Shown here in pieces: positions 1 through 64,000 of a DNA stretch of 64,000 bases. Made by a program: the position numbers and the translations under genes. The notes below the pieces were generated by a model. The model searched no databases, was not told where the DNA came from, and saw only the letters and a list, made by a program, of their open reading frames with translations. Every line of letters starts with the position of its first letter. Positions within the stretch are counted from its first letter, which is position 1. Source of the DNA: Clostridium sp. BJN0013 (GTDB lineage: Bacteria; Bacillota; Clostridia; Clostridiales; Clostridiaceae); contig NZ_CP162495.1 of the NCBI RefSeq assembly GCF_040939125.1, positions 1,860,001-1,924,000 of the forward strand, read 5' to 3'.

Positions 1-113
1 AAACTTCTTAATTCTACACTTCAAGACGAAGTTCAAGTATGCATTGACTTATTATTTAAAAATATCAATAATTATCAAATTTGTTTATGGTGAAAAATGG
101 TTAATCAACACGT

Positions 114-416
114 GTGATAAATGAACTTAAAACAGATATAAATGAACTTAAAACAGATATAAATGAACTTAAAACAGATGTAAATGGATTTAAAGTGGAT
201 GTAACCGCACTTAAAAGCCAAGTATCTGAAAATACTCAAATATTGAAAGCATTGGAACATAAGATAGATGTACTAAAAGCGGAACAGGAAAAATCAAATA
301 ATGATATAGCACATATTCAAGGAGATATAATGGCACTAAGAAAAGATATAAGCAATGTGGAAATAATTACTTCTAGCAACTGGAATGATATTGCAAAACT
401 TAAAGCTGCAAAATAA
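114..416 (+). CDS. Small coiled-coil protein with N-terminal 7-residue repeats
   Basis: This is a 100-residue, lysine- and glutamate-rich, almost wholly helical protein with no cysteines and no membrane segment. Its N-terminus is built from three identical 21-bp direct repeats (117-179), each coding for INELKTD, followed by a fourth diverged copy. Because the repeat is exactly seven codons, each copy adds one heptad of a coiled coil. The GTG start at 114 is the best in-frame start, but I see no strong ribosome binding site before it, so it may be the surviving 3' part of a longer gene. Similar short coiled-coil ORFs are common in clostridia. I do not recognise a function. Confidence 0.5.
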   Translation: MINELKTDINELKTDINELKTDVNGFKVDVTALKSQVSENTQILKALEHKIDVLKAEQEKSNNDIAHIQGDIMALRKDISNVEIITSSNWNDIAKLKAAK

Positions 417-615
417 GTAAAGAGTACAGAGAATTAGGAAATAAACAGAGATATAGATAATATACTGAAGAAACTAAAATAAATGTTGGGAACATGCCTG
501 GATCTGTGTAAATTAAACCTGGGTACGTTCGCACAAGGTCAGTGAAAATAATTATGTGTATTCTCTTCCTGGCAGAACATATGCGACAAACCTCAGTGGT
601 TCCAGGACAGAGTCC

Positions 616-1110
616 CTATTTCGCTGAGTAGTATGTAAGCTGGTTTATAACAAGATCCCAATTTGCATAGCTGCGAGTCCATTTCTTGCTTATTTTCTGT
701 GTGGCAAGGTACAACATTTTCATGAGACTCTCATCATTTGGAAATATAAGTTTAGCTTTAGTTATTTTCCTGAACTGACTATTAAGACTCTCTATGACAT
801 TTGTAGTATACATAATCTTACGGATATAATCAGGAAATATGAAGAAAGTTGCAAGGTTAGCCCAGTTGTCTTCCCAACTTTTTTAGCATTCGGGTATTTA
901 CTTTCCCATTTTTCTGTTGCATCCATGAGATTCTCAAGTGCAGCATCTTCATTTACTGCACCATAGACAGCTTTTAGGTCTTTTGCAAATGCCTTTTTAT
1001 CCTTAATATGGTATATATTTCATATTGCTTCTCAGCTGATGGATTATACATCTCTGGATTTTGGCAAAAGGATATACAGCTCCTATTGCCTCTTTAAATC
1101 CATAGTCCAG
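616..1110 (-). pseudogene. IS256-family (mutator-type) transposase remnant
   Basis: The intact C-terminal 65 residues contain YTTNVIESLNSQFRKITK followed by FPNDESLMKMLYLA and ISKKWTRSYANWDLVINQL, the characteristic end of IS256-family transposases. Upstream on the same strand the homology continues in other frames (DKKAFAKDLKAVYGAV, then DAALENLMDATEKWESKYPNAKK near 880-1000, and a stretch like the family's DGLKGF motif near 1080-1100). The gene therefore carries several frameshifts and has lost its N-terminal half. A GGACAGAGTCCC-type inverted-repeat end appears at about 607-618. It is an inactive relic. Confidence 0.85.
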
Positions 1111-1609
1111 AGCATATGTATATAGACAGCAGTTTGGAACCTTTGTAAATTAATGAATTACAAAAATTTAAAGACAATTAAACATAATCTATAATCACAT
1201 CTTTTAAAACAAAATTATTAATTACATGTTGTTAAATATTTAAATATATTGATTTGAAAAAGTAAAAGTGTTAGAATTGTAATGAACAATAAACGACTAG
1301 TAGAATAATATTCACTATTCTACATGATTATTAAAAGTGATATCGTGACTGGCGAGGTAAAATTGAGACAATATCAACAAAAGCAGAAATTACTGCCAAG
1401 CGACAGGAGGTATTAAAATCTCATACTTCTAGTGATATATTAAATGATGCAGATGATTTTATAGTTTTTTATTTATAACTCATGGATTATTTTAGATAAG
1501 GTTAGTTGAAAATGTTCTTAAATTAGTGAATACAATTTACTTTGATTTAAATAATAAAGTTGGATCAATGTTTCAATCATATATATGTTTAAAATAGTAA
1601 AATATATAT
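1111..1609. other. Intergenic DNA without a recognisable gene
   Basis: This stretch is very AT-rich. It holds an 8-bp inverted repeat (GTAGAATA at 1300-1307, TATTCTAC at 1316-1323) and short coding-like scraps near 1345-1470 that are broken by stops. I see no intact gene or RNA. Confidence 0.5.
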
Positions 1610-1819
1610 ATGCAAGGAATGAATAGTATGAGAGTTTTGCTCACACCAATGTCAGCGATGGTAAAAACAAAAGGACCTTTTTCAAGAACAGTATTATTAG
1701 CAAATGAATTTATTAAGAGAGGTCATAAAGTAGCGTTATGTGCACCAGAAGATCCGAATTATCATAGTATAGAAAATATAAAAAATTATTATGGCCCTAT
1801 TCCTTCATTTGGAAAATAA
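1610..1819 (+). pseudogene. N-terminal fragment of a UGT/MGT-type glycosyltransferase
   Basis: The first 69 residues (MRVLLTPMSAMVKTKGPFSRTVLLANEFIKRGHKVALCAPED) look like the N-terminal Rossmann lobe of a GT-B glycosyltransferase of the MGT/UGT type: beta strand, glycine-rich loop, then a helix ending in the usual RGHKV. A full enzyme has about 400 residues, so over 80 percent is missing. The reading frame stops at 1819, exactly where it runs into a MarR-like fragment in another frame, so a deletion has joined two unrelated genes. Confidence 0.5.
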
Positions 1820-1991
1820 CAAAAAAGAAATTTATTATACATTGACTGCTGAAGGAAAAAAAGCTTTTCAGATACACAGAGAACTTCATGAAATTGAGAA
1901 TAGAAAATTTGTAAATATGTTGAGTAAGTATAATAATGAAAAGTTGAATATAATTAATAAATTTTTAGATGACCTTATGAATAATTTATAG
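1803..1991 (+). pseudogene. C-terminal fragment of a MarR-family regulator
   Basis: Translation from about 1803 gives LENNKKEIYYTLTAEGKKAF followed by a long charged helix. That is the typical end of a MarR-type winged-helix regulator: the wing strand reading KKEIYYTLTAEGKKA, then the dimerisation helix. The HTH-bearing N-terminal part is absent. It is fused at its 5' side to the glycosyltransferase fragment in another frame. The nominal ATG at 1791 belongs to the other gene's sequence and is probably not used. Confidence 0.5.
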
Positions 1992-2361
1992 GATAGTTTG
2001 TTGAACAACTGTATATTTATAGAAATTCGTAATAATATCAAATGTTTTGTTTATGATGGAATGAGTAAAAGTGGAACTGTAGGACAGATGAGAAAAAATA
2101 TTACTTGAATGCATTATCTACACTGAAGCTAATACTTGCTTGAAACTGGATATAAAGCATTAAAATTCCAAAATGTAAGTATAGACGTATTGGTATACTA
2201 TTATATTCTTTATTTAATGACATATAATCTGATAACACTGAGGTAATACTACTATTACCAACAATTCAGAAGAAGTTATACTAGAAAAAATGGGGAATGA
2301 ATTATTGAATATTTTTGGTTAAATAAAATTTTCAGCATATTGTTTAAGAAAATATAAAAAT
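1992..2361. other. Decayed intergenic DNA
   Basis: No ORF of useful length and no RNA structure that I recognise. Short peptide-like scraps interrupted by stops suggest decayed genes, in keeping with the fragments on both sides. Confidence 0.4.
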
Positions 2362-2401
2362 AGCACCTGATTTTGCAGAAATCACGCAAATGGTAGGTGC
2401 T
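2362..2401 (-). terminator. Probable rho-independent terminator of the efflux operon
   Basis: AGCACCT (2362-2368) pairs with AGGTGCT (2395-2401), and further pairing is possible inside the loop. Read on the minus strand, the stem is followed by ATTTTTAT. It lies about 65 bases beyond the last minus-strand reading frame, so it would end the operon that starts at 6281. Confidence 0.55.
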
Positions 2402-2468
2402 TTATGATGATTATATTTTCAGATTTATCCACATAAACTGTCACTTCATAAAAGGAGTTTACCATCTT

Positions 2469-2678
2469 TTATGTGTTACCTTCCGTTATCAATTGATCAA
2501 TAGAAAAAGTGACTTTATATTTATTGCCATCTACCTTTCTTACATTCCAGATTCCCACGTCATTAACTGCTGAAGACGTTGGCATGTCCCTACAATTGGT
2601 TAGATACCATTTGAGATTTTCTGTTCGCTTATCTATGAAATCCTGTTGTAATTTATCTTTGTAGTGATTTGAAGGCAT
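2469..2678 (-). pseudogene. Fragment resembling the C-terminus of TcpC/Orf13-type conjugation proteins
   Basis: This 69-residue frame ends in VGIWNVRKVDGNKYKVTFSI. Just beyond its stop, another frame reads FYEVTVYVDKSENIIIIK. That order (IWN..V.GNKYKVTFS, then VTVYVD..GN) resembles the end of the NTF2-like C-terminal domain of TcpC/Tn916 Orf13-type conjugation proteins, with a frameshift between the parts. The rest of such a protein is missing and no other conjugation gene is nearby. The assignment is tentative; it could instead be a small uncharacterised protein. Confidence 0.3.
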
Positions 2679-2719
2679 ATATTTTTTGCATATGTACCTT
2701 CAAAAAATTATAATATTTA

Positions 2720-3922
2720 TTACTTATTCATGACAAGTTTTTTTGCTGCAGAATTTTTTTCCTTATATGATGTTTTCTCATTTTGATGCTTCTTGAAAAT
2801 AATTGAAGCGCTATAGGATAAAATTCCAACAGGAAGCCAAAATAATGTGTAGTAAAGTTCGTTTTTTATATAGGGGAATATGATGTTCCATCTAATGCCC
2901 TTTAGATTTAAGTATTTTAGGGGAAGTGCCACATCCATAAATGGCCATAAATTTTGTACAGCCATTACAAGTGGTTTTGGCATCATATATTCTGGCCATG
3001 GAACACCGGACGTAAGCATTATAGAAATATATACCATGCCATATATTTCTATAAAATAAATGGGGTTTTCTATAATAGATGAAAAAACAAGTCCCATTGC
3101 TGTAAGATTTATAAGGAATATAAACATCAATATAAAATATGCCAATATACTACCGCGCATAGGAACATCAAATAACTTGTCTACCGCACATAAACCAATA
3201 AAACTTGAGACTATGAATATACACATGATAATAAGTATTCTAGCTGAAAATATGGCTATATCTTTCAGACCTTGTTTTGAATTAATTTTTATAAGAGCAA
3301 ATCTGGATTTTTCTTTTATTAACAGAGGTACCAAAAAATCTGCGAAGAAAAACAGCTGAACCGTAAGTGGCATGACAGTATAAACCAAATATTTCATATA
3401 ACTTAATTGAGGTTCATATAATATACGTTCTGAAAATGAAAAAGAAAGTAAAGTTTGTTTTGCAGTGTAAGGCAGCATGTTATTTCCCTGAAGTACATTT
3501 AGCTGAAATCCTGCATTGATGGTGCCAAGTACTGTACTTACATAGCCTAGAATATTGTTCCCGATGACCATATTGCTACCATCTATAAGGATTAAAACAC
3601 TAGGAGATTTCATTTCAATGGCTTTTTTATTGAAATCTTTTGGGATTATTATGCCACCGTTGACCTTTTTTTCTTTTATGAATTGTTTTAGATTATTCTC
3701 AGAATCTGTATAATAACTTATTTTTAGACCTGGATTATTTTTAAGTTGCTGGACGATGTTTTGAGATAAAGTGGAGTTATCCAGATCTACAATTCCAAAT
3801 GGAATGTTCTGTACGTATATTTTGCTGAAAACAAAACATATACCTATTATGCCAATAATAGGTATTAAAGCAGATTTTAAAATTGAATTTTTGTCTCTTT
3901 TTAAAAATTTCAAAAATCCCAT
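2720..3922 (-). CDS. ABC-2 type permease, second of a pair
   Basis: This 400-residue membrane protein has one N-terminal membrane helix (about residues 14-34), a large extracytoplasmic domain (about 40-195) carrying the family stretch FGIVDLDNSTLSQNIV and IIPKDFNKKAI, and five or six C-terminal helices. This is the ABC2_membrane_3 (YhhJ/YbhR/YbhS) architecture. The start follows a perfect AGGAGG. It is the last gene of the operon after the adaptor and the first permease, to which it is clearly paralogous. Together they should form the membrane channel of an exporter for hydrophobic compounds, but no ATP-binding subunit is encoded in the operon. Substrate unknown. Confidence 0.8.
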   Translation of the reverse strand: MGFLKFLKRDKNSILKSALIPIIGIIGICFVFSKIYVQNIPFGIVDLDNSTLSQNIVQQLKNNPGLKISYYTDSENNLKQFIKEKKVNGGIIIPKDFNKKAIEMKSPSVLILIDGSNMVIGNNILGYVSTVLGTINAGFQLNVLQGNNMLPYTAKQTLLSFSFSERILYEPQLSYMKYLVYTVMPLTVQLFFFADFLVPLLIKEKSRFALIKINSKQGLKDIAIFSARILIIMCIFIVSSFIGLCAVDKLFDVPMRGSILAYFILMFIFLINLTAMGLVFSSIIENPIYFIEIYGMVYISIMLTSGVPWPEYMMPKPLVMAVQNLWPFMDVALPLKYLNLKGIRWNIIFPYIKNELYYTLFWLPVGILSYSASIIFKKHQNEKTSYKEKNSAAKKLVMNK

Positions 3923-3949
3923 TTTAGTATTACCTCCTTTTATTCTGTA

Positions 3950-5116
3950 TCAATTTAGTTTATGATTTGGTATATGTCTCCGTATGTTTTTGATATGATT
4001 GTTTTTATTTTTTAACATATATGCAGCTAGTGTAGCAATCCACATTATATATACGAATTTTAAGAGCCATAGTATATCTGATGATACATCACTTAAATTT
4101 AAGCCTATAAGAGATAAATCTCTCATTGGAATTGCATAGTACAAAAATGGAATATATTTTGATATAGTAGAGAATACATCAGGCATTGCTAGCACAGGAT
4201 ACGTATACCCTGCCAAAAGTAGTGTGGCTGCTACCGTTATACATAGGGTACATGCTTCTAATTTGTTCTTGCTTAAAATTCCTATAAAAATACCCACATT
4301 TGTCATGCCAATGCTAAATAAAATAGTTAAAATAGCAGCTGCAATAGTAGAGCCTCTATAGGGATAGTTGAAATATTTCATTTGGATACCTATGCTTAAA
4401 AAAATAGATATGGAAGCTATAATGGCTGAAAAAATACCTTTCATCCATATTTTAAGGTATCCTTTTTTTCCGTGTGCCATGATAATTCCCAACATTACCA
4501 TAGCTATTTGAACAGTATTTAGCAACATTCCCTGAATCATAAAATTTGGAGTACTTTTAACCGAATTACCAATAAATCTATAGGTATAATTTATTGGCAC
4601 AATATCGTTTTTAACCACTTCTGGCATGATTCCAAGTTTACCTTCTGCTATGTTTATTAGATATCCAGCCTTAATGGTGCCTAATATTTCAGAAATTGTT
4701 CCTTTTGTGGTACCAACAGCTGACATTTGAGAGCCATCGTAGATTACAAGTATTCTGGGTGAGTTACTGTTGACTAGATCCTTTGAGAATCCTTTAGGAA
4801 TTATTATGCCAACGGATACATCGCCTCTCTCTATTGATGATTTGACATCATCATCATAATTACTATAGTTAGTCACATTAAAAGATTCATTTGTCTTTAT
4901 CTGATAAACTAAGTTTCGGCTTAAAGTGGAGTTATCGTGATCCACGATTATAGCAGGTACACGGCTGATTTTTTGACCGCTAAATTCATATCCAAAAATA
5001 AAGCTAATACAGGATGGTAATAAAAGGATAAGAACAATAGAAATTATTTCTTCTTTGAAATTTTTCATCAGGTATTTCCAGAATAAAGCCATTTTTTTTC
5101 TCATATCAGGTTTCAC
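3950..5116 (-). CDS. ABC-2 type permease, first of a pair
   Basis: The protein has the same plan as its neighbour: an N-terminal helix at roughly residues 20-40, an external domain with AIIVDHDNSTLSRNLVYQI and VSVGIIIPKGFSKDLV, and a C-terminal block of about five helices. I place the start at GTG 5116, one base past the stop of the adaptor gene, because GGAAAG lies six bases upstream. The longer frame from 5137 would overlap the adaptor. The adaptor-permease-permease order matches YbhGFSR/EmrA-like exporters, apart from the missing ATPase. Confidence 0.8.
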   Translation of the reverse strand: MKPDMRKKMALFWKYLMKNFKEEIISIVLILLLPSCISFIFGYEFSGQKISRVPAIIVDHDNSTLSRNLVYQIKTNESFNVTNYSNYDDDVKSSIERGDVSVGIIIPKGFSKDLVNSNSPRILVIYDGSQMSAVGTTKGTISEILGTIKAGYLINIAEGKLGIMPEVVKNDIVPINYTYRFIGNSVKSTPNFMIQGMLLNTVQIAMVMLGIIMAHGKKGYLKIWMKGIFSAIIASISIFLSIGIQMKYFNYPYRGSTIAAAILTILFSIGMTNVGIFIGILSKNKLEACTLCITVAATLLLAGYTYPVLAMPDVFSTISKYIPFLYYAIPMRDLSLIGLNLSDVSSDILWLLKFVYIMWIATLAAYMLKNKNNHIKNIRRHIPNHKLN

Positions 5117-5117
5117 T

Positions 5118-6281
5118 TCACTTTCCAAAATCCACAAAAGTTGTCATTCCATCATGTAGAGGTTTGTTCATATTTGTAAACTCAACTTTGACTCCATAGG
5201 ACAATATATCAAAATCCCCATTATCATTTGTAGCTCTTTTAACTGCGAAATCAGCATTTTGGTTGATTTTTACCACTTTACCGCTGAAGGTTTTATTGGA
5301 ATAGGCAGGAACTCTTATAGAAACTTTTTGACCCAGCTTAACTTTTGAGAGATCCGTTTCTTTTACATTGCATGTTATTGAAGGTGAGGTCGTGCTTGTA
5401 AGTACCACTATTGGCATTCCTGTGGATACAAGTTCTCCACTTTCTACATTTAACTGAGTAACTATTCCATCTGATGGTGCTTTTATTGTAGCATTATTAA
5501 TGTTGACATTTACACCTTCAAGAGATGCTTGTGCCTGCTTAATTTGACCTTGTACAGATTCTATTGATCCATTTGACTGATCTATTTGTGCATTTGCTTG
5601 GTTCACCTGTGCATTTGCTTGATCTATCTGTGCTTTCGCTGCGGCTATATCTTCGGGCCTAGAACCATTTTTTACAGTTTCATATTTATTTTTTGCGATT
5701 TCAAGCTGTGACTGAGCGTTGTCCAAGTCAGCTTTTGGCGAATAACCACTGTTATATAGACTTTGTATTCTGTCATAAGTCTTTTGTAAAAGTTCATAGC
5801 TTGACTCTGCTGATGCTATATCTTGAGAAGTGGAACCATTTTGTGCCTTTTCCAACTGAGATGATGCTGCATTTTTTCCGGCTATTGCTGCATTCTTCCC
5901 AGCTATTGCTGCATCTTTTGTGGATTCTGCAGATTCCAACTGACCTTGTAAAGTTTGTATTTGTGCTTCAACTTGAGCTTTTTGAGCAGCTAATGAGTCG
6001 CTATTTATTTGGACTAAAACTTGTCCCTTTTTAACCTTGTCGCCTTCTTTAATTTTTATTTCTTTGATTTCTCCTCCTGTCTGAGAATTTACGTTGGTTT
6101 CAGTCATTTCTACATTGGATTGAACGATTAAATTGCCACTACTTTTTTTTACCAATTGATCTCCTGTAAGATTAGCTAATGCTTTGCCTCCTATAAATAT
6201 AACTATTATAACCGCCAAAAAAATTAATAATGGTATAATTTTGGTTCTTTTCACAAATGATATAATTTTAGTTTTTTTCAC
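5118..6281 (-). CDS. HlyD/EmrA-family membrane fusion (adaptor) protein
   Basis: The 387-residue protein has a signal-anchor helix (residues 14-34), a first biotinyl-lipoyl half (GGEIKEIKIKEGDKVKKGQVLVQI), and a long alpha-helical hairpin of about residues 95-255 rich in A, Q and N. The second lipoyl half follows (IKAPSDGIVTQLNVESGELV), then a beta-barrel with SITCNVKETDLSKVKLGQKV. The hairpin contains tandem heptad-like repeats (AAIAGKNAAIAGKNAA and QANAQVNQANAQID). In family members this protein links an inner-membrane pump to the cell exterior. It starts at a GTG behind AAAGGAGAA and heads the operon that diverges from the TetR gene. Confidence 0.85.
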   Translation of the reverse strand: MKKTKIISFVKRTKIIPLLIFLAVIIVIFIGGKALANLTGDQLVKKSSGNLIVQSNVEMTETNVNSQTGGEIKEIKIKEGDKVKKGQVLVQINSDSLAAQKAQVEAQIQTLQGQLESAESTKDAAIAGKNAAIAGKNAASSQLEKAQNGSTSQDIASAESSYELLQKTYDRIQSLYNSGYSPKADLDNAQSQLEIAKNKYETVKNGSRPEDIAAAKAQIDQANAQVNQANAQIDQSNGSIESVQGQIKQAQASLEGVNVNINNATIKAPSDGIVTQLNVESGELVSTGMPIVVLTSTTSPSITCNVKETDLSKVKLGQKVSIRVPAYSNKTFSGKVVKINQNADFAVKRATNDNGDFDILSYGVKVEFTNMNKPLHDGMTTFVDFGK

Positions 6282-6563
6282 AATAATTCTCCTTTCAAAA
6301 AAACTAGATATATAACTTAGATATAGCTATTTCATTTTTTTAAAGTTAAAAATAAATAGAATAATGTATAAATGATATTTTAACTAAAATTAATATATAA
6401 AATCATATTGACTATACTCTATATTAAATATTGCCTTTTCCTATGACGTATTATATTATTATTACTATTAGGTATCAATAACCAATTTTTGAAGAAATGA
6501 GGTATAATGCATAAAATATATTATTTTGTGTATTATGTCTTATGAAAATAGGAGAGTGATAGT
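6282..6563. promoter_or_regulatory. Divergent control region between efflux operon and TetR gene
   Basis: These 282 AT-rich bases separate two divergently transcribed units. A good -10 box TATAAT lies at 6503-6508 for the rightward TetR transcript, though I see no clear -35. By analogy with other TetR/efflux pairs, the operator should lie here. I could not single out a convincing palindrome. Confidence 0.4.
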
Positions 6564-7148
6564 GTGAATGCGGAAAATAAGGATCGCAGAATACGAAGAA
6601 CAGAAAAATTAATAAAACAGGGCCTTTGTGAGATGATAAAGAAAAAATCACTAAAAGATATTACTGTAAAGGATATTACTGATGTAGCAGATTTAAATAG
6701 ACGTACGTTTTATCTCCATTATAAAGATATTTATGATTTGTTAGAACAAATAGAAAAGAATTTAATAAAAGAATTTAAGGAGTTATTGGAAAATTGTCAT
6801 CCAATTATGTTTCATGATTCAGCTTATAGATGTGTAGAAGTATTGTTGCAGCACGTTTATGATAATTTAAATCTTTTAAAAGTAATAGTTACCAATAATA
6901 CCAATATTCTAGATAAGTTAATGAATATTGCTATTTCATATGCTTTAAATTCATCATCGGATATTTATAAAGATGATGATGAAAATGTAAAATATGCTTT
7001 TGTGTTTATAATATTTGGTACAATAGGTATTGTAAAAAAATGGATTGATGATGGGACAAACATTTCTCCTCATCAGATGTCTATTATGATAAATGATTTT
7101 ATCGCACATGGATTAACTTCTATTAGATTAAAGAAGAGTTTGCTATAA
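6564..7148 (+). CDS. TetR/AcrR-family regulator, probable repressor of the adjacent efflux operon
   Basis: The protein has 194 residues. Its N-terminal HTH reads RRTEKLIKQGLCEMIKKKSLKDITVKDITDVADLNRRTFYLHYKDIYDLLEQIE in outline, a textbook TetR helix-turn-helix (about residues 8-60). The C-terminal ligand/dimer domain resembles the TetR_C group found near YhgE/ABC-2 exporters. The GTG start follows GGAGAGTGAT. It is transcribed away from the HlyD-permease operon, the standard layout for local repression relieved by a transported compound. A strong terminator follows. Confidence 0.8.
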   Translation: MNAENKDRRIRRTEKLIKQGLCEMIKKKSLKDITVKDITDVADLNRRTFYLHYKDIYDLLEQIEKNLIKEFKELLENCHPIMFHDSAYRCVEVLLQHVYDNLNLLKVIVTNNTNILDKLMNIAISYALNSSSDIYKDDDENVKYAFVFIIFGTIGIVKKWIDDGTNISPHQMSIMINDFIAHGLTSIRLKKSLL

Positions 7149-7228
7149 ACTATTAAGTGTAGATTTGTATTTTACACGCTCTCAAATATCAGTTATTATT
7201 TCAAATTAATTTAACCACTAGAATGAAA

Positions 7229-7281
7229 AAAGGATAAAAGAATATGAGAAATATATCTAACATTCTTTTATCCTTTGTTTT
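7229..7281 (+). terminator. Strong rho-independent terminator after the TetR gene
   Basis: A perfect 15-bp stem (AAAGGATAAAAGAAT at 7229-7243 with its complement at 7262-7276) is followed by GTTTTTG. It ends the TetR transcript 80 bases after its stop codon. Confidence 0.8.
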
Positions 7282-7297
7282 TGATATAAAATAAGAA

Positions 7298-7963
7298 ATG
7301 GAGAAGCCACCGATCAAAGTTACTTCTCCAAATCTGAATAGAACTATAAAGATAGTTCAAACCAATAATATTATGATAATAGATTTTACAGTAAATTTCA
7401 ATAATTATGATGATAGGATTTTAAAAAATTATTCAATTATTATTTATACTTGTCCAAAGTGTGGCGCAAAACATTCCTTAACTAGACATGGCTGCTACGA
7501 AAGAAATGTCTTCCTTATTGATGAATTTGACAATATACAAGATAGAAAGATGCTTATTTTAAGGGTTAAATGCTCTTCATGTAGGAGCACTCACGCTATT
7601 TTGCCCAATGATATTATACCTTATTGTATTTATTCTTTTTCATTTATTTTAAAGGTTCTAACAGCATATTATTCTAAGCAGCATAAAGTTAAGGAAATAA
7701 GTTCGAATTTCTCTATTTCTTTTCAAGTCATTTATGTGTTTATATCAAAACTTTCATCATTTCTTAATTCTTGTAAATCTGTTTTAAGAAGCCTAAGCTC
7801 CTCCATGGCTTCTACTCTAGATGCGATAGTACCCGCAATTGCCAACTATCAATTGAATGGGAACTTTTTATACCAATATTTCTTTAACTCTCAGTGGATA
7901 TTTCTAATGCTTAAGTTTCAAAATGTTTTACCTCGTCCAATTTATATTGGGGGCTTCTACTGA
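7298..7963 (+). CDS. DUF6431-like zinc-ribbon protein of the transposon
   Basis: This 221-residue protein carries two CxxC pairs (YTCPKCGAKHSLTRHGCYER near residue 51, and VKCSSCRSTHAILPNDIIPY near residue 91) that should bind one zinc. A helical region of about 100 residues follows (FILKVLTAYYSKQHKVKEISSNFSISFQVIYVFISKL) that looks like a HTH. This zinc-ribbon plus helical arrangement is what I know as DUF6431, a family usually encoded directly upstream of such transposase/ATPase pairs in Firmicutes. The likely role is end recognition or target choice, by inference only. No good ribosome binding site precedes the ATG. Confidence 0.55.
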   Translation: MEKPPIKVTSPNLNRTIKIVQTNNIMIIDFTVNFNNYDDRILKNYSIIIYTCPKCGAKHSLTRHGCYERNVFLIDEFDNIQDRKMLILRVKCSSCRSTHAILPNDIIPYCIYSFSFILKVLTAYYSKQHKVKEISSNFSISFQVIYVFISKLSSFLNSCKSVLRSLSSSMASTLDAIVPAIANYQLNGNFLYQYFFNSQWIFLMLKFQNVLPRPIYIGGFY

Positions 7964-8055
7964 GTACTTTTTCCAACCCACATAACTCTTGAATAGAATT
8001 TGATAGCTTGTCCTGGTAATATCAAATCAAATATATTTTAAGGAGGTTTTTCATT

Positions 8056-9309
8056 GTGAAAGATAAAGGAAAACAAGCCATAGCTCTTTTTAGATTCTCT
8101 TTAATAGCTCCTTTAGTAAATGAAACTTATGAAGCTGCTTCTAAAAATCAATTTTTTAGAGATATTGCGTCTAAAGAACATACTTTACCAAATGGACATA
8201 ACATTAAAATTTCCTCTGGAACCATAAAAAAGTGGTTTCTAAATTATAAACATGGTGGTTTTGATGCACTTATACCTAAGGCGAGAGCCGATGTAGGACA
8301 ACCTAGAAATATTGATGCTAATGCTATTGCAAAAATTCATGAATTAAAAGAAAGATTACCCTATATAACAGGAAGCTTAGTTTATCAAAAGCTTATTGAA
8401 GAAGGATATGTTAAAGAGAGTAAAACTTCTTTAGCAACAGTTTTAAGATACATAAGGGAAAATAACTTGAAAAGAAGCCAATTAGCTCCTGTAGATAGAA
8501 AAGCTTATGAAATGGAGTTTGCAAACGATTGTTGGCAGTCAGACACTTCCTATGGCCCTATTATTAAGGTTACTGGACAACAAAAGAAGAAAACTTTCTT
8601 GATAAGCTTTATCGATGATGCCTCCCGGCTAATACTTCATGGTGAATTTTTTTTTCAAGACAATGCGGTGAATATGCAGACTGTATTTAAAAAAGCTGTT
8701 TCAAAATATGGAATTCCTAAAAGACTATTTGTAGATAATGGAGGAACCTATAAAAATGATCAGTTACAGCTAATTTGTGCTTCTTTAGGAATTGAGTTAA
8801 TTCATACAAAGGCTTACAGTCCAGAGTCAAAAGGTAAAATAGAAAGGTCCTTTAGAACTATAAAAGATAACTGGATGAATGGCATCAATTGGAATGATTA
8901 CACTTCGTTAGAAGCCTTAAATATAGATTTCAATAAATACTTAAATGAGAAATATATCAATTGTATTCACTCCTCTTTAAGTATAACCCCTAGAGAAAGA
9001 TATATTCAAGATATGGATAAAATGAAATTTATACCACATGAAGAATTAGATAACCATTTTCTACATCGAGTAAGTAGAAAGGTTAGTAATGACGCTACAA
9101 TTAAATTAAATTGTCTTCAATTTGAAGTTCCTGCAAAGTATATAGGGCAAAGAATTAATTTAAGGTACTCACCTATAGATTTAAATAAGGCATTCATTTT
9201 TGACAAAGACAATAATATATGCGATACAGTTTATCCATTAAAAAAGGTTGATAATTCAAAGATTAAGAGAAATGTTATAGATTATTCTAAAGTCAATGGA
9301 GGAGAATAA
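8056..9309 (+). CDS. DDE transposase (rve integrase core, TniA/IstA-like)
   Basis: The protein has 417 residues. Residues about 50-140 form an HTH-rich DNA-binding region (ISSGTIKKWFLNYKHGGFDALIPKARADVGQPR) like that of IS481 and Mu-type transposases. The catalytic core carries D163 (QSDTSYG), D227 (FVDNGG) and E263 (SKGKIERSFRT), which is a DD(35)E triad. The C-terminal part has a Mu-type beta-barrel (VSRKVSNDATIKLNCLQFEVPAKYIGQRINLRYSP). It starts at GTG behind AAGGAGG. The catalytic residues are intact, so it could be active. Confidence 0.85.
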   Translation: MKDKGKQAIALFRFSLIAPLVNETYEAASKNQFFRDIASKEHTLPNGHNIKISSGTIKKWFLNYKHGGFDALIPKARADVGQPRNIDANAIAKIHELKERLPYITGSLVYQKLIEEGYVKESKTSLATVLRYIRENNLKRSQLAPVDRKAYEMEFANDCWQSDTSYGPIIKVTGQQKKKTFLISFIDDASRLILHGEFFFQDNAVNMQTVFKKAVSKYGIPKRLFVDNGGTYKNDQLQLICASLGIELIHTKAYSPESKGKIERSFRTIKDNWMNGINWNDYTSLEALNIDFNKYLNEKYINCIHSSLSITPRERYIQDMDKMKFIPHEELDNHFLHRVSRKVSNDATIKLNCLQFEVPAKYIGQRINLRYSPIDLNKAFIFDKDNNICDTVYPLKKVDNSKIKRNVIDYSKVNGGE

Positions 9310-9310
9310 A

Positions 9311-10114
9311 ATGTATAAAGCTTATTGGGGAATGGAGTTTAATCCCTTTGAGAAAGGCTTAAGCGAAAAAAACTTTTTTCAATCTCAAGATTTTTCACAG
9401 GCAATGTCACGATTAGAGCATCTTAAAAATATTAAAGGAATAGGACTATTTATAGGTCAGTCAGGCATAGGAAAGACCTATACTTTACGATGTTTTACAA
9501 ATTCATTGAACTCAAATTTATACAAAGTTATTTATCTAACACTATCTACTGTTACAGTATTGGAATTTTATAAATCCCTCGCCTACGGCTTAGGTGTAGA
9601 AATCTATTCAAAGAAAATAGATCTGTTTAAAGCAATCCAGGAAAGAATTATTTCATTATGTAGGGATAAAAAAATCACACCTGTAATTATTGTAGATGAG
9701 GCACAATACTTGAAAACAGAGGTTTTAAATGACCTTAAATTACTATTAAATTTTGATATGGACTCTAGAAATTATGCTGTGCTAATACTTTGCGGACAAC
9801 CTCTTTTAAACAACATACTTTCAAAACAAATCCATGAAGCCTTAAAACAAAGAATTGTAATTAACTATAACTATGAAGGAATATCCAAAGAAGAAGTTAT
9901 TGAGTATATTTCTTCAAGGCTAAAGCTTTGTGGAGTGTTCACTGAAATATTTAACGATAACGCTTTAGAAGCTGTAAATTCTTGTTGTAATGGTTCTACA
10001 AGAATACTAAATTTTCTTATTGAAAAATGTTTAATGATAGGCTATCAAAAAAACTTAAAAGTTATTGATACAGAAACAGTAATGTTAGCGCAAAATGAGA
10101 TAAATCTTATTTAA
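9311..10114 (+). CDS. ExeA/TniB-like AAA ATPase of the transposon
   Basis: This 267-residue protein begins YWGMEFNPFEKG, the usual start of ExeA-type ATPases, and has Walker A GQSGIGKTYTL (about residue 56), Walker B VIIVDEAQYL (about 132) and the C-terminal lid of the AAA_22 group. The true start is the ATG at 9311 behind GGAGGAG, leaving one base after the transposase stop, so the two are translationally coupled. In related elements this subunit chooses the target and activates the transposase. Confidence 0.85.
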   Translation: MYKAYWGMEFNPFEKGLSEKNFFQSQDFSQAMSRLEHLKNIKGIGLFIGQSGIGKTYTLRCFTNSLNSNLYKVIYLTLSTVTVLEFYKSLAYGLGVEIYSKKIDLFKAIQERIISLCRDKKITPVIIVDEAQYLKTEVLNDLKLLLNFDMDSRNYAVLILCGQPLLNNILSKQIHEALKQRIVINYNYEGISKEEVIEYISSRLKLCGVFTEIFNDNALEAVNSCCNGSTRILNFLIEKCLMIGYQKNLKVIDTETVMLAQNEINLI

Positions 10115-10189
10115 TTGAGGAATTCGTAAATAAAGTACCTTTGTTTCCATAATAGATATATTAAACTTTGAAGAAATACACAATTTATT

Positions 10190-10213
10190 AGAGCAGTTAT
10201 CTGCTCTTTTTCT
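10190..10213 (+). terminator. Rho-independent terminator after the transposon ATPase gene
   Basis: AGAGCAG (10190-10196), loop TTAT, CTGCTCT (10201-10207), then TTTTCTT. It lies 75 bases after the ATPase stop. Confidence 0.7.
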
Positions 10214-10346
10214 TATATAGGTTAAATTTGCTTGCAAAAGTTGGTTAATTTATTGTGATTAAAGGATATTCTATTGTGAAAATCTATATTGGGCCAGGAT
10301 AAAATAGTTTGAAAAAAGTAGGAGAAAACAAAGTGTAAATCAACAA

Positions 10347-10372
10347 TTAAGTAATCTATTAAAATTACTTAA
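10347..10372. repeat. 9-bp perfect inverted repeat
   Basis: TTAAGTAAT (10347-10355) and ATTACTTAA (10364-10372) are separated by eight bases. The surrounding 10214-10427 holds no gene that I recognise. It may be an operator or a terminator remnant of a lost neighbour. Confidence 0.35.
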
Positions 10373-10427
10373 TAACTTTTATAATTTGTACTTTTTCTTG
10401 ACATAGCACCAATGGTGTTGGGAAAAT

Positions 10428-10730
10428 TATATAAATTATTTTTCATATCATGGATATGATTATTATATTGTTAGTTTAAGAGTACATGGTAAAAGTTATG
10501 GTAAAGAGAATCTGAATCAATGTAATCTAAACGATTATGTGCAGGGTATGCTTGGAGAAATAAATAATTTAAATAAAAAGCCTGGAATAACTGGAATAAT
10601 AGGTTGTTTTATGGGTGGAGCAATTATTCAGAAGATTATTGAAAAATATCAGGACAAAGTAAAAGCTGAGGTGCTTTTATCTTCTGCTGCTCGTTATTGT
10701 GAAGAACATAAAGAACTCGACGCAAAATGA
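10428..10730 (+). pseudogene. Decayed alpha/beta hydrolase
   Basis: Translation from about 10428 gives SYHGYDYYIVSLRVHGKSYG, then LNDYVQGMLGEINNLNKKPG, then IGCFMGGAIIQKIIEKYQDKVKAEVLLSSAA. This is the N-terminal half of an alpha/beta hydrolase: oxyanion strand, then nucleophile elbow. The elbow, which should read GHSMGG, is GCFMGG, so the catalytic serine is lost. The frame stops at 10730, about 100 residues into a roughly 270-residue family. It is non-functional as an enzyme. Confidence 0.65.
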
Positions 10731-10830
10731 TATGTAATTAATCTTGGCATAAGTATAGTACTTTAAACTAAATGGCTGAAAGAATTTCGTGAAAATAATG
10801 AAATAACCGTCTGTGGTTTGGTAAGCTTAG

Positions 10831-11037
10831 ATGTATAATGTCCGCTTTATAAGTTTAGAAGACCCTGCCATTGATACCTATTTCCACCCAGAAATTATAC
10901 AGGGAATAGAAGTCCCGATTACAGGATTGATGAATGATCGATATGCTGCCAGGACTTTTAAATTTTTATTCATTGACATAATTTATGAACTTTTGGAAGT
11001 CGGTCTATGTAGGAGTAAGACGGATATTTTAATATAA
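10831..11037 (+). pseudogene. Unrecognised short ORF, probably a gene remnant
   Basis: A 68-residue frame without a ribosome binding site lies between a decayed hydrolase and a terminator. I recognise no family. Coding-like sequence just upstream in another frame (EFRENNEITVCGLVSLD) suggests a frameshifted larger gene. Confidence 0.2.
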
Positions 11038-11069
11038 TACAATAATAAAAGTATGAAAATTTTAACTTT

Positions 11070-11110
11070 AGGGGATTGTATTTTTTATGATACGACCTCC
11101 TATTTTTTTA
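11070..11110 (+). terminator. Probable rho-independent terminator
   Basis: A 12-bp imperfect stem (11070-11081 with 11090-11101, including two G-U pairs and one mismatch) is followed by ATTTTTTTATTT. It separates the decayed genes on the left from the leader of the amino acid permease gene. Confidence 0.55.
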
Positions 11111-11264
11111 TTTAGGATATAAATATTTATTTTATTAACATAAAAAATTTTTTTATTTTTTATGTTAATAAATGTAATATATTATATTATTTGTATTTTG
11201 AATTTTGCAGTATAAGTTGTGCAAAAATTTTATGTTTTAATATTTAAAATATGAGTTTCAACTC

Positions 11265-11294
11265 TAACTTCATTTAATAAAAAAAATGAAGTTA
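11265..11294. repeat. 11-bp perfect inverted repeat upstream of the permease gene
   Basis: TAACTTCATTT (11265-11275) and AAATGAAGTTA (11284-11294) flank an eight-base A-rich loop. No run of T follows, so an operator is as likely as a terminator. The whole gap 11111-11670 otherwise holds only the promoter noted below and no riboswitch that I recognise. Confidence 0.4.
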
Positions 11295-11524
11295 CCTTAA
11301 CATACATAAATAGTATATATACTCGTTTTAAGAAATATTTTTATGTTGAAATGTATATCACTATATATGTAACTATTAATATCACATATTTGTAACACAT
11401 GTTGTCACTTTTGATGTTTTTGGATATGTCACATAAAAGAATAAATCATGATAAAAAATCCATATTATTAATAAAAATATATATTTTAACAGAGAATATA
11501 ATGTAAATATTCAAAATAAAGGTG

Positions 11525-11553
11525 TTGACAATTTTATTAAATGATTATATTAT
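11525..11553 (+). promoter_or_regulatory. Sigma-A promoter for the amine catabolic cluster
   Basis: TTGACA at 11525-11530 and TATTAT at 11548-11553 are spaced by exactly 17 bases. Transcription would start near 11560, leaving a leader of about 110 bases before the permease gene. AT-rich near-palindromic sequence follows (11565-11645) and could bind a regulator. Confidence 0.65.
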
Positions 11554-11670
11554 ACAGTTATTATATGACTATTTAATAAAAAAACCATAATATATTATTA
11601 AACAATTAAATAAAACAAAGTATATTTGCGTATTTAATAATATATTAGTTGATGTGGAGGAAAATGGAAA

Positions 11671-13101
11671 ATGGATTATTTATCAAATAACTCAAAGTTA
11701 AAAGTTACAGCTAAATCTGGACTTAGGTCAGAATGTTTATCTTTTTATGAAGTACTTGGTCAATCAATTGCTAATATTGGACCTACTGTATCACCAGCTC
11801 TTGCTATACCATTAGTTTTTGCTTTTTCTGGTAATGCAACCTGGCTAACTTATATTTTTGCTACTACAGGAGTATTTTTAGTAGGACTACATATTAATCA
11901 ATTTGCCAAGAGGTCTGCTTCTCCTGGCAATCTGTATACTTATGTAGGTAATGCGTTAGGGGAAGGGGCAGGATTTTTATCGGGATGGGCTCTAATTATT
12001 GCATATATGTTAACTGCTTCTGCAGTTATGTGTGGATTTTCAAATTATTTAAATGTAGTAGCTGATGTGGTTGGATTGAAAATACCTAGTACAATTGCAC
12101 TTGTAATAGCAATTGCTAGTGCTTGGTTTATAGTTTCCAGGGATGTAAAAATTTCAGCAAAATTAATGCTTGTATTAGAATTCATATCTCTTGCATTTAT
12201 ATTTACACTAGGAGGCATGGTGTTGGCACAAAATGGATTCAGTTTAGATATCAATCAATTTAAATTACAGGGAACATCATTTAATGATTTAAGATTGGGA
12301 TTGGTACTGGCATTCTTTAGTTTTGTTGGTTTTGAAAGTGCTACTTCTCTTGGTGATGAAGCAAAAAATCCTTTAAAAAACATACCTAAAGCTGTAATAA
12401 TAAGTGGATTGTTTGTGGGAGTGGCCTTTGTAGTACTTTCATATATTGAAGTGATGGGATTTGTAGGAAGTACTACAAAATTAAATGAATCATCAGCACC
12501 ATTATCATATTTAGCAAATAAAAGTGGTTTTGGTTTTATGGGATTTGCAATATCAATTGGAGCTGTTATTAGTTTTTGGTCTTGTGCAGTAGCTTGTATA
12601 ACTGCTAGTGCAAGGATAGTTTTAACTATGGCACAAAATGGAATACTACATGGATCTTTGGGGAAAACCCACGAAAAATATAATACACCTTATAAATCTA
12701 TAAATGTGATTTCTATAGGTGCATTTGTAGTTCCTCTAGTACTGGTATTGTTTAAATTTAATGATATGGATATATTCTCATGGGCAGGAACTATAGCAAC
12801 TTTGGGATTTTTATTCAGCTATGTAATGATAGTAGTAAGTGCACCGGTATATTTGAAAAAAATAAAAGAACTGAAAGCAATTAATATTGTTGTATCTGTA
12901 GTTTCCTTTGGAATACTTATGATACCGATTGTTGGCAGTATTTATCCTTTGCCGGAATTCCCTAATAATTTATTCCCATTTATTTTCTTAGCATGGATGG
13001 TAATGGGCATGTTATGGTATGCATTTAGAAGTAAAGAAATTAAGTTAAATAAAAAGTTCACTGAAAACGGGGAAATTGAGGAAACAGCAATAAATTTGTA
13101 A
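11671..13101 (+). CDS. APC-family amino acid/amine permease
   Basis: The 476-residue protein has 12 to 14 predicted membrane helices. It starts with the APC consensus region SFYEVLGQSIANIGPTVSPALAIPLVFAFSGNATWLTY in outline and has FFSFVGFESATSLGDEAKNPLKNIPKAVIIS near residues 215-245, the hallmark of amino acid-polyamine-organocation transporters. It is the first gene after the 11525 promoter and probably imports the substrate of the cluster, either an amine or an N-substituted amino acid. The substrate cannot be read from sequence. Confidence 0.85.
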   Translation: MDYLSNNSKLKVTAKSGLRSECLSFYEVLGQSIANIGPTVSPALAIPLVFAFSGNATWLTYIFATTGVFLVGLHINQFAKRSASPGNLYTYVGNALGEGAGFLSGWALIIAYMLTASAVMCGFSNYLNVVADVVGLKIPSTIALVIAIASAWFIVSRDVKISAKLMLVLEFISLAFIFTLGGMVLAQNGFSLDINQFKLQGTSFNDLRLGLVLAFFSFVGFESATSLGDEAKNPLKNIPKAVIISGLFVGVAFVVLSYIEVMGFVGSTTKLNESSAPLSYLANKSGFGFMGFAISIGAVISFWSCAVACITASARIVLTMAQNGILHGSLGKTHEKYNTPYKSINVISIGAFVVPLVLVLFKFNDMDIFSWAGTIATLGFLFSYVMIVVSAPVYLKKIKELKAINIVVSVVSFGILMIPIVGSIYPLPEFPNNLFPFIFLAWMVMGMLWYAFRSKEIKLNKKFTENGEIEETAINL

Positions 13102-13166
13102 AAAAATTGTAAATTTAATTTCAAGAATATTGCTAAAATTATGTAAATGTGAAATGGAGTGATAAA

Positions 13167-13886
13167 TTGAAAATAATCGAGTTATTACATGACAATGATC
13201 AGCCTAAAGTAACAAATGTTGATTTATGGTTGAAGAAAAATAAGAACAGTAGTTTTCAGAAAATTAAGGCTTTTAGCTTAGATTATCCTCAATTTAAAGA
13301 TGTAGACTTAATTATTATCCATGGTGGTTCCCAACATATTTGGAATAAGAATGAAGATGTGTGGTTGACTGATGAAATTGAGTATGTAAGAGAAGCATTA
13401 AAAAATAATATTTGTGTGATTGGTTTTTGTTTAGGAGCACAAATAATTGCAGAGGCTTTAGGAGGGAAGACTTATAAGTCAGAAGAAAAGGAGGTGGGGT
13501 GGCTAAATATAAAATTTACAACAGAAGGTAAAAAACATAGAATACTAAAAAGTTTAAATGATGGCTTTATGACTTTTCTATGGCATAGTGATCACTATAA
13601 TTTGCCACAAAATTGTACTGTTTTAGGATATACGGAAGCAGCAAAAAATCAGATCTTTGTAAGTAATATGTATAAAGCTATAGGATTTCAATTTCATCCT
13701 GAATATACAAAAGGAAATATAAAAGATTATATTGATAAATATGATGATTGTGTATGGTCTGGCGGAAGATTTGCTCTTGGAAAAGATAATATTTTAAAAG
13801 AAACCGAAAAAATTGGAAGTACCTATGAATTATTTGAAAAAATATTTATAAATTCAGTTCAATGGTTTGAAGAACAAAAAAGTTAA
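13167..13886 (+). CDS. Class-I glutamine amidotransferase-like protein (GlxA-position)
   Basis: This is a 239-residue GATase1 domain without a synthetase partner domain. The triad is present: nucleophile Cys in IGFCLGAQ, then His and Glu in FQFHPEYT. I set the start at TTG 13167 behind GGAGTGAT rather than the upstream GTG at 13149. In rhizobial glx operons a class-I amidotransferase (GlxA) accompanies GlxBCD; in the putrescine pathway PuuD hydrolyses a gamma-glutamyl amide. Either comparison suggests that this protein hydrolyses or handles a gamma-glutamyl compound made by the cluster. Confidence 0.7.
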   Translation: MKIIELLHDNDQPKVTNVDLWLKKNKNSSFQKIKAFSLDYPQFKDVDLIIIHGGSQHIWNKNEDVWLTDEIEYVREALKNNICVIGFCLGAQIIAEALGGKTYKSEEKEVGWLNIKFTTEGKKHRILKSLNDGFMTFLWHSDHYNLPQNCTVLGYTEAAKNQIFVSNMYKAIGFQFHPEYTKGNIKDYIDKYDDCVWSGGRFALGKDNILKETEKIGSTYELFEKIFINSVQWFEEQKS

Positions 13887-13900
13887 AGGAGATAAATAAA

Positions 13901-14545
13901 TTGTTAAATGCGTTTAAACGTTTATCAGAGGAAAAGCAGGTATATATTATAAATGCAGCTGCAGATATTTTTGGAGAAGAGGGTTTTCACCATGCAAGTA
14001 TTAGTAGAATCTGTAAAAAAGCGGGTATTTCAAATGGAGCATTATATAAGTATTTTGAAAATAAGGAAGCCTTATATTTTGTTGTAGTTGACTATATAAC
14101 ACATAAGATTGAAACAGAAGTATACAAAAAGTATATAGACAAATCCGAATCAATTTTTGATGATATTCATAATTTCCTTAGGGGATTAAAAGAATTTATT
14201 CAGAATTATCCTAATTACATTGTAATTTATTGTGATTTTGGCTCAAGTTCAATGAATAGATTTGCAGAAAGAACTTCTGAAAAATTCAGGATAGCTACTA
14301 GTTTATATACAATTAGGATGGTAGAACATAGTAAAAAAAGAAATGAAATAGACAATAATATAAAAAATGAAGTGGCTGCTTACTTGATTGATAATTATTT
14401 TACAATTTTTGCTTATACGTTAGTTGCAAAATATCATAACAACAGAATAAATTCTTTCTTCAGCATGGGAAACAGGAAGTTGAATGATGATGAGATAATT
14501 GATTGGATATTGGAATCTTTAAAAGAAACTTTAAAGAAGAGATGA
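13901..14545 (+). CDS. TetR-family regulator, probable local regulator of the amine cluster
   Basis: The 214-residue protein has an N-terminal HTH (IINAAADIFGEEGFHHASISRICKKAGISNGALYKYFENKEALYFVVV, about residues 15-62) matching TetR proteins closely, and a variable helical C-terminal domain. The TTG start follows AAAGGAGAT. It sits inside the cluster, 14 bases after the amidotransferase gene and before a hairpin and the glutamine synthetase homologue, so it probably senses the substrate or an intermediate. Confidence 0.8.
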   Translation: MLNAFKRLSEEKQVYIINAAADIFGEEGFHHASISRICKKAGISNGALYKYFENKEALYFVVVDYITHKIETEVYKKYIDKSESIFDDIHNFLRGLKEFIQNYPNYIVIYCDFGSSSMNRFAERTSEKFRIATSLYTIRMVEHSKKRNEIDNNIKNEVAAYLIDNYFTIFAYTLVAKYHNNRINSFFSMGNRKLNDDEIIDWILESLKETLKKR

Positions 14546-14562
14546 AAATTTTACCAATAAAG

Positions 14563-14580
14563 AGAGCGACTAATCGCTCT
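14563..14580. promoter_or_regulatory. Short inverted repeat between tetR and the glutamine synthetase homologue
   Basis: AGAGCGA (14563-14569), loop CTAA, TCGCTCT (14574-14580). No T-run follows, which argues for an operator, an attenuator or an mRNA-processing hairpin rather than a simple terminator. Confidence 0.4.
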
Positions 14581-14616
14581 TAACAAATTAAAATAAATAG
14601 AAACGGAGTGGTAATT

Positions 14617-15999
14617 TTGAAGGCAATATATGATAAAGAAGTGGTAACAGGATATAAAAAGTTGACTGAAGATGATGTTAAAAAATTAATTAGCAACAAT
14701 GAAATTGAAATGATCAGGGTTGAATATGTAGATATATTTGGTGTAAATCGTGCTAAACTTATTCCTTCTGAAATGGTAGACGAAGCCATGAAAGATGGAC
14801 TTGCCTTTGCCTCAGCAATATTTTGCATGGGACTTGATAATAGTCTGGTGGAGTATGAAGGAAAACTTGATTATACTTATGATGATATGAAAATAGTAGC
14901 AGATCCTTCAACATTTATAGTCTTGCCATATCTGGAAAAGACAGCTCTTATGCTTGGTGATATATATTACCATGAAAAGCCAATGAATATATCGCCTAGA
15001 TGGTTTCTTAAAAATATCATCGATAAATATCTAGAACTTGGTTATAATCCAATAGCAGCTGGAGAATTAGAATTTTTTCTGTTTAATAGATGTGAAGATG
15101 GAAAATCAATTACCCAGTATACAAATCAGCCTGGTAACTTGTATACCGAAAATATAAGAATAGATAGGAAAGGATTTTTGCCCCAGATTACAAAGAGCTT
15201 TAAAAAGATGGGCTATAAAATACTTTACATGAACCATGAATTTTATCCGGGGCAATATGAGTATAATTGGAAATATGGGCAGGCCTTAAAAAATGCTGAT
15301 GAAATCAGTATATTTAAAGGTGTATGCAAAGATATAGCAGATAAAAATGACTTGATGGCAACATTTATGGCAAAACCATTAAACGGTAACGGTGGAAGCG
15401 GGTGTCATTATCATGTATCACTCAACGGTTTGGAAACAGGAAAAAATGTATTTTATGATGAAAGTGACTCGGAGGGTATATCTGAAACTATGAAACATTT
15501 TATAGCTGGTGTGCTCAAACATGCTAAGGCTTTAGTAGCATTTTTGGCACCTACGATAAACTGCTATAAAAGGTATTGTCCAGATTCTTTCGCACCATGC
15601 CATATTGGCTGGGGATATGATAATAGAACTACTTATATAAGAATTCCAGATGAGAGAAAGGGTGCAACAAGGGTTGAAGTAAGGGCAGGAAGTGCGGCAG
15701 CAAATCCATATCTTGCACTTGGGGGAATACTGGCGGCAGGATTGGACGGAATAATAAACAAGCTTGATCCGCCGGAGGTAATAAAGTCCGATTTATACCA
15801 TGATGAGGAGAAACAGGTAGAATATGTACCTAGAAGTCTGGAAGAATCTTTAAAACTTATTGAGGATGATAAATTCCTTTGTGATATGGCAGGAGAGGAT
15901 CTCATGAAAATATTTTTGGCACTTAAAAGAATGGAAGTTGAAAACTTCAATAGGTCAGTAACCGACTGGGAATGGAAAAATTATTCTTATCATATATAA
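14617..15999 (+). CDS. Glutamine synthetase homologue (GlnT / gamma-glutamylamide synthetase type)
   Basis: The 460-residue protein has the beta-grasp N-domain (MIRVEYVDIFGVNRAKLIPSEMV) and the catalytic domain with the metal-ligand stretch AAGELEFFLF. The substrate loop reads NGNGGSGCHYHVSL, and the C-terminal RVEVRAGSAAANPYLALGG is the family's ATP/glutamate site. The TTG at 14617 lies behind GGAGTGGT. It is co-encoded with GlxBCD rather than with nitrogen-control genes. This points to the GlnT/GMAS class, which joins glutamate to an amine such as methylamine at the expense of ATP. The identity of the amine is inference. Confidence 0.75.
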   Translation: MKAIYDKEVVTGYKKLTEDDVKKLISNNEIEMIRVEYVDIFGVNRAKLIPSEMVDEAMKDGLAFASAIFCMGLDNSLVEYEGKLDYTYDDMKIVADPSTFIVLPYLEKTALMLGDIYYHEKPMNISPRWFLKNIIDKYLELGYNPIAAGELEFFLFNRCEDGKSITQYTNQPGNLYTENIRIDRKGFLPQITKSFKKMGYKILYMNHEFYPGQYEYNWKYGQALKNADEISIFKGVCKDIADKNDLMATFMAKPLNGNGGSGCHYHVSLNGLETGKNVFYDESDSEGISETMKHFIAGVLKHAKALVAFLAPTINCYKRYCPDSFAPCHIGWGYDNRTTYIRIPDERKGATRVEVRAGSAAANPYLALGGILAAGLDGIINKLDPPEVIKSDLYHDEEKQVEYVPRSLEESLKLIEDDKFLCDMAGEDLMKIFLALKRMEVENFNRSVTDWEWKNYSYHI

Positions 16000-16034
16000 A
16001 ATTATTTAAATTTAATATATTTGGAGGAAGAAAA

Positions 16035-16931
16035 ATGTGTGGTATAGCAGGAATAATAAATAAAGGTGGAATGGATGTTGCTTCAACTTTAATAAACATG
16101 CTTTCATTAATCCAGCATAGAGGACCAGATGCCAGTGGTATAGCTGTATATGGCATGGGTAAAGAAATTTTGTTGAGAGTTACAGAAGGAAGAAAGGGTT
16201 TGCATGATACTCTGGTTCAAATTGTAGAGAAATATGCTTCAATTAGTAGAGAAAAGATAACGGAGAGTAGAAATAATATTTTTTACTCTGAGATAATTTT
16301 AAATATCAAAAAAGATTATATAGAAAAATTGCACCAGGAGATTAACGAAGTAGATGGATTATATGTAAATTCTTGTGGAGAGGGAATGAAAGTATACAAG
16401 GATTCAGGATTAATTGATAATCTTCTTACTTATCAAACTATTGATAGAAATACAGCTACTCATGGAATCGGACATGTAAGAATGGCTACAGAAAGTGCAG
16501 AGGATGTCAATGCGGCACATCCTTTTGTATCGCCATTTTATTCAGATTTAAGCATAGTTCACAATGGACAGTTTACAAATTATTTTAATCTCAGAAGAAA
16601 ATTGGAAAACAAGGGTGCAAAGTTTAAGACTTTAAATGATACCGAAGCAGCAAGTCATTTAATTGCTTATGCAATGAGTGAAAATGGAGGAGATTTAGAG
16701 GGAGCCCTGCATTATGCTTCAGATCAATTTGATGGGATTTACTGTATTATAGCGTCCACATCAGATCAGATTGGAATAGCTAAGGATAAATTGGGAATAA
16801 AACCCCTGCTGATTTTTGAAAAGGACGGAACAATACTATTGGGATCAGAACAAATTGAATTTACATCTATTTTCCCAGATGTATATGCGGAGGAAATAGA
16901 GCCAGGAGAGGTGAGAGTATGGAATTTATAG
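16035..16931 (+). CDS. Class-II glutamine amidotransferase, GlxB/MgsA type
   Basis: A 298-residue Ntn-hydrolase domain starting MCGIAGI, so that Cys2 becomes the N-terminal nucleophile. It also has HRGPDASGIAVYG, GHVRMATESAEDVNAAHPF and SIVHNGQFTNY, all expected of glutamate-synthase-type glutaminases. The longer frame from 15972 is rejected because MCG must be N-terminal and GGAGGAAG precedes 16035. In N-methylglutamate synthase this subunit takes the amino group off the gamma position of glutamine or of gamma-glutamylmethylamide. Confidence 0.85.
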   Translation: MCGIAGIINKGGMDVASTLINMLSLIQHRGPDASGIAVYGMGKEILLRVTEGRKGLHDTLVQIVEKYASISREKITESRNNIFYSEIILNIKKDYIEKLHQEINEVDGLYVNSCGEGMKVYKDSGLIDNLLTYQTIDRNTATHGIGHVRMATESAEDVNAAHPFVSPFYSDLSIVHNGQFTNYFNLRRKLENKGAKFKTLNDTEAASHLIAYAMSENGGDLEGALHYASDQFDGIYCIIASTSDQIGIAKDKLGIKPLLIFEKDGTILLGSEQIEFTSIFPDVYAEEIEPGEVRVWNL

Positions 16932-17671
16932 ATGCTAAGAATTTGAAAAGTAAAGAATTAAATGAAGCAATAAGAGAATGTTTTGAAAAAGATAATGAGG
17001 TAACTGTCCAAAATTGTCACTCTATGCATAATGTAGCTATTGGACTATCTCAAAAAGGTACTGTGATGATAAAAGGAAGTACTGGTTTTTATACAGGTGG
17101 TTTCTTGGAAGGAACCAAAGTTGTTGTTGATGGAAATGTAGGCTGGTATGTTGGAGATAATATGATGGATGGAGAGCTTATAGTAACGAAGAATACAGGA
17201 TGTAATGCAGGCAGTTATTTTTATGGAGGTACTATGGTGATTTATGGAGGCACTGGAAGTAGGGTTGGATATGGGATGAAAGGTGGAACTATTATAGTGT
17301 GTGGATCGGCAGGTATGTGGGCTGGACAGATGACGCTAGGCGGGAAATTAATAATTTTGGGAAAAGTTGGAAAGAAAATTGGAGAGTCCATGTATAAAGG
17401 AGTGATATTTACTCAGGATAAAGATGTTGAGAATAAAATTGGAGGAAATGTCTATGTTGATAATACCACGGAAGAAGAAAAAGGGGAGTTAAATCAATTG
17501 TTTATCAGGTATGATATTAAAACAGATGCAGATAATTTTAAAGCAATAAGGCCTTCCTCTACAGGAAGACATAAATATATACTGTTTAAACCGCAGCTGT
17601 CCAAAAAAATTGATGAGGAGGAAAGAAATATATGGCTACTGAAGTTGATGAAAAAATGGGATCAAAGATAA
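16919..17671 (+). CDS. GXGXG-domain glutamate-synthase-like subunit, GlxC/MgsB type
   Basis: The 250-residue protein is a right-handed beta-helix built from repeated glycine-rich turns (GSTGFYTGGFLEGTKVVVDGNVGWYVGDNMMDG and GGTIIVCGSAGMWAGQMTLGG in outline), matching the C-terminal GXGXG domain of glutamate synthase as a free-standing subunit. It overlaps the GlxB gene by 13 bases, so the two are translationally coupled. In the complex it is a structural partner joining the glutaminase and FMN subunits. Confidence 0.85.
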   Translation: MEFIDAKNLKSKELNEAIRECFEKDNEVTVQNCHSMHNVAIGLSQKGTVMIKGSTGFYTGGFLEGTKVVVDGNVGWYVGDNMMDGELIVTKNTGCNAGSYFYGGTMVIYGGTGSRVGYGMKGGTIIVCGSAGMWAGQMTLGGKLIILGKVGKKIGESMYKGVIFTQDKDVENKIGGNVYVDNTTEEEKGELNQLFIRYDIKTDADNFKAIRPSSTGRHKYILFKPQLSKKIDEEERNIWLLKLMKKWDQR

Positions 17672-18960
17672 ATATAAATAAAGAAATAGAAGCTAAAGAT
17701 GTCCAGAAAGGTATCTGGAAACCAGAAACTATTTCAGAAATAGATTATAAATCCAGATATGGGAAGCATCGTATTAGAGGCTGCGGTGCAACGAGATATA
17801 TGCCAAATTTTGATGATTTGATGATACTGCCTTCCCAGTTAAGCAGGATGCCAATAGATACTTATCGTGAAAATTGTGAAACCAGAACTGTACTTGGACA
17901 TCGTTTTGCAAAAAAACCCCTAGTAATAGAAACTCCAATTATGATAGCTGGAATGTCCTATGGTGCATTGAGCAAAGAAGCTAAAATTGCCCTTGCCAAG
18001 GCTACAGCTTTAACGGGAACGGTTGTCAGCAATGGTGAAGGTGGATTGCTTGCAGAGGAAAGAGAAAATTCATATAGACAGTCAGTACAAATACTTGCTA
18101 CTAGATTTGGATTTAGCAGGAAAAATCTTAAAGAGGCTGATATGTTGGAATTTGTAATTGGAATTGGTGCTAAACCTGGTATTTGCGGGCATTTGATGGG
18201 AAGTAAAATAACAAGAGATATAGCTCAAATGAGACAACTCCCTATAGGAATAGATCTTCATAGTCATCCAAGACATGCAGATGCCCTTGGACCTGATGAC
18301 ATGGTGGTAAAAATTGAGGAACTAAGAGAACTTACTAATTGGGAAACTCCCATATTTGTAAAGATTTCTGCCGGCAGAGTTAGGGATGATGTTAAAATAG
18401 CAGTTAAAATTGGAGTGGATGGAATAATATTGGATGGTGCACAGGCAGGAACAGGAGCCGCTCCTGTAATGGCAACAAATCATCTGGGAATACCTACTTT
18501 ACCTGCATTAGTTGAAGCGGTAAAAACTTTGGATGAAATGGGTGTAAAAGATGAAATGAGCTTGATTATTTCAGGTGGTATTAAAGATGGTGCAGATATT
18601 GCAAAGGCTCTTGCAATAGGGGCTGATGCAGTTGCCATTGGAACTGCTGCAATGGTGGCGATGGGATGTAGAGTGTGTTTGAGGTGTCACAATGGTGTAT
18701 GTCCTTTTGGAATAGGAACACAGGATGAAAATCTTAGAAAAAATTTAGATATAGATGAAGCGGCACATAGAGTTGCAAATTATATCAAAGCCATTACAGA
18801 TGAAGCAATAATTTTAGCAAAAGCAGCAGGAAAAACAAAATTAAGAAATCTTGAAAGAGAAGATTTACGTTCTCTTACTTTAGAAACATGTGCCATGACA
18901 GGCATACCTTTAGTAGGAAGTAATTATGTATTTGGAGAACGATTTGGATTTGAAATGTAA
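17632..18960 (+). CDS. FMN/Fe-S glutamate-synthase-like subunit, GlxD/MgsC type
   Basis: The 442-residue TIM-barrel protein matches the FMN-binding domain of glutamate synthase: MIAGMSYGALSKEAKIALAKA, VSNGEGGLL, GAKPGICGHL, and GTGAAPVMATNHLGIPTLPAL. The iron-sulphur ligands lie in CLRCHNGVCPFGIGTQ. The start at 17632 behind GAGGAGG overlaps GlxC by 40 bases. With GlxB and GlxC it makes a three-subunit enzyme which, in methylotrophs, forms N-methylglutamate from a gamma-glutamylamide and 2-oxoglutarate. Here the amine may differ. Confidence 0.85.
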   Translation: MATEVDEKMGSKININKEIEAKDVQKGIWKPETISEIDYKSRYGKHRIRGCGATRYMPNFDDLMILPSQLSRMPIDTYRENCETRTVLGHRFAKKPLVIETPIMIAGMSYGALSKEAKIALAKATALTGTVVSNGEGGLLAEERENSYRQSVQILATRFGFSRKNLKEADMLEFVIGIGAKPGICGHLMGSKITRDIAQMRQLPIGIDLHSHPRHADALGPDDMVVKIEELRELTNWETPIFVKISAGRVRDDVKIAVKIGVDGIILDGAQAGTGAAPVMATNHLGIPTLPALVEAVKTLDEMGVKDEMSLIISGGIKDGADIAKALAIGADAVAIGTAAMVAMGCRVCLRCHNGVCPFGIGTQDENLRKNLDIDEAAHRVANYIKAITDEAIILAKAAGKTKLRNLEREDLRSLTLETCAMTGIPLVGSNYVFGERFGFEM

Positions 18961-18970
18961 GGAGGAGAAA

Positions 18971-19279
18971 ATGAGAATATATAAACATCCTATATTGGGA
19001 ACTTTTCAAAAGGGTAAATTAGTTAAATTTCAATTTGATGATAAAATTTTAGAAGGCTATGAAGATGAGCCAATAGCAGTAGCATTAAAGGCAAATGGTA
19101 TTATGACTCATAGATATACAATTAAACGTAAGGAACCAAGGGGAATTTTCTGTGCTATAGGTAGGTGTACTGATTGTGTAATGATTGTAGATGGGAAGCC
19201 AAATGTTAGAACATGTGTGACCTTATTAAAAGAAGGAATGAAAATACAAACGCAATATGGCGTAACTAAAAAGGAATAG
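18971..19279 (+). CDS. (2Fe-2S) ferredoxin-type subunit of a flavin dehydrogenase (HcnA/SoxD-like)
   Basis: This 102-residue protein has the cysteine pattern FCAIGRCTDCVMIVDG then RTC (C-x5-C-x2-C-x11-C), a plant-type [2Fe-2S] fold as in the gamma subunits of HcnABC, octopine oxidase and heterotetrameric sarcosine or proline dehydrogenases. The start ATG at 18971 follows AAGGAGGAG. It is directly followed by the pyridine-nucleotide-type flavoprotein subunit and should pass electrons between flavins. Confidence 0.8.
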   Translation: MRIYKHPILGTFQKGKLVKFQFDDKILEGYEDEPIAVALKANGIMTHRYTIKRKEPRGIFCAIGRCTDCVMIVDGKPNVRTCVTLLKEGMKIQTQYGVTKKE

Positions 19280-19290
19280 GATGGAGAAAT

Positions 19291-20880
19291 ATGAAAAGAT
19301 ATGAGTTAATTGTAATTGGAGCAGGACCGGCGGGTTTATCTGCAGCTATAGAGGCTGCATCTAATGGTATGGATGTTATTGTGTTTGATGAAAATTCAAA
19401 ACCTGGTGGACAGTTACTTAAACAAATTCATAAGTTTTTTGGTTCAAAAGCACACAAGGCAAAAGAGCGTGGTTTCAAAATAGGAGAAGAATTACTAAAA
19501 GAGGCGAGAGAATTGGGTGTTGAAGTTGTTCTCAATGCTGTTGTAATTGGGATATTTCAAAATAAAGAAGTAAATGTAATGCTTGACGGGCAAATTAAGC
19601 ATATAAAAGCAAATAATATTATTATTGCAACTGGAGCCTCTGAAAATGTAGTTCCTTTTCCAGGGTGGACAATGCCTGGAGTTATTGGAGCTGGTGCAGC
19701 TCAAACCATGATGAATATTCATGGGTTAAAACCTGGAAATAAAATATTGATGGTGGGATCTGGTAATGTCGGATTGGTTGTGGCCTACCAACTTATTCAA
19801 GCTGGATGTATGGTTAAGGCAATTATTGATGCTGCACCGAGAATAGGAGGATATGGTGTACATGCTACTAAAGTTGCAAGAATGGGAGTACCATTCTATT
19901 TATCACATACAATTAAAGTGGCTTATGGAAGTGAAGCTGTTGAAGGAGCGACTATTGTACAGGTAGATAGGAATTGGAAGGCAATTGAAGGTTCTGAAAA
20001 GAAGCTGGATGTAGATACAATTTGTATAGCTGTAGGGTTGTCACCCATGTCACAGTTGGCATCAATGGCAGGTTGTGACATGGAGAATAATCCACAAAAA
20101 GGCGGCACGGTTCCAATATGTAACCAGTATAATGAAACTTCCATAAGTGGAATATATGCTGCAGGTGATGTTTCTGCAATTGAAGAGGCAAGTTCTGCAA
20201 TGATAGAAGGCAGAATATCAGGAACAGCGGTATCTTATAATCAGAAATATATCGGAAAAAGTGAATTTGTAAATAGATTTAAAGAATACAGTGAATCCCT
20301 TAGTCAGTTGAGACAAGGTATGTTTTCACATGAAAATAAAGGAAGAATAGATTTAACTAAAACAGAAGAAGGCTATGATATCTCTCAAAATCTTCTGCAA
20401 AATGGATATTTGAGTGAAAAAGAAGTAATTAAATATCCTGGAGTGGTTTCTGAGAAAGTTAGAAAAAGAGGAATTGTGCCTATTATAGAATGTACTCAAA
20501 ATATACCTTGTGATCCATGTCAAACGGCGTGTTCAATGGGATGTATAAAAATTGGGAATACCATTACTAATCTACCGGTAGTAGATGAAAATTCTAATTG
20601 TATTGGCTGTGGAATGTGTGTGGCTTCCTGTTCAGGTCAGGCTATTTTCTTAGTAGATGAGAATTATGCGCCTGGATTTGCAGCAATATCTATGCCCTAT
20701 GAATTGTACCCACTTCCCCAAAAAGGAGATAAAGGTGTAGCACTTGATAGAGCAGGTAAGGTTCTGGGAGAAGCACAAGTTATAGAGGTTAAAACTATAA
20801 AAGCAATGGATGGAACCAATGTACTTACCATAAAGGTTCCGCTGGAATGGTCAATGAAAGCGAGATTTTTTAAATATTAA
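19291..20880 (+). CDS. NAD(P)/FAD-type dehydrogenase subunit with a two-cluster ferredoxin domain (HcnB-like)
   Basis: The 529-residue protein begins with an FAD dinucleotide fold (LIVIGAGPAGLSAAIEAASNG). A second nucleotide fold follows (ILMVGSGNVGLVVAYQLIQAG, about residue 152), and the FAD end-motif is ISGIYAAGDVSAIEEASSAM. It then has a C-terminal region with CTQNIPCDPCQTACSMGC and CIGCGMCVASC (about 405-450), giving ligands for two [4Fe-4S] clusters. HcnB/OoxA-type alpha subunits normally end in a BFD [2Fe-2S] domain. Here that domain is the separate next gene, and a bacterial ferredoxin domain is inserted instead, as suits an anaerobe passing electrons to ferredoxin or NAD. Confidence 0.8.
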   Translation: MKRYELIVIGAGPAGLSAAIEAASNGMDVIVFDENSKPGGQLLKQIHKFFGSKAHKAKERGFKIGEELLKEARELGVEVVLNAVVIGIFQNKEVNVMLDGQIKHIKANNIIIATGASENVVPFPGWTMPGVIGAGAAQTMMNIHGLKPGNKILMVGSGNVGLVVAYQLIQAGCMVKAIIDAAPRIGGYGVHATKVARMGVPFYLSHTIKVAYGSEAVEGATIVQVDRNWKAIEGSEKKLDVDTICIAVGLSPMSQLASMAGCDMENNPQKGGTVPICNQYNETSISGIYAAGDVSAIEEASSAMIEGRISGTAVSYNQKYIGKSEFVNRFKEYSESLSQLRQGMFSHENKGRIDLTKTEEGYDISQNLLQNGYLSEKEVIKYPGVVSEKVRKRGIVPIIECTQNIPCDPCQTACSMGCIKIGNTITNLPVVDENSNCIGCGMCVASCSGQAIFLVDENYAPGFAAISMPYELYPLPQKGDKGVALDRAGKVLGEAQVIEVKTIKAMDGTNVLTIKVPLEWSMKARFFKY

Positions 20881-20901
20881 TTTAAAGGTGGGGTGTAAAT
20901 A

Positions 20902-21228
20902 GTGAGTAAGACAATTGAAAGGGTATTATTAGATGAAGAGTTTATTTCAGAAACAGATGATTCAGTAATTATTTGTAGATGTGAAGAGATAACAAAAGGG
21001 GAAATAAGAAAAGCTGTATATGATGGAATGAGAAACATGAATGAAGTCAAGAGATATTTAAGAGTGGGAATGGGATTGTGTCAGGGACAAACTTGTACAA
21101 AATTAGTGAAAAGTATTATAGCAAAGGAGTTGGGAATTAATCCTGGAGAAATTGAAGTTCCAATTCCACGGTCACCTACACGTCCTGTATCTATGCAAAC
21201 TTATGCAAATGATGGAATTAATAAATAA
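20902..21228 (+). CDS. BFD-like (2Fe-2S)-binding subunit
   Basis: The 108-residue protein carries IICRCEEITKGEIRKAV and GMGLCQGQTCTKLV, the C-x-C plus C-x4-C arrangement of the bacterioferritin-associated-ferredoxin (Fer2_BFD) domain that ends HcnB-type subunits. Encoding it separately is a split form of that subunit. The GTG start follows AGGTGGGG. The gene ends 13 bases before the start I chose for the DAO-type subunit. Confidence 0.8.
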   Translation: MSKTIERVLLDEEFISETDDSVIICRCEEITKGEIRKAVYDGMRNMNEVKRYLRVGMGLCQGQTCTKLVKSIIAKELGINPGEIEVPIPRSPTRPVSMQTYANDGINK

Positions 21229-21241
21229 AGGTGGAGATAGA

Positions 21242-22363
21242 GTGATTAAGTCAGACGTAATTATAGTAGGTGGTGGAGTTATAAGTTGTGCCATAGCATA
21301 TAATCTTGCAAAAAGAAATATTAAGGTTATTGTGATTGAAAAAGATCATATAGGTGCAGGAGCTTCTAGTAGAAATGGCGGCGGAGTTCGCCAATCAGCT
21401 AGAGATCCTAGAGAGTTACCCCTTGCTATTTATGCTATTAAAAATTTATGGCCATATCTTTCAAAAGAACTTGGAGTTGAAATAGAATATCATAAAAAAG
21501 GGAACTTTCGTCTTGGTAAAACACCAGAACACTTAAAAATACTTGAGAATGTGGTTAACCAAGGTTTAGATGCTGGTCTGGAATTAAGACTTTTAGAAAA
21601 AGATGAACTTCGCAAACTTTGTCCATATATTTCAAATGAGGTAGTAAATGCAAGCTATTGTCCTACAGACGGACATGCAAATCCTATGAAAACAACTTTG
21701 GCTTTTTATAAAAATGCTTTAAAATTAGGCACAAAATTTATTACTGGTGAAACAGTAAAATCTATTATATTGGCTAAAGGAAAAGTCAGTGGGGTAAAAA
21801 CTGAAACCAATGTATACGAAGCTCCGGAAGTAGTTTTAGCTGCAGGGTATGAATCGAAGGCTATTGCAAATACTGTAGGAATTGATATAGCAATGAGAAA
21901 AGAACTTATTGAAGCTATTATTACTGAAGCTCAACCGCAGATGTTTTCAGAAATGATTGGCACTGCAGAGTCAGATTTTTATGGACATCAAACTGAACAT
22001 GGTTCATTTGTTTTTGGAGGTTCCACAGGATTAGAACCCTTTCTATCAGATGAGGTAAAAACTATAAATAAAAGTATTACAGCACCATATATATGCAGAG
22101 CTGTTTTAAAATATTTCCCAATTATGAGCAGTATGAATATTATACGTACATGGTCTGGTTTTATGGATATAATGGCAGATAAAGTTCCAGTTTTGAGTAA
22201 GGTGAAAGAAGTGCCAGGACTTACGTTAGCCTGTGGGTTTTCTGGACATGGGTTTGGAATATCACCGGCAGTTGGACAACTTATATCGGAGTTGATAATC
22301 AATGGCAAACCTTCAATTTCACTTGATGCCTTCCGTTATGATCGTTTAAAACCGAAAGGGTAG
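21242..22363 (+). CDS. FAD-dependent amine/amino acid dehydrogenase subunit, DAO family (HcnC/SoxB-like)
   Basis: The 373-residue protein has the FAD fold VIIVGGGVISCAIAYNLAKRN, the GAGASSRNGGGVRQS loop found in sarcosine/glycine oxidase relatives, and the C-terminal FAD contact LACGFSGHGFGISPAVGQL. I use the GTG at 21242 behind GGTGGAGAT instead of the longer frame from 21152, which overlaps the previous gene. As the beta subunit it should oxidise the C-N bond of a secondary amine such as an N-substituted glutamate. Substrate not readable from sequence. Confidence 0.8.
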   Translation: MIKSDVIIVGGGVISCAIAYNLAKRNIKVIVIEKDHIGAGASSRNGGGVRQSARDPRELPLAIYAIKNLWPYLSKELGVEIEYHKKGNFRLGKTPEHLKILENVVNQGLDAGLELRLLEKDELRKLCPYISNEVVNASYCPTDGHANPMKTTLAFYKNALKLGTKFITGETVKSIILAKGKVSGVKTETNVYEAPEVVLAAGYESKAIANTVGIDIAMRKELIEAIITEAQPQMFSEMIGTAESDFYGHQTEHGSFVFGGSTGLEPFLSDEVKTINKSITAPYICRAVLKYFPIMSSMNIIRTWSGFMDIMADKVPVLSKVKEVPGLTLACGFSGHGFGISPAVGQLISELIINGKPSISLDAFRYDRLKPKG

Positions 22364-22391
22364 AATTTATTGTTAGACAAGGAGGTTCATT

Positions 22392-23804
22392 ATGGGTTTT
22401 AGAATTGAAAATGATTCTATTGGTGCAAAGAAGGTACCTAAGGATGCATATTATGGGGTACAAACATTACGTGGAGCAGAAAACTTTAAAATAACTGGTT
22501 TAAATATTAAAAAAGTTTTTATTGAAAGTCTTGCACAGGTAAAAAAAGCTGCGGCCCAAACGAATAATGAAGCAGGTATTTTAAGTGATAATATTAAAAA
22601 CTGTATTGTTGAAGCTTGTGACGAAATAATCTCAGGTAATATGCTTGAAGAATTTATAACTGATCCTGTTCAAGGGGGTGCAGGAACTTCAATAAATATG
22701 AATGCAAATGAGGTAATTGCAAATAGAGCTTTAGAAATTTTAGGATACGAAAAAGGAAATTATAATATCATTAATCCTAATGATCATGTTAATATGTGTC
22801 AATCCACCAATGATGTAATTCCTACTACTGGAAAAATAACAACTTATAAAATGATGATTAAATGTATAGAACAATTAGAAAATTTATATAAAGAGTTAAA
22901 TTTAAAAGCAGTAGAATTTTATGATGTAATAAAAATAGGAAGAACCCAAATGCAGGATGCAGTTCCAATTAGGCTTGGACAAGAGTTTAATGCCTATAGT
23001 GAAGTTATTAAAAGAGACATTAACAGATTAAAAAAAATTAAAGAAAGTTTACTTATAATAAATTTGGGTGGGACAGCTGTAGGAACAGGTATTAATACTG
23101 ATAAAAGGTACTTTTTTAGGGTTGTACCAAATCTTGCAGTGATTACTGGATTAAATTTAATACAGGCAAAGAATTTGATAGATGCAACTCAAAATTTGGA
23201 TTGTTTTGTAGAAACATCATCAGTCATAAAAACTTGTGCTGTAAATTTATCTAAAATAGCAAATGATTTAAGATTTATGTCATCTGGCCCCAGGGCGGGA
23301 TTGAATGAAATCAACTTGCCATCAGTACAAAATGGTTCTTCTATTATGCCGGGAAAAGTAAATCCTGTCATTCCAGAAGTAATAAATCAAATTGCCTTTA
23401 ACATTGTGGGAAATGATGTGACAATAACTATGGCAGCAGAAGCAGGACAACTTGAATTGAATCCCTTTCAGCCTATAATATTTTTTAAATTATTTCAATC
23501 TATTGAAACTTTGACAAATGGAATAAAAACTTTTGTTGATAACTGCATAAGAGGAATTACTGTTAATAAAGCTAGATGCAAACAGTTAGTCGATAACAGC
23601 GTTGGTATTGTTACGGCAATTAGTCCCTATGTTGGTTATAAAACAGCTGCTAAGATAGCTAAAATAGCTATAAATACAGGAGAATCAATATCAAGAGTTA
23701 TTCTAGAAAATGGAATATTAAATAGATCAGATCTTTCTAATGTATTAAATCCAATCAAAATGACTGAACCAGGTATAATGGTCAAACTTGCCAATAACAA
23801 GTGA
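22392..23804 (+). CDS. aspA: Aspartate ammonia-lyase (aspartase)
   Basis: The 470-residue protein belongs to the fumarase/aspartase superfamily. It has DPVQGGAGTSINMNANEVIANRALE and the superfamily signature GSSIMPGKVNPVIPE (residues about 316-330) with the catalytic serine loop. The aspartase-type N-terminus reads RIENDSIGAKKVPKDAYYGVQT. It converts aspartate to fumarate and ammonia. In this cluster it may dispose of amino groups collected as aspartate, or feed fumarate to redox balance. It starts behind AAGGAGG. Confidence 0.85.
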   Translation: MGFRIENDSIGAKKVPKDAYYGVQTLRGAENFKITGLNIKKVFIESLAQVKKAAAQTNNEAGILSDNIKNCIVEACDEIISGNMLEEFITDPVQGGAGTSINMNANEVIANRALEILGYEKGNYNIINPNDHVNMCQSTNDVIPTTGKITTYKMMIKCIEQLENLYKELNLKAVEFYDVIKIGRTQMQDAVPIRLGQEFNAYSEVIKRDINRLKKIKESLLIINLGGTAVGTGINTDKRYFFRVVPNLAVITGLNLIQAKNLIDATQNLDCFVETSSVIKTCAVNLSKIANDLRFMSSGPRAGLNEINLPSVQNGSSIMPGKVNPVIPEVINQIAFNIVGNDVTITMAAEAGQLELNPFQPIIFFKLFQSIETLTNGIKTFVDNCIRGITVNKARCKQLVDNSVGIVTAISPYVGYKTAAKIAKIAINTGESISRVILENGILNRSDLSNVLNPIKMTEPGIMVKLANNK

Positions 23805-23834
23805 TTCTTGAGTTCAGGTAGCGTTCGGATAAAA
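23798..23834 (+). repeat. Short copy of a structured repeat also present at 47427-47575
   Basis: This 37-base segment overlaps the aspA stop codon. It consists of the first about 22 bases of the 149-base element at 47427 joined directly to its last 15 bases (AGCGTTCGGATAAAA), with one two-base difference. The hairpins in between are absent. See the ncRNA entry at 47427. Confidence 0.6.
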
Positions 23835-23886
23835 TAGTAATAATATATATGGAACATTAAAATATAATATTTAAGGAGGAATTTTT

Positions 23887-24285
23887 ATGGAATTGAAAAG
23901 AAAAAATTTGTTTTCAGGATCACCTTTAGAAGAGAAAGTTGGATATAGCAGGCTGGTAAAAGTTGGTCCATTTGTTTATATAGGTGGAACAACGTCAGTA
24001 CAATCAGATGGAAGTGTCTTTGGAGAAAATGACGGATATAAGCAAACAAAGTATATTTTAGAAAAAATGATAAAGTGTTTGGAAGAAGCTGGAGGAAAAA
24101 AAGAAGAAGTTATTCGTGTTAAAATGTATACAACTAAAATGTCTCAATCTAAAGAATATCTAAAGGCTTATTCGGAATTCTTTAAAGATGTAAAACCTTT
24201 ATGCACTCTAGTTGGAATTTCGGAATTAAATAGACCAGCTCAACTGGTTGAAATAGAAATTGATGCAATATTAGGAGTTATATAA
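23887..24285 (+). CDS. Rid-family (YjgF/YER057c/UK114) protein, non-archetypal
   Basis: The 132-residue protein has the Rid fold: GYSRLVKVGPFVYIGGTTSV, QTKYILEKMIKCLEEAGG, VIRVKMYTT and a C-terminal LVEIEIDAILG. Classical RidA hydrolyses 2-imino acids made by PLP or flavin enzymes using an arginine just before the last strand. The corresponding stretch ISELNRPAQLVEIE seems to lack it at the usual place, which puts the protein among the other Rid subgroups. An imine-producing dehydrogenase is encoded nearby, so imine or enamine handling remains plausible. It starts behind AAGGAGG and is flanked by an 11-bp inverted repeat. Confidence 0.8.
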   Translation: MELKRKNLFSGSPLEEKVGYSRLVKVGPFVYIGGTTSVQSDGSVFGENDGYKQTKYILEKMIKCLEEAGGKKEEVIRVKMYTTKMSQSKEYLKAYSEFFKDVKPLCTLVGISELNRPAQLVEIEIDAILGVI

Positions 24286-24289
24286 AAAA

Positions 24290-24300
24290 TTTATCCGAAC
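24290..24300 (-). repeat. Right arm of an 11-bp inverted repeat around the Rid gene
   Basis: TTTATCCGAAC at 24290-24300 is the exact complement of GTTCGGATAAA at 23823-23833. The two arms enclose only the Rid gene. The left arm is the end of the short structured repeat. Confidence 0.5.
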
Positions 24301-24387
24301 ACTTTGTGAATATATTGATTATGTCAATATTTTAAGAAGTGTATTTAAGCAAGCAATATAATAAAAATTAATTGAAAGGGGCTAAGG

Positions 24388-24759
24388 GTGTTGTATAAAA
24401 TGTCATCTATAAATGATAATGACAACATAAAAGATATTAATTCTACATCTAACAATATTACAGATGGTGTAATGATTGATGACATTGGTGAATTTAGTTG
24501 CAGTAATACCAACTGTAATATTAATAAGCAAAGTAAAGATAATACTATTACTGATATTAAATTTAATATTTTAAAAAAAGTATCAAAGCGTTCAAAATAT
24601 GTTGATACCCACATCCGTAAAACATACTATTTTGATAAAAAATTATTCAAAAAAATGGAAAAATTAAGTAAAAAATATAATATTGATAATAGTTATATAA
24701 TTAATCAAGCTTTAGAATTATTATTTGAAGCTTTAGAAGAAAATAATAAAAAAGAATGA
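24388..24759 (+). CDS. Small protein with C-terminal ribbon-helix-helix-like domain
   Basis: The first 60 of 123 residues are low-complexity and rich in N, D, S and I. The last 50 (YVDTHIRKTYYFDKKLFKKMEKLSKKYNIDNSYIINQALELLFEAL) have the pattern of a ribbon-helix-helix DNA-binding protein: one strand, then two helices with the N-S-Y-I-I-N-Q-A-L motif. It may regulate its own gene or neighbours. The GTG at 24388 follows AAAGGGG. The disordered N-terminal extension is unusual. A palindrome ATATTGA/TCAATAT lies upstream (24311-24329). Confidence 0.55.
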   Translation: MLYKMSSINDNDNIKDINSTSNNITDGVMIDDIGEFSCSNTNCNINKQSKDNTITDIKFNILKKVSKRSKYVDTHIRKTYYFDKKLFKKMEKLSKKYNIDNSYIINQALELLFEALEENNKKE

Positions 24760-24817
24760 GAAATAGAGTAAAAAGGTCAACCTATGATGAGTATTCAGAG
24801 AGTACTCAAGGCTGGTA

Positions 24818-24863
24818 ATAAGCGTATTTCAAAATGTAAAAATTCATTTTGAAATACGCTTAT
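24818..24863. repeat. Perfect 19-bp inverted repeat (hairpin)
   Basis: The arms at 24818-24836 and 24845-24863 are exactly complementary, with an eight-base loop. A smaller hairpin (GAGTA/TACTC, 24790-24808) lies just before. There is no long T-run (CACTTTAATAA follows), so it is an unusual terminator of the RHH gene or an end of a small mobile repeat. Confidence 0.55.
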
Positions 24864-24869
24864 CACTTT

Positions 24870-25337
24870 AATAACGATGGGATTGATAATGATTATATGA
24901 GAAATAATTATATTTATTTAATATTCTTAATTCATATTAGATAATTTACATATGATGTATTTCTCATAGTATCTATAGCTATTTTTTCTCCACTTGATAG
25001 AGTGAATTCTTCTTTCTTTAGAATATATCTCTAACTGGAATATTAAAACTCTAGCCTTGTAAATTTCGATATAGATTGGGACTGTATAAATGATTCATCA
25101 TTTAATTTTTAGAGAACATAATCATCCTTTTAGCGATAAACCAACAGGTGATGACATTGTAATACATTTGAAATGAAATTAGTAATTAGAAAGGGATGCA
25201 TGTACAAATTATTGTTTATCTGGATACACAACCCCATAACAAAAAGATTTATTGGCTTGTTAAAAATAGCAATATTGTTCTATATTTTCATAAGTAACAA
25301 TTGATATACTTTATAAAAACTCAGAGGAGAGAATAGT
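24870..25337. other. Intergenic DNA with coding-like scraps only
   Basis: No intact gene. On the minus strand near 24950-25040 there is a short coding-like stretch (ILKKEEFTLSSGEKIAIDTMRNTSYV) interrupted on both sides by stops, probably from a lost gene. AATTGATATACTTTATAAAAAC just before the next gene may include its promoter. Confidence 0.4.
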
Positions 25338-26315
25338 ATGTCAAAACTATTTATCTTAAATATATTTTATGCATTAATAGCTGATGCAGTTTGGGGACTT
25401 GCCTATGTAATTCCAAATTTATTACCTAATTACACTGCGGTTGAAATAACATTTGGAAGATATTTTGTTTATGGTATTTTTTCAATAATTATGTTACTAT
25501 TTCAGAAACAAAAAAGTCTTAGAATCATGAATACTAATATATGGAGAAATGCTTTTCTTTTTTCATTTTGCGGTAATATAGGATATTATTTCTTTCTTGT
25601 TTTATCGATTAAATTAACAGGAGCTACAATTGCTACATTAATTATTGGAATGTTATCAATTACAACTTCATTATATGGAAATTTTATAAATCATGAATTT
25701 TCTTTTAAAAAATTGATTTTGCCAATTTTTGTTGTTATTATAGGTGTATTAATATTGAATTATGCGTCATTAAATAGATCTACGGATACGTTTAATATAT
25801 ATGGAGTGATATATGGGCTAATTGCATTATGTCTTTGGACATGGTATGCAGTTTCAAACGCATGCTTTTTGAAAGAAAATGCTGAAATTACATCACAAAT
25901 GTGGTCTACAATTACTGGGACTACTACTTTATGTCTAATTCCTTTTTTTATATTAATGATTAAAGTAATAATGCCAGATTCACTTATATTATTTAAGCTT
26001 ATAAGTCCCAGTAATATTGTTTTTAAATTTTGGCGTACTGCTGTAATCTTAGGTATTGTTGTCTCGTGGATAGGAACTGTTTTTTGGAATAAAGCATCTA
26101 ATGCTTTGCCTATTTCTTTAGCAGGTGAAATGACTGTTGGAGAAACGGCTTTTGGATTAACATATTCTTTTATTATTGAAGGCCGATTACCCCACATTAT
26201 TGAATTGATAAGTATAGTAATAATACTAACAGGTATTGTATATTATATCCATACAATAAATTGTTTAAATGAAGGTGATGAAAAATATAATGTTGAAAAT
26301 GAAAAATCATGTTGA
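25338..26315 (+). CDS. EamA/DMT-family transporter
   Basis: A 325-residue protein of ten predicted membrane helices arranged as two EamA repeats (LIADAVWGLAYVIPNLLPNYTAVEITFGRYFVYG in outline and the second half beginning YGLIALCLWTWYAVSNACFL). Family members export amino acids or small metabolites. It starts behind AGAGGAG. The downstream AraC regulator gene overlaps its end, so the two are likely co-transcribed. Substrate unknown. Confidence 0.8.
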   Translation: MSKLFILNIFYALIADAVWGLAYVIPNLLPNYTAVEITFGRYFVYGIFSIIMLLFQKQKSLRIMNTNIWRNAFLFSFCGNIGYYFFLVLSIKLTGATIATLIIGMLSITTSLYGNFINHEFSFKKLILPIFVVIIGVLILNYASLNRSTDTFNIYGVIYGLIALCLWTWYAVSNACFLKENAEITSQMWSTITGTTTLCLIPFFILMIKVIMPDSLILFKLISPSNIVFKFWRTAVILGIVVSWIGTVFWNKASNALPISLAGEMTVGETAFGLTYSFIIEGRLPHIIELISIVIILTGIVYYIHTINCLNEGDEKYNVENEKSC

Positions 26316-27138
26316 GTATATCTTACGCCAAGATATGAGAGATATGGAAGTTTTAAAGGCTTCTTATACAACCCAAACATTTTCTCGCCATTGGCACGAA
26401 AATTTTGGGATTGGAATCATAGAAAATGGAGTAGAAACTTTTGACTATAATAGAGAAAAGTGTTATGCTCCAAAAAGTAGTATAGTATTAATGAATCCAG
26501 GAATCATACATACAGGTCAAGCCGTTAATCAGGAGAAAGGATGGAGGTATTGGATTATGTATCCTTCTCCAATTCTTTTACAGGAAATTATGGAACAGAT
26601 AAATAAAAGACATTCTTCCATACCTTATTTTCCAAAAGCAGTAGTTTCAGATCCTTACTGTGAAAAAAGTTTATACAAAATGTTTCAATTATTATTTGAT
26701 AAATCATCTTCTCTACTAGAATGTCAAACTGGCTTTTTTACAGCAATGATTAAAGTTTTACAACATCATGCGAAATTTTCTTATGAAGAGGAAAAAATAA
26801 ATTGGAATTATAAAGTTGCAGATGATATACGAGAATATATAGATAATAATTACAATAAAAATATTTCTTTGGAGCAGTTATCTATGTTTTCAAATATGAG
26901 TAAATTTAACTTGCTTAGAGTTTTTGAAAAAAAATGGGGAGTTCCACCTCATATTTATCAAATAGTTGTTCGTATACAAAAATCTAAGAACTTGCTGATT
27001 AAAGGATGTCCAATAGTATCTACAGCATTAAAGATGGGATTTGCAGATCAGAGTCATTTTACACGTCACTTTAAGCGTATTGTTGGCATAACTCCTTATA
27101 AATATCAAACTCAATTAATAAATAATAATATAACTTAA
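26290..27138 (+). CDS. AraC-family regulator with cupin sensor domain
   Basis: The protein has about 282 residues. The N-terminal AraC-type cupin (HWHENFGIGIIENGVETFDYNREKCYAPKSSIVLMNPGIIHTGQ in outline, residues about 30-80) binds a small ligand. The C-terminal double HTH (ADDIREYIDNNYNKNISLEQLSMFSNMSKFNLLRVFEKKWG, then STALKMGFADQSHFTRHFKRIVGITPYKY) is typical of the family. I favour the ATG at 26290, preceded by AAGGTGAT. It overlaps the transporter gene by 26 bases and probably controls it. Confidence 0.8.
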   Translation: MLKMKNHVEYILRQDMRDMEVLKASYTTQTFSRHWHENFGIGIIENGVETFDYNREKCYAPKSSIVLMNPGIIHTGQAVNQEKGWRYWIMYPSPILLQEIMEQINKRHSSIPYFPKAVVSDPYCEKSLYKMFQLLFDKSSSLLECQTGFFTAMIKVLQHHAKFSYEEEKINWNYKVADDIREYIDNNYNKNISLEQLSMFSNMSKFNLLRVFEKKWGVPPHIYQIVVRIQKSKNLLIKGCPIVSTALKMGFADQSHFTRHFKRIVGITPYKYQTQLINNNIT

Positions 27139-27281
27139 ATTGTGTTTAAAATATAAATTGTGATAATATAAGATATGTGTAAATTTAGAAAAGAGGTGTT
27201 TTTTATGAATAATGATGTTTAGAGGGAGTAGTATTTCATTAAGTGAGTATATAAAGTATAAACTTTTTTGGAGGTAATAAA

Positions 27282-28640
27282 ATGACTGAATTAGAAAATT
27301 TCATTCTGGAAGGCAATATCAAAAGGTTACTTTTTAAGTTTTCTCTTCCTGCCATAAGTGTATTTTTAGCTAATGTATTATATAATCTTATTGATGCAAT
27401 TTTTATAGGTAATCAGGCTAATGGTAGCTTAGGAATTGCAGCTTTAACTATAGTCTTTCCTATTCAACAAATAATACTGGCTCTTTCTCAAATGATCGGA
27501 GTTGGAATTGCTTCTATAATTTCCAGAAGTCTTGGAGCCGGAAATAAACTAAGAGCAGAAAAGGCTGTGGGTACTGCATTAACATCCTCTGTTCTATTAG
27601 GAATTTTAATTATGGTTATAGGACTGGCTTTCATCAGACCTATATTGTATATTTTTGGTTCCTTGGAAACTATACTACCCTATGCTGTAACATTCTTTAG
27701 AATTACTTTATATTGCAGCGTTTTTTTCGTTTTTAGTATTGTTTCCAATAGCATCATACAATCAGAAGGACATGCTAATATTGCTATGATAAGCATGATA
27801 ATAGGACCTGTAATTAATATTCCGTTAGATTACATATTGGTTACAAGACTTAAATATGGGATAAAAGGAGCTGCCATTGCTACAGACATTTCCCAAATAA
27901 TATGTTTCATATTTTTATTGGTATACATCTGTTTTAATAGTAAAATTTTAGGAGTAAAAGTTAAAAATTTAGTAATTAATATAAAGTTATTAAAGGAAGC
28001 GATTTCCTTAGGAGTATCCACGTTTATGACTCAACTGGCTTATGGAATTGTAGCCATAGTATTAAATAATTCAATAAGAATTTATGGAGGATCTGACTTA
28101 TATATTTCTGCAATTGGTATATATAATCGTATATTCGGGTTTATTACCGTTCCTATGTATGGAATTAGACAAGCTCTTCAGCCTATTATAGGATTTAATT
28201 ATGGTGCTAAAAAATTCAATAGAGTAAAACAAAGCTTAAAGCTTGGAATTTTAACATCAGTTGTAATTTCATTGGGATTTTTAGTTATAATTATTAGTTT
28301 TACAAATAAAATAGCGGGTGTTTTTACATCTAATAATGAATTAATAGCATTGACGGTTCCTATTTTAAGAGTACTGATACTTATGAGTCCTTTAGTAGGT
28401 GTTCAAGTAATTGCTGCAAGTTTTTTTCAGTATATTGGCAAACCTAAGCCTGCATTATTTCTATCAATAATGAAACCATTTTTATTTTTAATACCATTAA
28501 TGTTAATCATCCCAATATTTCTTAAAGTCACTGGTGTTTTTGTATCTGTTCCATTATCCGATTTTTTTACAGCAGCAATATCTCTAATTTTCATATACGG
28601 CGAAATAAAAAAAATGAATCAGTTAAAAGTATTAGTTTAA
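27282..28640 (+). CDS. MATE-family efflux transporter
   Basis: A 452-residue, 12-helix protein in two MatE halves (LLFKFSLPAISVFLANVLYNLIDAIFIGNQ at the N-terminus in outline; LGVSTFMTQLAYGIVAIVLNNSI in the second). Members pump drugs or metabolites out against H+ or Na+. It is preceded by TTGGAGGTAATAAA and by a tiny unproductive ORF. It stands alone between an AraC gene and a membrane-anchored protein. Confidence 0.85.
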   Translation: MTELENFILEGNIKRLLFKFSLPAISVFLANVLYNLIDAIFIGNQANGSLGIAALTIVFPIQQIILALSQMIGVGIASIISRSLGAGNKLRAEKAVGTALTSSVLLGILIMVIGLAFIRPILYIFGSLETILPYAVTFFRITLYCSVFFVFSIVSNSIIQSEGHANIAMISMIIGPVINIPLDYILVTRLKYGIKGAAIATDISQIICFIFLLVYICFNSKILGVKVKNLVINIKLLKEAISLGVSTFMTQLAYGIVAIVLNNSIRIYGGSDLYISAIGIYNRIFGFITVPMYGIRQALQPIIGFNYGAKKFNRVKQSLKLGILTSVVISLGFLVIIISFTNKIAGVFTSNNELIALTVPILRVLILMSPLVGVQVIAASFFQYIGKPKPALFLSIMKPFLFLIPLMLIIPIFLKVTGVFVSVPLSDFFTAAISLIFIYGEIKKMNQLKVLV

Positions 28641-28854
28641 CACTAAATTTAATTCACAAAAGGTCTCATTAAATAAATATATTTAAATTAGTATAAAAAA
28701 TAAATAAGTAATAATGTATGCATAGAAATAATAAAAGAACAATATGAGTAGTTAAACAACTATAAAGTCTGTGATAACTATCAATATGGAAATAAAATAG
28801 TGAATTCCAAAAGTCGTAATTTGACTACATAAAGAATTGGGGTATGAGGTAAAG

Positions 28855-29433
28855 TTGAAAAAGCGTTTTAAGAGTTTTATTTTAATAATTTTTTCTTTAA
28901 TATTTATTATTGGCATTTGGTATATCAATTTAAGAATAACTAATAATAAAAATGTTGGTATTGTATCTGATAATAAAAATATTGAAACTAAATCTGAAGG
29001 GGTTATAAATGAAACAATATCAAATTATATTGAGGATTACTATTCTCATATATTAACTAATGCTGATAAGGTTTTTGAAGCACATAAATCATACTCAATT
29101 GAACAGAAAGATGGATTAATAAATGTTTATATTTATACCTTATTTGAAGGATATGCATTTGCTAACGGAAAATTTGGTTTTTCATGTGGAGGGTCAAATC
29201 CAGCACTTATTGTGTTAAGAAAAGATAAAGATAAGTTTACTGTTGTTAAATTTGAACAGTCTAAGGATGGAACTGAATATGGGCCATCTATAAGAAAGAT
29301 GTTTCCACGTAAATATGCAGAGGAAGCTATGGAGGATACAGGTCGTGATTTAGGATTAGAAACACAAATAAAATCAAATGCTAAAGAATGGTTAAAAGCA
29401 CAAGGCAGGAGTGAATCGCTTTCAGAAGAATAA
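28855..29433 (+). CDS. Membrane-anchored extracytoplasmic protein of unknown function
   Basis: The 192-residue protein has a single N-terminal membrane helix (FKSFILIIFSLIFIIGIWYI) and an external domain of about 150 residues with a mixed alpha/beta look (DGLINVYIYTLFEGYAFANGKFGFSCGGSNPALIVL). It is charged at the C-terminus. The TTG at 28855 is favoured because GAGGT lies just upstream. I recognise no family. A strong terminator follows, so it is monocistronic. Confidence 0.6.
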   Translation: MKKRFKSFILIIFSLIFIIGIWYINLRITNNKNVGIVSDNKNIETKSEGVINETISNYIEDYYSHILTNADKVFEAHKSYSIEQKDGLINVYIYTLFEGYAFANGKFGFSCGGSNPALIVLRKDKDKFTVVKFEQSKDGTEYGPSIRKMFPRKYAEEAMEDTGRDLGLETQIKSNAKEWLKAQGRSESLSEE

Positions 29434-29468
29434 AGCTATTTTACAATAAAATATTTAATTTTTCATCT

Positions 29469-29499
29469 AAAATCAACCGAAAGGTTGATTTTATTTTTG
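29469..29499 (+). terminator. Rho-independent terminator
   Basis: AAAATCAACC (29469-29478), loop GAAA, GGTTGATTTT (29483-29492), then ATTTTTG. A perfect 10-bp stem with a GNRA-type tetraloop. Confidence 0.85.
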
Positions 29500-29539
29500 T
29501 CCCTGAAATTTATAATTGTCATAAAGGGAGTGGTTGGAG

Positions 29540-30478
29540 ATGAAGGAAATAATTAATGTTAAAAATCTTCAAAAAGGCTATAGAGACAGTAAAGTTATCA
29601 AAGGTATATCTTTTGGAGTAGAAAAAGGCGAAATACTTTGTTTTCTTGGACCAAATGGAGCAGGTAAAAGTACTATCATAAATATTCTCACAGGAGCCTT
29701 GGATTACGAAGCAGGGGAAATATGTTACAATGGGAAAAAAGTAGAAAAAGGTGACAGGAATTTTAAACAGCATTTGGGGATAGTACCTCAGGATATTGCA
29801 CTATATGAAGATATTTCAGCGGAACAAAATCTTAAATTTTTTGCTTCACTTTATGGCTTGAAAAGTAACAAGCTTAAGAAGAGAATTATCGAAGCTCTTG
29901 AATTTGCAGGGCTAGCTGAAAGGTCAAAAGATAAGGTAAATACATTTTCAGGAGGAATGAAGAGGAGGCTTAACATTGCCTGTGCCACTGCGCATCATCC
30001 GGAAATACTCATAATGGATGAACCTACTGTTGGTATTGATCCACAATCAAGAAATCACATTTTAAGTTCTGTTAAAACTATGAGGGAAAATGGCACAACT
30101 ATTATTTATACCACTCATTATATGGAGGAAGTTGAAGAAATATCGACCAGAATTATTATAATGGATAAAGGACAGATAATAACATCTGGAACAAAAGAAA
30201 AATTGAAAGAAAAAATAGTAAATTATAAAAAGTTCATTATTGAAGTGGACTCTACAGATAAGGTTAATTTAGAAGACTTTTATAGTGTAGAAGGCGTAAA
30301 AGATGTTTTAATAAAAAGAGGCAAGCTGGAAATTACAACTTTAATAGGAGTTGAGAACCTGGATAAACTAATTTCAATTCTTGTAAATAATTTTGTTAAG
30401 ATTAATAATTTAACCTGTGAAACTGCCAGTTTAGAAAGTGTATTTCTAAATTTAACTGGAAGAAAATTAAGGGATTAG
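29540..30478 (+). CDS. ABC transporter ATP-binding protein (DrrA/YbhF-like)
   Basis: The 312-residue protein has Walker A LGPNGAGKSTIINIL, the Q-loop region GIVPQDIALYEDISAEQNL, the ABC signature FSGGMKRRLNIA, Walker B LIMDEPTVGIDPQ and the H-loop TTHYMEEVE. A C-terminal extension like that of DrrA-type drug exporters follows. The ATG at 29540 behind GGGAGTGGTTGGAG is favoured over the frame start six bases upstream. It is followed by two permease genes, giving a complete ABC-2 exporter. Confidence 0.9.
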   Translation: MKEIINVKNLQKGYRDSKVIKGISFGVEKGEILCFLGPNGAGKSTIINILTGALDYEAGEICYNGKKVEKGDRNFKQHLGIVPQDIALYEDISAEQNLKFFASLYGLKSNKLKKRIIEALEFAGLAERSKDKVNTFSGGMKRRLNIACATAHHPEILIMDEPTVGIDPQSRNHILSSVKTMRENGTTIIYTTHYMEEVEEISTRIIIMDKGQIITSGTKEKLKEKIVNYKKFIIEVDSTDKVNLEDFYSVEGVKDVLIKRGKLEITTLIGVENLDKLISILVNNFVKINNLTCETASLESVFLNLTGRKLRD

Positions 30479-30488
30479 GAGAATAAAT

Positions 30489-31232
30489 ATGTATAGATTT
30501 TTACAGATATTCAAGAGAGACTTCTTAAATTTATTATTTAATCCCATGTGGGTTTTTTATACCGTTGTTTTTCCATTCTTACTGATTTTGATCCTAGGTT
30601 TTTTAACCAGCGGTAATTATGGCAGCATTATTACTTCCTATGATTATTATGGTATTTCTATAATGATTTATATAGTTTTTAATACTTCTACAATAGCTTC
30701 AAATAGCTTTATGGAGGAGCGTATTAAACAGGCGAATATGAGGATAATCTACTCTCCCATACCTAAAGGTTATATATATATTTCCAAAATAGCAGCTACT
30801 TTTACGTTTTCATTTATTTGCCATATGATGGTAATGATACTTCTAAATCTCACTTTAAAGGTTAACTTTGGAGGTGAAAATTCTGGCTTTATAATTTTAA
30901 CACTGTTGTTGTTTGAAATTTTTGCTTCTGCCCTTGGAGTACTGTTTTGCTGTATTTTCAAGAGTGAAAACACTGCTAACCAGGTTTTAAGTATTGTGAT
31001 AAATATTTCAGCCATATTGGGAGGACTATTTTTCAGACTTGACGGGCTTGGACATAATGTAGAAAAAATAAGTTATATGTTACCAGTAAAATGGATTATT
31101 ACGGATATTTTTAAAGTTATATATGATAGAGATTTTTCCTGTTACTTGCCTATAGTAATTATATTAATCTTATTATCCATGATAACTATATTTTTATGTG
31201 GAAGATTCTATAGAACGGAGGATTATATATGA
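30489..31232 (+). CDS. ABC-2 type permease
   Basis: A 247-residue protein of six membrane helices (FLNLLFNPMWVFYTVVFPFLLILILGF first) with the ABC-2 core GGLFFRLDGLGHNVEKISYMLPVKW. It lies 10 bases after the ATPase gene and overlaps the next gene by ATGA. With its partner it forms the membrane part of the exporter. Substrate unknown. Confidence 0.85.
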   Translation: MYRFLQIFKRDFLNLLFNPMWVFYTVVFPFLLILILGFLTSGNYGSIITSYDYYGISIMIYIVFNTSTIASNSFMEERIKQANMRIIYSPIPKGYIYISKIAATFTFSFICHMMVMILLNLTLKVNFGGENSGFIILTLLLFEIFASALGVLFCCIFKSENTANQVLSIVINISAILGGLFFRLDGLGHNVEKISYMLPVKWIITDIFKVIYDRDFSCYLPIVIILILLSMITIFLCGRFYRTEDYI

Positions 31233-32206
31233 TAAGTTTTCTTAAGAATAACTATTACAGAATCAGTGGTAGAAAATATTATATTGTTATTTCATTGCTG
31301 ATGACAATGATTTCTATAATTTTAGCAGTATATTTAACTTCAAATTTGAAAGTTAAAGACAGTATTGCATTGGTAACTAAAAGTAAGGTAATGATTTTTA
31401 AATCAGATTATATTAAATTTACTATTATGGAGGAGGAACCTTCAAAATCCCAACTGGTACTTGGTCGGTATGATGGTGTTATAATTGATAAGGGCAACGG
31501 AAAATATCATATTGATACAATAAAAAGTGATAATTTTAGAAAGACACTGGAGAAAATAATAAAGAGGCCTGAAGGCTTTGTACCACAAGTTAAGGATAGC
31601 AGAGGTGTAGGTACTAATATTATAGGATATCTTTTTATGTTTATTTTGCTTCAGTGTGTTTTATTCATGTTTACTCTGGCAGAAGATATGGAATTGAAGC
31701 AAATTGAAAGAATTGCAGCTTCACCGGTATCTTTTCAAAAATATCTAACGTCTCATTTTATATTTACTTTTTTACTCATTTTTACACCGGCATTTCTTGT
31801 AATATTTATGATGAAATGCATTTTTAGGCTTAATATAGGCTTTAGCTTATTGCAGTACGGGGCTTTCTTAGGCATAATATGTTCTTTTGGTATAGCCTTT
31901 GCCATGTTTATTAACTCTATTGTAAAAGTATCAGATACTGCAAATATGGTAGGATCTTCAATTGTAATAATTACAACAATTCTTGGGGGAAGTTTTTACT
32001 CCTTTGAAAAGGGAAATGAACTACTTGAGAAAGTTATATGGATTCTTCCTCAAAAAGATTTTCTCAGTTTCGTGCAGGGATTGGAAACTGGAAAAACAGT
32101 TTTGGAAGTGCTGCCGCAGCTTATATATGTAATAATAATATCTTTAATATTTTTTGCTTTTTCCATAATAAAAATAAAAAAAGACTATGTGCTTAGAACA
32201 AATTAA
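31229..32206 (+). CDS. ABC-2 type permease, second subunit
   Basis: A 325-residue protein with an N-terminal helix, an external segment of about 90 residues and five C-terminal helices (ABC2_membrane_3 plan), including GSSIVIITTILGGSFYSFEKGNELLEKVIWILPQKDF in outline. It overlaps the previous gene by four bases. The following LuxR-type regulator gene starts 43 bases downstream. Confidence 0.85.
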   Translation: MISFLKNNYYRISGRKYYIVISLLMTMISIILAVYLTSNLKVKDSIALVTKSKVMIFKSDYIKFTIMEEEPSKSQLVLGRYDGVIIDKGNGKYHIDTIKSDNFRKTLEKIIKRPEGFVPQVKDSRGVGTNIIGYLFMFILLQCVLFMFTLAEDMELKQIERIAASPVSFQKYLTSHFIFTFLLIFTPAFLVIFMMKCIFRLNIGFSLLQYGAFLGIICSFGIAFAMFINSIVKVSDTANMVGSSIVIITTILGGSFYSFEKGNELLEKVIWILPQKDFLSFVQGLETGKTVLEVLPQLIYVIIISLIFFAFSIIKIKKDYVLRTN

Positions 32207-32249
32207 AGTAAAATATAGATAATAAAATTGAAATTGGGAGTATGGGTGT

Positions 32250-34826
32250 ATGATTAATGACAAACTGATTTTAATGTGTACAAGGCTTAAAATTCCGCAG
32301 CCTAGAAAAAATTATATAATAAGAAAAGAACTGTTTTCAAAATTAGATGGAATGAGTGAGTACAGAGTTGTTTTGATTAAGGGCGGTGCAGGAACAGGCA
32401 AAACTACCCTTATAACTTCTTTTGCCAGAGAAAGATCTATTTCAAATTTAAAATGGATATCTCTTGATGAAAGTTGTAATAATGTTTTCTTATTTTGGAA
32501 TTACTTTATTGAAGCAGTAGGAGGGTGCCTTGAGGCAACGAAGCAGGACGTCACATTCCTATATGATTCGAATTTTGAAAAAAGTGATTTAGAAAAGCTG
32601 CTTATACTTCTGATTAATGCTATGAATAACCAAGAGGACATATTTATAGTTTTGGATGATTTCTATTATATTACAGATAGTTTTCTGCTCCGTACTATAG
32701 AATTCTTTCTAAAAAACCTATCTGACAATGTACATGTAATTTTGCTTACAAGGCAGGAACCACATTTGTATTTAGGTGCACTTAATATGGAGAGTAAGCT
32801 TCTTTTCATAGATGAAAACGACTTAAAGCTTTCTAAAGAATTGGGAATAAAATTTTTAAAGGACACTTTAAAGTTGAATTTTAAGAAAGAGATACTGAAC
32901 TTTATTAATGACCTTTCTGAAGGTTGGATTGGAGGGCTGCAGCTTGTGGCTGCCGCGGCTATTGGAAAAAGTGAAGATGAGATTATGAAGCTAAGTTTTC
33001 AGAACAGGTTTGTGACAGAATACCTTACTAAAGAAATATATGAGTTATTGAGTGCTGAGGAAAAGCAATTTCTTGTGATAACTTCTATGCTGCCATATTT
33101 TAATCAGGAAATAGCCATACAGCTTTTAGAAGAAATTGACTTTGAAAAAGTAATGGACAGTTTTCAGAGGAAGAATATTTTAATCATATGCCTTGATGAG
33201 GAAAAAGGAATCTATAGATATCACAATATTTTGAAAGAATATTTAAAAGAAAAATTTAAAGACATTCATAAGGAAACCCAAATTCAGCTTCATGTAAAGG
33301 CAGCAGATATTATGAGAAATTTAGGAGATTTTGACCAGTGCATTGAGCAATTAATATTGGCTGAGGATTATTCCAATGTAATGAAACTTATATTAGAGCT
33401 TCCTGGAAACATGGCTCTATTTTCATATGGTGAAAGAATTCCAGAAGAATTTATTATACAAAATCCCGATTTTGCATATCAATATTTCTTTTATAATTAT
33501 GCTAATCTGGAATTTGAAAAATGTAAGGAAATATATGATGTACTTAAAATAAATAGACAAGGGGATTCAACTTTTTCAGCATTTAAATTTTCAAGTATGT
33601 TTGTGGAAGATACTTTTAGATTAAATGAGATTGAAGTCATGCCAATTTCAGAAATTGACAATTTATCTTTGAAAGAAACTACAAAGGCTTTTATACTCAT
33701 GAAAGATGCATCTTTATTATATGCCCAGTGCAGATATGATGAGGGGTTAAATTCTATAGATAGGGCTATGAGTTATTCAGAAATCCATAATAATTTTTAT
33801 ATTTACTTCTTTTCTCTTGGTATGAAATCCCAAATATTAGAGGACATGGGTGAATTTAATAAATGTAAGTTTTTGTATGGTGAGATGAATAAAATACTAA
33901 AATCCAATGAAGATGTGAGTATTTTTAATACAAACTTTTATATAGGTATTACAGGTATTTATCTAAAGCAGATGGATTTAGAAAATGCAGAAAAGTGCCT
34001 TGAAAATGTAGGTGAATATATTTCTAGTATAGTTCTTTCAGTAGATAGGGGATATAGATACAATTTAGCAGAATATAAATTTATTATTGGAGACACAGAA
34101 GAGGCCCTTAAGCTGGTTAAAGAACTTATGAATATGAAAACTTATAATAATATTACATTTATGGCCTCTCTTTTAAAATACGTTTTCCGGCTGAATAAAT
34201 TTTATGGTGAACTGGTGGTACGTTTCAAAGCAGATTATGAAAGTATGGATAAAACACAGAGAAGTTTGGATAGCAAACTGCTTTATGCAAATATATTGTT
34301 TAGAGAGGGAAAAATTGAAGAAGCTATAAAACTTATCGATGAGATTTTAAAATATTCCCGAAAAAATAAAATAAAGCTAAAAATGGTGCAGGCATCTCTT
34401 TTTAAAATTAATATGATATATGACAATTCGGCGAAAAAGCGTGAAATAATAAATCTATTTAGGGAAGCACTATTTTATAGCTGTGAAGATAAAATCCTTC
34501 AGCCCTATTATTTTGAAAGTGAAACTGTATATAAAATTGTAATGAAATATGAGTCAGATTTTTATAATAATCTGAGTTGTGGTGAAAAAGTGCATTATAA
34601 GCAGATAATAAATATTTGTAGAATTGAAACAAAATCTATTTTAAGTAAAAGAGAGATTGATGTGCTTAATGAGATAGCAGCAGGTGCGTCAAATAAAGAA
34701 ATTGCAGAGCATCTTTATATTTCGTTAGCTACAGTTAAATCTCATATAATCAATATATATAGCAAGCTTGGGGTAAATAGTAGAGTTAGGGCAATTAAAG
34801 CAGCTAAAAGATATGGGTATATTTAA
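32250..34826 (+). CDS. LuxR-family, MalT/LAL-type STAND ATPase regulator
   Basis: The 858-residue protein has an N-terminal NTPase (Walker A KGGAGTGKTTL at about 44-54, Walker B IFIVLDDFYYI at about 125-135), a winged-helix segment, and a long TPR-like helical region of about 350-780. The C-terminal LuxR HTH reads LSKREIDVLNEIAAGASNKEIAEHLYISLATVKSHI. This is the LAL/MalT plan, in which ligand and ATP binding drive assembly on DNA. It follows the ABC exporter genes and probably controls them. Confidence 0.85.
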   Translation: MINDKLILMCTRLKIPQPRKNYIIRKELFSKLDGMSEYRVVLIKGGAGTGKTTLITSFARERSISNLKWISLDESCNNVFLFWNYFIEAVGGCLEATKQDVTFLYDSNFEKSDLEKLLILLINAMNNQEDIFIVLDDFYYITDSFLLRTIEFFLKNLSDNVHVILLTRQEPHLYLGALNMESKLLFIDENDLKLSKELGIKFLKDTLKLNFKKEILNFINDLSEGWIGGLQLVAAAAIGKSEDEIMKLSFQNRFVTEYLTKEIYELLSAEEKQFLVITSMLPYFNQEIAIQLLEEIDFEKVMDSFQRKNILIICLDEEKGIYRYHNILKEYLKEKFKDIHKETQIQLHVKAADIMRNLGDFDQCIEQLILAEDYSNVMKLILELPGNMALFSYGERIPEEFIIQNPDFAYQYFFYNYANLEFEKCKEIYDVLKINRQGDSTFSAFKFSSMFVEDTFRLNEIEVMPISEIDNLSLKETTKAFILMKDASLLYAQCRYDEGLNSIDRAMSYSEIHNNFYIYFFSLGMKSQILEDMGEFNKCKFLYGEMNKILKSNEDVSIFNTNFYIGITGIYLKQMDLENAEKCLENVGEYISSIVLSVDRGYRYNLAEYKFIIGDTEEALKLVKELMNMKTYNNITFMASLLKYVFRLNKFYGELVVRFKADYESMDKTQRSLDSKLLYANILFREGKIEEAIKLIDEILKYSRKNKIKLKMVQASLFKINMIYDNSAKKREIINLFREALFYSCEDKILQPYYFESETVYKIVMKYESDFYNNLSCGEKVHYKQIINICRIETKSILSKREIDVLNEIAAGASNKEIAEHLYISLATVKSHIINIYSKLGVNSRVRAIKAAKRYGYI

Positions 34827-35039
34827 AAAATTTTTTTATAGAATAAATTTATTTTTTCTTTATTTTTATTATACTTTTAATATATTTTTGTATTTTATAA
34901 TAAATATGAAATAAATATTTAAGAGGTGCAACTAAACAGTAGTTGTAAATGTATAAATAACTGCAATAATATAAAACATTATTTATAGATTTATCAATAA
35001 GACGATAAGCACCCCATGTTCGTAAAGAGCATGGAGTCA

Positions 35040-35400
35040 TAGAGATAGAATCTATGCAAAATTTCTTGAATTGCTGGAATCCCCTAAAGCTAACTAAACT
35101 ACAACGTAGGTATGAAATAAAACCAAGCGTGAATGTTACGAAAGTAGAAAAAATTAGTTAGATGGCATAAGGTTAAATCCTAAGTGCTGTAAAAATGGGC
35201 AATCAGCAGCTAAGACCCGAATATAGGGTAAAGTTCAACGACTATCCTGTGATGGGAGTAGGATTAAGCAATCCGAAGTGGGAAATGCCCTTTTGTAAGG
35301 GTAATGATATAGTCTGAGCTTATGTGAGAGCATAAGAAGTTCATAAGAGAACTGCTTAGTGGCAGCGTACTAAGTGAACAACGTCAAAATTCTATTATAA
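35040..35400 (+). ncRNA. Group I self-splicing intron core of the IStron
   Basis: Conserved group I elements can be read in order: the Q-like segment AATCAGCAGCTAAGACCC (35201-35218), the R segment AAGTTCAACGACTATCC (about 35231-35247), and the S segment GATATAGTCTGAGC (about 35306-35319). GACTAT of R pairs with ATAGTC of S to form helix P7, the guanosine-binding site. Several further stems (for example around 35281-35300 and 35317-35340) fit P8/P9. Exact splice sites were not fixed. The active core looks intact. Confidence 0.8.
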
Positions 35401-35450
35401 ATTTGTTGAAAAAATAACACCCTATTTAAGAGCGTTAATGTAATCTTTTA

Positions 35451-36047
35451 ATGTTATTTAAAGATGAATTTAATAAGTTGAAGAGTACAGAAGAATTCGC
35501 ATGGCTAAATGAAATAAGCAGCAAAACTATCAATCAAGCTTTTGACGATTTACAAACAGCTTATAATAATTTCTTTGACAGAACAGCTAAATACCCTAAA
35601 TTTAAATCTAAGAAAAAGTCGAGAAAATCATTTTATGTTAGACACGATGCCGTTAAATTTAAAGATAGCAAGGTTAAAATGGAGAAAATAGGTAAAATTC
35701 AATACAAAACTAATTATGATATTCCCGATTTACCTAAGTACACTAACCCAAGATGTCATTTTGATGGCCGATACTGGTATTTATCTTTAGGATTTGAACA
35801 GGGCGAAAACCAAGCCGGGTTGAATAAAGATTTAAGTGTAGGAATAGATTTAGGCGTTCATGATTTAGCTATAGTAAATTGTCTGGACAATCCTATAAAA
35901 AACATTAATAAATCAGGTAAAGTTAAGAAATTAAAGAAAAAACTTAAAAGATTACAGAAACAAGTATCAAGGAAGTATGAAGCAAATAAACAAGGATTCC
36001 AATTTATCAAGACTAATAATATTGTTAAATTGGAAAAGAAGATATAA
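35451..36047 (+). pseudogene. tnpB: Truncated tnpB (IS605-family RNA-guided nuclease) of the IStron
   Basis: The 198-residue remnant has the middle of a TnpB protein: SSKTINQAFDDLQTAYNNFF, KFKSKKKSRKSFYVRHD, then SVGIDLGVHDLAIV carrying the first RuvC aspartate (D133), and the start of the KKLKKKLKRLQKQVSRK linker helix. About 50 N-terminal residues and everything after RuvC-I (RuvC-II glutamate, zinc ribbon, RuvC-III aspartate) are missing. It cannot be a nuclease, although a guide-RNA-binding fragment might persist. Confidence 0.8.
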
Positions 36048-36071
36048 ATTAGTAGAATAATCACATGAAAG

Positions 36072-36150
36072 ATACTACTAATGTGTAGGATGAGTTGTAT
36101 CCGAATTTAAGCTCTGGGAGTGTTATATCAAACGAAAGTAGTATATTCTT
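36072..36150 (+). ncRNA. Probable right end / omega-RNA remnant of the IStron
   Basis: ATACTAC (36072-36078) pairs with GTAGTAT (36138-36144) and encloses a small hairpin (GGAT...ATCC, near 36088-36102) and CTGGGAGTGTTATATCAA. The GGGAGTGTTAT...CAA string also occurs in the structured repeat at 47427-47575. In IS605 elements the right end is transcribed as the guide RNA scaffold of TnpB. Confidence 0.45.
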
Positions 36151-36894
36151 TTAGGATTACAAAATCGGACACTATGAATAGAGAATTAAACAAATTTATA
36201 TATATTTATACATTCGTATAGATTTTTATAGAATTTTGGCAACTGATTAGGATGAATGATAGAATTTTAGAAGTAAAACATATCTCTAAAAAACGAGGGA
36301 AGAAAAAAGTATTAGATGATATTAATTTTTTCATAAACAAAGGAGAAATCTGTGGTTTTGTAGGAAGAAATGGTGCAGGTAAGACCACATTAATTAAAAT
36401 TATAACAAGTATGTTATTTCCTGATGAAGGTGAAGTTATAATCTGCGGAAAAAATCTTAAAACTGAAAGAGAGGAAGCCTTAAGAAATATTGGAGCAGTG
36501 GTAGAAACACCAGTAATGTATGGATATATGACAGGAAGACAAAACTTAAATTATATATCAAGTATGCTTAAGGATGTAACAAAAGATGAAATAGAAGATG
36601 CTATAAAATTTTCAAATTTAGGAATTAAAATTGATGAAAAAGTGAAAAAATATTCATTAGGTATGAAACAAAGGCTGGGTCTTGCACAGGCCATAATGTC
36701 TGAACCGGAATTATTAGTATTAGATGAACCAACAAATGGATTAGATCCTATAGGAATTAGTGATCTTAAAAGCACCATTAAAAAATTATCAAATGATAAA
36801 AATACTACAGTATTTATATCTTCACATATTTTAAGTGAAATAGAGAATGTGTGTGATAAAGTTATTTTTATAGATAATGGCAAAATTGTTGACA

Positions 36895-36904
36895 TACTAA
36901 ATAT
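36895..36904. repeat. 10-bp target site duplication of the IS, left copy
   Basis: TACTAAATAT here is repeated exactly at 38675-38684 on the other side of the IS. The duplication may be 8 to 10 bases, because the outer bases could match by chance. Confidence 0.8.
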
Positions 36905-38674
36905 TAGGCAATTGCGAAACTCACTGATAAAAATGAATTGAGGAGTAGGGGGAATTTCAAAAAAGATAATTAGAAGATTAAAGGTGATTTTCCTGATTTG
37001 TAATGGCTAAATAGAAAAAAAGGGTGCAAGAAATAGAACCATGATTAATTCTAAAATTTAAAAATAGCTGATATTTATGCAATTAATGGTTTTAGACTTC
37101 TGATATATTCATGCTTGTGTATTTTATTGGCTATAACAACTGTTATTAGCTGGGTTATGCCTGAAAGAAGTAAGTCAGCATGAAGAGTTTTTTCATTTTG
37201 TGTTCTACGGTTTGCAATGCAATAGCTGTTTTTAAAATGTCCAATGCTTTTTTCAACAGTAGAACGAATTTTATAAGTATAATTCCAATCTTGGGAACCA
37301 CGAGTTGTTCCTGGGTATGCACGCAAATTTTTTTCTGGATAAATGTAGAACATTCTGCCACAAGATGATTTAGTACAAGGATCTTCACAAAGAGTTTTTC
37401 GTTTACTCTTTTTCGTTTCTTTATTATAAATCCATTTCATTTTAGGGCAAACGAATTTCATTGTTGGAATTTCTGAGCGTAAGTGTGATTTGCTGCCTTC
37501 TTGCTTCATGGGTAGTGAATGATCATGAGGGCAGCATGGAATACCATCTTCATTCAAAGGACAATCGGATTCTTCTGGTGCAAGCTTAGTTTTTAGTGGA
37601 ATATATGCTTTTTCAAACTTTAGTTCTTGAAAAAGATATTGATAAATTTCAATACTATCAAAAGCAGCGTCACCTAAAAAAGTTTTAGGATTTATCAAAG
37701 GATGTTTTTCAAAAAAATCCTTAAGGACAGGTATAAGTGCTTTAGAATCAGCAAGGGACTTATCTTCATCAGGAGAATTGGATTTTTTCTCAACAACGAT
37801 ATCTGGATGAGTTTTAAGGAAATCTTGGTTGTAAAATGAAATATCTCTCACAATACCAAGGCCGTTGGTTACAATGCCAAATTTAAAAGCGTAACAAAAA
37901 TGACCGTTAATGTACATCTGCTGGATGGCTGGATTAGCTGCAGCATGAGAAGGCATAGCCCTGTAAGCAGCTTTATAAGGGTCATAAGAATCATCCAGAC
38001 CATGTGTCTTCTTAAAAGCTTTAAGTTGTTTTATGATGCGGTTAGCATATTTAGGGTTGTTTTCAGTGACGAAAGCTTCAATACCAGAAGTATCAAAGAT
38101 AGTCATAGAAGCAAGGTTCTTATCAATTTGTTGACATATTGGCTCAGTAATATTAACAAGATTATGGAACATTGATTGTAAGTCCAAAATAAAATCTTGT
38201 CTAAAGCGTGTGAATTTAGAAGCATCAGGAACTTTGGTGAAACCGCAAAAATCCCTCAACTCTTTTGAATATTTAAGAAAAATAATCAAAAGGGAATCTG
38301 TAGGAATAGAAAAAATACGCTGCAAAATCAAAGCACGAAGCATGGCATAAAGTGTATATTTACGAGGTCTTCCAGTAGAAGCATAAAAATGATTTATAAA
38401 AGAAACTGGAACTAAATCATCCAGATCAATAGTATCTTCAAGTAAAGAAAGAAACTGGGGCTTGTTGTTTTCAAATTTTTCTTTGCAATCAGAAAAAACT
38501 TCTGCCAAAGAAAGCTGTTTATATGGTATCATAAGTATATAACTCCTTTCTGAGGTATATGGTGATTTTGTTTCTTGGCAATTCAATTTTACCATAAATC
38601 AGTGAGGAGTTATTCTATTTTACAACAAAAAATATACCGCATTTATGCGGGTTATAGCGTTTCGCAAACCCTAT
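36905..38674 (-). mobile_element. IS1182/IS5-like insertion sequence within the ABC ATPase gene
   Basis: The element is bounded by imperfect inverted repeats sharing AGG...TTGCGAAAC (left 36906-36920; complement of right end about 38659-38673). It is flanked by identical TACTAAATAT copies (36895-36904 and 38675-38684), so the insertion can be placed exactly. One transposase gene on the minus strand fills it, and all coding signals are intact. It is probably a recent insertion. Confidence 0.85.
37075..38532 (-). CDS. DDE transposase with DUF772-type N-terminus
   Basis: The 485-residue protein has an N-terminal DUF772-like domain (GRPRKYTLYAMLRALILQRIFSIPTDSLLIIFLKYSKELRDFCGF in outline). The DDE core carries TIFDTSGIEAF, a second acidic site TFLGDAAFDSIEIYQYL, and a late YKIRSTVEKSIGHFKNSYCIANRRTQ carrying the E. 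A cysteine-rich insert (CPKMKWIYNKE, CEDPCTKSSCGR) may bind zinc. I take the ATG at 38532, which has AAAGGAG ten bases before it, rather than the longer frame from 38595. It looks intact. Confidence 0.85.
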   Translation of the reverse strand: MIPYKQLSLAEVFSDCKEKFENNKPQFLSLLEDTIDLDDLVPVSFINHFYASTGRPRKYTLYAMLRALILQRIFSIPTDSLLIIFLKYSKELRDFCGFTKVPDASKFTRFRQDFILDLQSMFHNLVNITEPICQQIDKNLASMTIFDTSGIEAFVTENNPKYANRIIKQLKAFKKTHGLDDSYDPYKAAYRAMPSHAAANPAIQQMYINGHFCYAFKFGIVTNGLGIVRDISFYNQDFLKTHPDIVVEKKSNSPDEDKSLADSKALIPVLKDFFEKHPLINPKTFLGDAAFDSIEIYQYLFQELKFEKAYIPLKTKLAPEESDCPLNEDGIPCCPHDHSLPMKQEGSKSHLRSEIPTMKFVCPKMKWIYNKETKKSKRKTLCEDPCTKSSCGRMFYIYPEKNLRAYPGTTRGSQDWNYTYKIRSTVEKSIGHFKNSYCIANRRTQNEKTLHADLLLSGITQLITVVIANKIHKHEYIRSLKPLIA

Positions 38675-38684
38675 TACTAAATAT
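38675..38684. repeat. 10-bp target site duplication of the IS, right copy
   Basis: Exact copy of 36895-36904. The interrupted ABC ATPase frame resumes here. Confidence 0.8.
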
Positions 38685-38953
38685 GGATGAAAGGAATAAA
38701 AAAAGTATTGGGAAAACTATATTTATAAAAACAAACATGAATAAAGAGGCAGTAAAGATTATAGAGAATATAGAGAATATAGAAATAATTGATATAAAAG
38801 AAAAAAGTGTTGTAATTTATATAAAGGACAATTCACTTGATACTTTTAGAATATTAAAACAATTACATGACAATGGTATTGAAGTACAAGATTTTCACGA
38901 AAAAAAGGAAAGTTTAGAAGATATATTTATGAAAGTTGTTGGGAGAAAAAAAC

Positions 38954-40126
38954 ATGATTAATTTTATATATGAAGAATTAAAAAGAATAGTGATAAAGAA
39001 AAAATATATGTTAATTATGATTTTCCTAATAATAATCATTTTTGGCATATTAATGATTAGATTTATAGGAAGCAATGAAAAAAATATAACTAAATTGGAG
39101 AGTGCAATAGGATACTTTAAAAAAGCTGAAGTATCAACTTATGATAAAGATAAAAAAGAATATTATAAAAACCAAATAAATGTTGAACAACAAATCCTAA
39201 ATAATTTAAAAAATCAGAAAAAAGAAAATTATGACGAAACTAAAGTTGATAATACAATAAATTTGTTAAATAAACAATTAAAATCTCAAAATGATGATAA
39301 TATAAATCAACAAATATTAAAATTACAATATTATAAGGAGCATGATATAAATAAAAAAAACTTAATGGCAGAAGGTATGCAAAATGCCATCCAAATATTA
39401 GGCATATTGTTTCCCATACTTTTAGGATTTATATTAACTGCAGTAGCATCCGATATAATCTCTGGAGAATATTCACCAAATACAATAAAATTATTAATTA
39501 CAAGACCAATTTCACGTGGGAAAATTATAATAGGGAAAATATGTTCGTTATCAATCGTAAGCAGTGTCATTGTTGCTATTAGTTTTATAATTATTTCTGT
39601 TGAATGTGGTATTGTATATGGCTTTAGTGATTATAAGCTTCCAATTATGGTAGGTAAAAGATATGTACAAGATAAATCTATAGTAATAACAGAAATAACA
39701 TCTCAAATGAAATATATAAAAGGAAGTGGTGAGTTGATTTCGAATGTAAGTGCTATAATAATAATGGCACTTATGCTAATAATAGTATCAATAGCATTAA
39801 TATCGTTTTTAGTATTTATCTCTATTGTTTGCAAAAATTCTTTAAGTTCAGCACTGTTAAGCATAGGCATATCAATAATTTTAGAGAGTTTAATGTTTTA
39901 TGAATGTGGTTTTGATCAAGTTAAACATAGAATATTTATAGGAGCATTACTTCAATTTTTTCCATATACTTTTTTAAATGTTGGAGATACAATCACGGGA
40001 GACTTAGCATTAAAAACTAATATACCATACATGAATGTAAACTATTCCATAACTATATGTGTAATATGGATTATAATTATGATTATCTCAAGTGTATTTA
40101 TTTTTAAAAATAAAAATATTGATTGA
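38954..40126 (+). CDS. ABC-2 family permease partner of the split ATPase
   Basis: The protein has about 390 residues: an N-terminal helix (YMLIMIFLIIIIFGILMIRFI), an external coiled-coil stretch of about 100 residues (NQINVEQQILNNLKNQKKE), then five or six helices including FGFILTAVASDIISGEYSPNTIKLLITRPISRGKII in outline (ABC2_membrane_2/BcrB type). The ATG at 38954 overlaps the last codons of the ATPase gene (ATGATTAA). Its own reading frame is intact, but its ATPase partner is broken by the IS. Confidence 0.8.
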   Translation: MINFIYEELKRIVIKKKYMLIMIFLIIIIFGILMIRFIGSNEKNITKLESAIGYFKKAEVSTYDKDKKEYYKNQINVEQQILNNLKNQKKENYDETKVDNTINLLNKQLKSQNDDNINQQILKLQYYKEHDINKKNLMAEGMQNAIQILGILFPILLGFILTAVASDIISGEYSPNTIKLLITRPISRGKIIIGKICSLSIVSSVIVAISFIIISVECGIVYGFSDYKLPIMVGKRYVQDKSIVITEITSQMKYIKGSGELISNVSAIIIMALMLIIVSIALISFLVFISIVCKNSLSSALLSIGISIILESLMFYECGFDQVKHRIFIGALLQFFPYTFLNVGDTITGDLALKTNIPYMNVNYSITICVIWIIIMIISSVFIFKNKNID

Positions 40127-40276
40127 TACTATAAAAAATATATTCTCCTTTTTTTATTAAAAATGGACACAATTCTGATTTTTATGAAAGGCTGTGATTA
40201 TTTAAAAGATTGACATGTACTCGAATTGATGAACACATATGAGTTAGATATAATAATCATATGGAGGAGATAAGAA

Positions 40277-40465
40277 ATGTCAGGCAATAGTAACAGGTAT
40301 AATGCAGAATTTAGGGAAGATGCTGTTATTACCCAGGAGGAATTCTTTAAAGATGTATCTGCTACAGGCAATATAAATACAATTGAGAAAAATAGTAAAC
40401 AGTATAAAGTAGGCACTACCGTTAATCCAGAAAAATTAATAGATAAACTTGAAAAAGAAAAATAA
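40277..40465 (+). CDS. Small protein of unknown function
   Basis: A 62-residue charged protein behind a strong GGAGGAGAT. The first 17 residues (MSGNSNRYNAEFREDAV) resemble the start of IS3-type OrfA transposases, whereas the rest (TQEEFFKDVSATGNINTIEKNSKQYK in outline) does not. It could be a chimera with an old IS end or a genuine small gene. It precedes the two-component system by 45 bases and may share its transcript. Confidence 0.4.
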   Translation: MSGNSNRYNAEFREDAVITQEEFFKDVSATGNINTIEKNSKQYKVGTTVNPEKLIDKLEKEK

Positions 40466-40509
40466 GTGATATAATTGTTTCAGAATTTTAACCAATAAGG
40501 GTGAGTTAA

Positions 40510-41199
40510 GTGGAAGAAAAAATATTAATTGTAGATGATGATGCAGATATAAGAGAAATGCTTGTAAATTATTTTACTAAAGAAGGTTATATTGTACAAG
40601 CTGCATGTAATGGAGAAGATGGGATTCAGATTGTAAAATCAAAGTCAATCTCTTTAATACTTCTGGATGTGATGATGCCTAAAATGGATGGCTACACAAT
40701 GCTCATTAAACTCAGGAAATTTTCAAACATACCTGTTATATTGCTTACTGCAAAAGGACAGCAGGTAGACAAAATAAAAGGATTTATAGATGGGTGTGAT
40801 GATTATATAGTAAAGCCCTTTGATTTTACTGAACTTTCATTAAGAGTTATGGCTATACTTAGGAGAACTAAGATTAGTAGTGCAGTACAAAATCATATTC
40901 TCAAGGTTAAAAATATTGAAATCAATACTTTAGAACATACAGTAAAAAAAGATAGTGTGGAAATAGTATTAACTCCAAAGGAATATGAAATTTTATACAC
41001 GTTGGCATACAATCGAGGTAGAGTGTACTCAACCAAAATGCTTTATGAAATGCTGTGGAAAGATAACTTTATGCAAAATGACAATACTGTGACAATGCAT
41101 ATTAAAAATTTGAGGGAGAAGCTTGGTGACAGTGTTAAACAGGGTAAATATATAAAAACTATCTGGGGAGTAGGGTATAAAATTGAAAAGAATATTTAA
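40510..41199 (+). CDS. OmpR/PhoB-family response regulator
   Basis: The 229-residue protein has a receiver domain with the acidic pair VDDDADIRE, the phosphoacceptor in LILLDVMMPKMDGY, LLTAKG and the lysine in IVKPFDF. It is followed by a winged-helix output domain (LTPKEYEILYTLAYNRGRVYSTKMLYEMLW and GVGYKIEKN). The GTG start follows AAGGGTGAG. Its 3' end overlaps the kinase gene by 17 bases. With the ABC genes next door it may be a cell-envelope stress or peptide-antibiotic sensing pair. Confidence 0.9.
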   Translation: MEEKILIVDDDADIREMLVNYFTKEGYIVQAACNGEDGIQIVKSKSISLILLDVMMPKMDGYTMLIKLRKFSNIPVILLTAKGQQVDKIKGFIDGCDDYIVKPFDFTELSLRVMAILRRTKISSAVQNHILKVKNIEINTLEHTVKKDSVEIVLTPKEYEILYTLAYNRGRVYSTKMLYEMLWKDNFMQNDNTVTMHIKNLREKLGDSVKQGKYIKTIWGVGYKIEKNI

Positions 41200-42544
41200 G
41201 CTTAGGAGTGAATTAGTTTTTTGTGCAATTATTTCGTTAATTATATCAGTTATACTTGTAGTTTTTTTGAAGGAATTTGTTTTAGGCTCTTTTCTAAATG
41301 ATTCTAAAGATACTACAAAATATGTACATGAAGATATGATTGCTAAAGTTGAACAGGACTTAAAAAATATGAATATCAATGATTCTAATAAATTGCAAAA
41401 ATATATGGATGAAAAATTCAGCATGTTATACTTTATTTTTATAGTACATAAAGATGGAAAAATAATAGCTTCAAATAACAAGGAAATAGAAAGTATAGAT
41501 GCTAATAAAATTGTAGATGGTAAAAAAACATTTAAATTTTTGAATGCACATAGGGACAACTTAGTTAAAATAACTAGATGTGATTATTTAAAAGACGGAT
41601 GTTATTTATACTATATATATATTGGTTATGGGAAATTAGAAAATGGAAATATTGTAGGTATAATGATATTTATAATTTTTGTAATTATTTTTTTCTTACT
41701 TATATGGAGACGTATATCCTATGTATCTAAAATAAAATCAACAGTTAGAAATATTACAGAAGGTAATTTATCTAATCGTGTTCCATTGAAGTACAAAAAT
41801 GAACTACGTGAGCTTGCTGAAGACATAAATTACATGGCTTTAAAGATTGAAAAAGAAGAAAAAAATAGAAATGAATTCTTGACTAATATAGCCCATGATC
41901 TAAGAACACCATTGACTACTATTCTTGGATACATAAATATGATTAGGAATGATAAATATGAGTCAAGAGATGAACTTAACAATTATATAGACATAATGGA
42001 TAAAAAAGGGCTTTATTTAAAAAGGATGCTTGACGATTTTTTTGAATACTCAAAACTCTCATCTAATGATATTGTCCTTGAAAAACAAAAACTTGAAGTA
42101 AATGAATTGGCACGTCAGATATCAGAAGAAGAGGAAGACGAATTCATGCAAAAAGGACTGAAACTTTCACTTAAGTTGCCACAAGAATCTGTTTATATTG
42201 AAGCAGATCCTAATTTATTCTTAAGAGCAGTGAATAATCTCTTAAGTAATGCATTTAAATACTCCAAACAGAATACAATTGTTGAGTTTAGTGTTAATAA
42301 AGAAATTTTTAATAACGCATTTTATGCAGTACTTTGTGTGTCAAATATACCCTATGACTTAATTCCCAATAGTGATCTAGAAAATTTTTTTGAGAGATTA
42401 TATAAAAAGGACTCATCAAGGCAAAAAGAAGGTAGTGGTTTAGGATTATCAATTGTTAAAAATATAATAAAGCTTCATGGAGGATTTGTAGAAGTCTATA
42501 GGAAAGGCAGTAGATTAGTATTCAAAATATATCATCCATGTTAG
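41183..42544 (+). CDS. Sensor histidine kinase
   Basis: The 453-residue protein has an N-terminal helix (about 10-30), an external sensor region, and a second helix (GIMIFIIFVIIFFLLIWRRI). A HAMP linker, a HisKA domain with FLTNIAHDLRTPLTTILGYI (phosphorylated His), and a HATPase domain with NLLSNAFKYSKQ and GSGLGLSIVKNIIKLHGG complete it. The start is a TTG inside the response regulator gene, so the two are translationally coupled. It partners the preceding regulator. Confidence 0.9.
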   Translation: MKRIFKLRSELVFCAIISLIISVILVVFLKEFVLGSFLNDSKDTTKYVHEDMIAKVEQDLKNMNINDSNKLQKYMDEKFSMLYFIFIVHKDGKIIASNNKEIESIDANKIVDGKKTFKFLNAHRDNLVKITRCDYLKDGCYLYYIYIGYGKLENGNIVGIMIFIIFVIIFFLLIWRRISYVSKIKSTVRNITEGNLSNRVPLKYKNELRELAEDINYMALKIEKEEKNRNEFLTNIAHDLRTPLTTILGYINMIRNDKYESRDELNNYIDIMDKKGLYLKRMLDDFFEYSKLSSNDIVLEKQKLEVNELARQISEEEEDEFMQKGLKLSLKLPQESVYIEADPNLFLRAVNNLLSNAFKYSKQNTIVEFSVNKEIFNNAFYAVLCVSNIPYDLIPNSDLENFFERLYKKDSSRQKEGSGLGLSIVKNIIKLHGGFVEVYRKGSRLVFKIYHPC

Positions 42545-42648
42545 AAAAGAGCAAGAAAGTTTATATTTTAAGGTAGATTCTAAAACAATTTATGAAATTC
42601 TAGTATAGATAAATCGGAAAAACCCATGCTAAAACATATTTTAATTCA

Positions 42649-42735
42649 TTACTTATTATTTTCAGCATAATATTTTAGAGCTTCTCCGATAAATTTAGAC
42701 GTACCCTTCCCATATCTCTTATCTGCAGTATTCAT
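42649..42735 (-). pseudogene. Very short ORF like the C-terminus of a TipAS-type MerR regulator
   Basis: A 28-residue frame, MNTADKRYGKGTSKFIGEALKYYAENNK (positions 42649-42735), begins at an ATG with GAGGAG before it. It resembles the end of the TipAS ligand-binding domain (Y-G-x-G-x-x-x-F). Nothing upstream matches the rest of such a protein, so it is probably a remnant. Confidence 0.3.
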
Positions 42736-42766
42736 TTACTCCTCACTATCTATTTATTAATAAAAA

Positions 42767-43984
42767 CTATTTAATTTTTATTTTTGTTGGATTTATATTT
42801 ACATAAGATTCACCATTTGAATAATTAAGTTGATTTATCACCAGATATAATTTATTTATTTTGTTAAAGTAAGGGCTTTCAAATGATAAATTTACACAAT
42901 TTTCCGAATCCATACTTACCAAAGCATTTCCTGAAATACTATATTTATTTCCTTTCTCATCTGTCAAATAAGGCAATTTGCTATTATCCCCTCCAATTAT
43001 TCTTCCAATTGAGTTACATTGAGATTTATTGATACTATTTTTACCTAATTGTATCCTAATTTCAGTATGGGTAGGGTAGATTTTTACACTTTTTAAAGTG
43101 AAATCAGTATTATTAATTGAAAATGGAATATTATTATATTCTTCTGGTTTTTGTGATTTTAGGTTTTTGTCAAGTTTTATTTCAAAATTCCAATTGCCAG
43201 ATATATTTTTTGGCTCTCTATTGAATTTTGAAGTAAAATTACTGTAAGCTTCTTTAGAGTAAGACATATTATATGCTTCAGTAATACCTGAAACCATTAA
43301 ATTTATTTCATCAGGTATTTTCATATCCTTTATACTTATTAACTCTATTGAACCAAAAGTTTTCTTATTTTGGGAATAATTTTTAATAGAATTACCTAAT
43401 GATGAAATTATGCATTTATAATTTGTATTGCTTAACGATAAGCTATCTTCATTTTTATTATTCAGCTTAGGCGGAAGTATTTGTGACCTAAAATCATTAC
43501 TACTCAAGAGAGTTTTTCCATTGTTATCATTTATAGAAAATTTTTCTAACAAAAGATTTTTGATATCCTCATCAGCCATTGTTCCATTTAACGTATATAA
43601 TATAAATATATCTTTATCATCTGTAATTACATTATCAATAGTAATACTTATATTTTTATCTTTTTGAATTTTACTTATATCTTGAGATAAATTTTGATTT
43701 ACAGCACTATTTATATTTTTATCATAATGAAATTGTACGGCATTGGCTATAGATGATATTACAGGCACATCATTTAATGACTCTGCAAAAGCAGGCACAA
43801 AATTAACACTACTAATAAAAATAATAATCAATGAAGCTATCGCAGCATTAATCTTAATCAGTCTTAGTTTTATAGTTCTTATTTTTTTATCCCTCTTCGC
43901 TTTTGAAATAGATTTTTTAATTACGTCATCAAGCCTGTTTGATATAGTAATTTTTTCAAATCCATTTTTAGGATCATACTTCAT
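42767..43984 (-). CDS. DUF4179-family transmembrane anti-sigma factor
   Basis: The 405-residue protein has a cytoplasmic N-terminus of about 45 residues, one membrane helix (KINAAIASLIIIFISSVNFVPAFA) and a long external beta-rich region beginning ESLNDVPVISSIANAVQF, the DUF4179 start, with a further domain of DUF5643 character. Such proteins hold the sigma factor encoded next to them at the membrane. Its ATG touches the stop codon of the sigma gene (TAAATG), so the two are coupled. Confidence 0.8.
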   Translation of the reverse strand: MKYDPKNGFEKITISNRLDDVIKKSISKAKRDKKIRTIKLRLIKINAAIASLIIIFISSVNFVPAFAESLNDVPVISSIANAVQFHYDKNINSAVNQNLSQDISKIQKDKNISITIDNVITDDKDIFILYTLNGTMADEDIKNLLLEKFSINDNNGKTLLSSNDFRSQILPPKLNNKNEDSLSLSNTNYKCIISSLGNSIKNYSQNKKTFGSIELISIKDMKIPDEINLMVSGITEAYNMSYSKEAYSNFTSKFNREPKNISGNWNFEIKLDKNLKSQKPEEYNNIPFSINNTDFTLKSVKIYPTHTEIRIQLGKNSINKSQCNSIGRIIGGDNSKLPYLTDEKGNKYSISGNALVSMDSENCVNLSFESPYFNKINKLYLVINQLNYSNGESYVNINPTKIKIK

Positions 43985-44527
43985 TTAAATATACCCCTTT
44001 TCTAATTCAACTTTTAATTTTTTTAATGCTCTTCGTAAATAAACTTTTACCGTACCTTCCGGATATTCCAAAAGTTTAGAAATTTGAGGAATAGTCATAT
44101 CCTGAAAATATTTTAAAATAATTAAGTTTTTATATTTTATACTCAAATTATCCATAGCATTATATAAGTCAATATTTTTAGATATGTTAAATTCCATTTC
44201 TGAAATATTGCTATCTTTATCTAATAAATTATAATCATCTACATAAACAATATTTTTATTACTTTTCAATTTATTTATAGATAAATTTATGAGTATTTTT
44301 ATAATCCAACTGCTAAAATACTGTGATTCTCTTAATTTATTTATATTCATATAAGCTTTATATACAGTATCACTCACAATATCCAAAGCATCCTGTTCAT
44401 TTTTAACGTATATAAACGCCATTTTATAAAGATTTTCTTTATAAGAATTTATTAACTCAACAAATGATGTATCATCCCCTTTTTTAGCATTATTCACAAG
44501 AATTTGAATTTTATCTGTTTCTTTCAC
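43985..44527 (-). CDS. ECF-type RNA polymerase sigma factor
   Basis: The 180-residue protein has sigma region 2 (YKENLYKMAFIYVKNEQDALDIVSDTVYKAYMNINKL in outline) and region 4 (LSIKYKNLIILKYFQDMTIPQISKLLEYPEGTVKVYLRRALKKLK). It is the sigma-I-like/SigV-type ECF group often paired with DUF4179 anti-sigma proteins in clostridia. It probably directs a small envelope-stress regulon and its own operon. It starts behind GAGGAGTGAG. Confidence 0.85.
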   Translation of the reverse strand: MKETDKIQILVNNAKKGDDTSFVELINSYKENLYKMAFIYVKNEQDALDIVSDTVYKAYMNINKLRESQYFSSWIIKILINLSINKLKSNKNIVYVDDYNLLDKDSNISEMEFNISKNIDLYNAMDNLSIKYKNLIILKYFQDMTIPQISKLLEYPEGTVKVYLRRALKKLKVELEKGYI

Positions 44528-44717
44528 TACCTCACTCCTCTATAAAAACATCTGAGAATAATTTATCATACACTAATTAGACAATTTTAATATATAAAAA
44601 GTTACACTTAATACCAATTATTGAGTTAAAAAAGTTAATAAAATTTCTAAATAAAAAAATAAATTATCATAATTTACGATAATTTATTTTAAAATTGGGT
44701 TTATTTTTTTAAAAATG

Positions 44718-44726
44718 TGCTATAAT
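44718..44726 (+). promoter_or_regulatory. Extended -10 promoter of the candidate antitoxin RNA
   Basis: TGCTATAAT at 44718-44726 is a consensus extended -10 box, with no good -35. Transcription would start near 44733. An AT-rich inverted repeat (AAATTATC/GATAATTT, about 44661-44686) lies just upstream. Confidence 0.55.
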
Positions 44727-44732
44727 ATAGTT

Positions 44733-44816
44733 AAAAGAAGTCGTTGCGGTTTTTTATAATTGAATGTAATTTTTAATTAAACTAAATGTACTTTGAGAGA
44801 GTGCATTTAGTTTTTT
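44733..44816 (+). ncRNA. Candidate antisense antitoxin RNA (type I toxin-antitoxin)
   Basis: From the extended -10 at 44718 a transcript of about 84 bases would run to a strong terminator: AACTAAATGTACT (44780-44792), loop, AGTGCATTTAGTT (44800-44812) and a T6 tract (44811-44816). Its 3' end overlaps the stop codon and 3' end of the small membrane-peptide gene on the opposite strand. This matches the convergent layout of TxpA/RatA- and BsrG/SR4-type systems. Its 5' region contains GTCGTTGCGGTT, repeated as GTCATTGCGGTT in the opposing mRNA leader. Confidence 0.5.
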
Positions 44817-44992
44817 GAGTTTTTATCTTTAATACTGTCAACAGTAATTGAAATTTCATTATCACTGTCTTTGAAGCTGTTCTTAAATTTAAGAATAGCT
44901 TTTTCTTTTAGGTATGCTAGTATAGCAAAAATACTTACTATACTTACTATAGCAACGCATACTATAGATGTAATAACAATATCATCACTCAT
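44807..44992 (-). CDS. Small single-helix membrane peptide, candidate type I toxin
   Basis: The 61-residue peptide starts MSDDIVITSIVCVAIVSI and has one membrane helix (about residues 5-27) followed by a basic then acidic, polar tail. The ATG at 44992 lies behind GGGGAGGTGGC, so the longer frame from 45025 is rejected. The ribosome binding site is complementary to a segment about 50 bases upstream in the same mRNA, so full-length RNA would hide it. Size, helix, sequestered start and convergent small RNA together suggest a type I toxin. It could also be an ordinary small membrane protein. Confidence 0.55.
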   Translation of the reverse strand: MSDDIVITSIVCVAIVSIVSIFAILAYLKEKAILKFKNSFKDSDNEISITVDSIKDKNSKN

Positions 44993-44995
44993 TGT

Positions 44996-45061
44996 GCCAC
45001 CTCCCCTGCTGTCAATTAACCGCAATGACCTCTTTGTGAGAAATAAAACCTGGAAGGTGGC
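44996..45061 (-). promoter_or_regulatory. Hairpin hiding the ribosome binding site of the candidate toxin
   Basis: On the minus strand, GCCACCTTCC (45061-45052) pairs over ten bases (one G-U) with the ribosome binding site GGGAGGTGGC (45005-44996). The loop between holds GTCATTGCGGTT. Such 5' folds delay translation until the mRNA is processed in known type I toxins. Confidence 0.55.
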
Positions 45062-45342
45062 TAACTAAAAATCTTTTATTTTCTCATAAATATTATATCA
45101 TAACAGAAGATAATTATATAGAAATTTAAGTACCTTTCAAGCCATTTTTCTACAAGCTCTGTACGCCTTTTCCCTATTATCTTTGTTACAGTAGGGGTGT
45201 CGCCAACATTTCCAACAAAACCCACGCTAAGACATAAAATGGATAATATTTTCAACTATTATGCTTTACATAATAGTTAAATTCATTTATAATAATATTA
45301 ACTAATATGTAATGCAATATAGATGAGGTTAGGAGGGATATT
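45026..45342. other. Leader and intergenic region between candidate toxin and padR
   Basis: This stretch holds the toxin leader and promoter (minus strand). A coding-like minus-strand stretch at about 45130-45240 (NVGDTPTVTKIIGKRRTELVEKWLE) lacks a start and is probably a gene remnant. The promoter region of padR must lie near 45250-45330. Confidence 0.4.
45092..45100 (-). promoter_or_regulatory. Extended -10 promoter of the candidate toxin mRNA
   Basis: On the minus strand TGATATAAT (45100-45092) is an extended -10 box, the same class as that of the opposing small RNA. The mRNA would start near 45085, giving a leader of about 90 bases. Confidence 0.5.
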
Positions 45343-45681
45343 TTGAAGCAAACTCAGCTTTTGAAAGGTGTACTTAAAGGATGTGTTCTTCTGATTGTTT
45401 TGGGAAATGAAGTATATGGATATGAAATGGTACAGTTGTTAAAAGAATATGGGTTTAAGAAAATAGTTGCAGGTACTGTGTATCCATTATTACAAAAATT
45501 AGAAAAACAAGGGTATCTTTCAAGTACAATAAAACCTTCACCAGAGGGTCCAGATAGAAAGTACTATCATATAACTCCAGAAGGAAGGATTCATTGTGAA
45601 GGATTTATTGAACAGTGGGAAGATTTAGCATCTACTGTTAACAATCTGATATGTTTGAAAGGAGAAAAACTATATGAGTAA
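45343..45681 (+). CDS. PadR-family transcriptional regulator
   Basis: The 112-residue protein has the PadR winged helix: LLKGVLKGCVLLIVLGNEVYGYEMVQLLKEYGF, then TVYPLLQKLEKQGYLSS, and RKYYHITPEGR. It starts at TTG behind AGGAGG. It overlaps the next gene by eight bases. In such pairs the regulator controls the operon that encodes it and the membrane protein. Confidence 0.85.
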   Translation: MKQTQLLKGVLKGCVLLIVLGNEVYGYEMVQLLKEYGFKKIVAGTVYPLLQKLEKQGYLSSTIKPSPEGPDRKYYHITPEGRIHCEGFIEQWEDLASTVNNLICLKGEKLYE

Positions 45682-46519
45682 ACAAGGTAATTCTGTGGAA
45701 AAAATGATTGAAGAGAATAATAAATTACGAGAAAAACTAACAGATAATAACAAAGAATATTATGAAAAGCTGTTGTTGTATATTCGCAGCGCTGGTTTAT
45801 TTTACGACGATTATGAAGTAGAAAGTTTATTACTACAAATTTTACAAGATATAATATCTGCTCAAAACCATGGACAATCCGCAGAAGAGTTCTTTGGAAA
45901 AAATCTGCAGGTGGCAGCAGATGAATTAATTCACAATCTTCGAAAATCCAGCAAGAAAGAAATATTCAAACTAATAGGTTTAGTCTTTAGTATTAGTTCT
46001 TTCTTTTATCTATTGGGTGTATTAACTACTAAGGATAGAGGGATAAATATACTTGTGCTAATTTTAAATGGCTTATTAAGTTTTTTAGTTGTGGGAATCG
46101 TATTTTTCATACTACACAAGGGCATTTATAAAAAAATCATTACAAAAAAATTTACTGATTTTCTGTTTATATGGCTCTTTTTTGTTTTGATTATCGGGTT
46201 GTTTGTATTGATTCAATTATTTACTCCTTCCATTTTAACGGTATACTTATCGAACTTATCAGGAATTTGTATGATATCCATATTGCTTATTGGTATTACT
46301 GTATTCACATTTACTCGTAATAATCAAGTTAGACAGAGTTGGTGGACCTTTTTACCTTTTGTATGGATTTTAGGGGTTATCGGGATTGTCTCAAGATTAC
46401 CCTTAATGGAAAATTATATATCAAGTAATAATGGTAAAATCATGATAATATTATTGACTGTTTTTGGACTAATCCTTTTTTATGGATTGACCTATTTAAA
46501 CTTCAGAAAGGAAAAATAG
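45674..46519 (+). CDS. DUF1129-family membrane protein
   Basis: The 281-residue protein has a soluble helical N-terminal part of about 95 residues (NKLREKLTDNNKEYYEKLLLYIRSAGLFYDDYEVESLLLQILQDIISAQNHGQSAEEFFG in outline) typical of DUF1129 proteins, then six or so membrane helices. It is coupled to the PadR gene by an eight-base overlap, a common pair in Firmicutes. Function unknown; often linked to membrane stress. Confidence 0.75.
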   Translation: MSKQGNSVEKMIEENNKLREKLTDNNKEYYEKLLLYIRSAGLFYDDYEVESLLLQILQDIISAQNHGQSAEEFFGKNLQVAADELIHNLRKSSKKEIFKLIGLVFSISSFFYLLGVLTTKDRGINILVLILNGLLSFLVVGIVFFILHKGIYKKIITKKFTDFLFIWLFFVLIIGLFVLIQLFTPSILTVYLSNLSGICMISILLIGITVFTFTRNNQVRQSWWTFLPFVWILGVIGIVSRLPLMENYISSNNGKIMIILLTVFGLILFYGLTYLNFRKEK

Positions 46520-46668
46520 ATTTTTTCCACTTAATTAAATATGAAATAGAAAAATTGGACTTGATATTGTTTGAAGGCGAGTTCAATAATAAATATGTAA
46601 AATTTATATATAATTTTAATTTATAAGGGAACAATATATTTGTAAAAAAGTTTAAGGAGGGAAAATTT

Positions 46669-46875
46669 ATGGTAACTGGTGAAAAACAATTAGATTCCGG
46701 CAATTTAAAGGTATTAAAGGATCAAATAGGATATGAAGCACTGATGAATAAAAAATTTAATGATTGTTCAGGAAAGTGCGGTGATGTTCAAATAAAGAAT
46801 TTGTGCAGTGAAGCTGCTCAAGTTCACAAACAAAATTTTGTTTCTTTAAAAACATACTTGGATTCACATCAATAA
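46669..46875 (+). CDS. Small CotF-like spore coat protein
   Basis: The 68-residue helical protein (YEALMNKKFNDCSGKCGDVQIKNLCSEAAQVHKQNFVSLKTYL in outline) resembles the CotF/ferritin-like helical proteins of the spore coat, in a short form with three cysteines. It follows AAGGAGGGA. The next gene, 20 bases downstream, is a longer CotF-like protein, so they form a pair probably made in the mother cell during sporulation. Confidence 0.65.
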   Translation: MVTGEKQLDSGNLKVLKDQIGYEALMNKKFNDCSGKCGDVQIKNLCSEAAQVHKQNFVSLKTYLDSHQ

Positions 46876-46895
46876 AAGAGAGGAGAATTAGAATT

Positions 46896-47156
46896 ATGGA
46901 TGAAAGAGAACTTATGCAGGACCTTTTAACTAGTGAAAAACAGGTTATTTCAGCGTATAGTACAGGGATAACAGAAACTTCTTGTGTCAATTTAAGAAAT
47001 ACTCTGGTAAACAATTTCAAGAATGCTCAGGATGTTCAATACAAAATTTTTGATACTATGAGACAGAAAGGTTGGTATCCTACAAAGGATGCTCAGGCAA
47101 CAGAGGTACAACAATTGAAAGATCAGTCTAATCAGATGATGAGTTCATTGAAATAG
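46896..47156 (+). CDS. CotF-family spore coat protein
   Basis: The 86-residue protein begins MDERELMQDLLTSEKQVISAYSTGITETSC and ends QQLKDQSNQM, closely matching CotF-type coat proteins: a ferritin-like helical bundle with the ERELMQDLL..EK start. It follows AGAGAGGAG. It and the preceding gene are followed by a long hairpin terminator. Confidence 0.75.
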   Translation: MDERELMQDLLTSEKQVISAYSTGITETSCVNLRNTLVNNFKNAQDVQYKIFDTMRQKGWYPTKDAQATEVQQLKDQSNQMMSSLK

Positions 47157-47198
47157 TGGAAATATGAAGTATTTAGGATAATCCACTGAGGATAAAAT

Positions 47199-47257
47199 GG
47201 AGCGGTATAAATGTGCAATGCGTGTATTTTTAAAGTGCACGTCATTTATATTGCTCC
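47199..47257 (+). terminator. Long hairpin ending the CotF pair
   Basis: GGAGCGGTATAAATG (47199-47213) pairs with CATTTATATTGCTCC (47243-47257), including G-U pairs, and additional pairing is possible inside. No strong T-run follows, so termination is probable but not certain. Confidence 0.5.
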
Positions 47258-47426
47258 ATAACTATTTTAAAAAATCAGATATAATAATATTATGGCAGAA
47301 CTCTACTTGAATTTAAAAATCACTTGATAAACATAATAAATATTGTAGAAACTACTCCAAAATTTCTGGATTTATCGTATAATGTTAATAAGATAACTAC
47401 ATATTATGATAAAAATGGATTTTAAT
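47258..47426. other. Intergenic DNA with a 10-bp inverted repeat
   Basis: No gene. ATCACTTGAT near 47320-47330 is the complement of ATCAAGTGAT at 47425-47434, where the structured repeat begins. The two could be the ends of a small degenerate element or a long-range stem. Confidence 0.4.
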
Positions 47427-47575
47427 CAAGTGATTCTTAGGTTCAGGTGGAGTTCGCTATAGAGAAATACCTATCTCCATCTGAACCTTAGAAGAACTTA
47501 TCCAGGCGCGTAGCAGTGTTTATCTCCCACTTTGAAGAAGATGGGAGTGTTATCAATGGTAGCGTTCGGATAAAA
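47427..47575 (+). ncRNA. Structured 149-base repeat, IS605-type right end or omega-RNA-like
   Basis: A 17-bp hairpin (47436-47452 with 47475-47491) is followed by CTTATCC (47497-47503), a second hairpin (CTCCCA 47524-47529 with TGGGAG 47542-47547), and the end AGCGTTCGGATAAAA (47561-47575). GGATAA there can pair back to TTATCC. A 37-base version lacking both hairpins lies at 23798-23834. The segment GGGAGTGTTATCAA also occurs, slightly changed, in the IStron right end (36116-36131). It therefore looks like a solo right end or guide-RNA scaffold of an IS605-type element, without its genes. Another structured RNA is possible. Confidence 0.5.
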
Positions 47576-47609
47576 ATTATATAATACGTAAGAGAAAGGA
47601 AGAGTGTTT

Positions 47610-47954
47610 ATGCCTTATATAAATTCAAGACTTACAATGGAACTTTCAAAAAAGCAAAAGGAAGATTTAAAGAGAAAAATGGGAGAAATTATTGGAGAAA
47701 TTCCAGGAAAATCTGAAGAATGGCTTATGGTAAGTTTTGATGATAATAAAACTGTTTATTTTAGAGGAAAAGAAATGGATAAAGCAGCTTTTGTGGAGGT
47801 AAAGATATTTGGAACTACTGAAAGGGAATATAAAAATAAGGTTACCCATTTAATATGTTCTCTTTATGAAAAAGAGCTTGATATACCAGGAGACAGCATA
47901 TATATAACTTTTAGTGAGGTAAGGGACTGGGGTTTTAATGGTAAATTATTCTAA
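47610..47954 (+). CDS. MIF/tautomerase-superfamily protein
   Basis: The 114-residue protein starts MPYINSRLTMELSKKQKEDL and contains GKSEEWLMVSFDD and SIYITFSEVRDWGFNGKLF, matching macrophage-migration-inhibitory-factor-type tautomerases. These use the N-terminal proline as catalytic base, so the start must be the ATG at 47610 (GGAAGAG nine bases upstream) and not the GTG at 47604. It sits 38 bases before the GTPase operon and may be its first gene or an unrelated neighbour. Confidence 0.8.
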   Translation: MPYINSRLTMELSKKQKEDLKRKMGEIIGEIPGKSEEWLMVSFDDNKTVYFRGKEMDKAAFVEVKIFGTTEREYKNKVTHLICSLYEKELDIPGDSIYITFSEVRDWGFNGKLF

Positions 47955-47992
47955 GCATTTAGAATATAGTACTAGGCTGAGGGGGATTATTT

Positions 47993-48997
47993 ATGGAGGA
48001 GAAAAAACAACGTGAACTTGAGGAATTAAGTGATGAAGTGGATATAATACTTTCATATAAAGATACTATATCCACAGAGGAAATAAATAATTTTGTAAAT
48101 AAATTCTCCTTATTATCTGAATATGAGATAAGAGAAAAAATAAAAGAGTTAACTGGAGACAGTCTATATATACAGGAATCTGATGACAAAGCCATAGAAG
48201 AAAAGCAATATGAAGATATAAAAAAAATAGAGATCATGGAAAGTACAGAAGAGGATTTAAAACCGCATAATAATGCATCTCAGGACTCTGAGGCTAAAAG
48301 TATGTCAGAAAATGAACCTTTCTATAATACACCAGAGGAAGTATTTGATATAAATAATATTCCAGAAGTTTCTTTTGTAAAGGCCGAAGTGAAGTATGGA
48401 CAGCTCTCTTTGGAGTGGGGATGGCCCCGGGGTATAAACAAGGTTATGCTGTGTTATAGAATGGATAGGTTTCCTTCAGGATATAAGGATTCTTCTGCCC
48501 ATCAGATTTTAATAGAAAAAAAAGATCCTTCTTCTGCAGGAGATTATATAATGGATAGGGTAGTGGAGGGAAACTACTATTTTTCCATTTATACTTTAGT
48601 TGAATGTGGAGGAAAAATGATATTTTCCCAGGGTCAAAGAAGACTTGTAATAAATAAGATACCTCAGGAAATATTTTATGAGATAAAAATAAGAAGAAAT
48701 ATTTTAGGTAAATTAAAAAGTGCGGAGTTGATTTTATCTACAGATAAAAAAGAAATAAATGTTCCACCGCTTGTTTTGATTGGTAGAGTGGGGAATATGC
48801 CTCTTCAAAAATCCCAGGGAGAAACTCTGGTTACCACAGATTATCAAACTTTTACAAAGAATGAAAGATTATCTTTTCCCATATCAACTGACAGTATAGG
48901 AAGAAATATGTATGCAAAATTATTTTTTGTAGAAGATATAAACAGTAAAATGTATAGAATAATATCTCCGGCAAAGAATAAGTTATATTTTAAGTGA
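47993..48997 (+). CDS. Beta-sandwich protein of the GTPase operon (copy A)
   Basis: The 334-residue protein has an acidic helical N-terminal region (residues 1-125) without a clear family. Two beta-rich domains follow: one fibronectin-III-like (VKYGQLSLEWGWPRGINKVMLCYR...YYFSIYTLVECGGK) and a second with EIFYEIKIRRNILGKLKSAELILS. The same two blocks occur in the 215-residue protein at 61979 (FTIRWRWPKDIDIVYIVK and KIYYEIRQIKPLRSFFSKEKILQIII). It is paralogous to that protein and precedes a zinc-ribbon GTPase in both places, so it is probably an adaptor for the GTPase. Confidence 0.65.
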   Translation: MEEKKQRELEELSDEVDIILSYKDTISTEEINNFVNKFSLLSEYEIREKIKELTGDSLYIQESDDKAIEEKQYEDIKKIEIMESTEEDLKPHNNASQDSEAKSMSENEPFYNTPEEVFDINNIPEVSFVKAEVKYGQLSLEWGWPRGINKVMLCYRMDRFPSGYKDSSAHQILIEKKDPSSAGDYIMDRVVEGNYYFSIYTLVECGGKMIFSQGQRRLVINKIPQEIFYEIKIRRNILGKLKSAELILSTDKKEINVPPLVLIGRVGNMPLQKSQGETLVTTDYQTFTKNERLSFPISTDSIGRNMYAKLFFVEDINSKMYRIISPAKNKLYFK

Positions 48998-49033
48998 CTT
49001 TGAATATAAGGTACATGATAAGGAGGTTTTCGG

Positions 49034-50212
49034 ATGAAGTTTAACTTAAAAAAGAAAGATTATTACATATGTCCCTATTGTTTCTCAAAACATAGTTTAA
49101 ATGATGTGAACTTTATATGTAAAAATGATCCTGACATATGTAAAAATGCCAAAGAAGGCATTATACTGAAACCAGATAGAGAGGAAAATAAAAATGAAAT
49201 ATTAGATTCTATATGCTGCGGAGAATGTGGAGAGAGAACTCATATAAAGATATGTCCAACCTGTCAGGCAGAATTGCCTTTTGCCATAGGACAATATGAT
49301 GATTTGGTATTTGCAGTAATTGGGGCAAAAGAAGCAGGGAAAAGTCATTACATTGCAGTTCTGATAAATAAAATAATGAATGAAATAGGCTCTGCCTTTA
49401 ATTGCAGTCTTTCTGCAGTAAATGATGCCACCATAAACAGATATAGAAATGATTTTTATAATCCTGTTTTTAAAAGAAACGAGCTTATAAGGGTAACCCG
49501 TTCCGCTAAAACAGATTCCTCTGTAAAACAGCCTCTTATCTATAACCTTACATTTAAAGAACAGGGTATTATGGGGAAATTTTTTAAAAGCAAGAGAATA
49601 AGTAATGTAGTTACCATTGCTTTTTTTGATACTGCAGGTGAAGACCTGGATTCTGAAGATACTATGAAAACTGAAAATAGATATATATATAATTCTTCCG
49701 GTATAATATTTCTTCTTGACCCACTGCAGCTAGAAAATGTAAGAGAAATGCTGCCAGAGGGAACAGTACTTCCTGAGGAAAATACAAAAATAGAGGATTT
49801 GCTCTCAAGGACTGCAAATCTAATTAGAAAGGCAAATGGTATAAAAATGAATAAGCTTATAGATATACCTGTAGCTGTGGCTTTTTCAAAAATGGATGCA
49901 GTGGAATCTTTAGTAGATCCCTCCAGTTGTATAAATTATCCCAGTAAACATATAAGCAGGGCCTGTTTTGACTTATCAGATTTTGAGGATATGAATGGAA
50001 CTATGGAATCTTTGGTTAGAAGCTGGGGAGGAGAAAACTTTGCAGAGCAGCTCAGCCTAAATTTTAAAGAATATGGATATTTTGGGTTAACTGCTTTAGG
50101 ATGTAATTCTGTAGATGGGAAAATTACAAAATTAAGACCTCATAGGGTAGAGGATCCCTTTTTATGGCTTTTATACAAACATAAACTGATAAAGGGAGAA
50201 AAAAGGAAGTGA
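49034..50212 (+). CDS. Zinc-ribbon P-loop GTPase, DO-GTPase type (copy A)
   Basis: The 392-residue protein opens with two zinc-binding segments (CPYC at 13-16; CCGECG and CPTC at 61-77). Its GTPase domain has Walker A GAKEAGKS (97-104), the G3-like FDTAGED (D199) and the base-recognition motif FSKMD (residues 284-288, for NKxD). A helical tail ends DPFLWLLYKHKLI, which the GTPase at 62677 shares as EPFLWLLYCMNYL. This fits the DO-GTPase2 group found in predicted conflict systems. It lies next to a GAP1-like gene in each of its two occurrences. Confidence 0.75.
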   Translation: MKFNLKKKDYYICPYCFSKHSLNDVNFICKNDPDICKNAKEGIILKPDREENKNEILDSICCGECGERTHIKICPTCQAELPFAIGQYDDLVFAVIGAKEAGKSHYIAVLINKIMNEIGSAFNCSLSAVNDATINRYRNDFYNPVFKRNELIRVTRSAKTDSSVKQPLIYNLTFKEQGIMGKFFKSKRISNVVTIAFFDTAGEDLDSEDTMKTENRYIYNSSGIIFLLDPLQLENVREMLPEGTVLPEENTKIEDLLSRTANLIRKANGIKMNKLIDIPVAVAFSKMDAVESLVDPSSCINYPSKHISRACFDLSDFEDMNGTMESLVRSWGGENFAEQLSLNFKEYGYFGLTALGCNSVDGKITKLRPHRVEDPFLWLLYKHKLIKGEKRK

Positions 50213-50221
50213 TTGTGAGTT

Positions 50222-52894
50222 ATGGCAATTAAACAGCTTTTTTATACTTCATGTAAAAGGGGGGTATCTTCAGGTATGGGATTCCAGACATATTCCATGT
50301 CAGAAGGTATCAGCCATGAAGAACGAAAAGAAATAGAGAGCTATTGTGTATATATACCTCCGGACAATCTACCTACATTGCCTTCTCATGAAGAAATAGA
50401 TAAATTGTTTCCACTATCTTTTTCCTCTTTTAAACTTAAAAATAATAAATACTGTATATGCAGCAGCAAATATATAGGCAGAGATTATTCAGGAAGATAT
50501 GGAAATTACTTTTGTCATGTGCTAATATCCCAAGAGCCCTGGGATTTTTATCCCATAGAACTTTATGGCTCTCCTGTTTTTAGGGAATTTCTCACGGATG
50601 AAGAGCAAAATAGAGAAGAAATTGCATATCTGCCGGAGCTGGAAGAAATACCTTTAGGCAATATAATTAATTTTGATACCATAAGCCAATTTCTTAAAAA
50701 AGGTGCAGTAGGTAAAAAAAGAAAGAGTTTTATACAGCTTATGGAGTCAGTTCTGGATTATAGTGAAAGCAAAAAAAGAATAATATACTGTGATGATAAA
50801 GATAATGTACCCTTCTGGATTGGGGCAGTTTTAATGTGTCTTCCTAAAAAATTGGCCAGGCAATTTAGCTTTACTACTTACTGTTATAATCCTGAGGATT
50901 TAAATTGTATAATTTGTGCTGTAGATAAAAAAGGAAGTAAATTTAATTTTAAAGAGAGTCAGAAATCATATATGTATCACATCCATAATTTTTCCGGGGA
51001 GTTTAATTATGAAGTTAACTACAGCAGCAGTTTCATAAAACTGGCTGAAGTAGGGTATACAGTCTCCAAAGAAATATTTTTACCTTTTATAGATTTTATA
51101 AGTCAGTTTGAATATAATTTTTTGGATAAAGATATAGATAACTGTGTAAATCTATATAATATAGTGAAAAGAGGAATAGAAAAATCCAATATTGAAAATA
51201 TTAAAAAAGCATTAAGTTTTGCAATTAACTATAAGTCCATAGGGGCTTATAATGAACTATTTGACATGCTTGTTCCAAAACTTGAAAAGATGAGTACTCA
51301 GGTAGACTTGGAACTTTTAGAGATAATAACAAAATTTTTATTTAAAGCTGGACTGGAAATAGAAAATAGGGAGTATGTAACAAAAACTTATGAATTCTTT
51401 TTTAATTCTATTCATTATCTATTGGTAGATGTTGAAGAGATTCCATTAGAAGATATAATAGATTTATATAATAAAATAAGAGAATTAGAACAGGTGTCTA
51501 CAGACCAGTTTGCTAGAGCTTCACTTAATATAGATAGAATAAAAAATATTGAAATCTATATTAAAGGGGGCAAGATAAGACATGCAAAGTTCTATTTTAA
51601 TACTTTGGTAAGGGATATAATTATATTTAACAATAAATGTGATACTGAAAGCAGAAAAGTTCTATTCAGCATGGAGCAGGAGGAAGATAAGAATATAACC
51701 ATTTTATTTAATAGGTGTCTGGAAATACTAATAAAATCTCCAGAAGATATTTTAGACATACTAAACTCTTTTAAAAAAGATTATGAATACTTTGCAAAGA
51801 TAATTTTAAGGGCTTATTATATTAATAATTATTCACAAAGACGCAATGAAGTTGAAAAAATTCTAGCAGGTTTTATTATAGATGAGGGAAATAAAGACAG
51901 TCAATGGAAGAGAAAAATATATTCTGAAATAAACAAGTTAAATGGTGCAGAGAATTTTTTCTTTTCCATATATAGTTTTGAACTAATAGAAAATGGTGAT
52001 AAAGAGAATTTTTTTGTAAATTATTGCCAAAATGTATTTTGTTTTTTTCAAGATTACAGAGATAAAAAATTTTCTGAATCCCTTGAATTATACCTATATA
52101 ATGAGGATATTCCGCTGGAAGAATATAAGAATATAATAGATTACATAGATAAGGGTTCTATAATAAGCCTAATCTCTAAAAATGTACTTGAAAAACTTTT
52201 TACAGATTTTGAAGAAAAGATTCATATAGAAGATGCAGAAAAGGAAAATTATATTATAGAAAAGGCTGTAGATATAAAAAATCAGTTTAAAATAAAAACT
52301 CCTTTAAGCATAACAGAGTTGTTGTATACGGGAAATAAAATTCAAAATTATAAAGAGGGCCATGAGGGTCATAAAGTTACACTTCTTAAAAAGATTAAAA
52401 TTGATTTTTCTAATATGGATGAATATGAATATGGAGAATATTTAAAATGGTTTTTATCTAACATATGTGTATACCTTGAAAATGCAGGGGAGCATTTTAA
52501 GGTTAAGAAGGCCCTTTGGTGTGAGAGGCATTCAAATATTTTTTATAGTGTATATATGGATACACTGGAGGATATTATACTTACCAAAAAGTATAAAGAT
52601 GTATTAAGAGCCTATGGCATAGAGGGATATACCATATTTCTGGATTTTATCATATCTACATTTAAGAATATGGATAGTATGGATGAGAAGTCAGAAGAAA
52701 TTTTAGATAATAGAATTATAGATATACTTACAAAGATTTCTGAAAGAAAATTAAAAGAGTATAATAGTTATTTTACAGAAAAGGTTAAAAGACTTGTGCA
52801 GGTAGAGCAAATTATCACAAGATGGCAGTATATTATGACTAAAGTACATGAAAAAAATAAAAATAAAAGCCGATTTAAATTTTTTAAGAAATAG
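50222..52894 (+). CDS. GAP1-like GTPase-associated protein (copy A)
   Basis: The 890-residue protein has an N-terminal domain (about 1-160) with IKQLFYTSCKRGVSSGMGFQTYSMSEGIS and YIGRDYSGRYGNYFCHVLIS, matching my knowledge of the GTPase-associated protein 1 N-terminal family. A middle domain follows (SVLDYSESKKRIIYCDDKDNVPFWIGAVLMCLPKKLARQFSFTTY, about 180-235), then about 650 residues of alpha-helical repeats. No membrane helix. It is encoded nine bases after its GTPase, so a direct complex is likely. Predicted role: scaffold or effector controlled by the GTPase. Not an established GTPase-activating protein despite the name. Confidence 0.7.
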   Translation: MAIKQLFYTSCKRGVSSGMGFQTYSMSEGISHEERKEIESYCVYIPPDNLPTLPSHEEIDKLFPLSFSSFKLKNNKYCICSSKYIGRDYSGRYGNYFCHVLISQEPWDFYPIELYGSPVFREFLTDEEQNREEIAYLPELEEIPLGNIINFDTISQFLKKGAVGKKRKSFIQLMESVLDYSESKKRIIYCDDKDNVPFWIGAVLMCLPKKLARQFSFTTYCYNPEDLNCIICAVDKKGSKFNFKESQKSYMYHIHNFSGEFNYEVNYSSSFIKLAEVGYTVSKEIFLPFIDFISQFEYNFLDKDIDNCVNLYNIVKRGIEKSNIENIKKALSFAINYKSIGAYNELFDMLVPKLEKMSTQVDLELLEIITKFLFKAGLEIENREYVTKTYEFFFNSIHYLLVDVEEIPLEDIIDLYNKIRELEQVSTDQFARASLNIDRIKNIEIYIKGGKIRHAKFYFNTLVRDIIIFNNKCDTESRKVLFSMEQEEDKNITILFNRCLEILIKSPEDILDILNSFKKDYEYFAKIILRAYYINNYSQRRNEVEKILAGFIIDEGNKDSQWKRKIYSEINKLNGAENFFFSIYSFELIENGDKENFFVNYCQNVFCFFQDYRDKKFSESLELYLYNEDIPLEEYKNIIDYIDKGSIISLISKNVLEKLFTDFEEKIHIEDAEKENYIIEKAVDIKNQFKIKTPLSITELLYTGNKIQNYKEGHEGHKVTLLKKIKIDFSNMDEYEYGEYLKWFLSNICVYLENAGEHFKVKKALWCERHSNIFYSVYMDTLEDIILTKKYKDVLRAYGIEGYTIFLDFIISTFKNMDSMDEKSEEILDNRIIDILTKISERKLKEYNSYFTEKVKRLVQVEQIITRWQYIMTKVHEKNKNKSRFKFFKK

Positions 52895-52938
52895 TAAAAA
52901 CTCATAATTGAACTGCCAGGAGGTGATTCTTAAAACAT

Positions 52939-54354
52939 ATGTTTAATTTTATTTCATTAGTGTTTTTAGGTACAGCAGGTATAATTGCAGGAATAGTTTA
53001 TGGATTTTTAAAGTGTGCCTTAAGCTATTTTAAAGCTTTCAACTATAGTTTTAATAGAAAATATTCACTGAAAACCAAGGCAAAATTGGGAGAACCTGCA
53101 GTGGAAAAATATTTTTTTAATAAACAGTATGAGGATTTGTCAAATACTTATGAAAGTGCAAAATCCATCAACAGTGGTAATATTTTAATGTTAAAAAGCC
53201 AGATGGAAACGAAATCATATTTTACATATTACAGGGTAAAAACTGCTCAAAAGGTAATATATATATTAGGTAATTTAATAAACGTAATCTGTGTTTCAAT
53301 ACATTTTTTAATAGTAACCATTATAAGTATGCCCATTTACCTGTTTTATTTTATAGTGTTATGTGGTGAAAAGTTTAAATTTAAAAAAGGAAAAATAGGA
53401 GGAGTGTGTCCAAGCTGTCTAACCAGGTTTGATATACCTTATTATATATGCCCAAATTGTGGAAGAGTTCATAAAATGCTAACTCCAGGACCCTATGGTA
53501 TAATTAAAAGAAAGTGCAAGTGTAAAGAAGTAATTCCCTGCACTAATTTAGGAGGAAGATTTAAGCTTCAGGCTATATGCCCTGTATGTGGAAAAGATAT
53601 TGAAAGCAGAGAATCCTCTCCTATATGTATACCTGTTGTAGGACCGGAATATTCAGGGAAGACTTCCTTTATATATTCTGCTATAAATACCTTAAGGGAT
53701 CATATTTCAAGAGAAAAAAAGTGGAATGTAGCATTTTTAAATCAAGATTGTGAGGATGAAATTAAAAAGTGTTTAGAATCTTTTAAAAAAGGTATTCCAC
53801 CTAAAAAGACTGATAACAGTCATACAGAGGTATATAATATTTTTATACATTCACCTAGATTTTTCAATAAAAAACTTTTATATTTTTATGATATTGCAGG
53901 GGAATATTTTAATTCAAGGGCTAATATAAGGACACAAAAACATTATAAGTATATAGAAGGTTTGATTTTTGTCATGGATCCCTTGTGCATGGCTCAGGGG
54001 GAAAGGTATATTAAAAAAGATGAATCTGTAAAAAGTAGGTTCAGAGATATAAAAAATATACATGATTTTATAGATCGTTTTATACTTGGATTAAGGGAAA
54101 TTAATCAAATCGAGCCTAAGAAACTTATTACAATACCTGCTGCAGTTGTAATAAATAAAATGGACTTGTTTGGGTATAGTGGACCTATAGAAGATTTTCT
54201 TCGGGAACTAGGAGAAGATGCCATAATAAAAAAATTTGAATATAACTTTGCAAATTATAAATTCTTTTCCTGCAGCCTGTTTCAATATGAAAAAACTGCT
54301 ACAGCAGAAGTTGTAAGCTGGATTTTAAGTGAAGCAAATAGTGAGCTTAAATAA
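52939..54354 (+). CDS. Membrane-anchored zinc-ribbon GTPase
   Basis: The 471-residue protein has an N-terminal membrane helix (about 5-27) and a hydrophobic hairpin (about 106-142). It then has zinc-binding cysteines (CPSC 157-160, CPNC 171-174, CKC 193-195, CPVC 214-217) and a GTPase domain with GPEYSGKTS (235-243), FYDIAGEY (D318) and INKMD (405-409). It is related to but more distant from the other two GTPases. It probably links the operon's products to the membrane. The 3' end overlaps only the non-used upstream part of the vWA frame. Confidence 0.75.
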   Translation: MFNFISLVFLGTAGIIAGIVYGFLKCALSYFKAFNYSFNRKYSLKTKAKLGEPAVEKYFFNKQYEDLSNTYESAKSINSGNILMLKSQMETKSYFTYYRVKTAQKVIYILGNLINVICVSIHFLIVTIISMPIYLFYFIVLCGEKFKFKKGKIGGVCPSCLTRFDIPYYICPNCGRVHKMLTPGPYGIIKRKCKCKEVIPCTNLGGRFKLQAICPVCGKDIESRESSPICIPVVGPEYSGKTSFIYSAINTLRDHISREKKWNVAFLNQDCEDEIKKCLESFKKGIPPKKTDNSHTEVYNIFIHSPRFFNKKLLYFYDIAGEYFNSRANIRTQKHYKYIEGLIFVMDPLCMAQGERYIKKDESVKSRFRDIKNIHDFIDRFILGLREINQIEPKKLITIPAAVVINKMDLFGYSGPIEDFLRELGEDAIIKKFEYNFANYKFFSCSLFQYEKTATAEVVSWILSEANSELK

Positions 54355-54367
54355 GGAGTGTATTATT

Positions 54368-56116
54368 GTGAAGAGCAAAACTAAATGGACTTTAGTTGTA
54401 ATTTTAATATGTGTGCTTCAGATGTTTTTTATTCCTTTTTCAGGGGTTGGAGCAGAGGAGGCTTCTAAAGGTACCAGCATGGATGTGATTTTTGCACTTG
54501 ATTCCAGTGGTTCCATGGCAGAAAGTGACCCTGAAAAAATACGGGAGGAAGCCATAAAGATGTTTCTTGATATGGGTCAGATTCAAGGTAACAAGGCAGG
54601 TCTTGTAGCTTATTCAGACAGCATAGTGAGAGAACATAATTTAGACAGTATAAATTCATCGGAAGACAGAGACAGAATAAAGAGTATGGCCTCTAATATT
54701 TCTCTTGGGCAGAAAACAGATACAGGCAGGGGACTTTTAGAGGCAGTAAAATTAATGGAAAGTGGCCATAAAAGTGGAAACAATCCGGTTATAATTTTAT
54801 TATCCGATGGGAAAAATGATCCTGAAAGGAGTCAGGATGAGTCTTTAAATGATTTAAAAAATGCCCTTCAAATCTGTAAAAGTAAAGGTTACCCTGTATA
54901 TACCATAGGACTTAATTATAATGGAACCGTAGATAAAACTCAGCTTGGTGACATATCCAGTTCAACTGGAGGTAAAAACTACATAACAAATACAGCCTCG
55001 GATCTTCCTGCCATCCTTACAGATATATATGCAGATAATTCAAAGCTTAAGGTTCAAGATGGAGGTACCATTAAAGCTAATGGGGATTTCCAGGAATTAA
55101 AGGTTAACATCCCCAATTCAAATGTACTTGAGGCCAATATATCAATGCTTTCAAGTACTCCTGTAGAAGTGAAACTTTTAAATCCTTCAGGAAGTGAGGT
55201 TTCCATACCTTCTGAAAATACCCTGTTTACCTCATCTAATAAATATTCAATGCTTAAACTTATCAACCCTGTAAAGGGACAGTGGACAGTTAAGGTTAAA
55301 GGAGTAAGTGGAAATGATATAAAAGTAAGTTATATATTTAACTATGATATTCAACTGAAGGCAGCCTTTACCCCTGAAAATCCAGGTAAGGGAGACAAGA
55401 TGAAGATTGAAGCTTATTTTACCAGTAATGGAAATAAGGTTACAGATGAGGAACTTTATAAAAATGCAGGGGCAAAACTCATTGTTAAAAATTTAAAAGA
55501 CAGCTTGTCTAAGGAAATACCTTTAATTTCAGAGGACAATTTATTTAAAGGTGAATATTCCTATTTGGAAGAGGGAAAATATGAGCTTAAGGTAAGAGTA
55601 GATGGAGACAGCTTTTATAGGGAAAGCAATACCCTGGTTATAGGAGATAATACTGGTGTGGGGACGCCTAAGGCCCAGCCAAAATCCTTTATTAAAAACC
55701 CAATAATTTTAACTGTAATTGGAATTATACTGGCAGCTATTTGTATTTATATAATTATTATAGTGATAAAGAAAAAACGTATCAGAGGCTTTGGACGCAT
55801 AGAGTTAAACATAAGGGATGAGAATACCGGTGAAGCTTTATCTCCGCAATTTAGAAATTTAGACAACTACACAGGAAGCTTTACTCTATTTGATGTATTG
55901 GGGCTTAAAGAAGAATATGCAGAAACTGAATCCATCAAATTTATATTTAAAAAGGATGACAGCATAGAACTAATTAATAAGTCAAACTGTACCCTTCAAA
56001 GGTCAGGAAAAATATTGGAAAATAACTCCGGCATAATACTTTATAATGGAAATAAAATAAAAGTGTTTTTAAATAAAGTTCCAAAAAGCATACTGGTGGA
56101 ATTTCATGCTAAATAG
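54368..56116 (+). CDS. Exported, membrane-anchored vWA-domain protein
   Basis: The 582-residue protein has a signal peptide (about 1-29, ending SGVGAEE) and a von Willebrand A domain with a complete MIDAS: DSSGSM (D45, S47, S49), TDTGRGLLEA and LLSDGKND. Beta-sandwich segments of about 200 residues follow, then a membrane helix (IILTVIGIILAAICIYIIIIV, about 440-462) and a cytoplasmic tail of about 115 residues. The GTG at 54368, behind AAGGAG, is chosen over the upstream frame start because it gives a clean signal peptide. The domain plan puts the metal-binding vWA outside and a tail inside. Confidence 0.8.
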   Translation: MKSKTKWTLVVILICVLQMFFIPFSGVGAEEASKGTSMDVIFALDSSGSMAESDPEKIREEAIKMFLDMGQIQGNKAGLVAYSDSIVREHNLDSINSSEDRDRIKSMASNISLGQKTDTGRGLLEAVKLMESGHKSGNNPVIILLSDGKNDPERSQDESLNDLKNALQICKSKGYPVYTIGLNYNGTVDKTQLGDISSSTGGKNYITNTASDLPAILTDIYADNSKLKVQDGGTIKANGDFQELKVNIPNSNVLEANISMLSSTPVEVKLLNPSGSEVSIPSENTLFTSSNKYSMLKLINPVKGQWTVKVKGVSGNDIKVSYIFNYDIQLKAAFTPENPGKGDKMKIEAYFTSNGNKVTDEELYKNAGAKLIVKNLKDSLSKEIPLISEDNLFKGEYSYLEEGKYELKVRVDGDSFYRESNTLVIGDNTGVGTPKAQPKSFIKNPIILTVIGIILAAICIYIIIIVIKKKRIRGFGRIELNIRDENTGEALSPQFRNLDNYTGSFTLFDVLGLKEEYAETESIKFIFKKDDSIELINKSNCTLQRSGKILENNSGIILYNGNKIKVFLNKVPKSILVEFHAK

Positions 56117-56152
56117 GTTAAAAGGTAAACTTATATGAAGGGAAGATAAATT

Positions 56153-59100
56153 ATGAACAGTAGAATTAGAGAACATCTTCAAGACCTTGAAGTAAGCAGG
56201 GGAGGAGGAATTATAAGCGATAAAATACGTATAGAAACCATACCAAATCCCATGCTTATAATAGGACTTGGAGGAACTGGCATAGATGCAATGCTTAGAT
56301 TGAAATATCAAATCAACAAAAGATTTATCCTGGAGGAGGATACTATTTCAAATACAAGAAAAGATAAGCCCAAAAAAGTAGAATTTTTAGGCTTTGAAAC
56401 CAACCAGGGAGAAAAGAATAAAAGATATCCTGGAAATGGGGGGGTGGGACTTGACCCTCAAAGTGAATTGGTCATGCTGTCAAATGCAGAAATAAGATCT
56501 ATTTTAAAAGATCGTAAAATATTGGATGACTGTATAAAGGAGTGGCTGTCACCGGAGCTGTCTTCTGAAAGTGGTACCGATGGTGCAGGAGGGGTAAGAC
56601 AGGTAGGAAGACTTTTACTATTTACAAAAATCAATGAAATTGTTGACTGTATTGAAAAGAAAATAAGATTACTGCAGGAAGACAAAGAAGAAACTCTTCA
56701 TGTATTTATACTTTCCGGACTTTCAGGGGGAACTGGCAGTGGTACTTTTATAGATATAGCCTATATAGTAAGGGGAATAATGAATAATATATATGGCTCA
56801 AAAGGTGATGACAAGGTAAATATAATGGGATATTTATTTACTCCTGATGTAAATTTGTCGAGGTCTGCGGATAATCAGTCTTCACAATCCTATATTATAA
56901 AAAATGGTTTTGCAGCACTTAAAGAGTTGGATTATCTCATGGGTATAGGAGACAGACACGAGAGATTCACACAGAAATACAGAAACAGACTTACTGTAGA
57001 TTCACCAATGCCCCCTTTTAATTTGTGTCATTTGATTTCTGCCACCAATATAGATGGAAGACCCATGAGTAATGCCTATGATTACTGTATGAATGTTACA
57101 GCGGAAAATATTGTTAATTTCATGTCCAGTGAAGTAAGGGAATCCGGTGGAGTATTTGCAATACAGGATTATATAAGTAATTTAAAACAAAATACTGATA
57201 ACATGGCAAAGCCCTATATGTCAAACTACAAATATGTAATTATAGGAGCATCTTCTGCAGTACTGCCTCTGGAAGAAATAACTACATATCTTGCCTATAA
57301 ACTTTTTGAAAAAATGCAGTATATATTTCATAATATTCCAGAGGAAAATGAAGTGGATAAGTTTATAAAAAGGCTTAATCTGGACGAGGATGGTGTAATT
57401 GAAAGATTTGAAGAGCAGGTTCAAAACAGGAAGCCAATAACAGGGTACAAAGATAGAGAAAAATACAACTATAGCAATGTAATAAAAAAACAATCAGTTA
57501 ATATTGATGAGGAAATGAAAGAATATTTAAGAGACTGTATAAATGAATATAATAAAGTGAAAGTTCAATATCCAGGACAAATTCAAAAAGAAGTACGGGA
57601 ATTGGTAGATGGAATTTTTAAAGATCCAAAAAGAGGACCTTTTTATGCATCTAGAATTTTATTTTCCAAAGGCTTTTGTGTTATAAAGACATTGGAGGTA
57701 GAAATTACATTCCTTAAGGAAAGATTGTCTAATATATCCCGGGAAATAAAGTTAAAAAAGGAACTAGCTGAGGATAAATTTATACAGGCTAAAAAAGCAA
57801 TTTTGTTCACCAAAGAGGGTAGAAAAAATGATTTCATAGAAGCAAAAAGTGAGGAGTATATATTAAAAGCAGAAGAAGAAAGAATCATAAGAATGATAGA
57901 GTTCTATGAAAAAGTAATTGAAAATTTAAGCCAATTAAATAATAGAATATACAAGGTATATACAGATATATTAAATGAATTAAATAAAATATTTAAAGAA
58001 GACGGGGATATACTGGCAAAAGGTGAAGAAATAGAAGGGGCTCTTGGAAGGACTTATTCCTGGACGGTAGTTAGGGTGCCGGATTTAACAGACTATATAG
58101 AGAGGGTTGTAAACAAGGAAACTGCAGATGAACTGGTGAGAAAATTCTCCTATAAACTTTTGGAAGAATCCCAGAAGTGGCTGGATGAGGTTCACATAGA
58201 TGTGGTGGGCTCAATTTCAAATTTTGTCTCTGAAGAGTACGGAAGTGTAATAACCCAGTCCATGGAGGAATTTTTATCTCTTGAATATGGAGAAGATAAA
58301 TCAATTATCAGCATAATAAAGGATAAAATAGCACCAAAACTTGATAAGGATGCAGTTCCTATTTTCCATATAAATAATATGGAAGCTTTGAATTTTCCTA
58401 CATGGAGCATGGTTTCAGTACCTACAAACGCCAAAAAGATTCTTGAGGGAATTAAAGAGTATAAGAGAAATTCCCATAAGGGTGATTCTATTAATATTAA
58501 AAAAAGTACAGTGACTAACAGGATATTCTGGCTTAACACCAAAAATGGAGTACCTCTTTATTCCTATGCCCCTATAAAGCATTATGAAGAAATTTATGAA
58601 AAAACACTATTTGAAAGAGATGGAATAGGAAGACACTTATATCAAAGTGAAAATAAAAACTGGATATATCTCCCTTCACCTATTCCAGAGCAGTCCTGGG
58701 GTACAACTTATGTAAATGAAAGGGTAAAGAACTATAATGAGGAGGTAAGAGGCCTTTTTAAAAGGGCAATGGAACTTGGATGTATAGTAGATACGGAAAA
58801 AGGAAGCAATGAAAGATATAAATGTATTATTACAAAAAAGTTTAATATTGATGAATTTATGAATCAGTACAGTATTGATATGCAGGAAGATAAACCTAAT
58901 GTAGGGGAAATAAAAAGGGCAATATCGGATATTGAAAAACTTTTGGAAGAGGGAATTACCCCTGTGGAAAACCATGATATGCAGAAATATTATATATTTG
59001 AAAGCAGTGATGAGGAAAAGGCACAAAATAATCTTATAAGAACTCCTGAACTTACCAAACTTTTAAGAGGAGAAGTAGAAAAATATGAAACAATTCTGGC

Positions 59101-59563
59101 TAAGAAAGAGGAGCTTTGTAATATAATAGAAAATTTAAGCAAGTCTCAAGCAGATATGGATAATTTTATAAGGGCTTTATATACAGATACTATAGCGAAA
59201 AAGGGGGTATTTTATGTTTACAATGGAGGAGAAGAGAGTAAAGTAAGTATAGAACCTTTTATAAACACTTTAAAACAAAAGGAATATCAGCATGAAGCTA
59301 TATTTAGAAAATATGTTTCACTAGATGAAAGAGATAAGGTAATTATAGATGTAACCTCTGATAGAAGGCTTGAAAATCTTTCAATGGAGGAGAATACTAA
59401 AACTCTTATTTTAAATATAGATACTCTCCTAGAAACTTTTAAAGATTGTGTTCGGGAATTGGATATCAGAAAATATCAACTGGTAAATGGAGATGAACTT
59501 TTTGCTTTCTACAATGAAATACTTTCAAGGCTGCAGGAAGTAAGAAAACAATTGGAACAATAG
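56153..59563 (+). CDS. Tubulin/FtsZ-like GTPase (Tubulin_2 type) with long helical extension
   Basis: The 1136-residue protein begins with a tubulin-like fold: PMLIIGLGGTGIDAMLRLK (residues 33-51) and the tubulin signature ILSGLSGGTGSGTFIDIAYIV (about 187-205). LGYLFTPDVNLS-like strands follow. The remaining about 800 residues are mostly helical and coiled-coil (570-640 and 1000-1060 especially). This is the Tubulin_2 class of large prokaryotic tubulin-like proteins, known mainly from bioinformatics. It may form filaments or a GTP-controlled scaffold. It is the centre of the operon and its largest protein. Confidence 0.8.
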   Translation: MNSRIREHLQDLEVSRGGGIISDKIRIETIPNPMLIIGLGGTGIDAMLRLKYQINKRFILEEDTISNTRKDKPKKVEFLGFETNQGEKNKRYPGNGGVGLDPQSELVMLSNAEIRSILKDRKILDDCIKEWLSPELSSESGTDGAGGVRQVGRLLLFTKINEIVDCIEKKIRLLQEDKEETLHVFILSGLSGGTGSGTFIDIAYIVRGIMNNIYGSKGDDKVNIMGYLFTPDVNLSRSADNQSSQSYIIKNGFAALKELDYLMGIGDRHERFTQKYRNRLTVDSPMPPFNLCHLISATNIDGRPMSNAYDYCMNVTAENIVNFMSSEVRESGGVFAIQDYISNLKQNTDNMAKPYMSNYKYVIIGASSAVLPLEEITTYLAYKLFEKMQYIFHNIPEENEVDKFIKRLNLDEDGVIERFEEQVQNRKPITGYKDREKYNYSNVIKKQSVNIDEEMKEYLRDCINEYNKVKVQYPGQIQKEVRELVDGIFKDPKRGPFYASRILFSKGFCVIKTLEVEITFLKERLSNISREIKLKKELAEDKFIQAKKAILFTKEGRKNDFIEAKSEEYILKAEEERIIRMIEFYEKVIENLSQLNNRIYKVYTDILNELNKIFKEDGDILAKGEEIEGALGRTYSWTVVRVPDLTDYIERVVNKETADELVRKFSYKLLEESQKWLDEVHIDVVGSISNFVSEEYGSVITQSMEEFLSLEYGEDKSIISIIKDKIAPKLDKDAVPIFHINNMEALNFPTWSMVSVPTNAKKILEGIKEYKRNSHKGDSINIKKSTVTNRIFWLNTKNGVPLYSYAPIKHYEEIYEKTLFERDGIGRHLYQSENKNWIYLPSPIPEQSWGTTYVNERVKNYNEEVRGLFKRAMELGCIVDTEKGSNERYKCIITKKFNIDEFMNQYSIDMQEDKPNVGEIKRAISDIEKLLEEGITPVENHDMQKYYIFESSDEEKAQNNLIRTPELTKLLRGEVEKYETILAKKEELCNIIENLSKSQADMDNFIRALYTDTIAKKGVFYVYNGGEESKVSIEPFINTLKQKEYQHEAIFRKYVSLDERDKVIIDVTSDRRLENLSMEENTKTLILNIDTLLETFKDCVRELDIRKYQLVNGDELFAFYNEILSRLQEVRKQLEQ

Positions 59564-59614
59564 TTTTGAAGGTAAGGTTAGGCCTTGCCTTCCATTTCCT
59601 TAGGAGGAATTTTT

Positions 59615-61948
59615 ATGGAGCATATGTTGAAGAGTTTCAAGGAAGAATATGATTCAGTAATTCACAGAAGAATTTATCATGGTAAAGGAGGAAGGAGTGT
59701 AAATAATCCTATACTTTTTGTATTTTTGGGAGAAGGCGTCAAAGAAGCATATGAACATATAGAAAGCAGTATAAGGCAACAATGGGACAATGGAGAAGGT
59801 ATAGCCTTTATAAATATTACTGTAGATAATGTAGAGGATAAAGACAACTCCTTTAATTTTCAATTTGAATTTGATCTTGAAGATAAAAAGTGTTTGAGAA
59901 AAAATATCAGAGAAAAATTTTATAATGATAAGGAAAATCTGGAATATTTAAATAAAAAAATAACAATGGCAAGAGATAAAATACTATCCAATGGAAGTTT
60001 GTTTAATTCTTTTGAAAATATAAGTATTTCTGTAATTACTGCTTCAGATGATCCTTTTAATATAATAGTTCCAGAAATAACTTTGCTTATAAGAAAAAAG
60101 ATGATGGAAGTATTTAAGACAGGTACTTTAGATCTTTATATTCTCATAAGGGAAAAAAATATGGAAGATGAATTTTTTTCCAGGGCAGTTTCGGTAAGCT
60201 TTTTTAGGGAAGTAGAATATATGCAAAGTGATAATTTTAATTTTAATGAAAAAATAGATGTGTACGGAGAGGGTAGGGAGCTTTCTGTAAGTTTTAAGGG
60301 AGCTGTATTTTATATGACCTACGTCCTGGAAGAAAAAAATGAAAAGGGCATAATACCAGAGAGCTCCATGGTCAATAATTACGAAATAATATCCTATATT
60401 AACCTTATAAAAAATAAAAGTATAAATATTGATAGTTTTGCAAATACGGAAAATCAGCATTACGATAATGCAAGGTTCAAAGCAAATATATTAAGGGAAG
60501 GTTTTATAAACAGATATGTTACCGCAGGGCTTTCTAAAGTGAGGAGACCAGGAGGTGCCATTTGTATAACAGTACTTAAGGCTTTTTACGAAAGAATTAT
60601 AGATAAATTGAATGAATTCTCTATAAAAAAAGTGGAATTTATAACTGAAATCTTAAAAATAGACGAGTCAGGTTTAAATCTAACAGTGGATAATATTTTA
60701 CCAAAGCACATATCTGTAATGGATATGAAAGGCATTATGATGTCACCTATTTCAAGACTGGAAAGATTTACTTTAAAACAAATTGAAGAAAAGTTGTATA
60801 GAGATAGATGTAAAAATTTTTTTAAGGAAAATTTTATAAAGCCTTCGGAAAATAATCTGGAAGCCATAAATTTTGAGGCACAGATTAAAGCTTTAGTAAA
60901 GAAAAATATAATAGATAACACTAAGTTAGGATTATACTGTGCTTTAAAGTGGACAGGGGAAGAAGGAGAGACAGTAAAATATTTAAGAGATAAAATAAAC
61001 TCTATGGATATGCTTATAAATAACATAAAAAATGAAGTCAATAACCTATATGAATCAAGATTTATAGAAGGTTTCAGCCTTAAAAATATTTTTGTCAAAA
61101 GTAAAGGATTAAAGGAAGCAAAGAAAAAAATATTTAAGGAAATATATCCTAGAAAGCTTGAAATTTTAAAGTTAAGTATTTCAAAAAAAATTCTTAAACA
61201 ATATGAATGTATTTTACTGGAAATCCATAATCAGCTTTTAGAAGAAATGGGAAAGCTTACCTGCATTGGAGAAGTAATTAATAAATATGAAGACAAAACA
61301 ATAAAAGGTGAAGATGACTATGCAGCACAAAATGTAAAAGCTTATTATAAAAATGTGGTAAATAATATTTTGGATGATCTTGAAAAAAATTATGGTGAAG
61401 CTTTTTATCTGGAAGATAACTATATAGGAAATATTTCAATAGGATTAAGGGAAGGAAAGGAAAAAATACTTGAAAAAATGATACTGTTTTGCAATAAATA
61501 TATTTTAACACAAGATGAATTTAACCAATCCTTTGAAGAAGAGTTCAATAAAAGAACCAATATTAGTCTTTCCGACTATAATCTAAAGGTACTTTCCAGG
61601 GAGGAACTTTACCGTAAACTTTACAATATGCTTGAGGATAATTCTGCCCTTAAAAGCCATATTATGAATTATGACGTAAAGATGTACCAGGAGAAATATT
61701 TTTTTGGAGATTACAGCAGTGATTTTATAAAATATGCTTTTGATTTTGACAGAAAAACGAGAAACTATAAAATAGGATATATACATGAAATAAAAAGCAG
61801 CGGTATTGAAAAATTAAATCTAATGGGAGGATTCGGGGCAAAGGATATTATTTATATAAAATCTTCTATTGAATTTTATGATTATTGTCTGAAAAAGGGA
61901 TACCTGCTTCATGGTATTGATATAAACCTATTGCCTCATATAATTTAG
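59615..61948 (+). CDS. Large protein of the operon, possible GTP-site-less tubulin paralogue
   Basis: The 777-residue protein starts at ATG 59615 behind TTAGGAGGAAT. I recognise no catalytic motif. Its N-terminal region parallels the tubulin-like protein: NPILFVFLGEGVKEAYEHI in place of PMLIIGLGGTGIDAMLRL, then ISVITASDDPFNIIVPEITLLIRKKMMEVF in place of ILSGLSGGTGSGTFIDIAYIVRGIMNNIY, followed by TLDLYILIRE. The glycine-rich GTP signature is lost. The rest is helical. It may be a non-hydrolysing partner of the tubulin-like protein. That relation is my reading of the alignment by eye. Confidence 0.55.
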   Translation: MEHMLKSFKEEYDSVIHRRIYHGKGGRSVNNPILFVFLGEGVKEAYEHIESSIRQQWDNGEGIAFINITVDNVEDKDNSFNFQFEFDLEDKKCLRKNIREKFYNDKENLEYLNKKITMARDKILSNGSLFNSFENISISVITASDDPFNIIVPEITLLIRKKMMEVFKTGTLDLYILIREKNMEDEFFSRAVSVSFFREVEYMQSDNFNFNEKIDVYGEGRELSVSFKGAVFYMTYVLEEKNEKGIIPESSMVNNYEIISYINLIKNKSINIDSFANTENQHYDNARFKANILREGFINRYVTAGLSKVRRPGGAICITVLKAFYERIIDKLNEFSIKKVEFITEILKIDESGLNLTVDNILPKHISVMDMKGIMMSPISRLERFTLKQIEEKLYRDRCKNFFKENFIKPSENNLEAINFEAQIKALVKKNIIDNTKLGLYCALKWTGEEGETVKYLRDKINSMDMLINNIKNEVNNLYESRFIEGFSLKNIFVKSKGLKEAKKKIFKEIYPRKLEILKLSISKKILKQYECILLEIHNQLLEEMGKLTCIGEVINKYEDKTIKGEDDYAAQNVKAYYKNVVNNILDDLEKNYGEAFYLEDNYIGNISIGLREGKEKILEKMILFCNKYILTQDEFNQSFEEEFNKRTNISLSDYNLKVLSREELYRKLYNMLEDNSALKSHIMNYDVKMYQEKYFFGDYSSDFIKYAFDFDRKTRNYKIGYIHEIKSSGIEKLNLMGGFGAKDIIYIKSSIEFYDYCLKKGYLLHGIDINLLPHII

Positions 61949-61978
61949 ATTTTGAATCATCTAAAGGAAGGTAATGTT

Positions 61979-62626
61979 ATGAAAATAGTTGAACTTTTAG
62001 ATAATAAAGATGAAATATACAATATAAGTTGGGAACTGGATAGGGATAAATTTACTATAAGATGGAGATGGCCCAAAGATATTGATATAGTGTATATAGT
62101 AAAAACAAATACCCTGGATAATTTTTCTCTAGATAATATAGATAAAAATAATGTTAAATTATATACTAGGGAGGAATATAGAGAATTTAATGGATACTGT
62201 GAAGCTGTAAGAGAAATAAGCCAATATACATATTATATTTTTCCTGCAGTTGAAAAAGAAGATGAGATCTTGCTTTTAAAACAGGAAAATGGCAAAAACA
62301 AAGTATTGATAAACACGGGAAAACCTAAAATTTATTATGAAATAAGGCAGATAAAACCTTTGAGAAGTTTTTTTTCCAAGGAAAAAATATTACAGATTAT
62401 TATAGATTCAGAAGCAGCTTTAAATAAAGATGTGTTATGCTATGTGAAAAAGTTAAATTTTTATCCACTTAATAAAGAAGATGGTATAGCTTTTGATTTT
62501 ATTGACAATATTTCTGCAGGAAAAAATGTTATGCCAAAGATAAGGGTGGGAAAAAATGAGTATGTAAAAGTTTTTATAAAAGATACAGATAAATATGGCA
62601 GTGCCTATACTTTAAAAGGAAAGTAA
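61979..62626 (+). CDS. Beta-sandwich protein of the GTPase operon (copy B)
   Basis: The 215-residue protein starts at the ATG 61979 behind AAAGGAAGG. It has the two beta-domain blocks of the 334-residue protein at 47993 (WELDRDKFTIRWRWPKDIDIVYIV and PKIYYEIRQIKPLRSFF), but not that protein's acidic N-terminal region. It is followed, as there, by a zinc-ribbon GTPase gene. Likely an adaptor. No enzyme motif seen. Confidence 0.6.
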   Translation: MKIVELLDNKDEIYNISWELDRDKFTIRWRWPKDIDIVYIVKTNTLDNFSLDNIDKNNVKLYTREEYREFNGYCEAVREISQYTYYIFPAVEKEDEILLLKQENGKNKVLINTGKPKIYYEIRQIKPLRSFFSKEKILQIIIDSEAALNKDVLCYVKKLNFYPLNKEDGIAFDFIDNISAGKNVMPKIRVGKNEYVKVFIKDTDKYGSAYTLKGK

Positions 62627-62676
62627 AAATAATATCTGGCAAGTTTAATTTTCTTTGCAGGAAAGGAGCAGGGTTT

Positions 62677-63954
62677 ATGGGCTTTTTAAAAATTTTTTCT
62701 GGAAACAGAAAAAAACAAAATAATGATTATATAAAAGCAACTTATGAAAAGGGGCCTTTTATGATAAAATGTCCTTTTTGTTTTAAAAAGTTTAAAACTG
62801 ATCAGGTGATTTTTAGGGCCTCTCACTTTGAAAAGGGAGATCCTGAATATGAAAAAACAGTAGATGAAGTGCTTAATGAATACAATAAAAAGATAGGAAA
62901 AGGGCTGCTTGGAGAAATAAACCCTGTAGTCAGGGCAGAAAGTCTTCCAGAGAGCAGTAAAACAAGGGTGGATAAAGTGCTTATAGAAATTAAGGATAAG
63001 TACGATATAAGTACTAATGAAAGGCTGTGTCCCCACTGTCACAATGAGCTTCCCATAACCTCGGGAAGAGGACCTTCTAAAATTATTTCCGTTGTAGGGG
63101 CTTCCCAGGCAGGAAAATCTGTATACATGACAACTCTTTTATATGTTCTTGAAAGATATACCTGTGAAAGAATAGGTGCTTCCATAATTGCAGGAAGTTC
63201 CACATATAACGATGAAATAAGAGAAAATCAGGAAAGAATTTTTGACAGAAATATAATGCCGGACCCTACCCCAAAACAGCATATGGAACCACTTATAGAA
63301 AATTTTAAATTTAAAGATGATAAAATACCACCAATTACCCTCATTTTTTATGACGTACCTGGAGAGGGTATGACGGACAAGGGGTATATAGAAAAACACG
63401 GAGAACATATAAAGAATTCCGACGGTATAATATTTCTTGTAGATCCCCTGCAGATGAGGGCTCTAAGAAAAAAGATAAATATTGCAAACAGGGAATTTAA
63501 AGGAGATTTTACAGAAAAATATCAAGAATCAAAAGATATAATTGTATATTTATTTGAAAATTTTATATCTAAGCAGTCAAGAGAGAGAACCCCTATACCT
63601 ACGGCGGTAGTGATAACTAAAAGTGATATGCTGAAAAATTTAAATGATGAAGAATACATAAGTAAAAACAGTAATATATTTAAAAATTACAACCACAGAA
63701 AGTTTTTTAATTTAAATGAATTTGAAAATATTGACGGTGAAGTGAGAAAATTTTTAGCCAGGGTAGACAGTGCTTTCAAAGGAGCTATGGATACATATTT
63801 TAAAACTACAGGATACTTTGCAGTATCATCTTTGGGATGTAATCCTCATAACCTTCAAATAGACAGCAGTACAAGTATAAATCCCGTGAGAGTGGATGAA
63901 CCTTTTTTGTGGCTGCTTTACTGCATGAATTATTTAGATGGGGGAAGAGAGTAA
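62677..63954 (+). CDS. Zinc-ribbon P-loop GTPase, DO-GTPase type (copy B)
   Basis: The 425-residue protein has one pair of split zinc-ribbon halves (CPFC 32-35 and CPHC 118-121, separated by an 80-residue charged insert). Its GTPase domain carries GASQAGKS (141-148), FYDVPGEG (D226) and ITKSD (313-317). The C-terminal block EPFLWLLYCMNYL matches copy A. The start follows AAAGGAG. The second zinc ribbon of copy A is reduced here. Stop and next start are one base apart. Confidence 0.75.
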   Translation: MGFLKIFSGNRKKQNNDYIKATYEKGPFMIKCPFCFKKFKTDQVIFRASHFEKGDPEYEKTVDEVLNEYNKKIGKGLLGEINPVVRAESLPESSKTRVDKVLIEIKDKYDISTNERLCPHCHNELPITSGRGPSKIISVVGASQAGKSVYMTTLLYVLERYTCERIGASIIAGSSTYNDEIRENQERIFDRNIMPDPTPKQHMEPLIENFKFKDDKIPPITLIFYDVPGEGMTDKGYIEKHGEHIKNSDGIIFLVDPLQMRALRKKINIANREFKGDFTEKYQESKDIIVYLFENFISKQSRERTPIPTAVVITKSDMLKNLNDEEYISKNSNIFKNYNHRKFFNLNEFENIDGEVRKFLARVDSAFKGAMDTYFKTTGYFAVSSLGCNPHNLQIDSSTSINPVRVDEPFLWLLYCMNYLDGGRE

Positions 63955-63955
63955 A

Positions 63956-64000
63956 ATGATTGAACAACATTATTACACAAGGGATAGAAAAGGAGTTTTC
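63956..64000 (+). CDS. Start of a second GAP1-like gene, cut by the window end
   Basis: The frame begins MIEQHYYTRDRKGVF and runs off the window. It has the same opening pattern as the GAP1-like protein at 50222 (MAIKQLFYTSCKRGVSS: hydrophobic strand, YT, basic residues, GV) and the same position directly after a zinc-ribbon GTPase gene. Only 15 residues are visible, so the call rests mainly on context. Confidence 0.55.
   Translation, partial: MIEQHYYTRDRKGVF

Follow-up and report, generated by a model that had tools for sequence, protein, structure and literature searches.

Systems built on GAP1-N2 proteins and DO-GTPases, including a tubulin theme in firmicutes, have been predicted computationally (Kaur et al. 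2020, eLife, PMC7159879). In the passages of that paper devoted to them, these systems feature an FNIII-repeat protein and a DO-GTPase with a Walker B glutamate (DxxGE) and zinc ribbons, and the firmicute tubulin theme is given two tubulin genes with a C-terminal coiled coil, two vWA genes, one with the vWA domain fused to YtkA, and a GAP1 protein with a highly polar C-terminal extension. The neighborhoods were grouped there with conflict systems, and tubulin multimers were suggested as effectors. The FtsZl1 tubulin family and its operons with vWA and GTPase genes were likewise predicted computationally; the passages describing them propose membrane remodeling, mention OmpA-type proteins in some genomes and include an alignment that takes in Clostridium kluyveri (Makarova & Koonin 2010, PMC2875224). 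A search of the open-licence PubMed Central literature found no experimental paper on the tubulin-type (Tubulin_2/GAP1/DO-GTPase) system.

Gene content of the locus

The window, by which we mean the whole 64,000-nucleotide stretch of DNA analyzed, comes from a genome that appears close to C. kluyveri. From position 47993 it carries ten genes in the order A-B-C-D-E-F-G-H-I-J, all open and all on the + strand, with gaps of -26 to +50 bases between the longest open reading frames (ORFs), as an earlier sequence-only reading had reported. That reading had also placed all ten between 47993 and 64000, which holds for A to I; only 63 bases of J lie in the window, and an IS110 element interrupts J.

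47604..47954, +: MIF/tautomerase gene, with 38 bases between it and A (MIF, 9.4e-8)
47993..48997, +: A, FN-like protein, probable beta-sandwich, 334 aa; paralogue of H (ORF, profile of A versus H)
49034..50212, +: B, zinc-ribbon DO-GTPase, 392 aa (DO-GTPase2 below cut-off; GAKEAGKS, DTAGE, SKMD)
50222..52894, +: C, GAP1 protein made up of GAP1-N2, GAP1-M and a long C-terminal part, 890 aa (Pfam)
52939..54354, +: D, 471-aa DO-GTPase; Cys pairs, hydrophobic segments near the N-terminus (Pfam)
54329..56116, +: E, vWA protein with DxSxS, 595 aa (Pfam, hydrophobic-segment scan)
56153..59563, +: F, Tubulin_2/FtsZl1 protein with GTP-binding loops, 1136 aa (Pfam, motifs)
59585..61948, +: G, Tubulin_2 paralogue, divergent and lacking the GGTGSG loop; longest ORF, 787 aa (profile comparison)
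61952..62626, +: H, 224-aa FN-like protein whose start is probably ATG 61979 (ORF, profile versus A)
62677..63954, +: I, zinc-ribbon DO-GTPase, 425 aa (Pfam; GASQAGKS, DVPGE, TKSD)
63938..64000, +, continuing beyond the window to L003:1786: J, start of a second GAP1 protein with GAP1-N2 and GAP1-M (ORF, Pfam)

The MIF/tautomerase gene is possibly the first gene of the transcript; it is not conserved, and one relative (G011) keeps just a 40-residue piece. Promoter-like sites (95 versus 98.2 in shuffles) and terminator-like sites (9 versus 8.6) were no commoner than in shuffled sequence, so the transcript could not be defined by them. Some genes probably start later than their longest ORFs, such as H at ATG 61979, where AAGGAAGG-ATG is common to the window and two relatives.

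The families assigned in the sequence-only reading were borne out by Pfam. Both GAP1 proteins exceeded the cut-offs for GAP1-N2 (C, 3e-38; J, 3.2e-38) and GAP1-M (C, 1.1e-18; J, 4e-17). The curated cut-off of 27 bits for DO-GTPase2 was passed by I (43) and D (29.3), and B fell just under it (22.6; 9.2e-5). Tubulin_2 matched F (2e-87), and VWA matched E (4.5e-22). No Pfam match over the cut-off was obtained for A, G or H, and NCBIfam gave nothing over its curated cut-offs. The motifs that had been read from the sequence are present: B, D and I have GxxxxGK[ST], DxxGE and [NST]KxD together with N-terminal CxxC pairs, the Walker B glutamate motif being DTAGE, DIAGE and DVPGE, respectively; F has GLGGTG and GLSGGTGSG loops; and DSSGS in E is a MIDAS-type motif (DxSxS). 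Overall, the locus is almost certainly a firmicute tubulin-type GAP1-N2/DO-GTPase (FtsZl1) system. It had been called undescribed, a view contradicted by the published passages on the arrangement (PMC7159879) and on the tubulin (PMC2875224); the computational grouping of GAP1, DO-GTPase and Tubulin_2 mentioned in the sequence-only reading matches the former.

The tubulin pair and the switch modules

F displays the features of FtsZl1, namely, an FtsZ-like N-terminal domain, a loop of the GGGTG(S/T)G type and a long protein. G had been regarded as a large partner of the tubulin; the profile comparisons identify it as a divergent tubulin. Comparison of G with F by hhalign gave an E value of 3.9e-6 and a probability of 87, and the N-terminal halves scored 50.0 against a best of 32.2 in 60 column shuffles. 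Tubulin_2 was matched by 24 of 45 aligned G members (best, 1.1e-5), the window's own G not being among them. GGTG[ST]G was found in 79/80 relatives of F and a GGGTGTG-like loop in 0/80 relatives of G. By these comparisons, the locus has two tubulin-domain genes, and G is a divergent tubulin paralogue without a GTP-binding loop; since it lacks this loop, F and G make up an active/inactive pair. Searches of solved structures gave 0 matches at an E value of ≤1 for F and one, with an E value of 0.26, for G.

Paralogy extends beyond F and G to A and H and to B and I. The profiles of A and H are homologous (probability, 99.1; E value, 4e-19), although neither protein matched an FNIII model in Pfam, and solved structures were matched only at E values of 0.9 to 1.2. 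The same kind of search with the GTPases yielded two weak matches to an ABC ATPase (best E value, 0.009). The motifs of B are kept in 12/12 relatives. A-B-C and H-I-J represent one switch module in two copies. A recent duplication of H-I-J within Clostridiaceae was considered as the origin of A-B-C and rejected: in jackhmmer or phmmer alignments, B is 28.6% identical to Clostridium I proteins and 28.9% identical to those of Bacilli, and the two groups of I are 46.3% identical to each other. As B is equidistant from both, A-B-C would be an older or separately acquired module.

Distribution and divergence

The comparison of neighborhoods that the sequence-only reading had proposed was made with 80 loci of other species; these were the best among 255 matches obtained with the window's own F as query, so that diversity is understated. 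The arrangement recurs in all of these, which argues against a chance grouping, and the core is nearly unchanged from Clostridium to Paenibacillus. A second vWA gene (vWA2) is present in 77 of the 80, and the other 3 end with the contig in or shortly after G. Of 67 Bacilli loci, 55 have E-F-G-vWA2-H-I-J without a break, and in 3 more the contig runs out in G or shortly after it; of 12 Clostridium loci, 9 have A-B-C-D plus this core without a break, and 2 lack D. Genes A to D were seen only in Clostridium among these best 80 of 255, with Bacilli judged within the loci, of which L038, L046 and L051 have little upstream sequence; Lutispora L032 begins inside E and is uninformative on A to D. Three pairs of probably identical records (G005/L026, G006/L021 and G015/L025) were each counted once. 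Among 206 genomes of the taxonomic family to which the window belongs, the long tubulin was found in 19, and GAP1-N2 (E value, ≤1e-10) was found in 19/19 of these and in 0/187 others.

Compared with two near relatives, the window's genes had dN/dS values of 0.05 to 0.32 (≤0.22 for A to I), and the operon genes are under purifying selection. These values are unexceptional, because a flanking gene gave 0.17 to 0.24. Identity between classes was 27% for J, 31% for G, 34% for H and 49% for F, compared with 68% for RpoB. The FN and GAP1 proteins and G are thus fast-evolving, for which an arms race could also be a cause. Of 26 splits, the trees of F, I and G have 18, 17 and 19, respectively, in common with the RpoB tree, and no splits with support of at least 95 in both trees conflict. 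The AU test nevertheless rejected the RpoB topology for F (p = 1.6e-34), I (1.2e-83) and G (6.9e-5), so that simple vertical descent may not hold and horizontal transfer, of the kind expected for accessory or immune systems, is possible.

Possible roles of the locus

The products suggest a mechanism running from vWA sensing through GTPase/GAP1 switches to assembly of a tubulin pair at the membrane, a scheme that we consider to stand at about even chances. E has hydrophobic segments near its N-terminus and at residues 462 to 480 in a simple scan, in keeping with the surface location proposed for it earlier, and its conserved C-terminal domain is probably cytosolic. Its MIDAS would bind something on the outer side of the membrane, and the bound state would be relayed via the membrane helix to the C-terminal domain. 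The FN-like adaptors, DO-GTPases and GAP1 proteins would make up a pair of GTP switches working in parallel, one from A-B-C plus D and the other from H-I-J, both governing assembly at the membrane of F, the tubulin with GTP-binding loops, and G, for which GTP binding through the usual loop would be impossible and which may act as a partner, cap or regulator. Membrane signaling, complex formation, filament formation and output are all inferred; the output would be a regulated membrane-attached scaffold or remodeling machine and not a toxin. A more specific version, in which F and an obligate pseudo-tubulin G form a two-subunit machine under the membrane that is turned on or off by two parallel GTPase-GAP1 switches reading an outer vWA sensor, is put forward tentatively and is rather doubtful. 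If true, it would mean that bacteria have an inducible cytoskeleton serving the cell envelope and separate from immunity.

The leading alternative, somewhat unlikely in our estimation, is an anti-phage conflict system in which an invader is sensed by the FN and GAP1 proteins, the GTPases act as the switch and tubulin assembly is the effector. The grouping proposed by Kaur et al., with tubulin multimers as effectors (PMC7159879), points in this direction, as do the patchy spread (19/206 genomes), the discord with the RpoB tree and the rapid evolution of the FN and GAP1 proteins. On the other side, no variable effector was seen: gene content is near-constant, no effector domain was recognized, and intervening ORFs of at least 110 aa, some on the opposite strand, occur between members in only 11/84 loci; F, moreover, keeps its 49% identity between classes. 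PADLOC returned one weak match for the ten operon proteins, DpdA on G (E value, 0.023). Among 10 flanking proteins, a MacB-type ABC ATPase matched mad3 (4.7e-32) and others, a permease matched CARF-LolE models (2.2e-13), and a probable response regulator matched SduA (1.3e-4), two of these proteins being named by sequence reading; such matches were read as common generic domains. The conflict label given earlier therefore gained no backing, and a membrane-linked cytoskeletal machine is favored over a classical immune system because gene content is constant and no effector was recognized.

It is also conceivable, though improbable, that the locus is decaying in the window's strain, with vWA2 lost, J split and the remainder nonworking. 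vWA2 is absent from the locus in 3/3 genomes of the window's group (G000, G011 and G004). In the window, E is the only vWA gene at the locus, and no vWA2 orthologue was found elsewhere in a whole-genome search of the window's genome. The J ORF of 282 codons ends beside an IS110 transposase gene (L003:1873-3144), which separates the J tail, and J of the sister genome G004 carries an IS110-like element, whose transposase is 25% identical to the window's; the two insertions are unrelated. Against decay, A to I are open with low dN/dS, although a very recent loss would leave no trace in dN/dS, the GAP1-N2 and GAP1-M domains remain in the J ORF, and C is a GAP1 protein of full length. A role for F in DNA segregation, like that of TubZ for plasmids, has tubulin superfamily membership in its favor and is highly improbable, the locus being chromosomal, containing membrane and vWA genes and having ten products among which Pfam recognized no DNA-binding family.

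Comparison with known systems

The locus differs from the FtsZl1 operons in that no OmpA model matched any of the ten products, and GAP1 is not named in the passages describing those operons (PMC2875224). The locus resembles the published firmicute tubulin theme in its zinc-ribbon DO-GTPases, one with N-terminal hydrophobic segments, and in GAP1-N2, FN-like proteins, two tubulin genes and a membrane vWA protein (PMC7159879). It departs from the theme, as outlined in the same paper, in having three GTPases in all, two FN-GTPase-GAP1 modules, a single vWA gene where the theme has two and a second GAP1 split by IS110. More beta-rich sequence follows the vWA domain of E, with no YtkA match in Pfam at an E value of ≤1. 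A simple scan found two hydrophobic segments in D (residues 2 to 20 and 123 to 141), compared with four N-terminal segments and one C-terminal segment in the theme; the passages devoted to the theme make no mention of a second tubulin without the GTP loop or of a doubled module (PMC7159879).

In alpha/beta tubulin and in BtubA/B, two tubulin paralogues are produced together. F and G are similarly a paralogue pair, but G differs in lacking the GTP-binding loop. The pairing of an active with an inactive tubulin and the presence of the switch in two copies offer concrete, cheap ways to probe the role of these operons and the fitness of the conflict system label for the tubulin branch. The tubulin family and the operon type were already known; the GTP-loop-less G and the doubled switch module, as read from sequence, are new.

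Family assignments and the large partner G

Pfam searches were performed on the proteins of ten co-directional ORFs (A to J). The operon and the elements beside it are arranged as follows.

47604-47954: MIF/tautomerase gene, ending 38 bases before A; the near relative G011 keeps just a 40-residue piece
47993 to beyond 64000: ORFs A to J (A and H, FN-like; B, D and I, DO-GTPases; C and J, GAP1; E, vWA; F, tubulin; G, large partner)
59568-59592: hairpin of 11 pairs in the F-G gap
63938 onward: J, an ORF of 282 codons that ends next to an oppositely oriented gene for an IS110 transposase

GAP1-N2 and GAP1-M were both detected in C and J, Tubulin_2 in F, VWA in E and DO-GTPase2 in D and I; B scored slightly below the cut-off, and single-sequence searches of A, G and H gave nothing above it. 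The GAP1, Tubulin_2 and VWA families named in the sequence-only reading were thus recovered, and DO-GTPase was recovered for D and I. The F-G hairpin might tune the F:G ratio, but sites of this type were not enriched over shuffled sequences.

Tubulin_2 was matched by 24 of 45 G proteins at an E value of ≤0.1 (best, 1.1e-5), the window's G not being one of them. Comparison of the G and F profiles gave an E value of 3.9e-6 (probability, 87), and their N-terminal halves scored 50.0, compared to 14.5 for a reversed profile and a top score of 32.2 in 60 column shuffles. The alignment started directly after the position of the GTP-binding loop, where the sequence of F is GLSGGTGSG and DDPxN occurs in 59 of 80 G proteins (best 80 of 255 loci); the N-terminal sequence is NPMLIIGLGGTG in F and NPILFVFLGEGV in G. 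GGTG[ST]G was present in 79 of 80 F proteins (best 80 of 255 relatives of F), and a GGGTGTG-like loop in 0 of the 80 G proteins from the best 80 of 255 loci. The Tubulin_2 matches, the similarity to the F profile and the missing loop indicated that G is, as judged from sequence, a paralogue of tubulin in which the canonical GTP site has been lost. Two tubulin genes are described for firmicute systems (Kaur et al. 2020, PMC7159879), and the available parts of that paper make no mention of GTP-site loss in the second.

Gene order, modules and distribution in relatives

A scan of genome contigs detected 255 relatives of F, and the best 80 were retained. Among these 80, the order E-F-G-vWA2-H-I-J (vWA2 being a second vWA gene) was uninterrupted in 55 of the 67 loci from Bacilli (Paenibacillus, Brevibacillus, Saccharibacillus and Bacillus sp.), and the neighbourhood comparison put forward in the sequence-only reading thus showed that the grouping is conserved; 3 of the 67 stopped with the contig in or shortly past G, and 9 had an intervening ORF. 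An eleven-gene form was uninterrupted in 9 of the 12 Clostridium loci in this set, and intervening ORFs of at least 110 aa were present between members in 11 of 84 loci. E was adjoined by a divergent zinc-ribbon membrane gene in 64 of the 66 Bacilli loci of the same set with E scored. Mean identities between 14 Clostridiaceae and 14 Bacilli were 68% for RpoB, 49% for F, 46% for I, 38% for E, 35% for vWA2, 34% for H, 31% for G and 27% for J.

The divergent pair beside E (e.g., L045:4634-7386) encodes a zinc-ribbon membrane protein of ~313 aa and a ~600-aa protein, with relatives of the latter in 41 of the 67 Bacilli loci among the best 80; this protein has a bacterial SH3 domain in L045 and no Pfam match in L034. 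Downstream of J, a zinc-ribbon/YARHG-domain gene (e.g., L020:20291-21112) was present in 5 of the 12 named Clostridium loci among the best 80 and also in L114 (genome G003) and L115 (G005); it was not found in the examined stretches downstream of J in the window's genome or in two near relatives, G011 and G004.

Both modules, A-B-C and H-I-J, are ordered FN-GTPase-GAP1. A and H were homologous by profile comparison (probability, 99.1; E value, 4e-19), B and I form a DO-GTPase pair, and C and J form a GAP1 pair. B was equally far (~29% identity) from the I proteins of Clostridium and of Bacilli, which were 46% identical to each other, and the A-B-C module therefore appears to be old or acquired from another such system. 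Among the best 80 loci, A-B-C was present in 12 of 12 named Clostridium loci and D in 10 of 12 (split into two ORFs in one); none of A to D was found in the 67 loci from Bacilli, although L038, L046 and L051 are short upstream. A locus of a different family within the order, L106, likewise showed none of the four. The Lutispora locus (L032) starts within E and is uninformative on A to D. The membrane GTPase D seems to have degenerated repeatedly among Clostridium relatives. The loci without D are those of C. ljungdahlii and C. ragsdalei. The G1, DxxGE and G4 motifs were present in 7, 6 and 5, respectively, of 11 D ORFs, a total that includes two pieces of one gene.

Tubulin_2 exceeded the curated cut-off in 6 of 13 genomes of the window's genus, and GAP1-N2 was present in the identical 6. 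Across the family (probably Clostridiaceae), Tubulin_2 was detected at 1e-15 or better in 31 of 206 genomes, with a first kind of tubulin, long and high scoring (E value of 3.1e-68 or better), in 19. GAP1-N2 at 1e-10 was detected in exactly these 19 and in 0 of the 187 others. Two GAP1-N2 copies lay ≤14 kb from the tubulin on the same contig in 18 carriers (a third copy was present elsewhere in G191); the tubulin of the nineteenth was on a contig of just 5 kb. Each of the 19 carriers has a genome of at least 4.0 Mb; the sizes covered all carriers and a minority of noncarriers. A second kind of Tubulin_2 gene, without GAP1-N2, was present in 12 of the 206 genomes (e.g., G023; E values of 1.3e-50 to 7.2e-46), with open frames of 934 to 969 aa in 11 and 389 aa in one; the example at L108:7600-10380 adjoins a 769-aa ORF matching the vWA2 profile.

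Trees of F, I and G shared 18, 17 and 19 of 26 splits, respectively, with the RpoB tree, and no conflicting split had support of ≥95 on both sides; the RpoB topology was rejected by the AU test for each. Inheritance of the operon was mostly vertical, perhaps not wholly.

State of the window's locus

The second vWA gene of the firmicute theme was not present at the window's locus or at those of G011 and G004: in all three, G and H are separated by a gap of ~30 bases of near-identical sequence. A search of the window's genome as a whole, the only one so searched, detected no vWA2 orthologue elsewhere, the best match being E (28% identity) and the next having an E value of 0.009.

J of G011 has 359 aa, and the window genome's counterpart of its tail sits beyond the IS110 element. 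J is thus interrupted by IS110 in the window's genome and, close to its other end, by an IS110-like element in G004; the two transposases were 25% identical (BLASTP E value, 2e-14); from these two differences, we take the insertions to be independent. Downstream of the operon, in its continuation past the window's end (L003:6697-8462), a 182-aa MacB-like permease ORF is followed directly by a DDE transposase gene, an apparent insertion within a transporter gene.

Comparisons of the window with G011 (98% RpoB identity) and G004 gave dN/dS values of 0.05 to 0.07 for B and I, 0.09 for F, 0.13 to 0.22 for A, C, D, E, G and H and 0.26 to 0.32 for J; the references were rpoB (0.02) and a flanking DUF1129 gene (0.17 to 0.24). 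The dS of J was 0.085 between the window and G004 (214 codons) and 0.255 between G011 and G004 (292 codons), the reverse of the pattern for A to I and rpoB. Recombination at the J end of the operon is possible.

Proposed mechanism and known systems

We infer a mechanism in which E would be an outer vWA sensor, D a membrane GTPase and the two GTPase-GAP1-FN modules switches, together with a tubulin pair, F and G, of which G lacks the usual GTP loop. The system may be an immune one, as the patchy distribution, the tree conflict with RpoB and the fast evolution of the FN and GAP1 proteins would suggest. A membrane-linked regulated scaffold is preferred because gene content is constant and F and the GTPases are strongly conserved, two properties that it fits better than would an immune system with swapped effectors.

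Membrane remodelling was proposed when FtsZl1 and its vWA/GTPase operons were defined, with Clostridium kluyveri in the alignment (Makarova & Koonin 2010, PMC2875224), and biological conflict when DO-GTPase, GAP1-N1/N2 and the tubulin theme were defined (Kaur et al. 2020, PMC7159879). Searches of open-licence PubMed Central papers turned up no experiments on the tubulin-type system; a DO-GTPase is mentioned in the context of membrane stress in a 2024 phage shock protein paper (PMC11237479). The sequence-only reading had called the system probably undescribed; the locus is almost certainly a member of the class already known from the 2010 and 2020 papers, within its firmicute tubulin theme.
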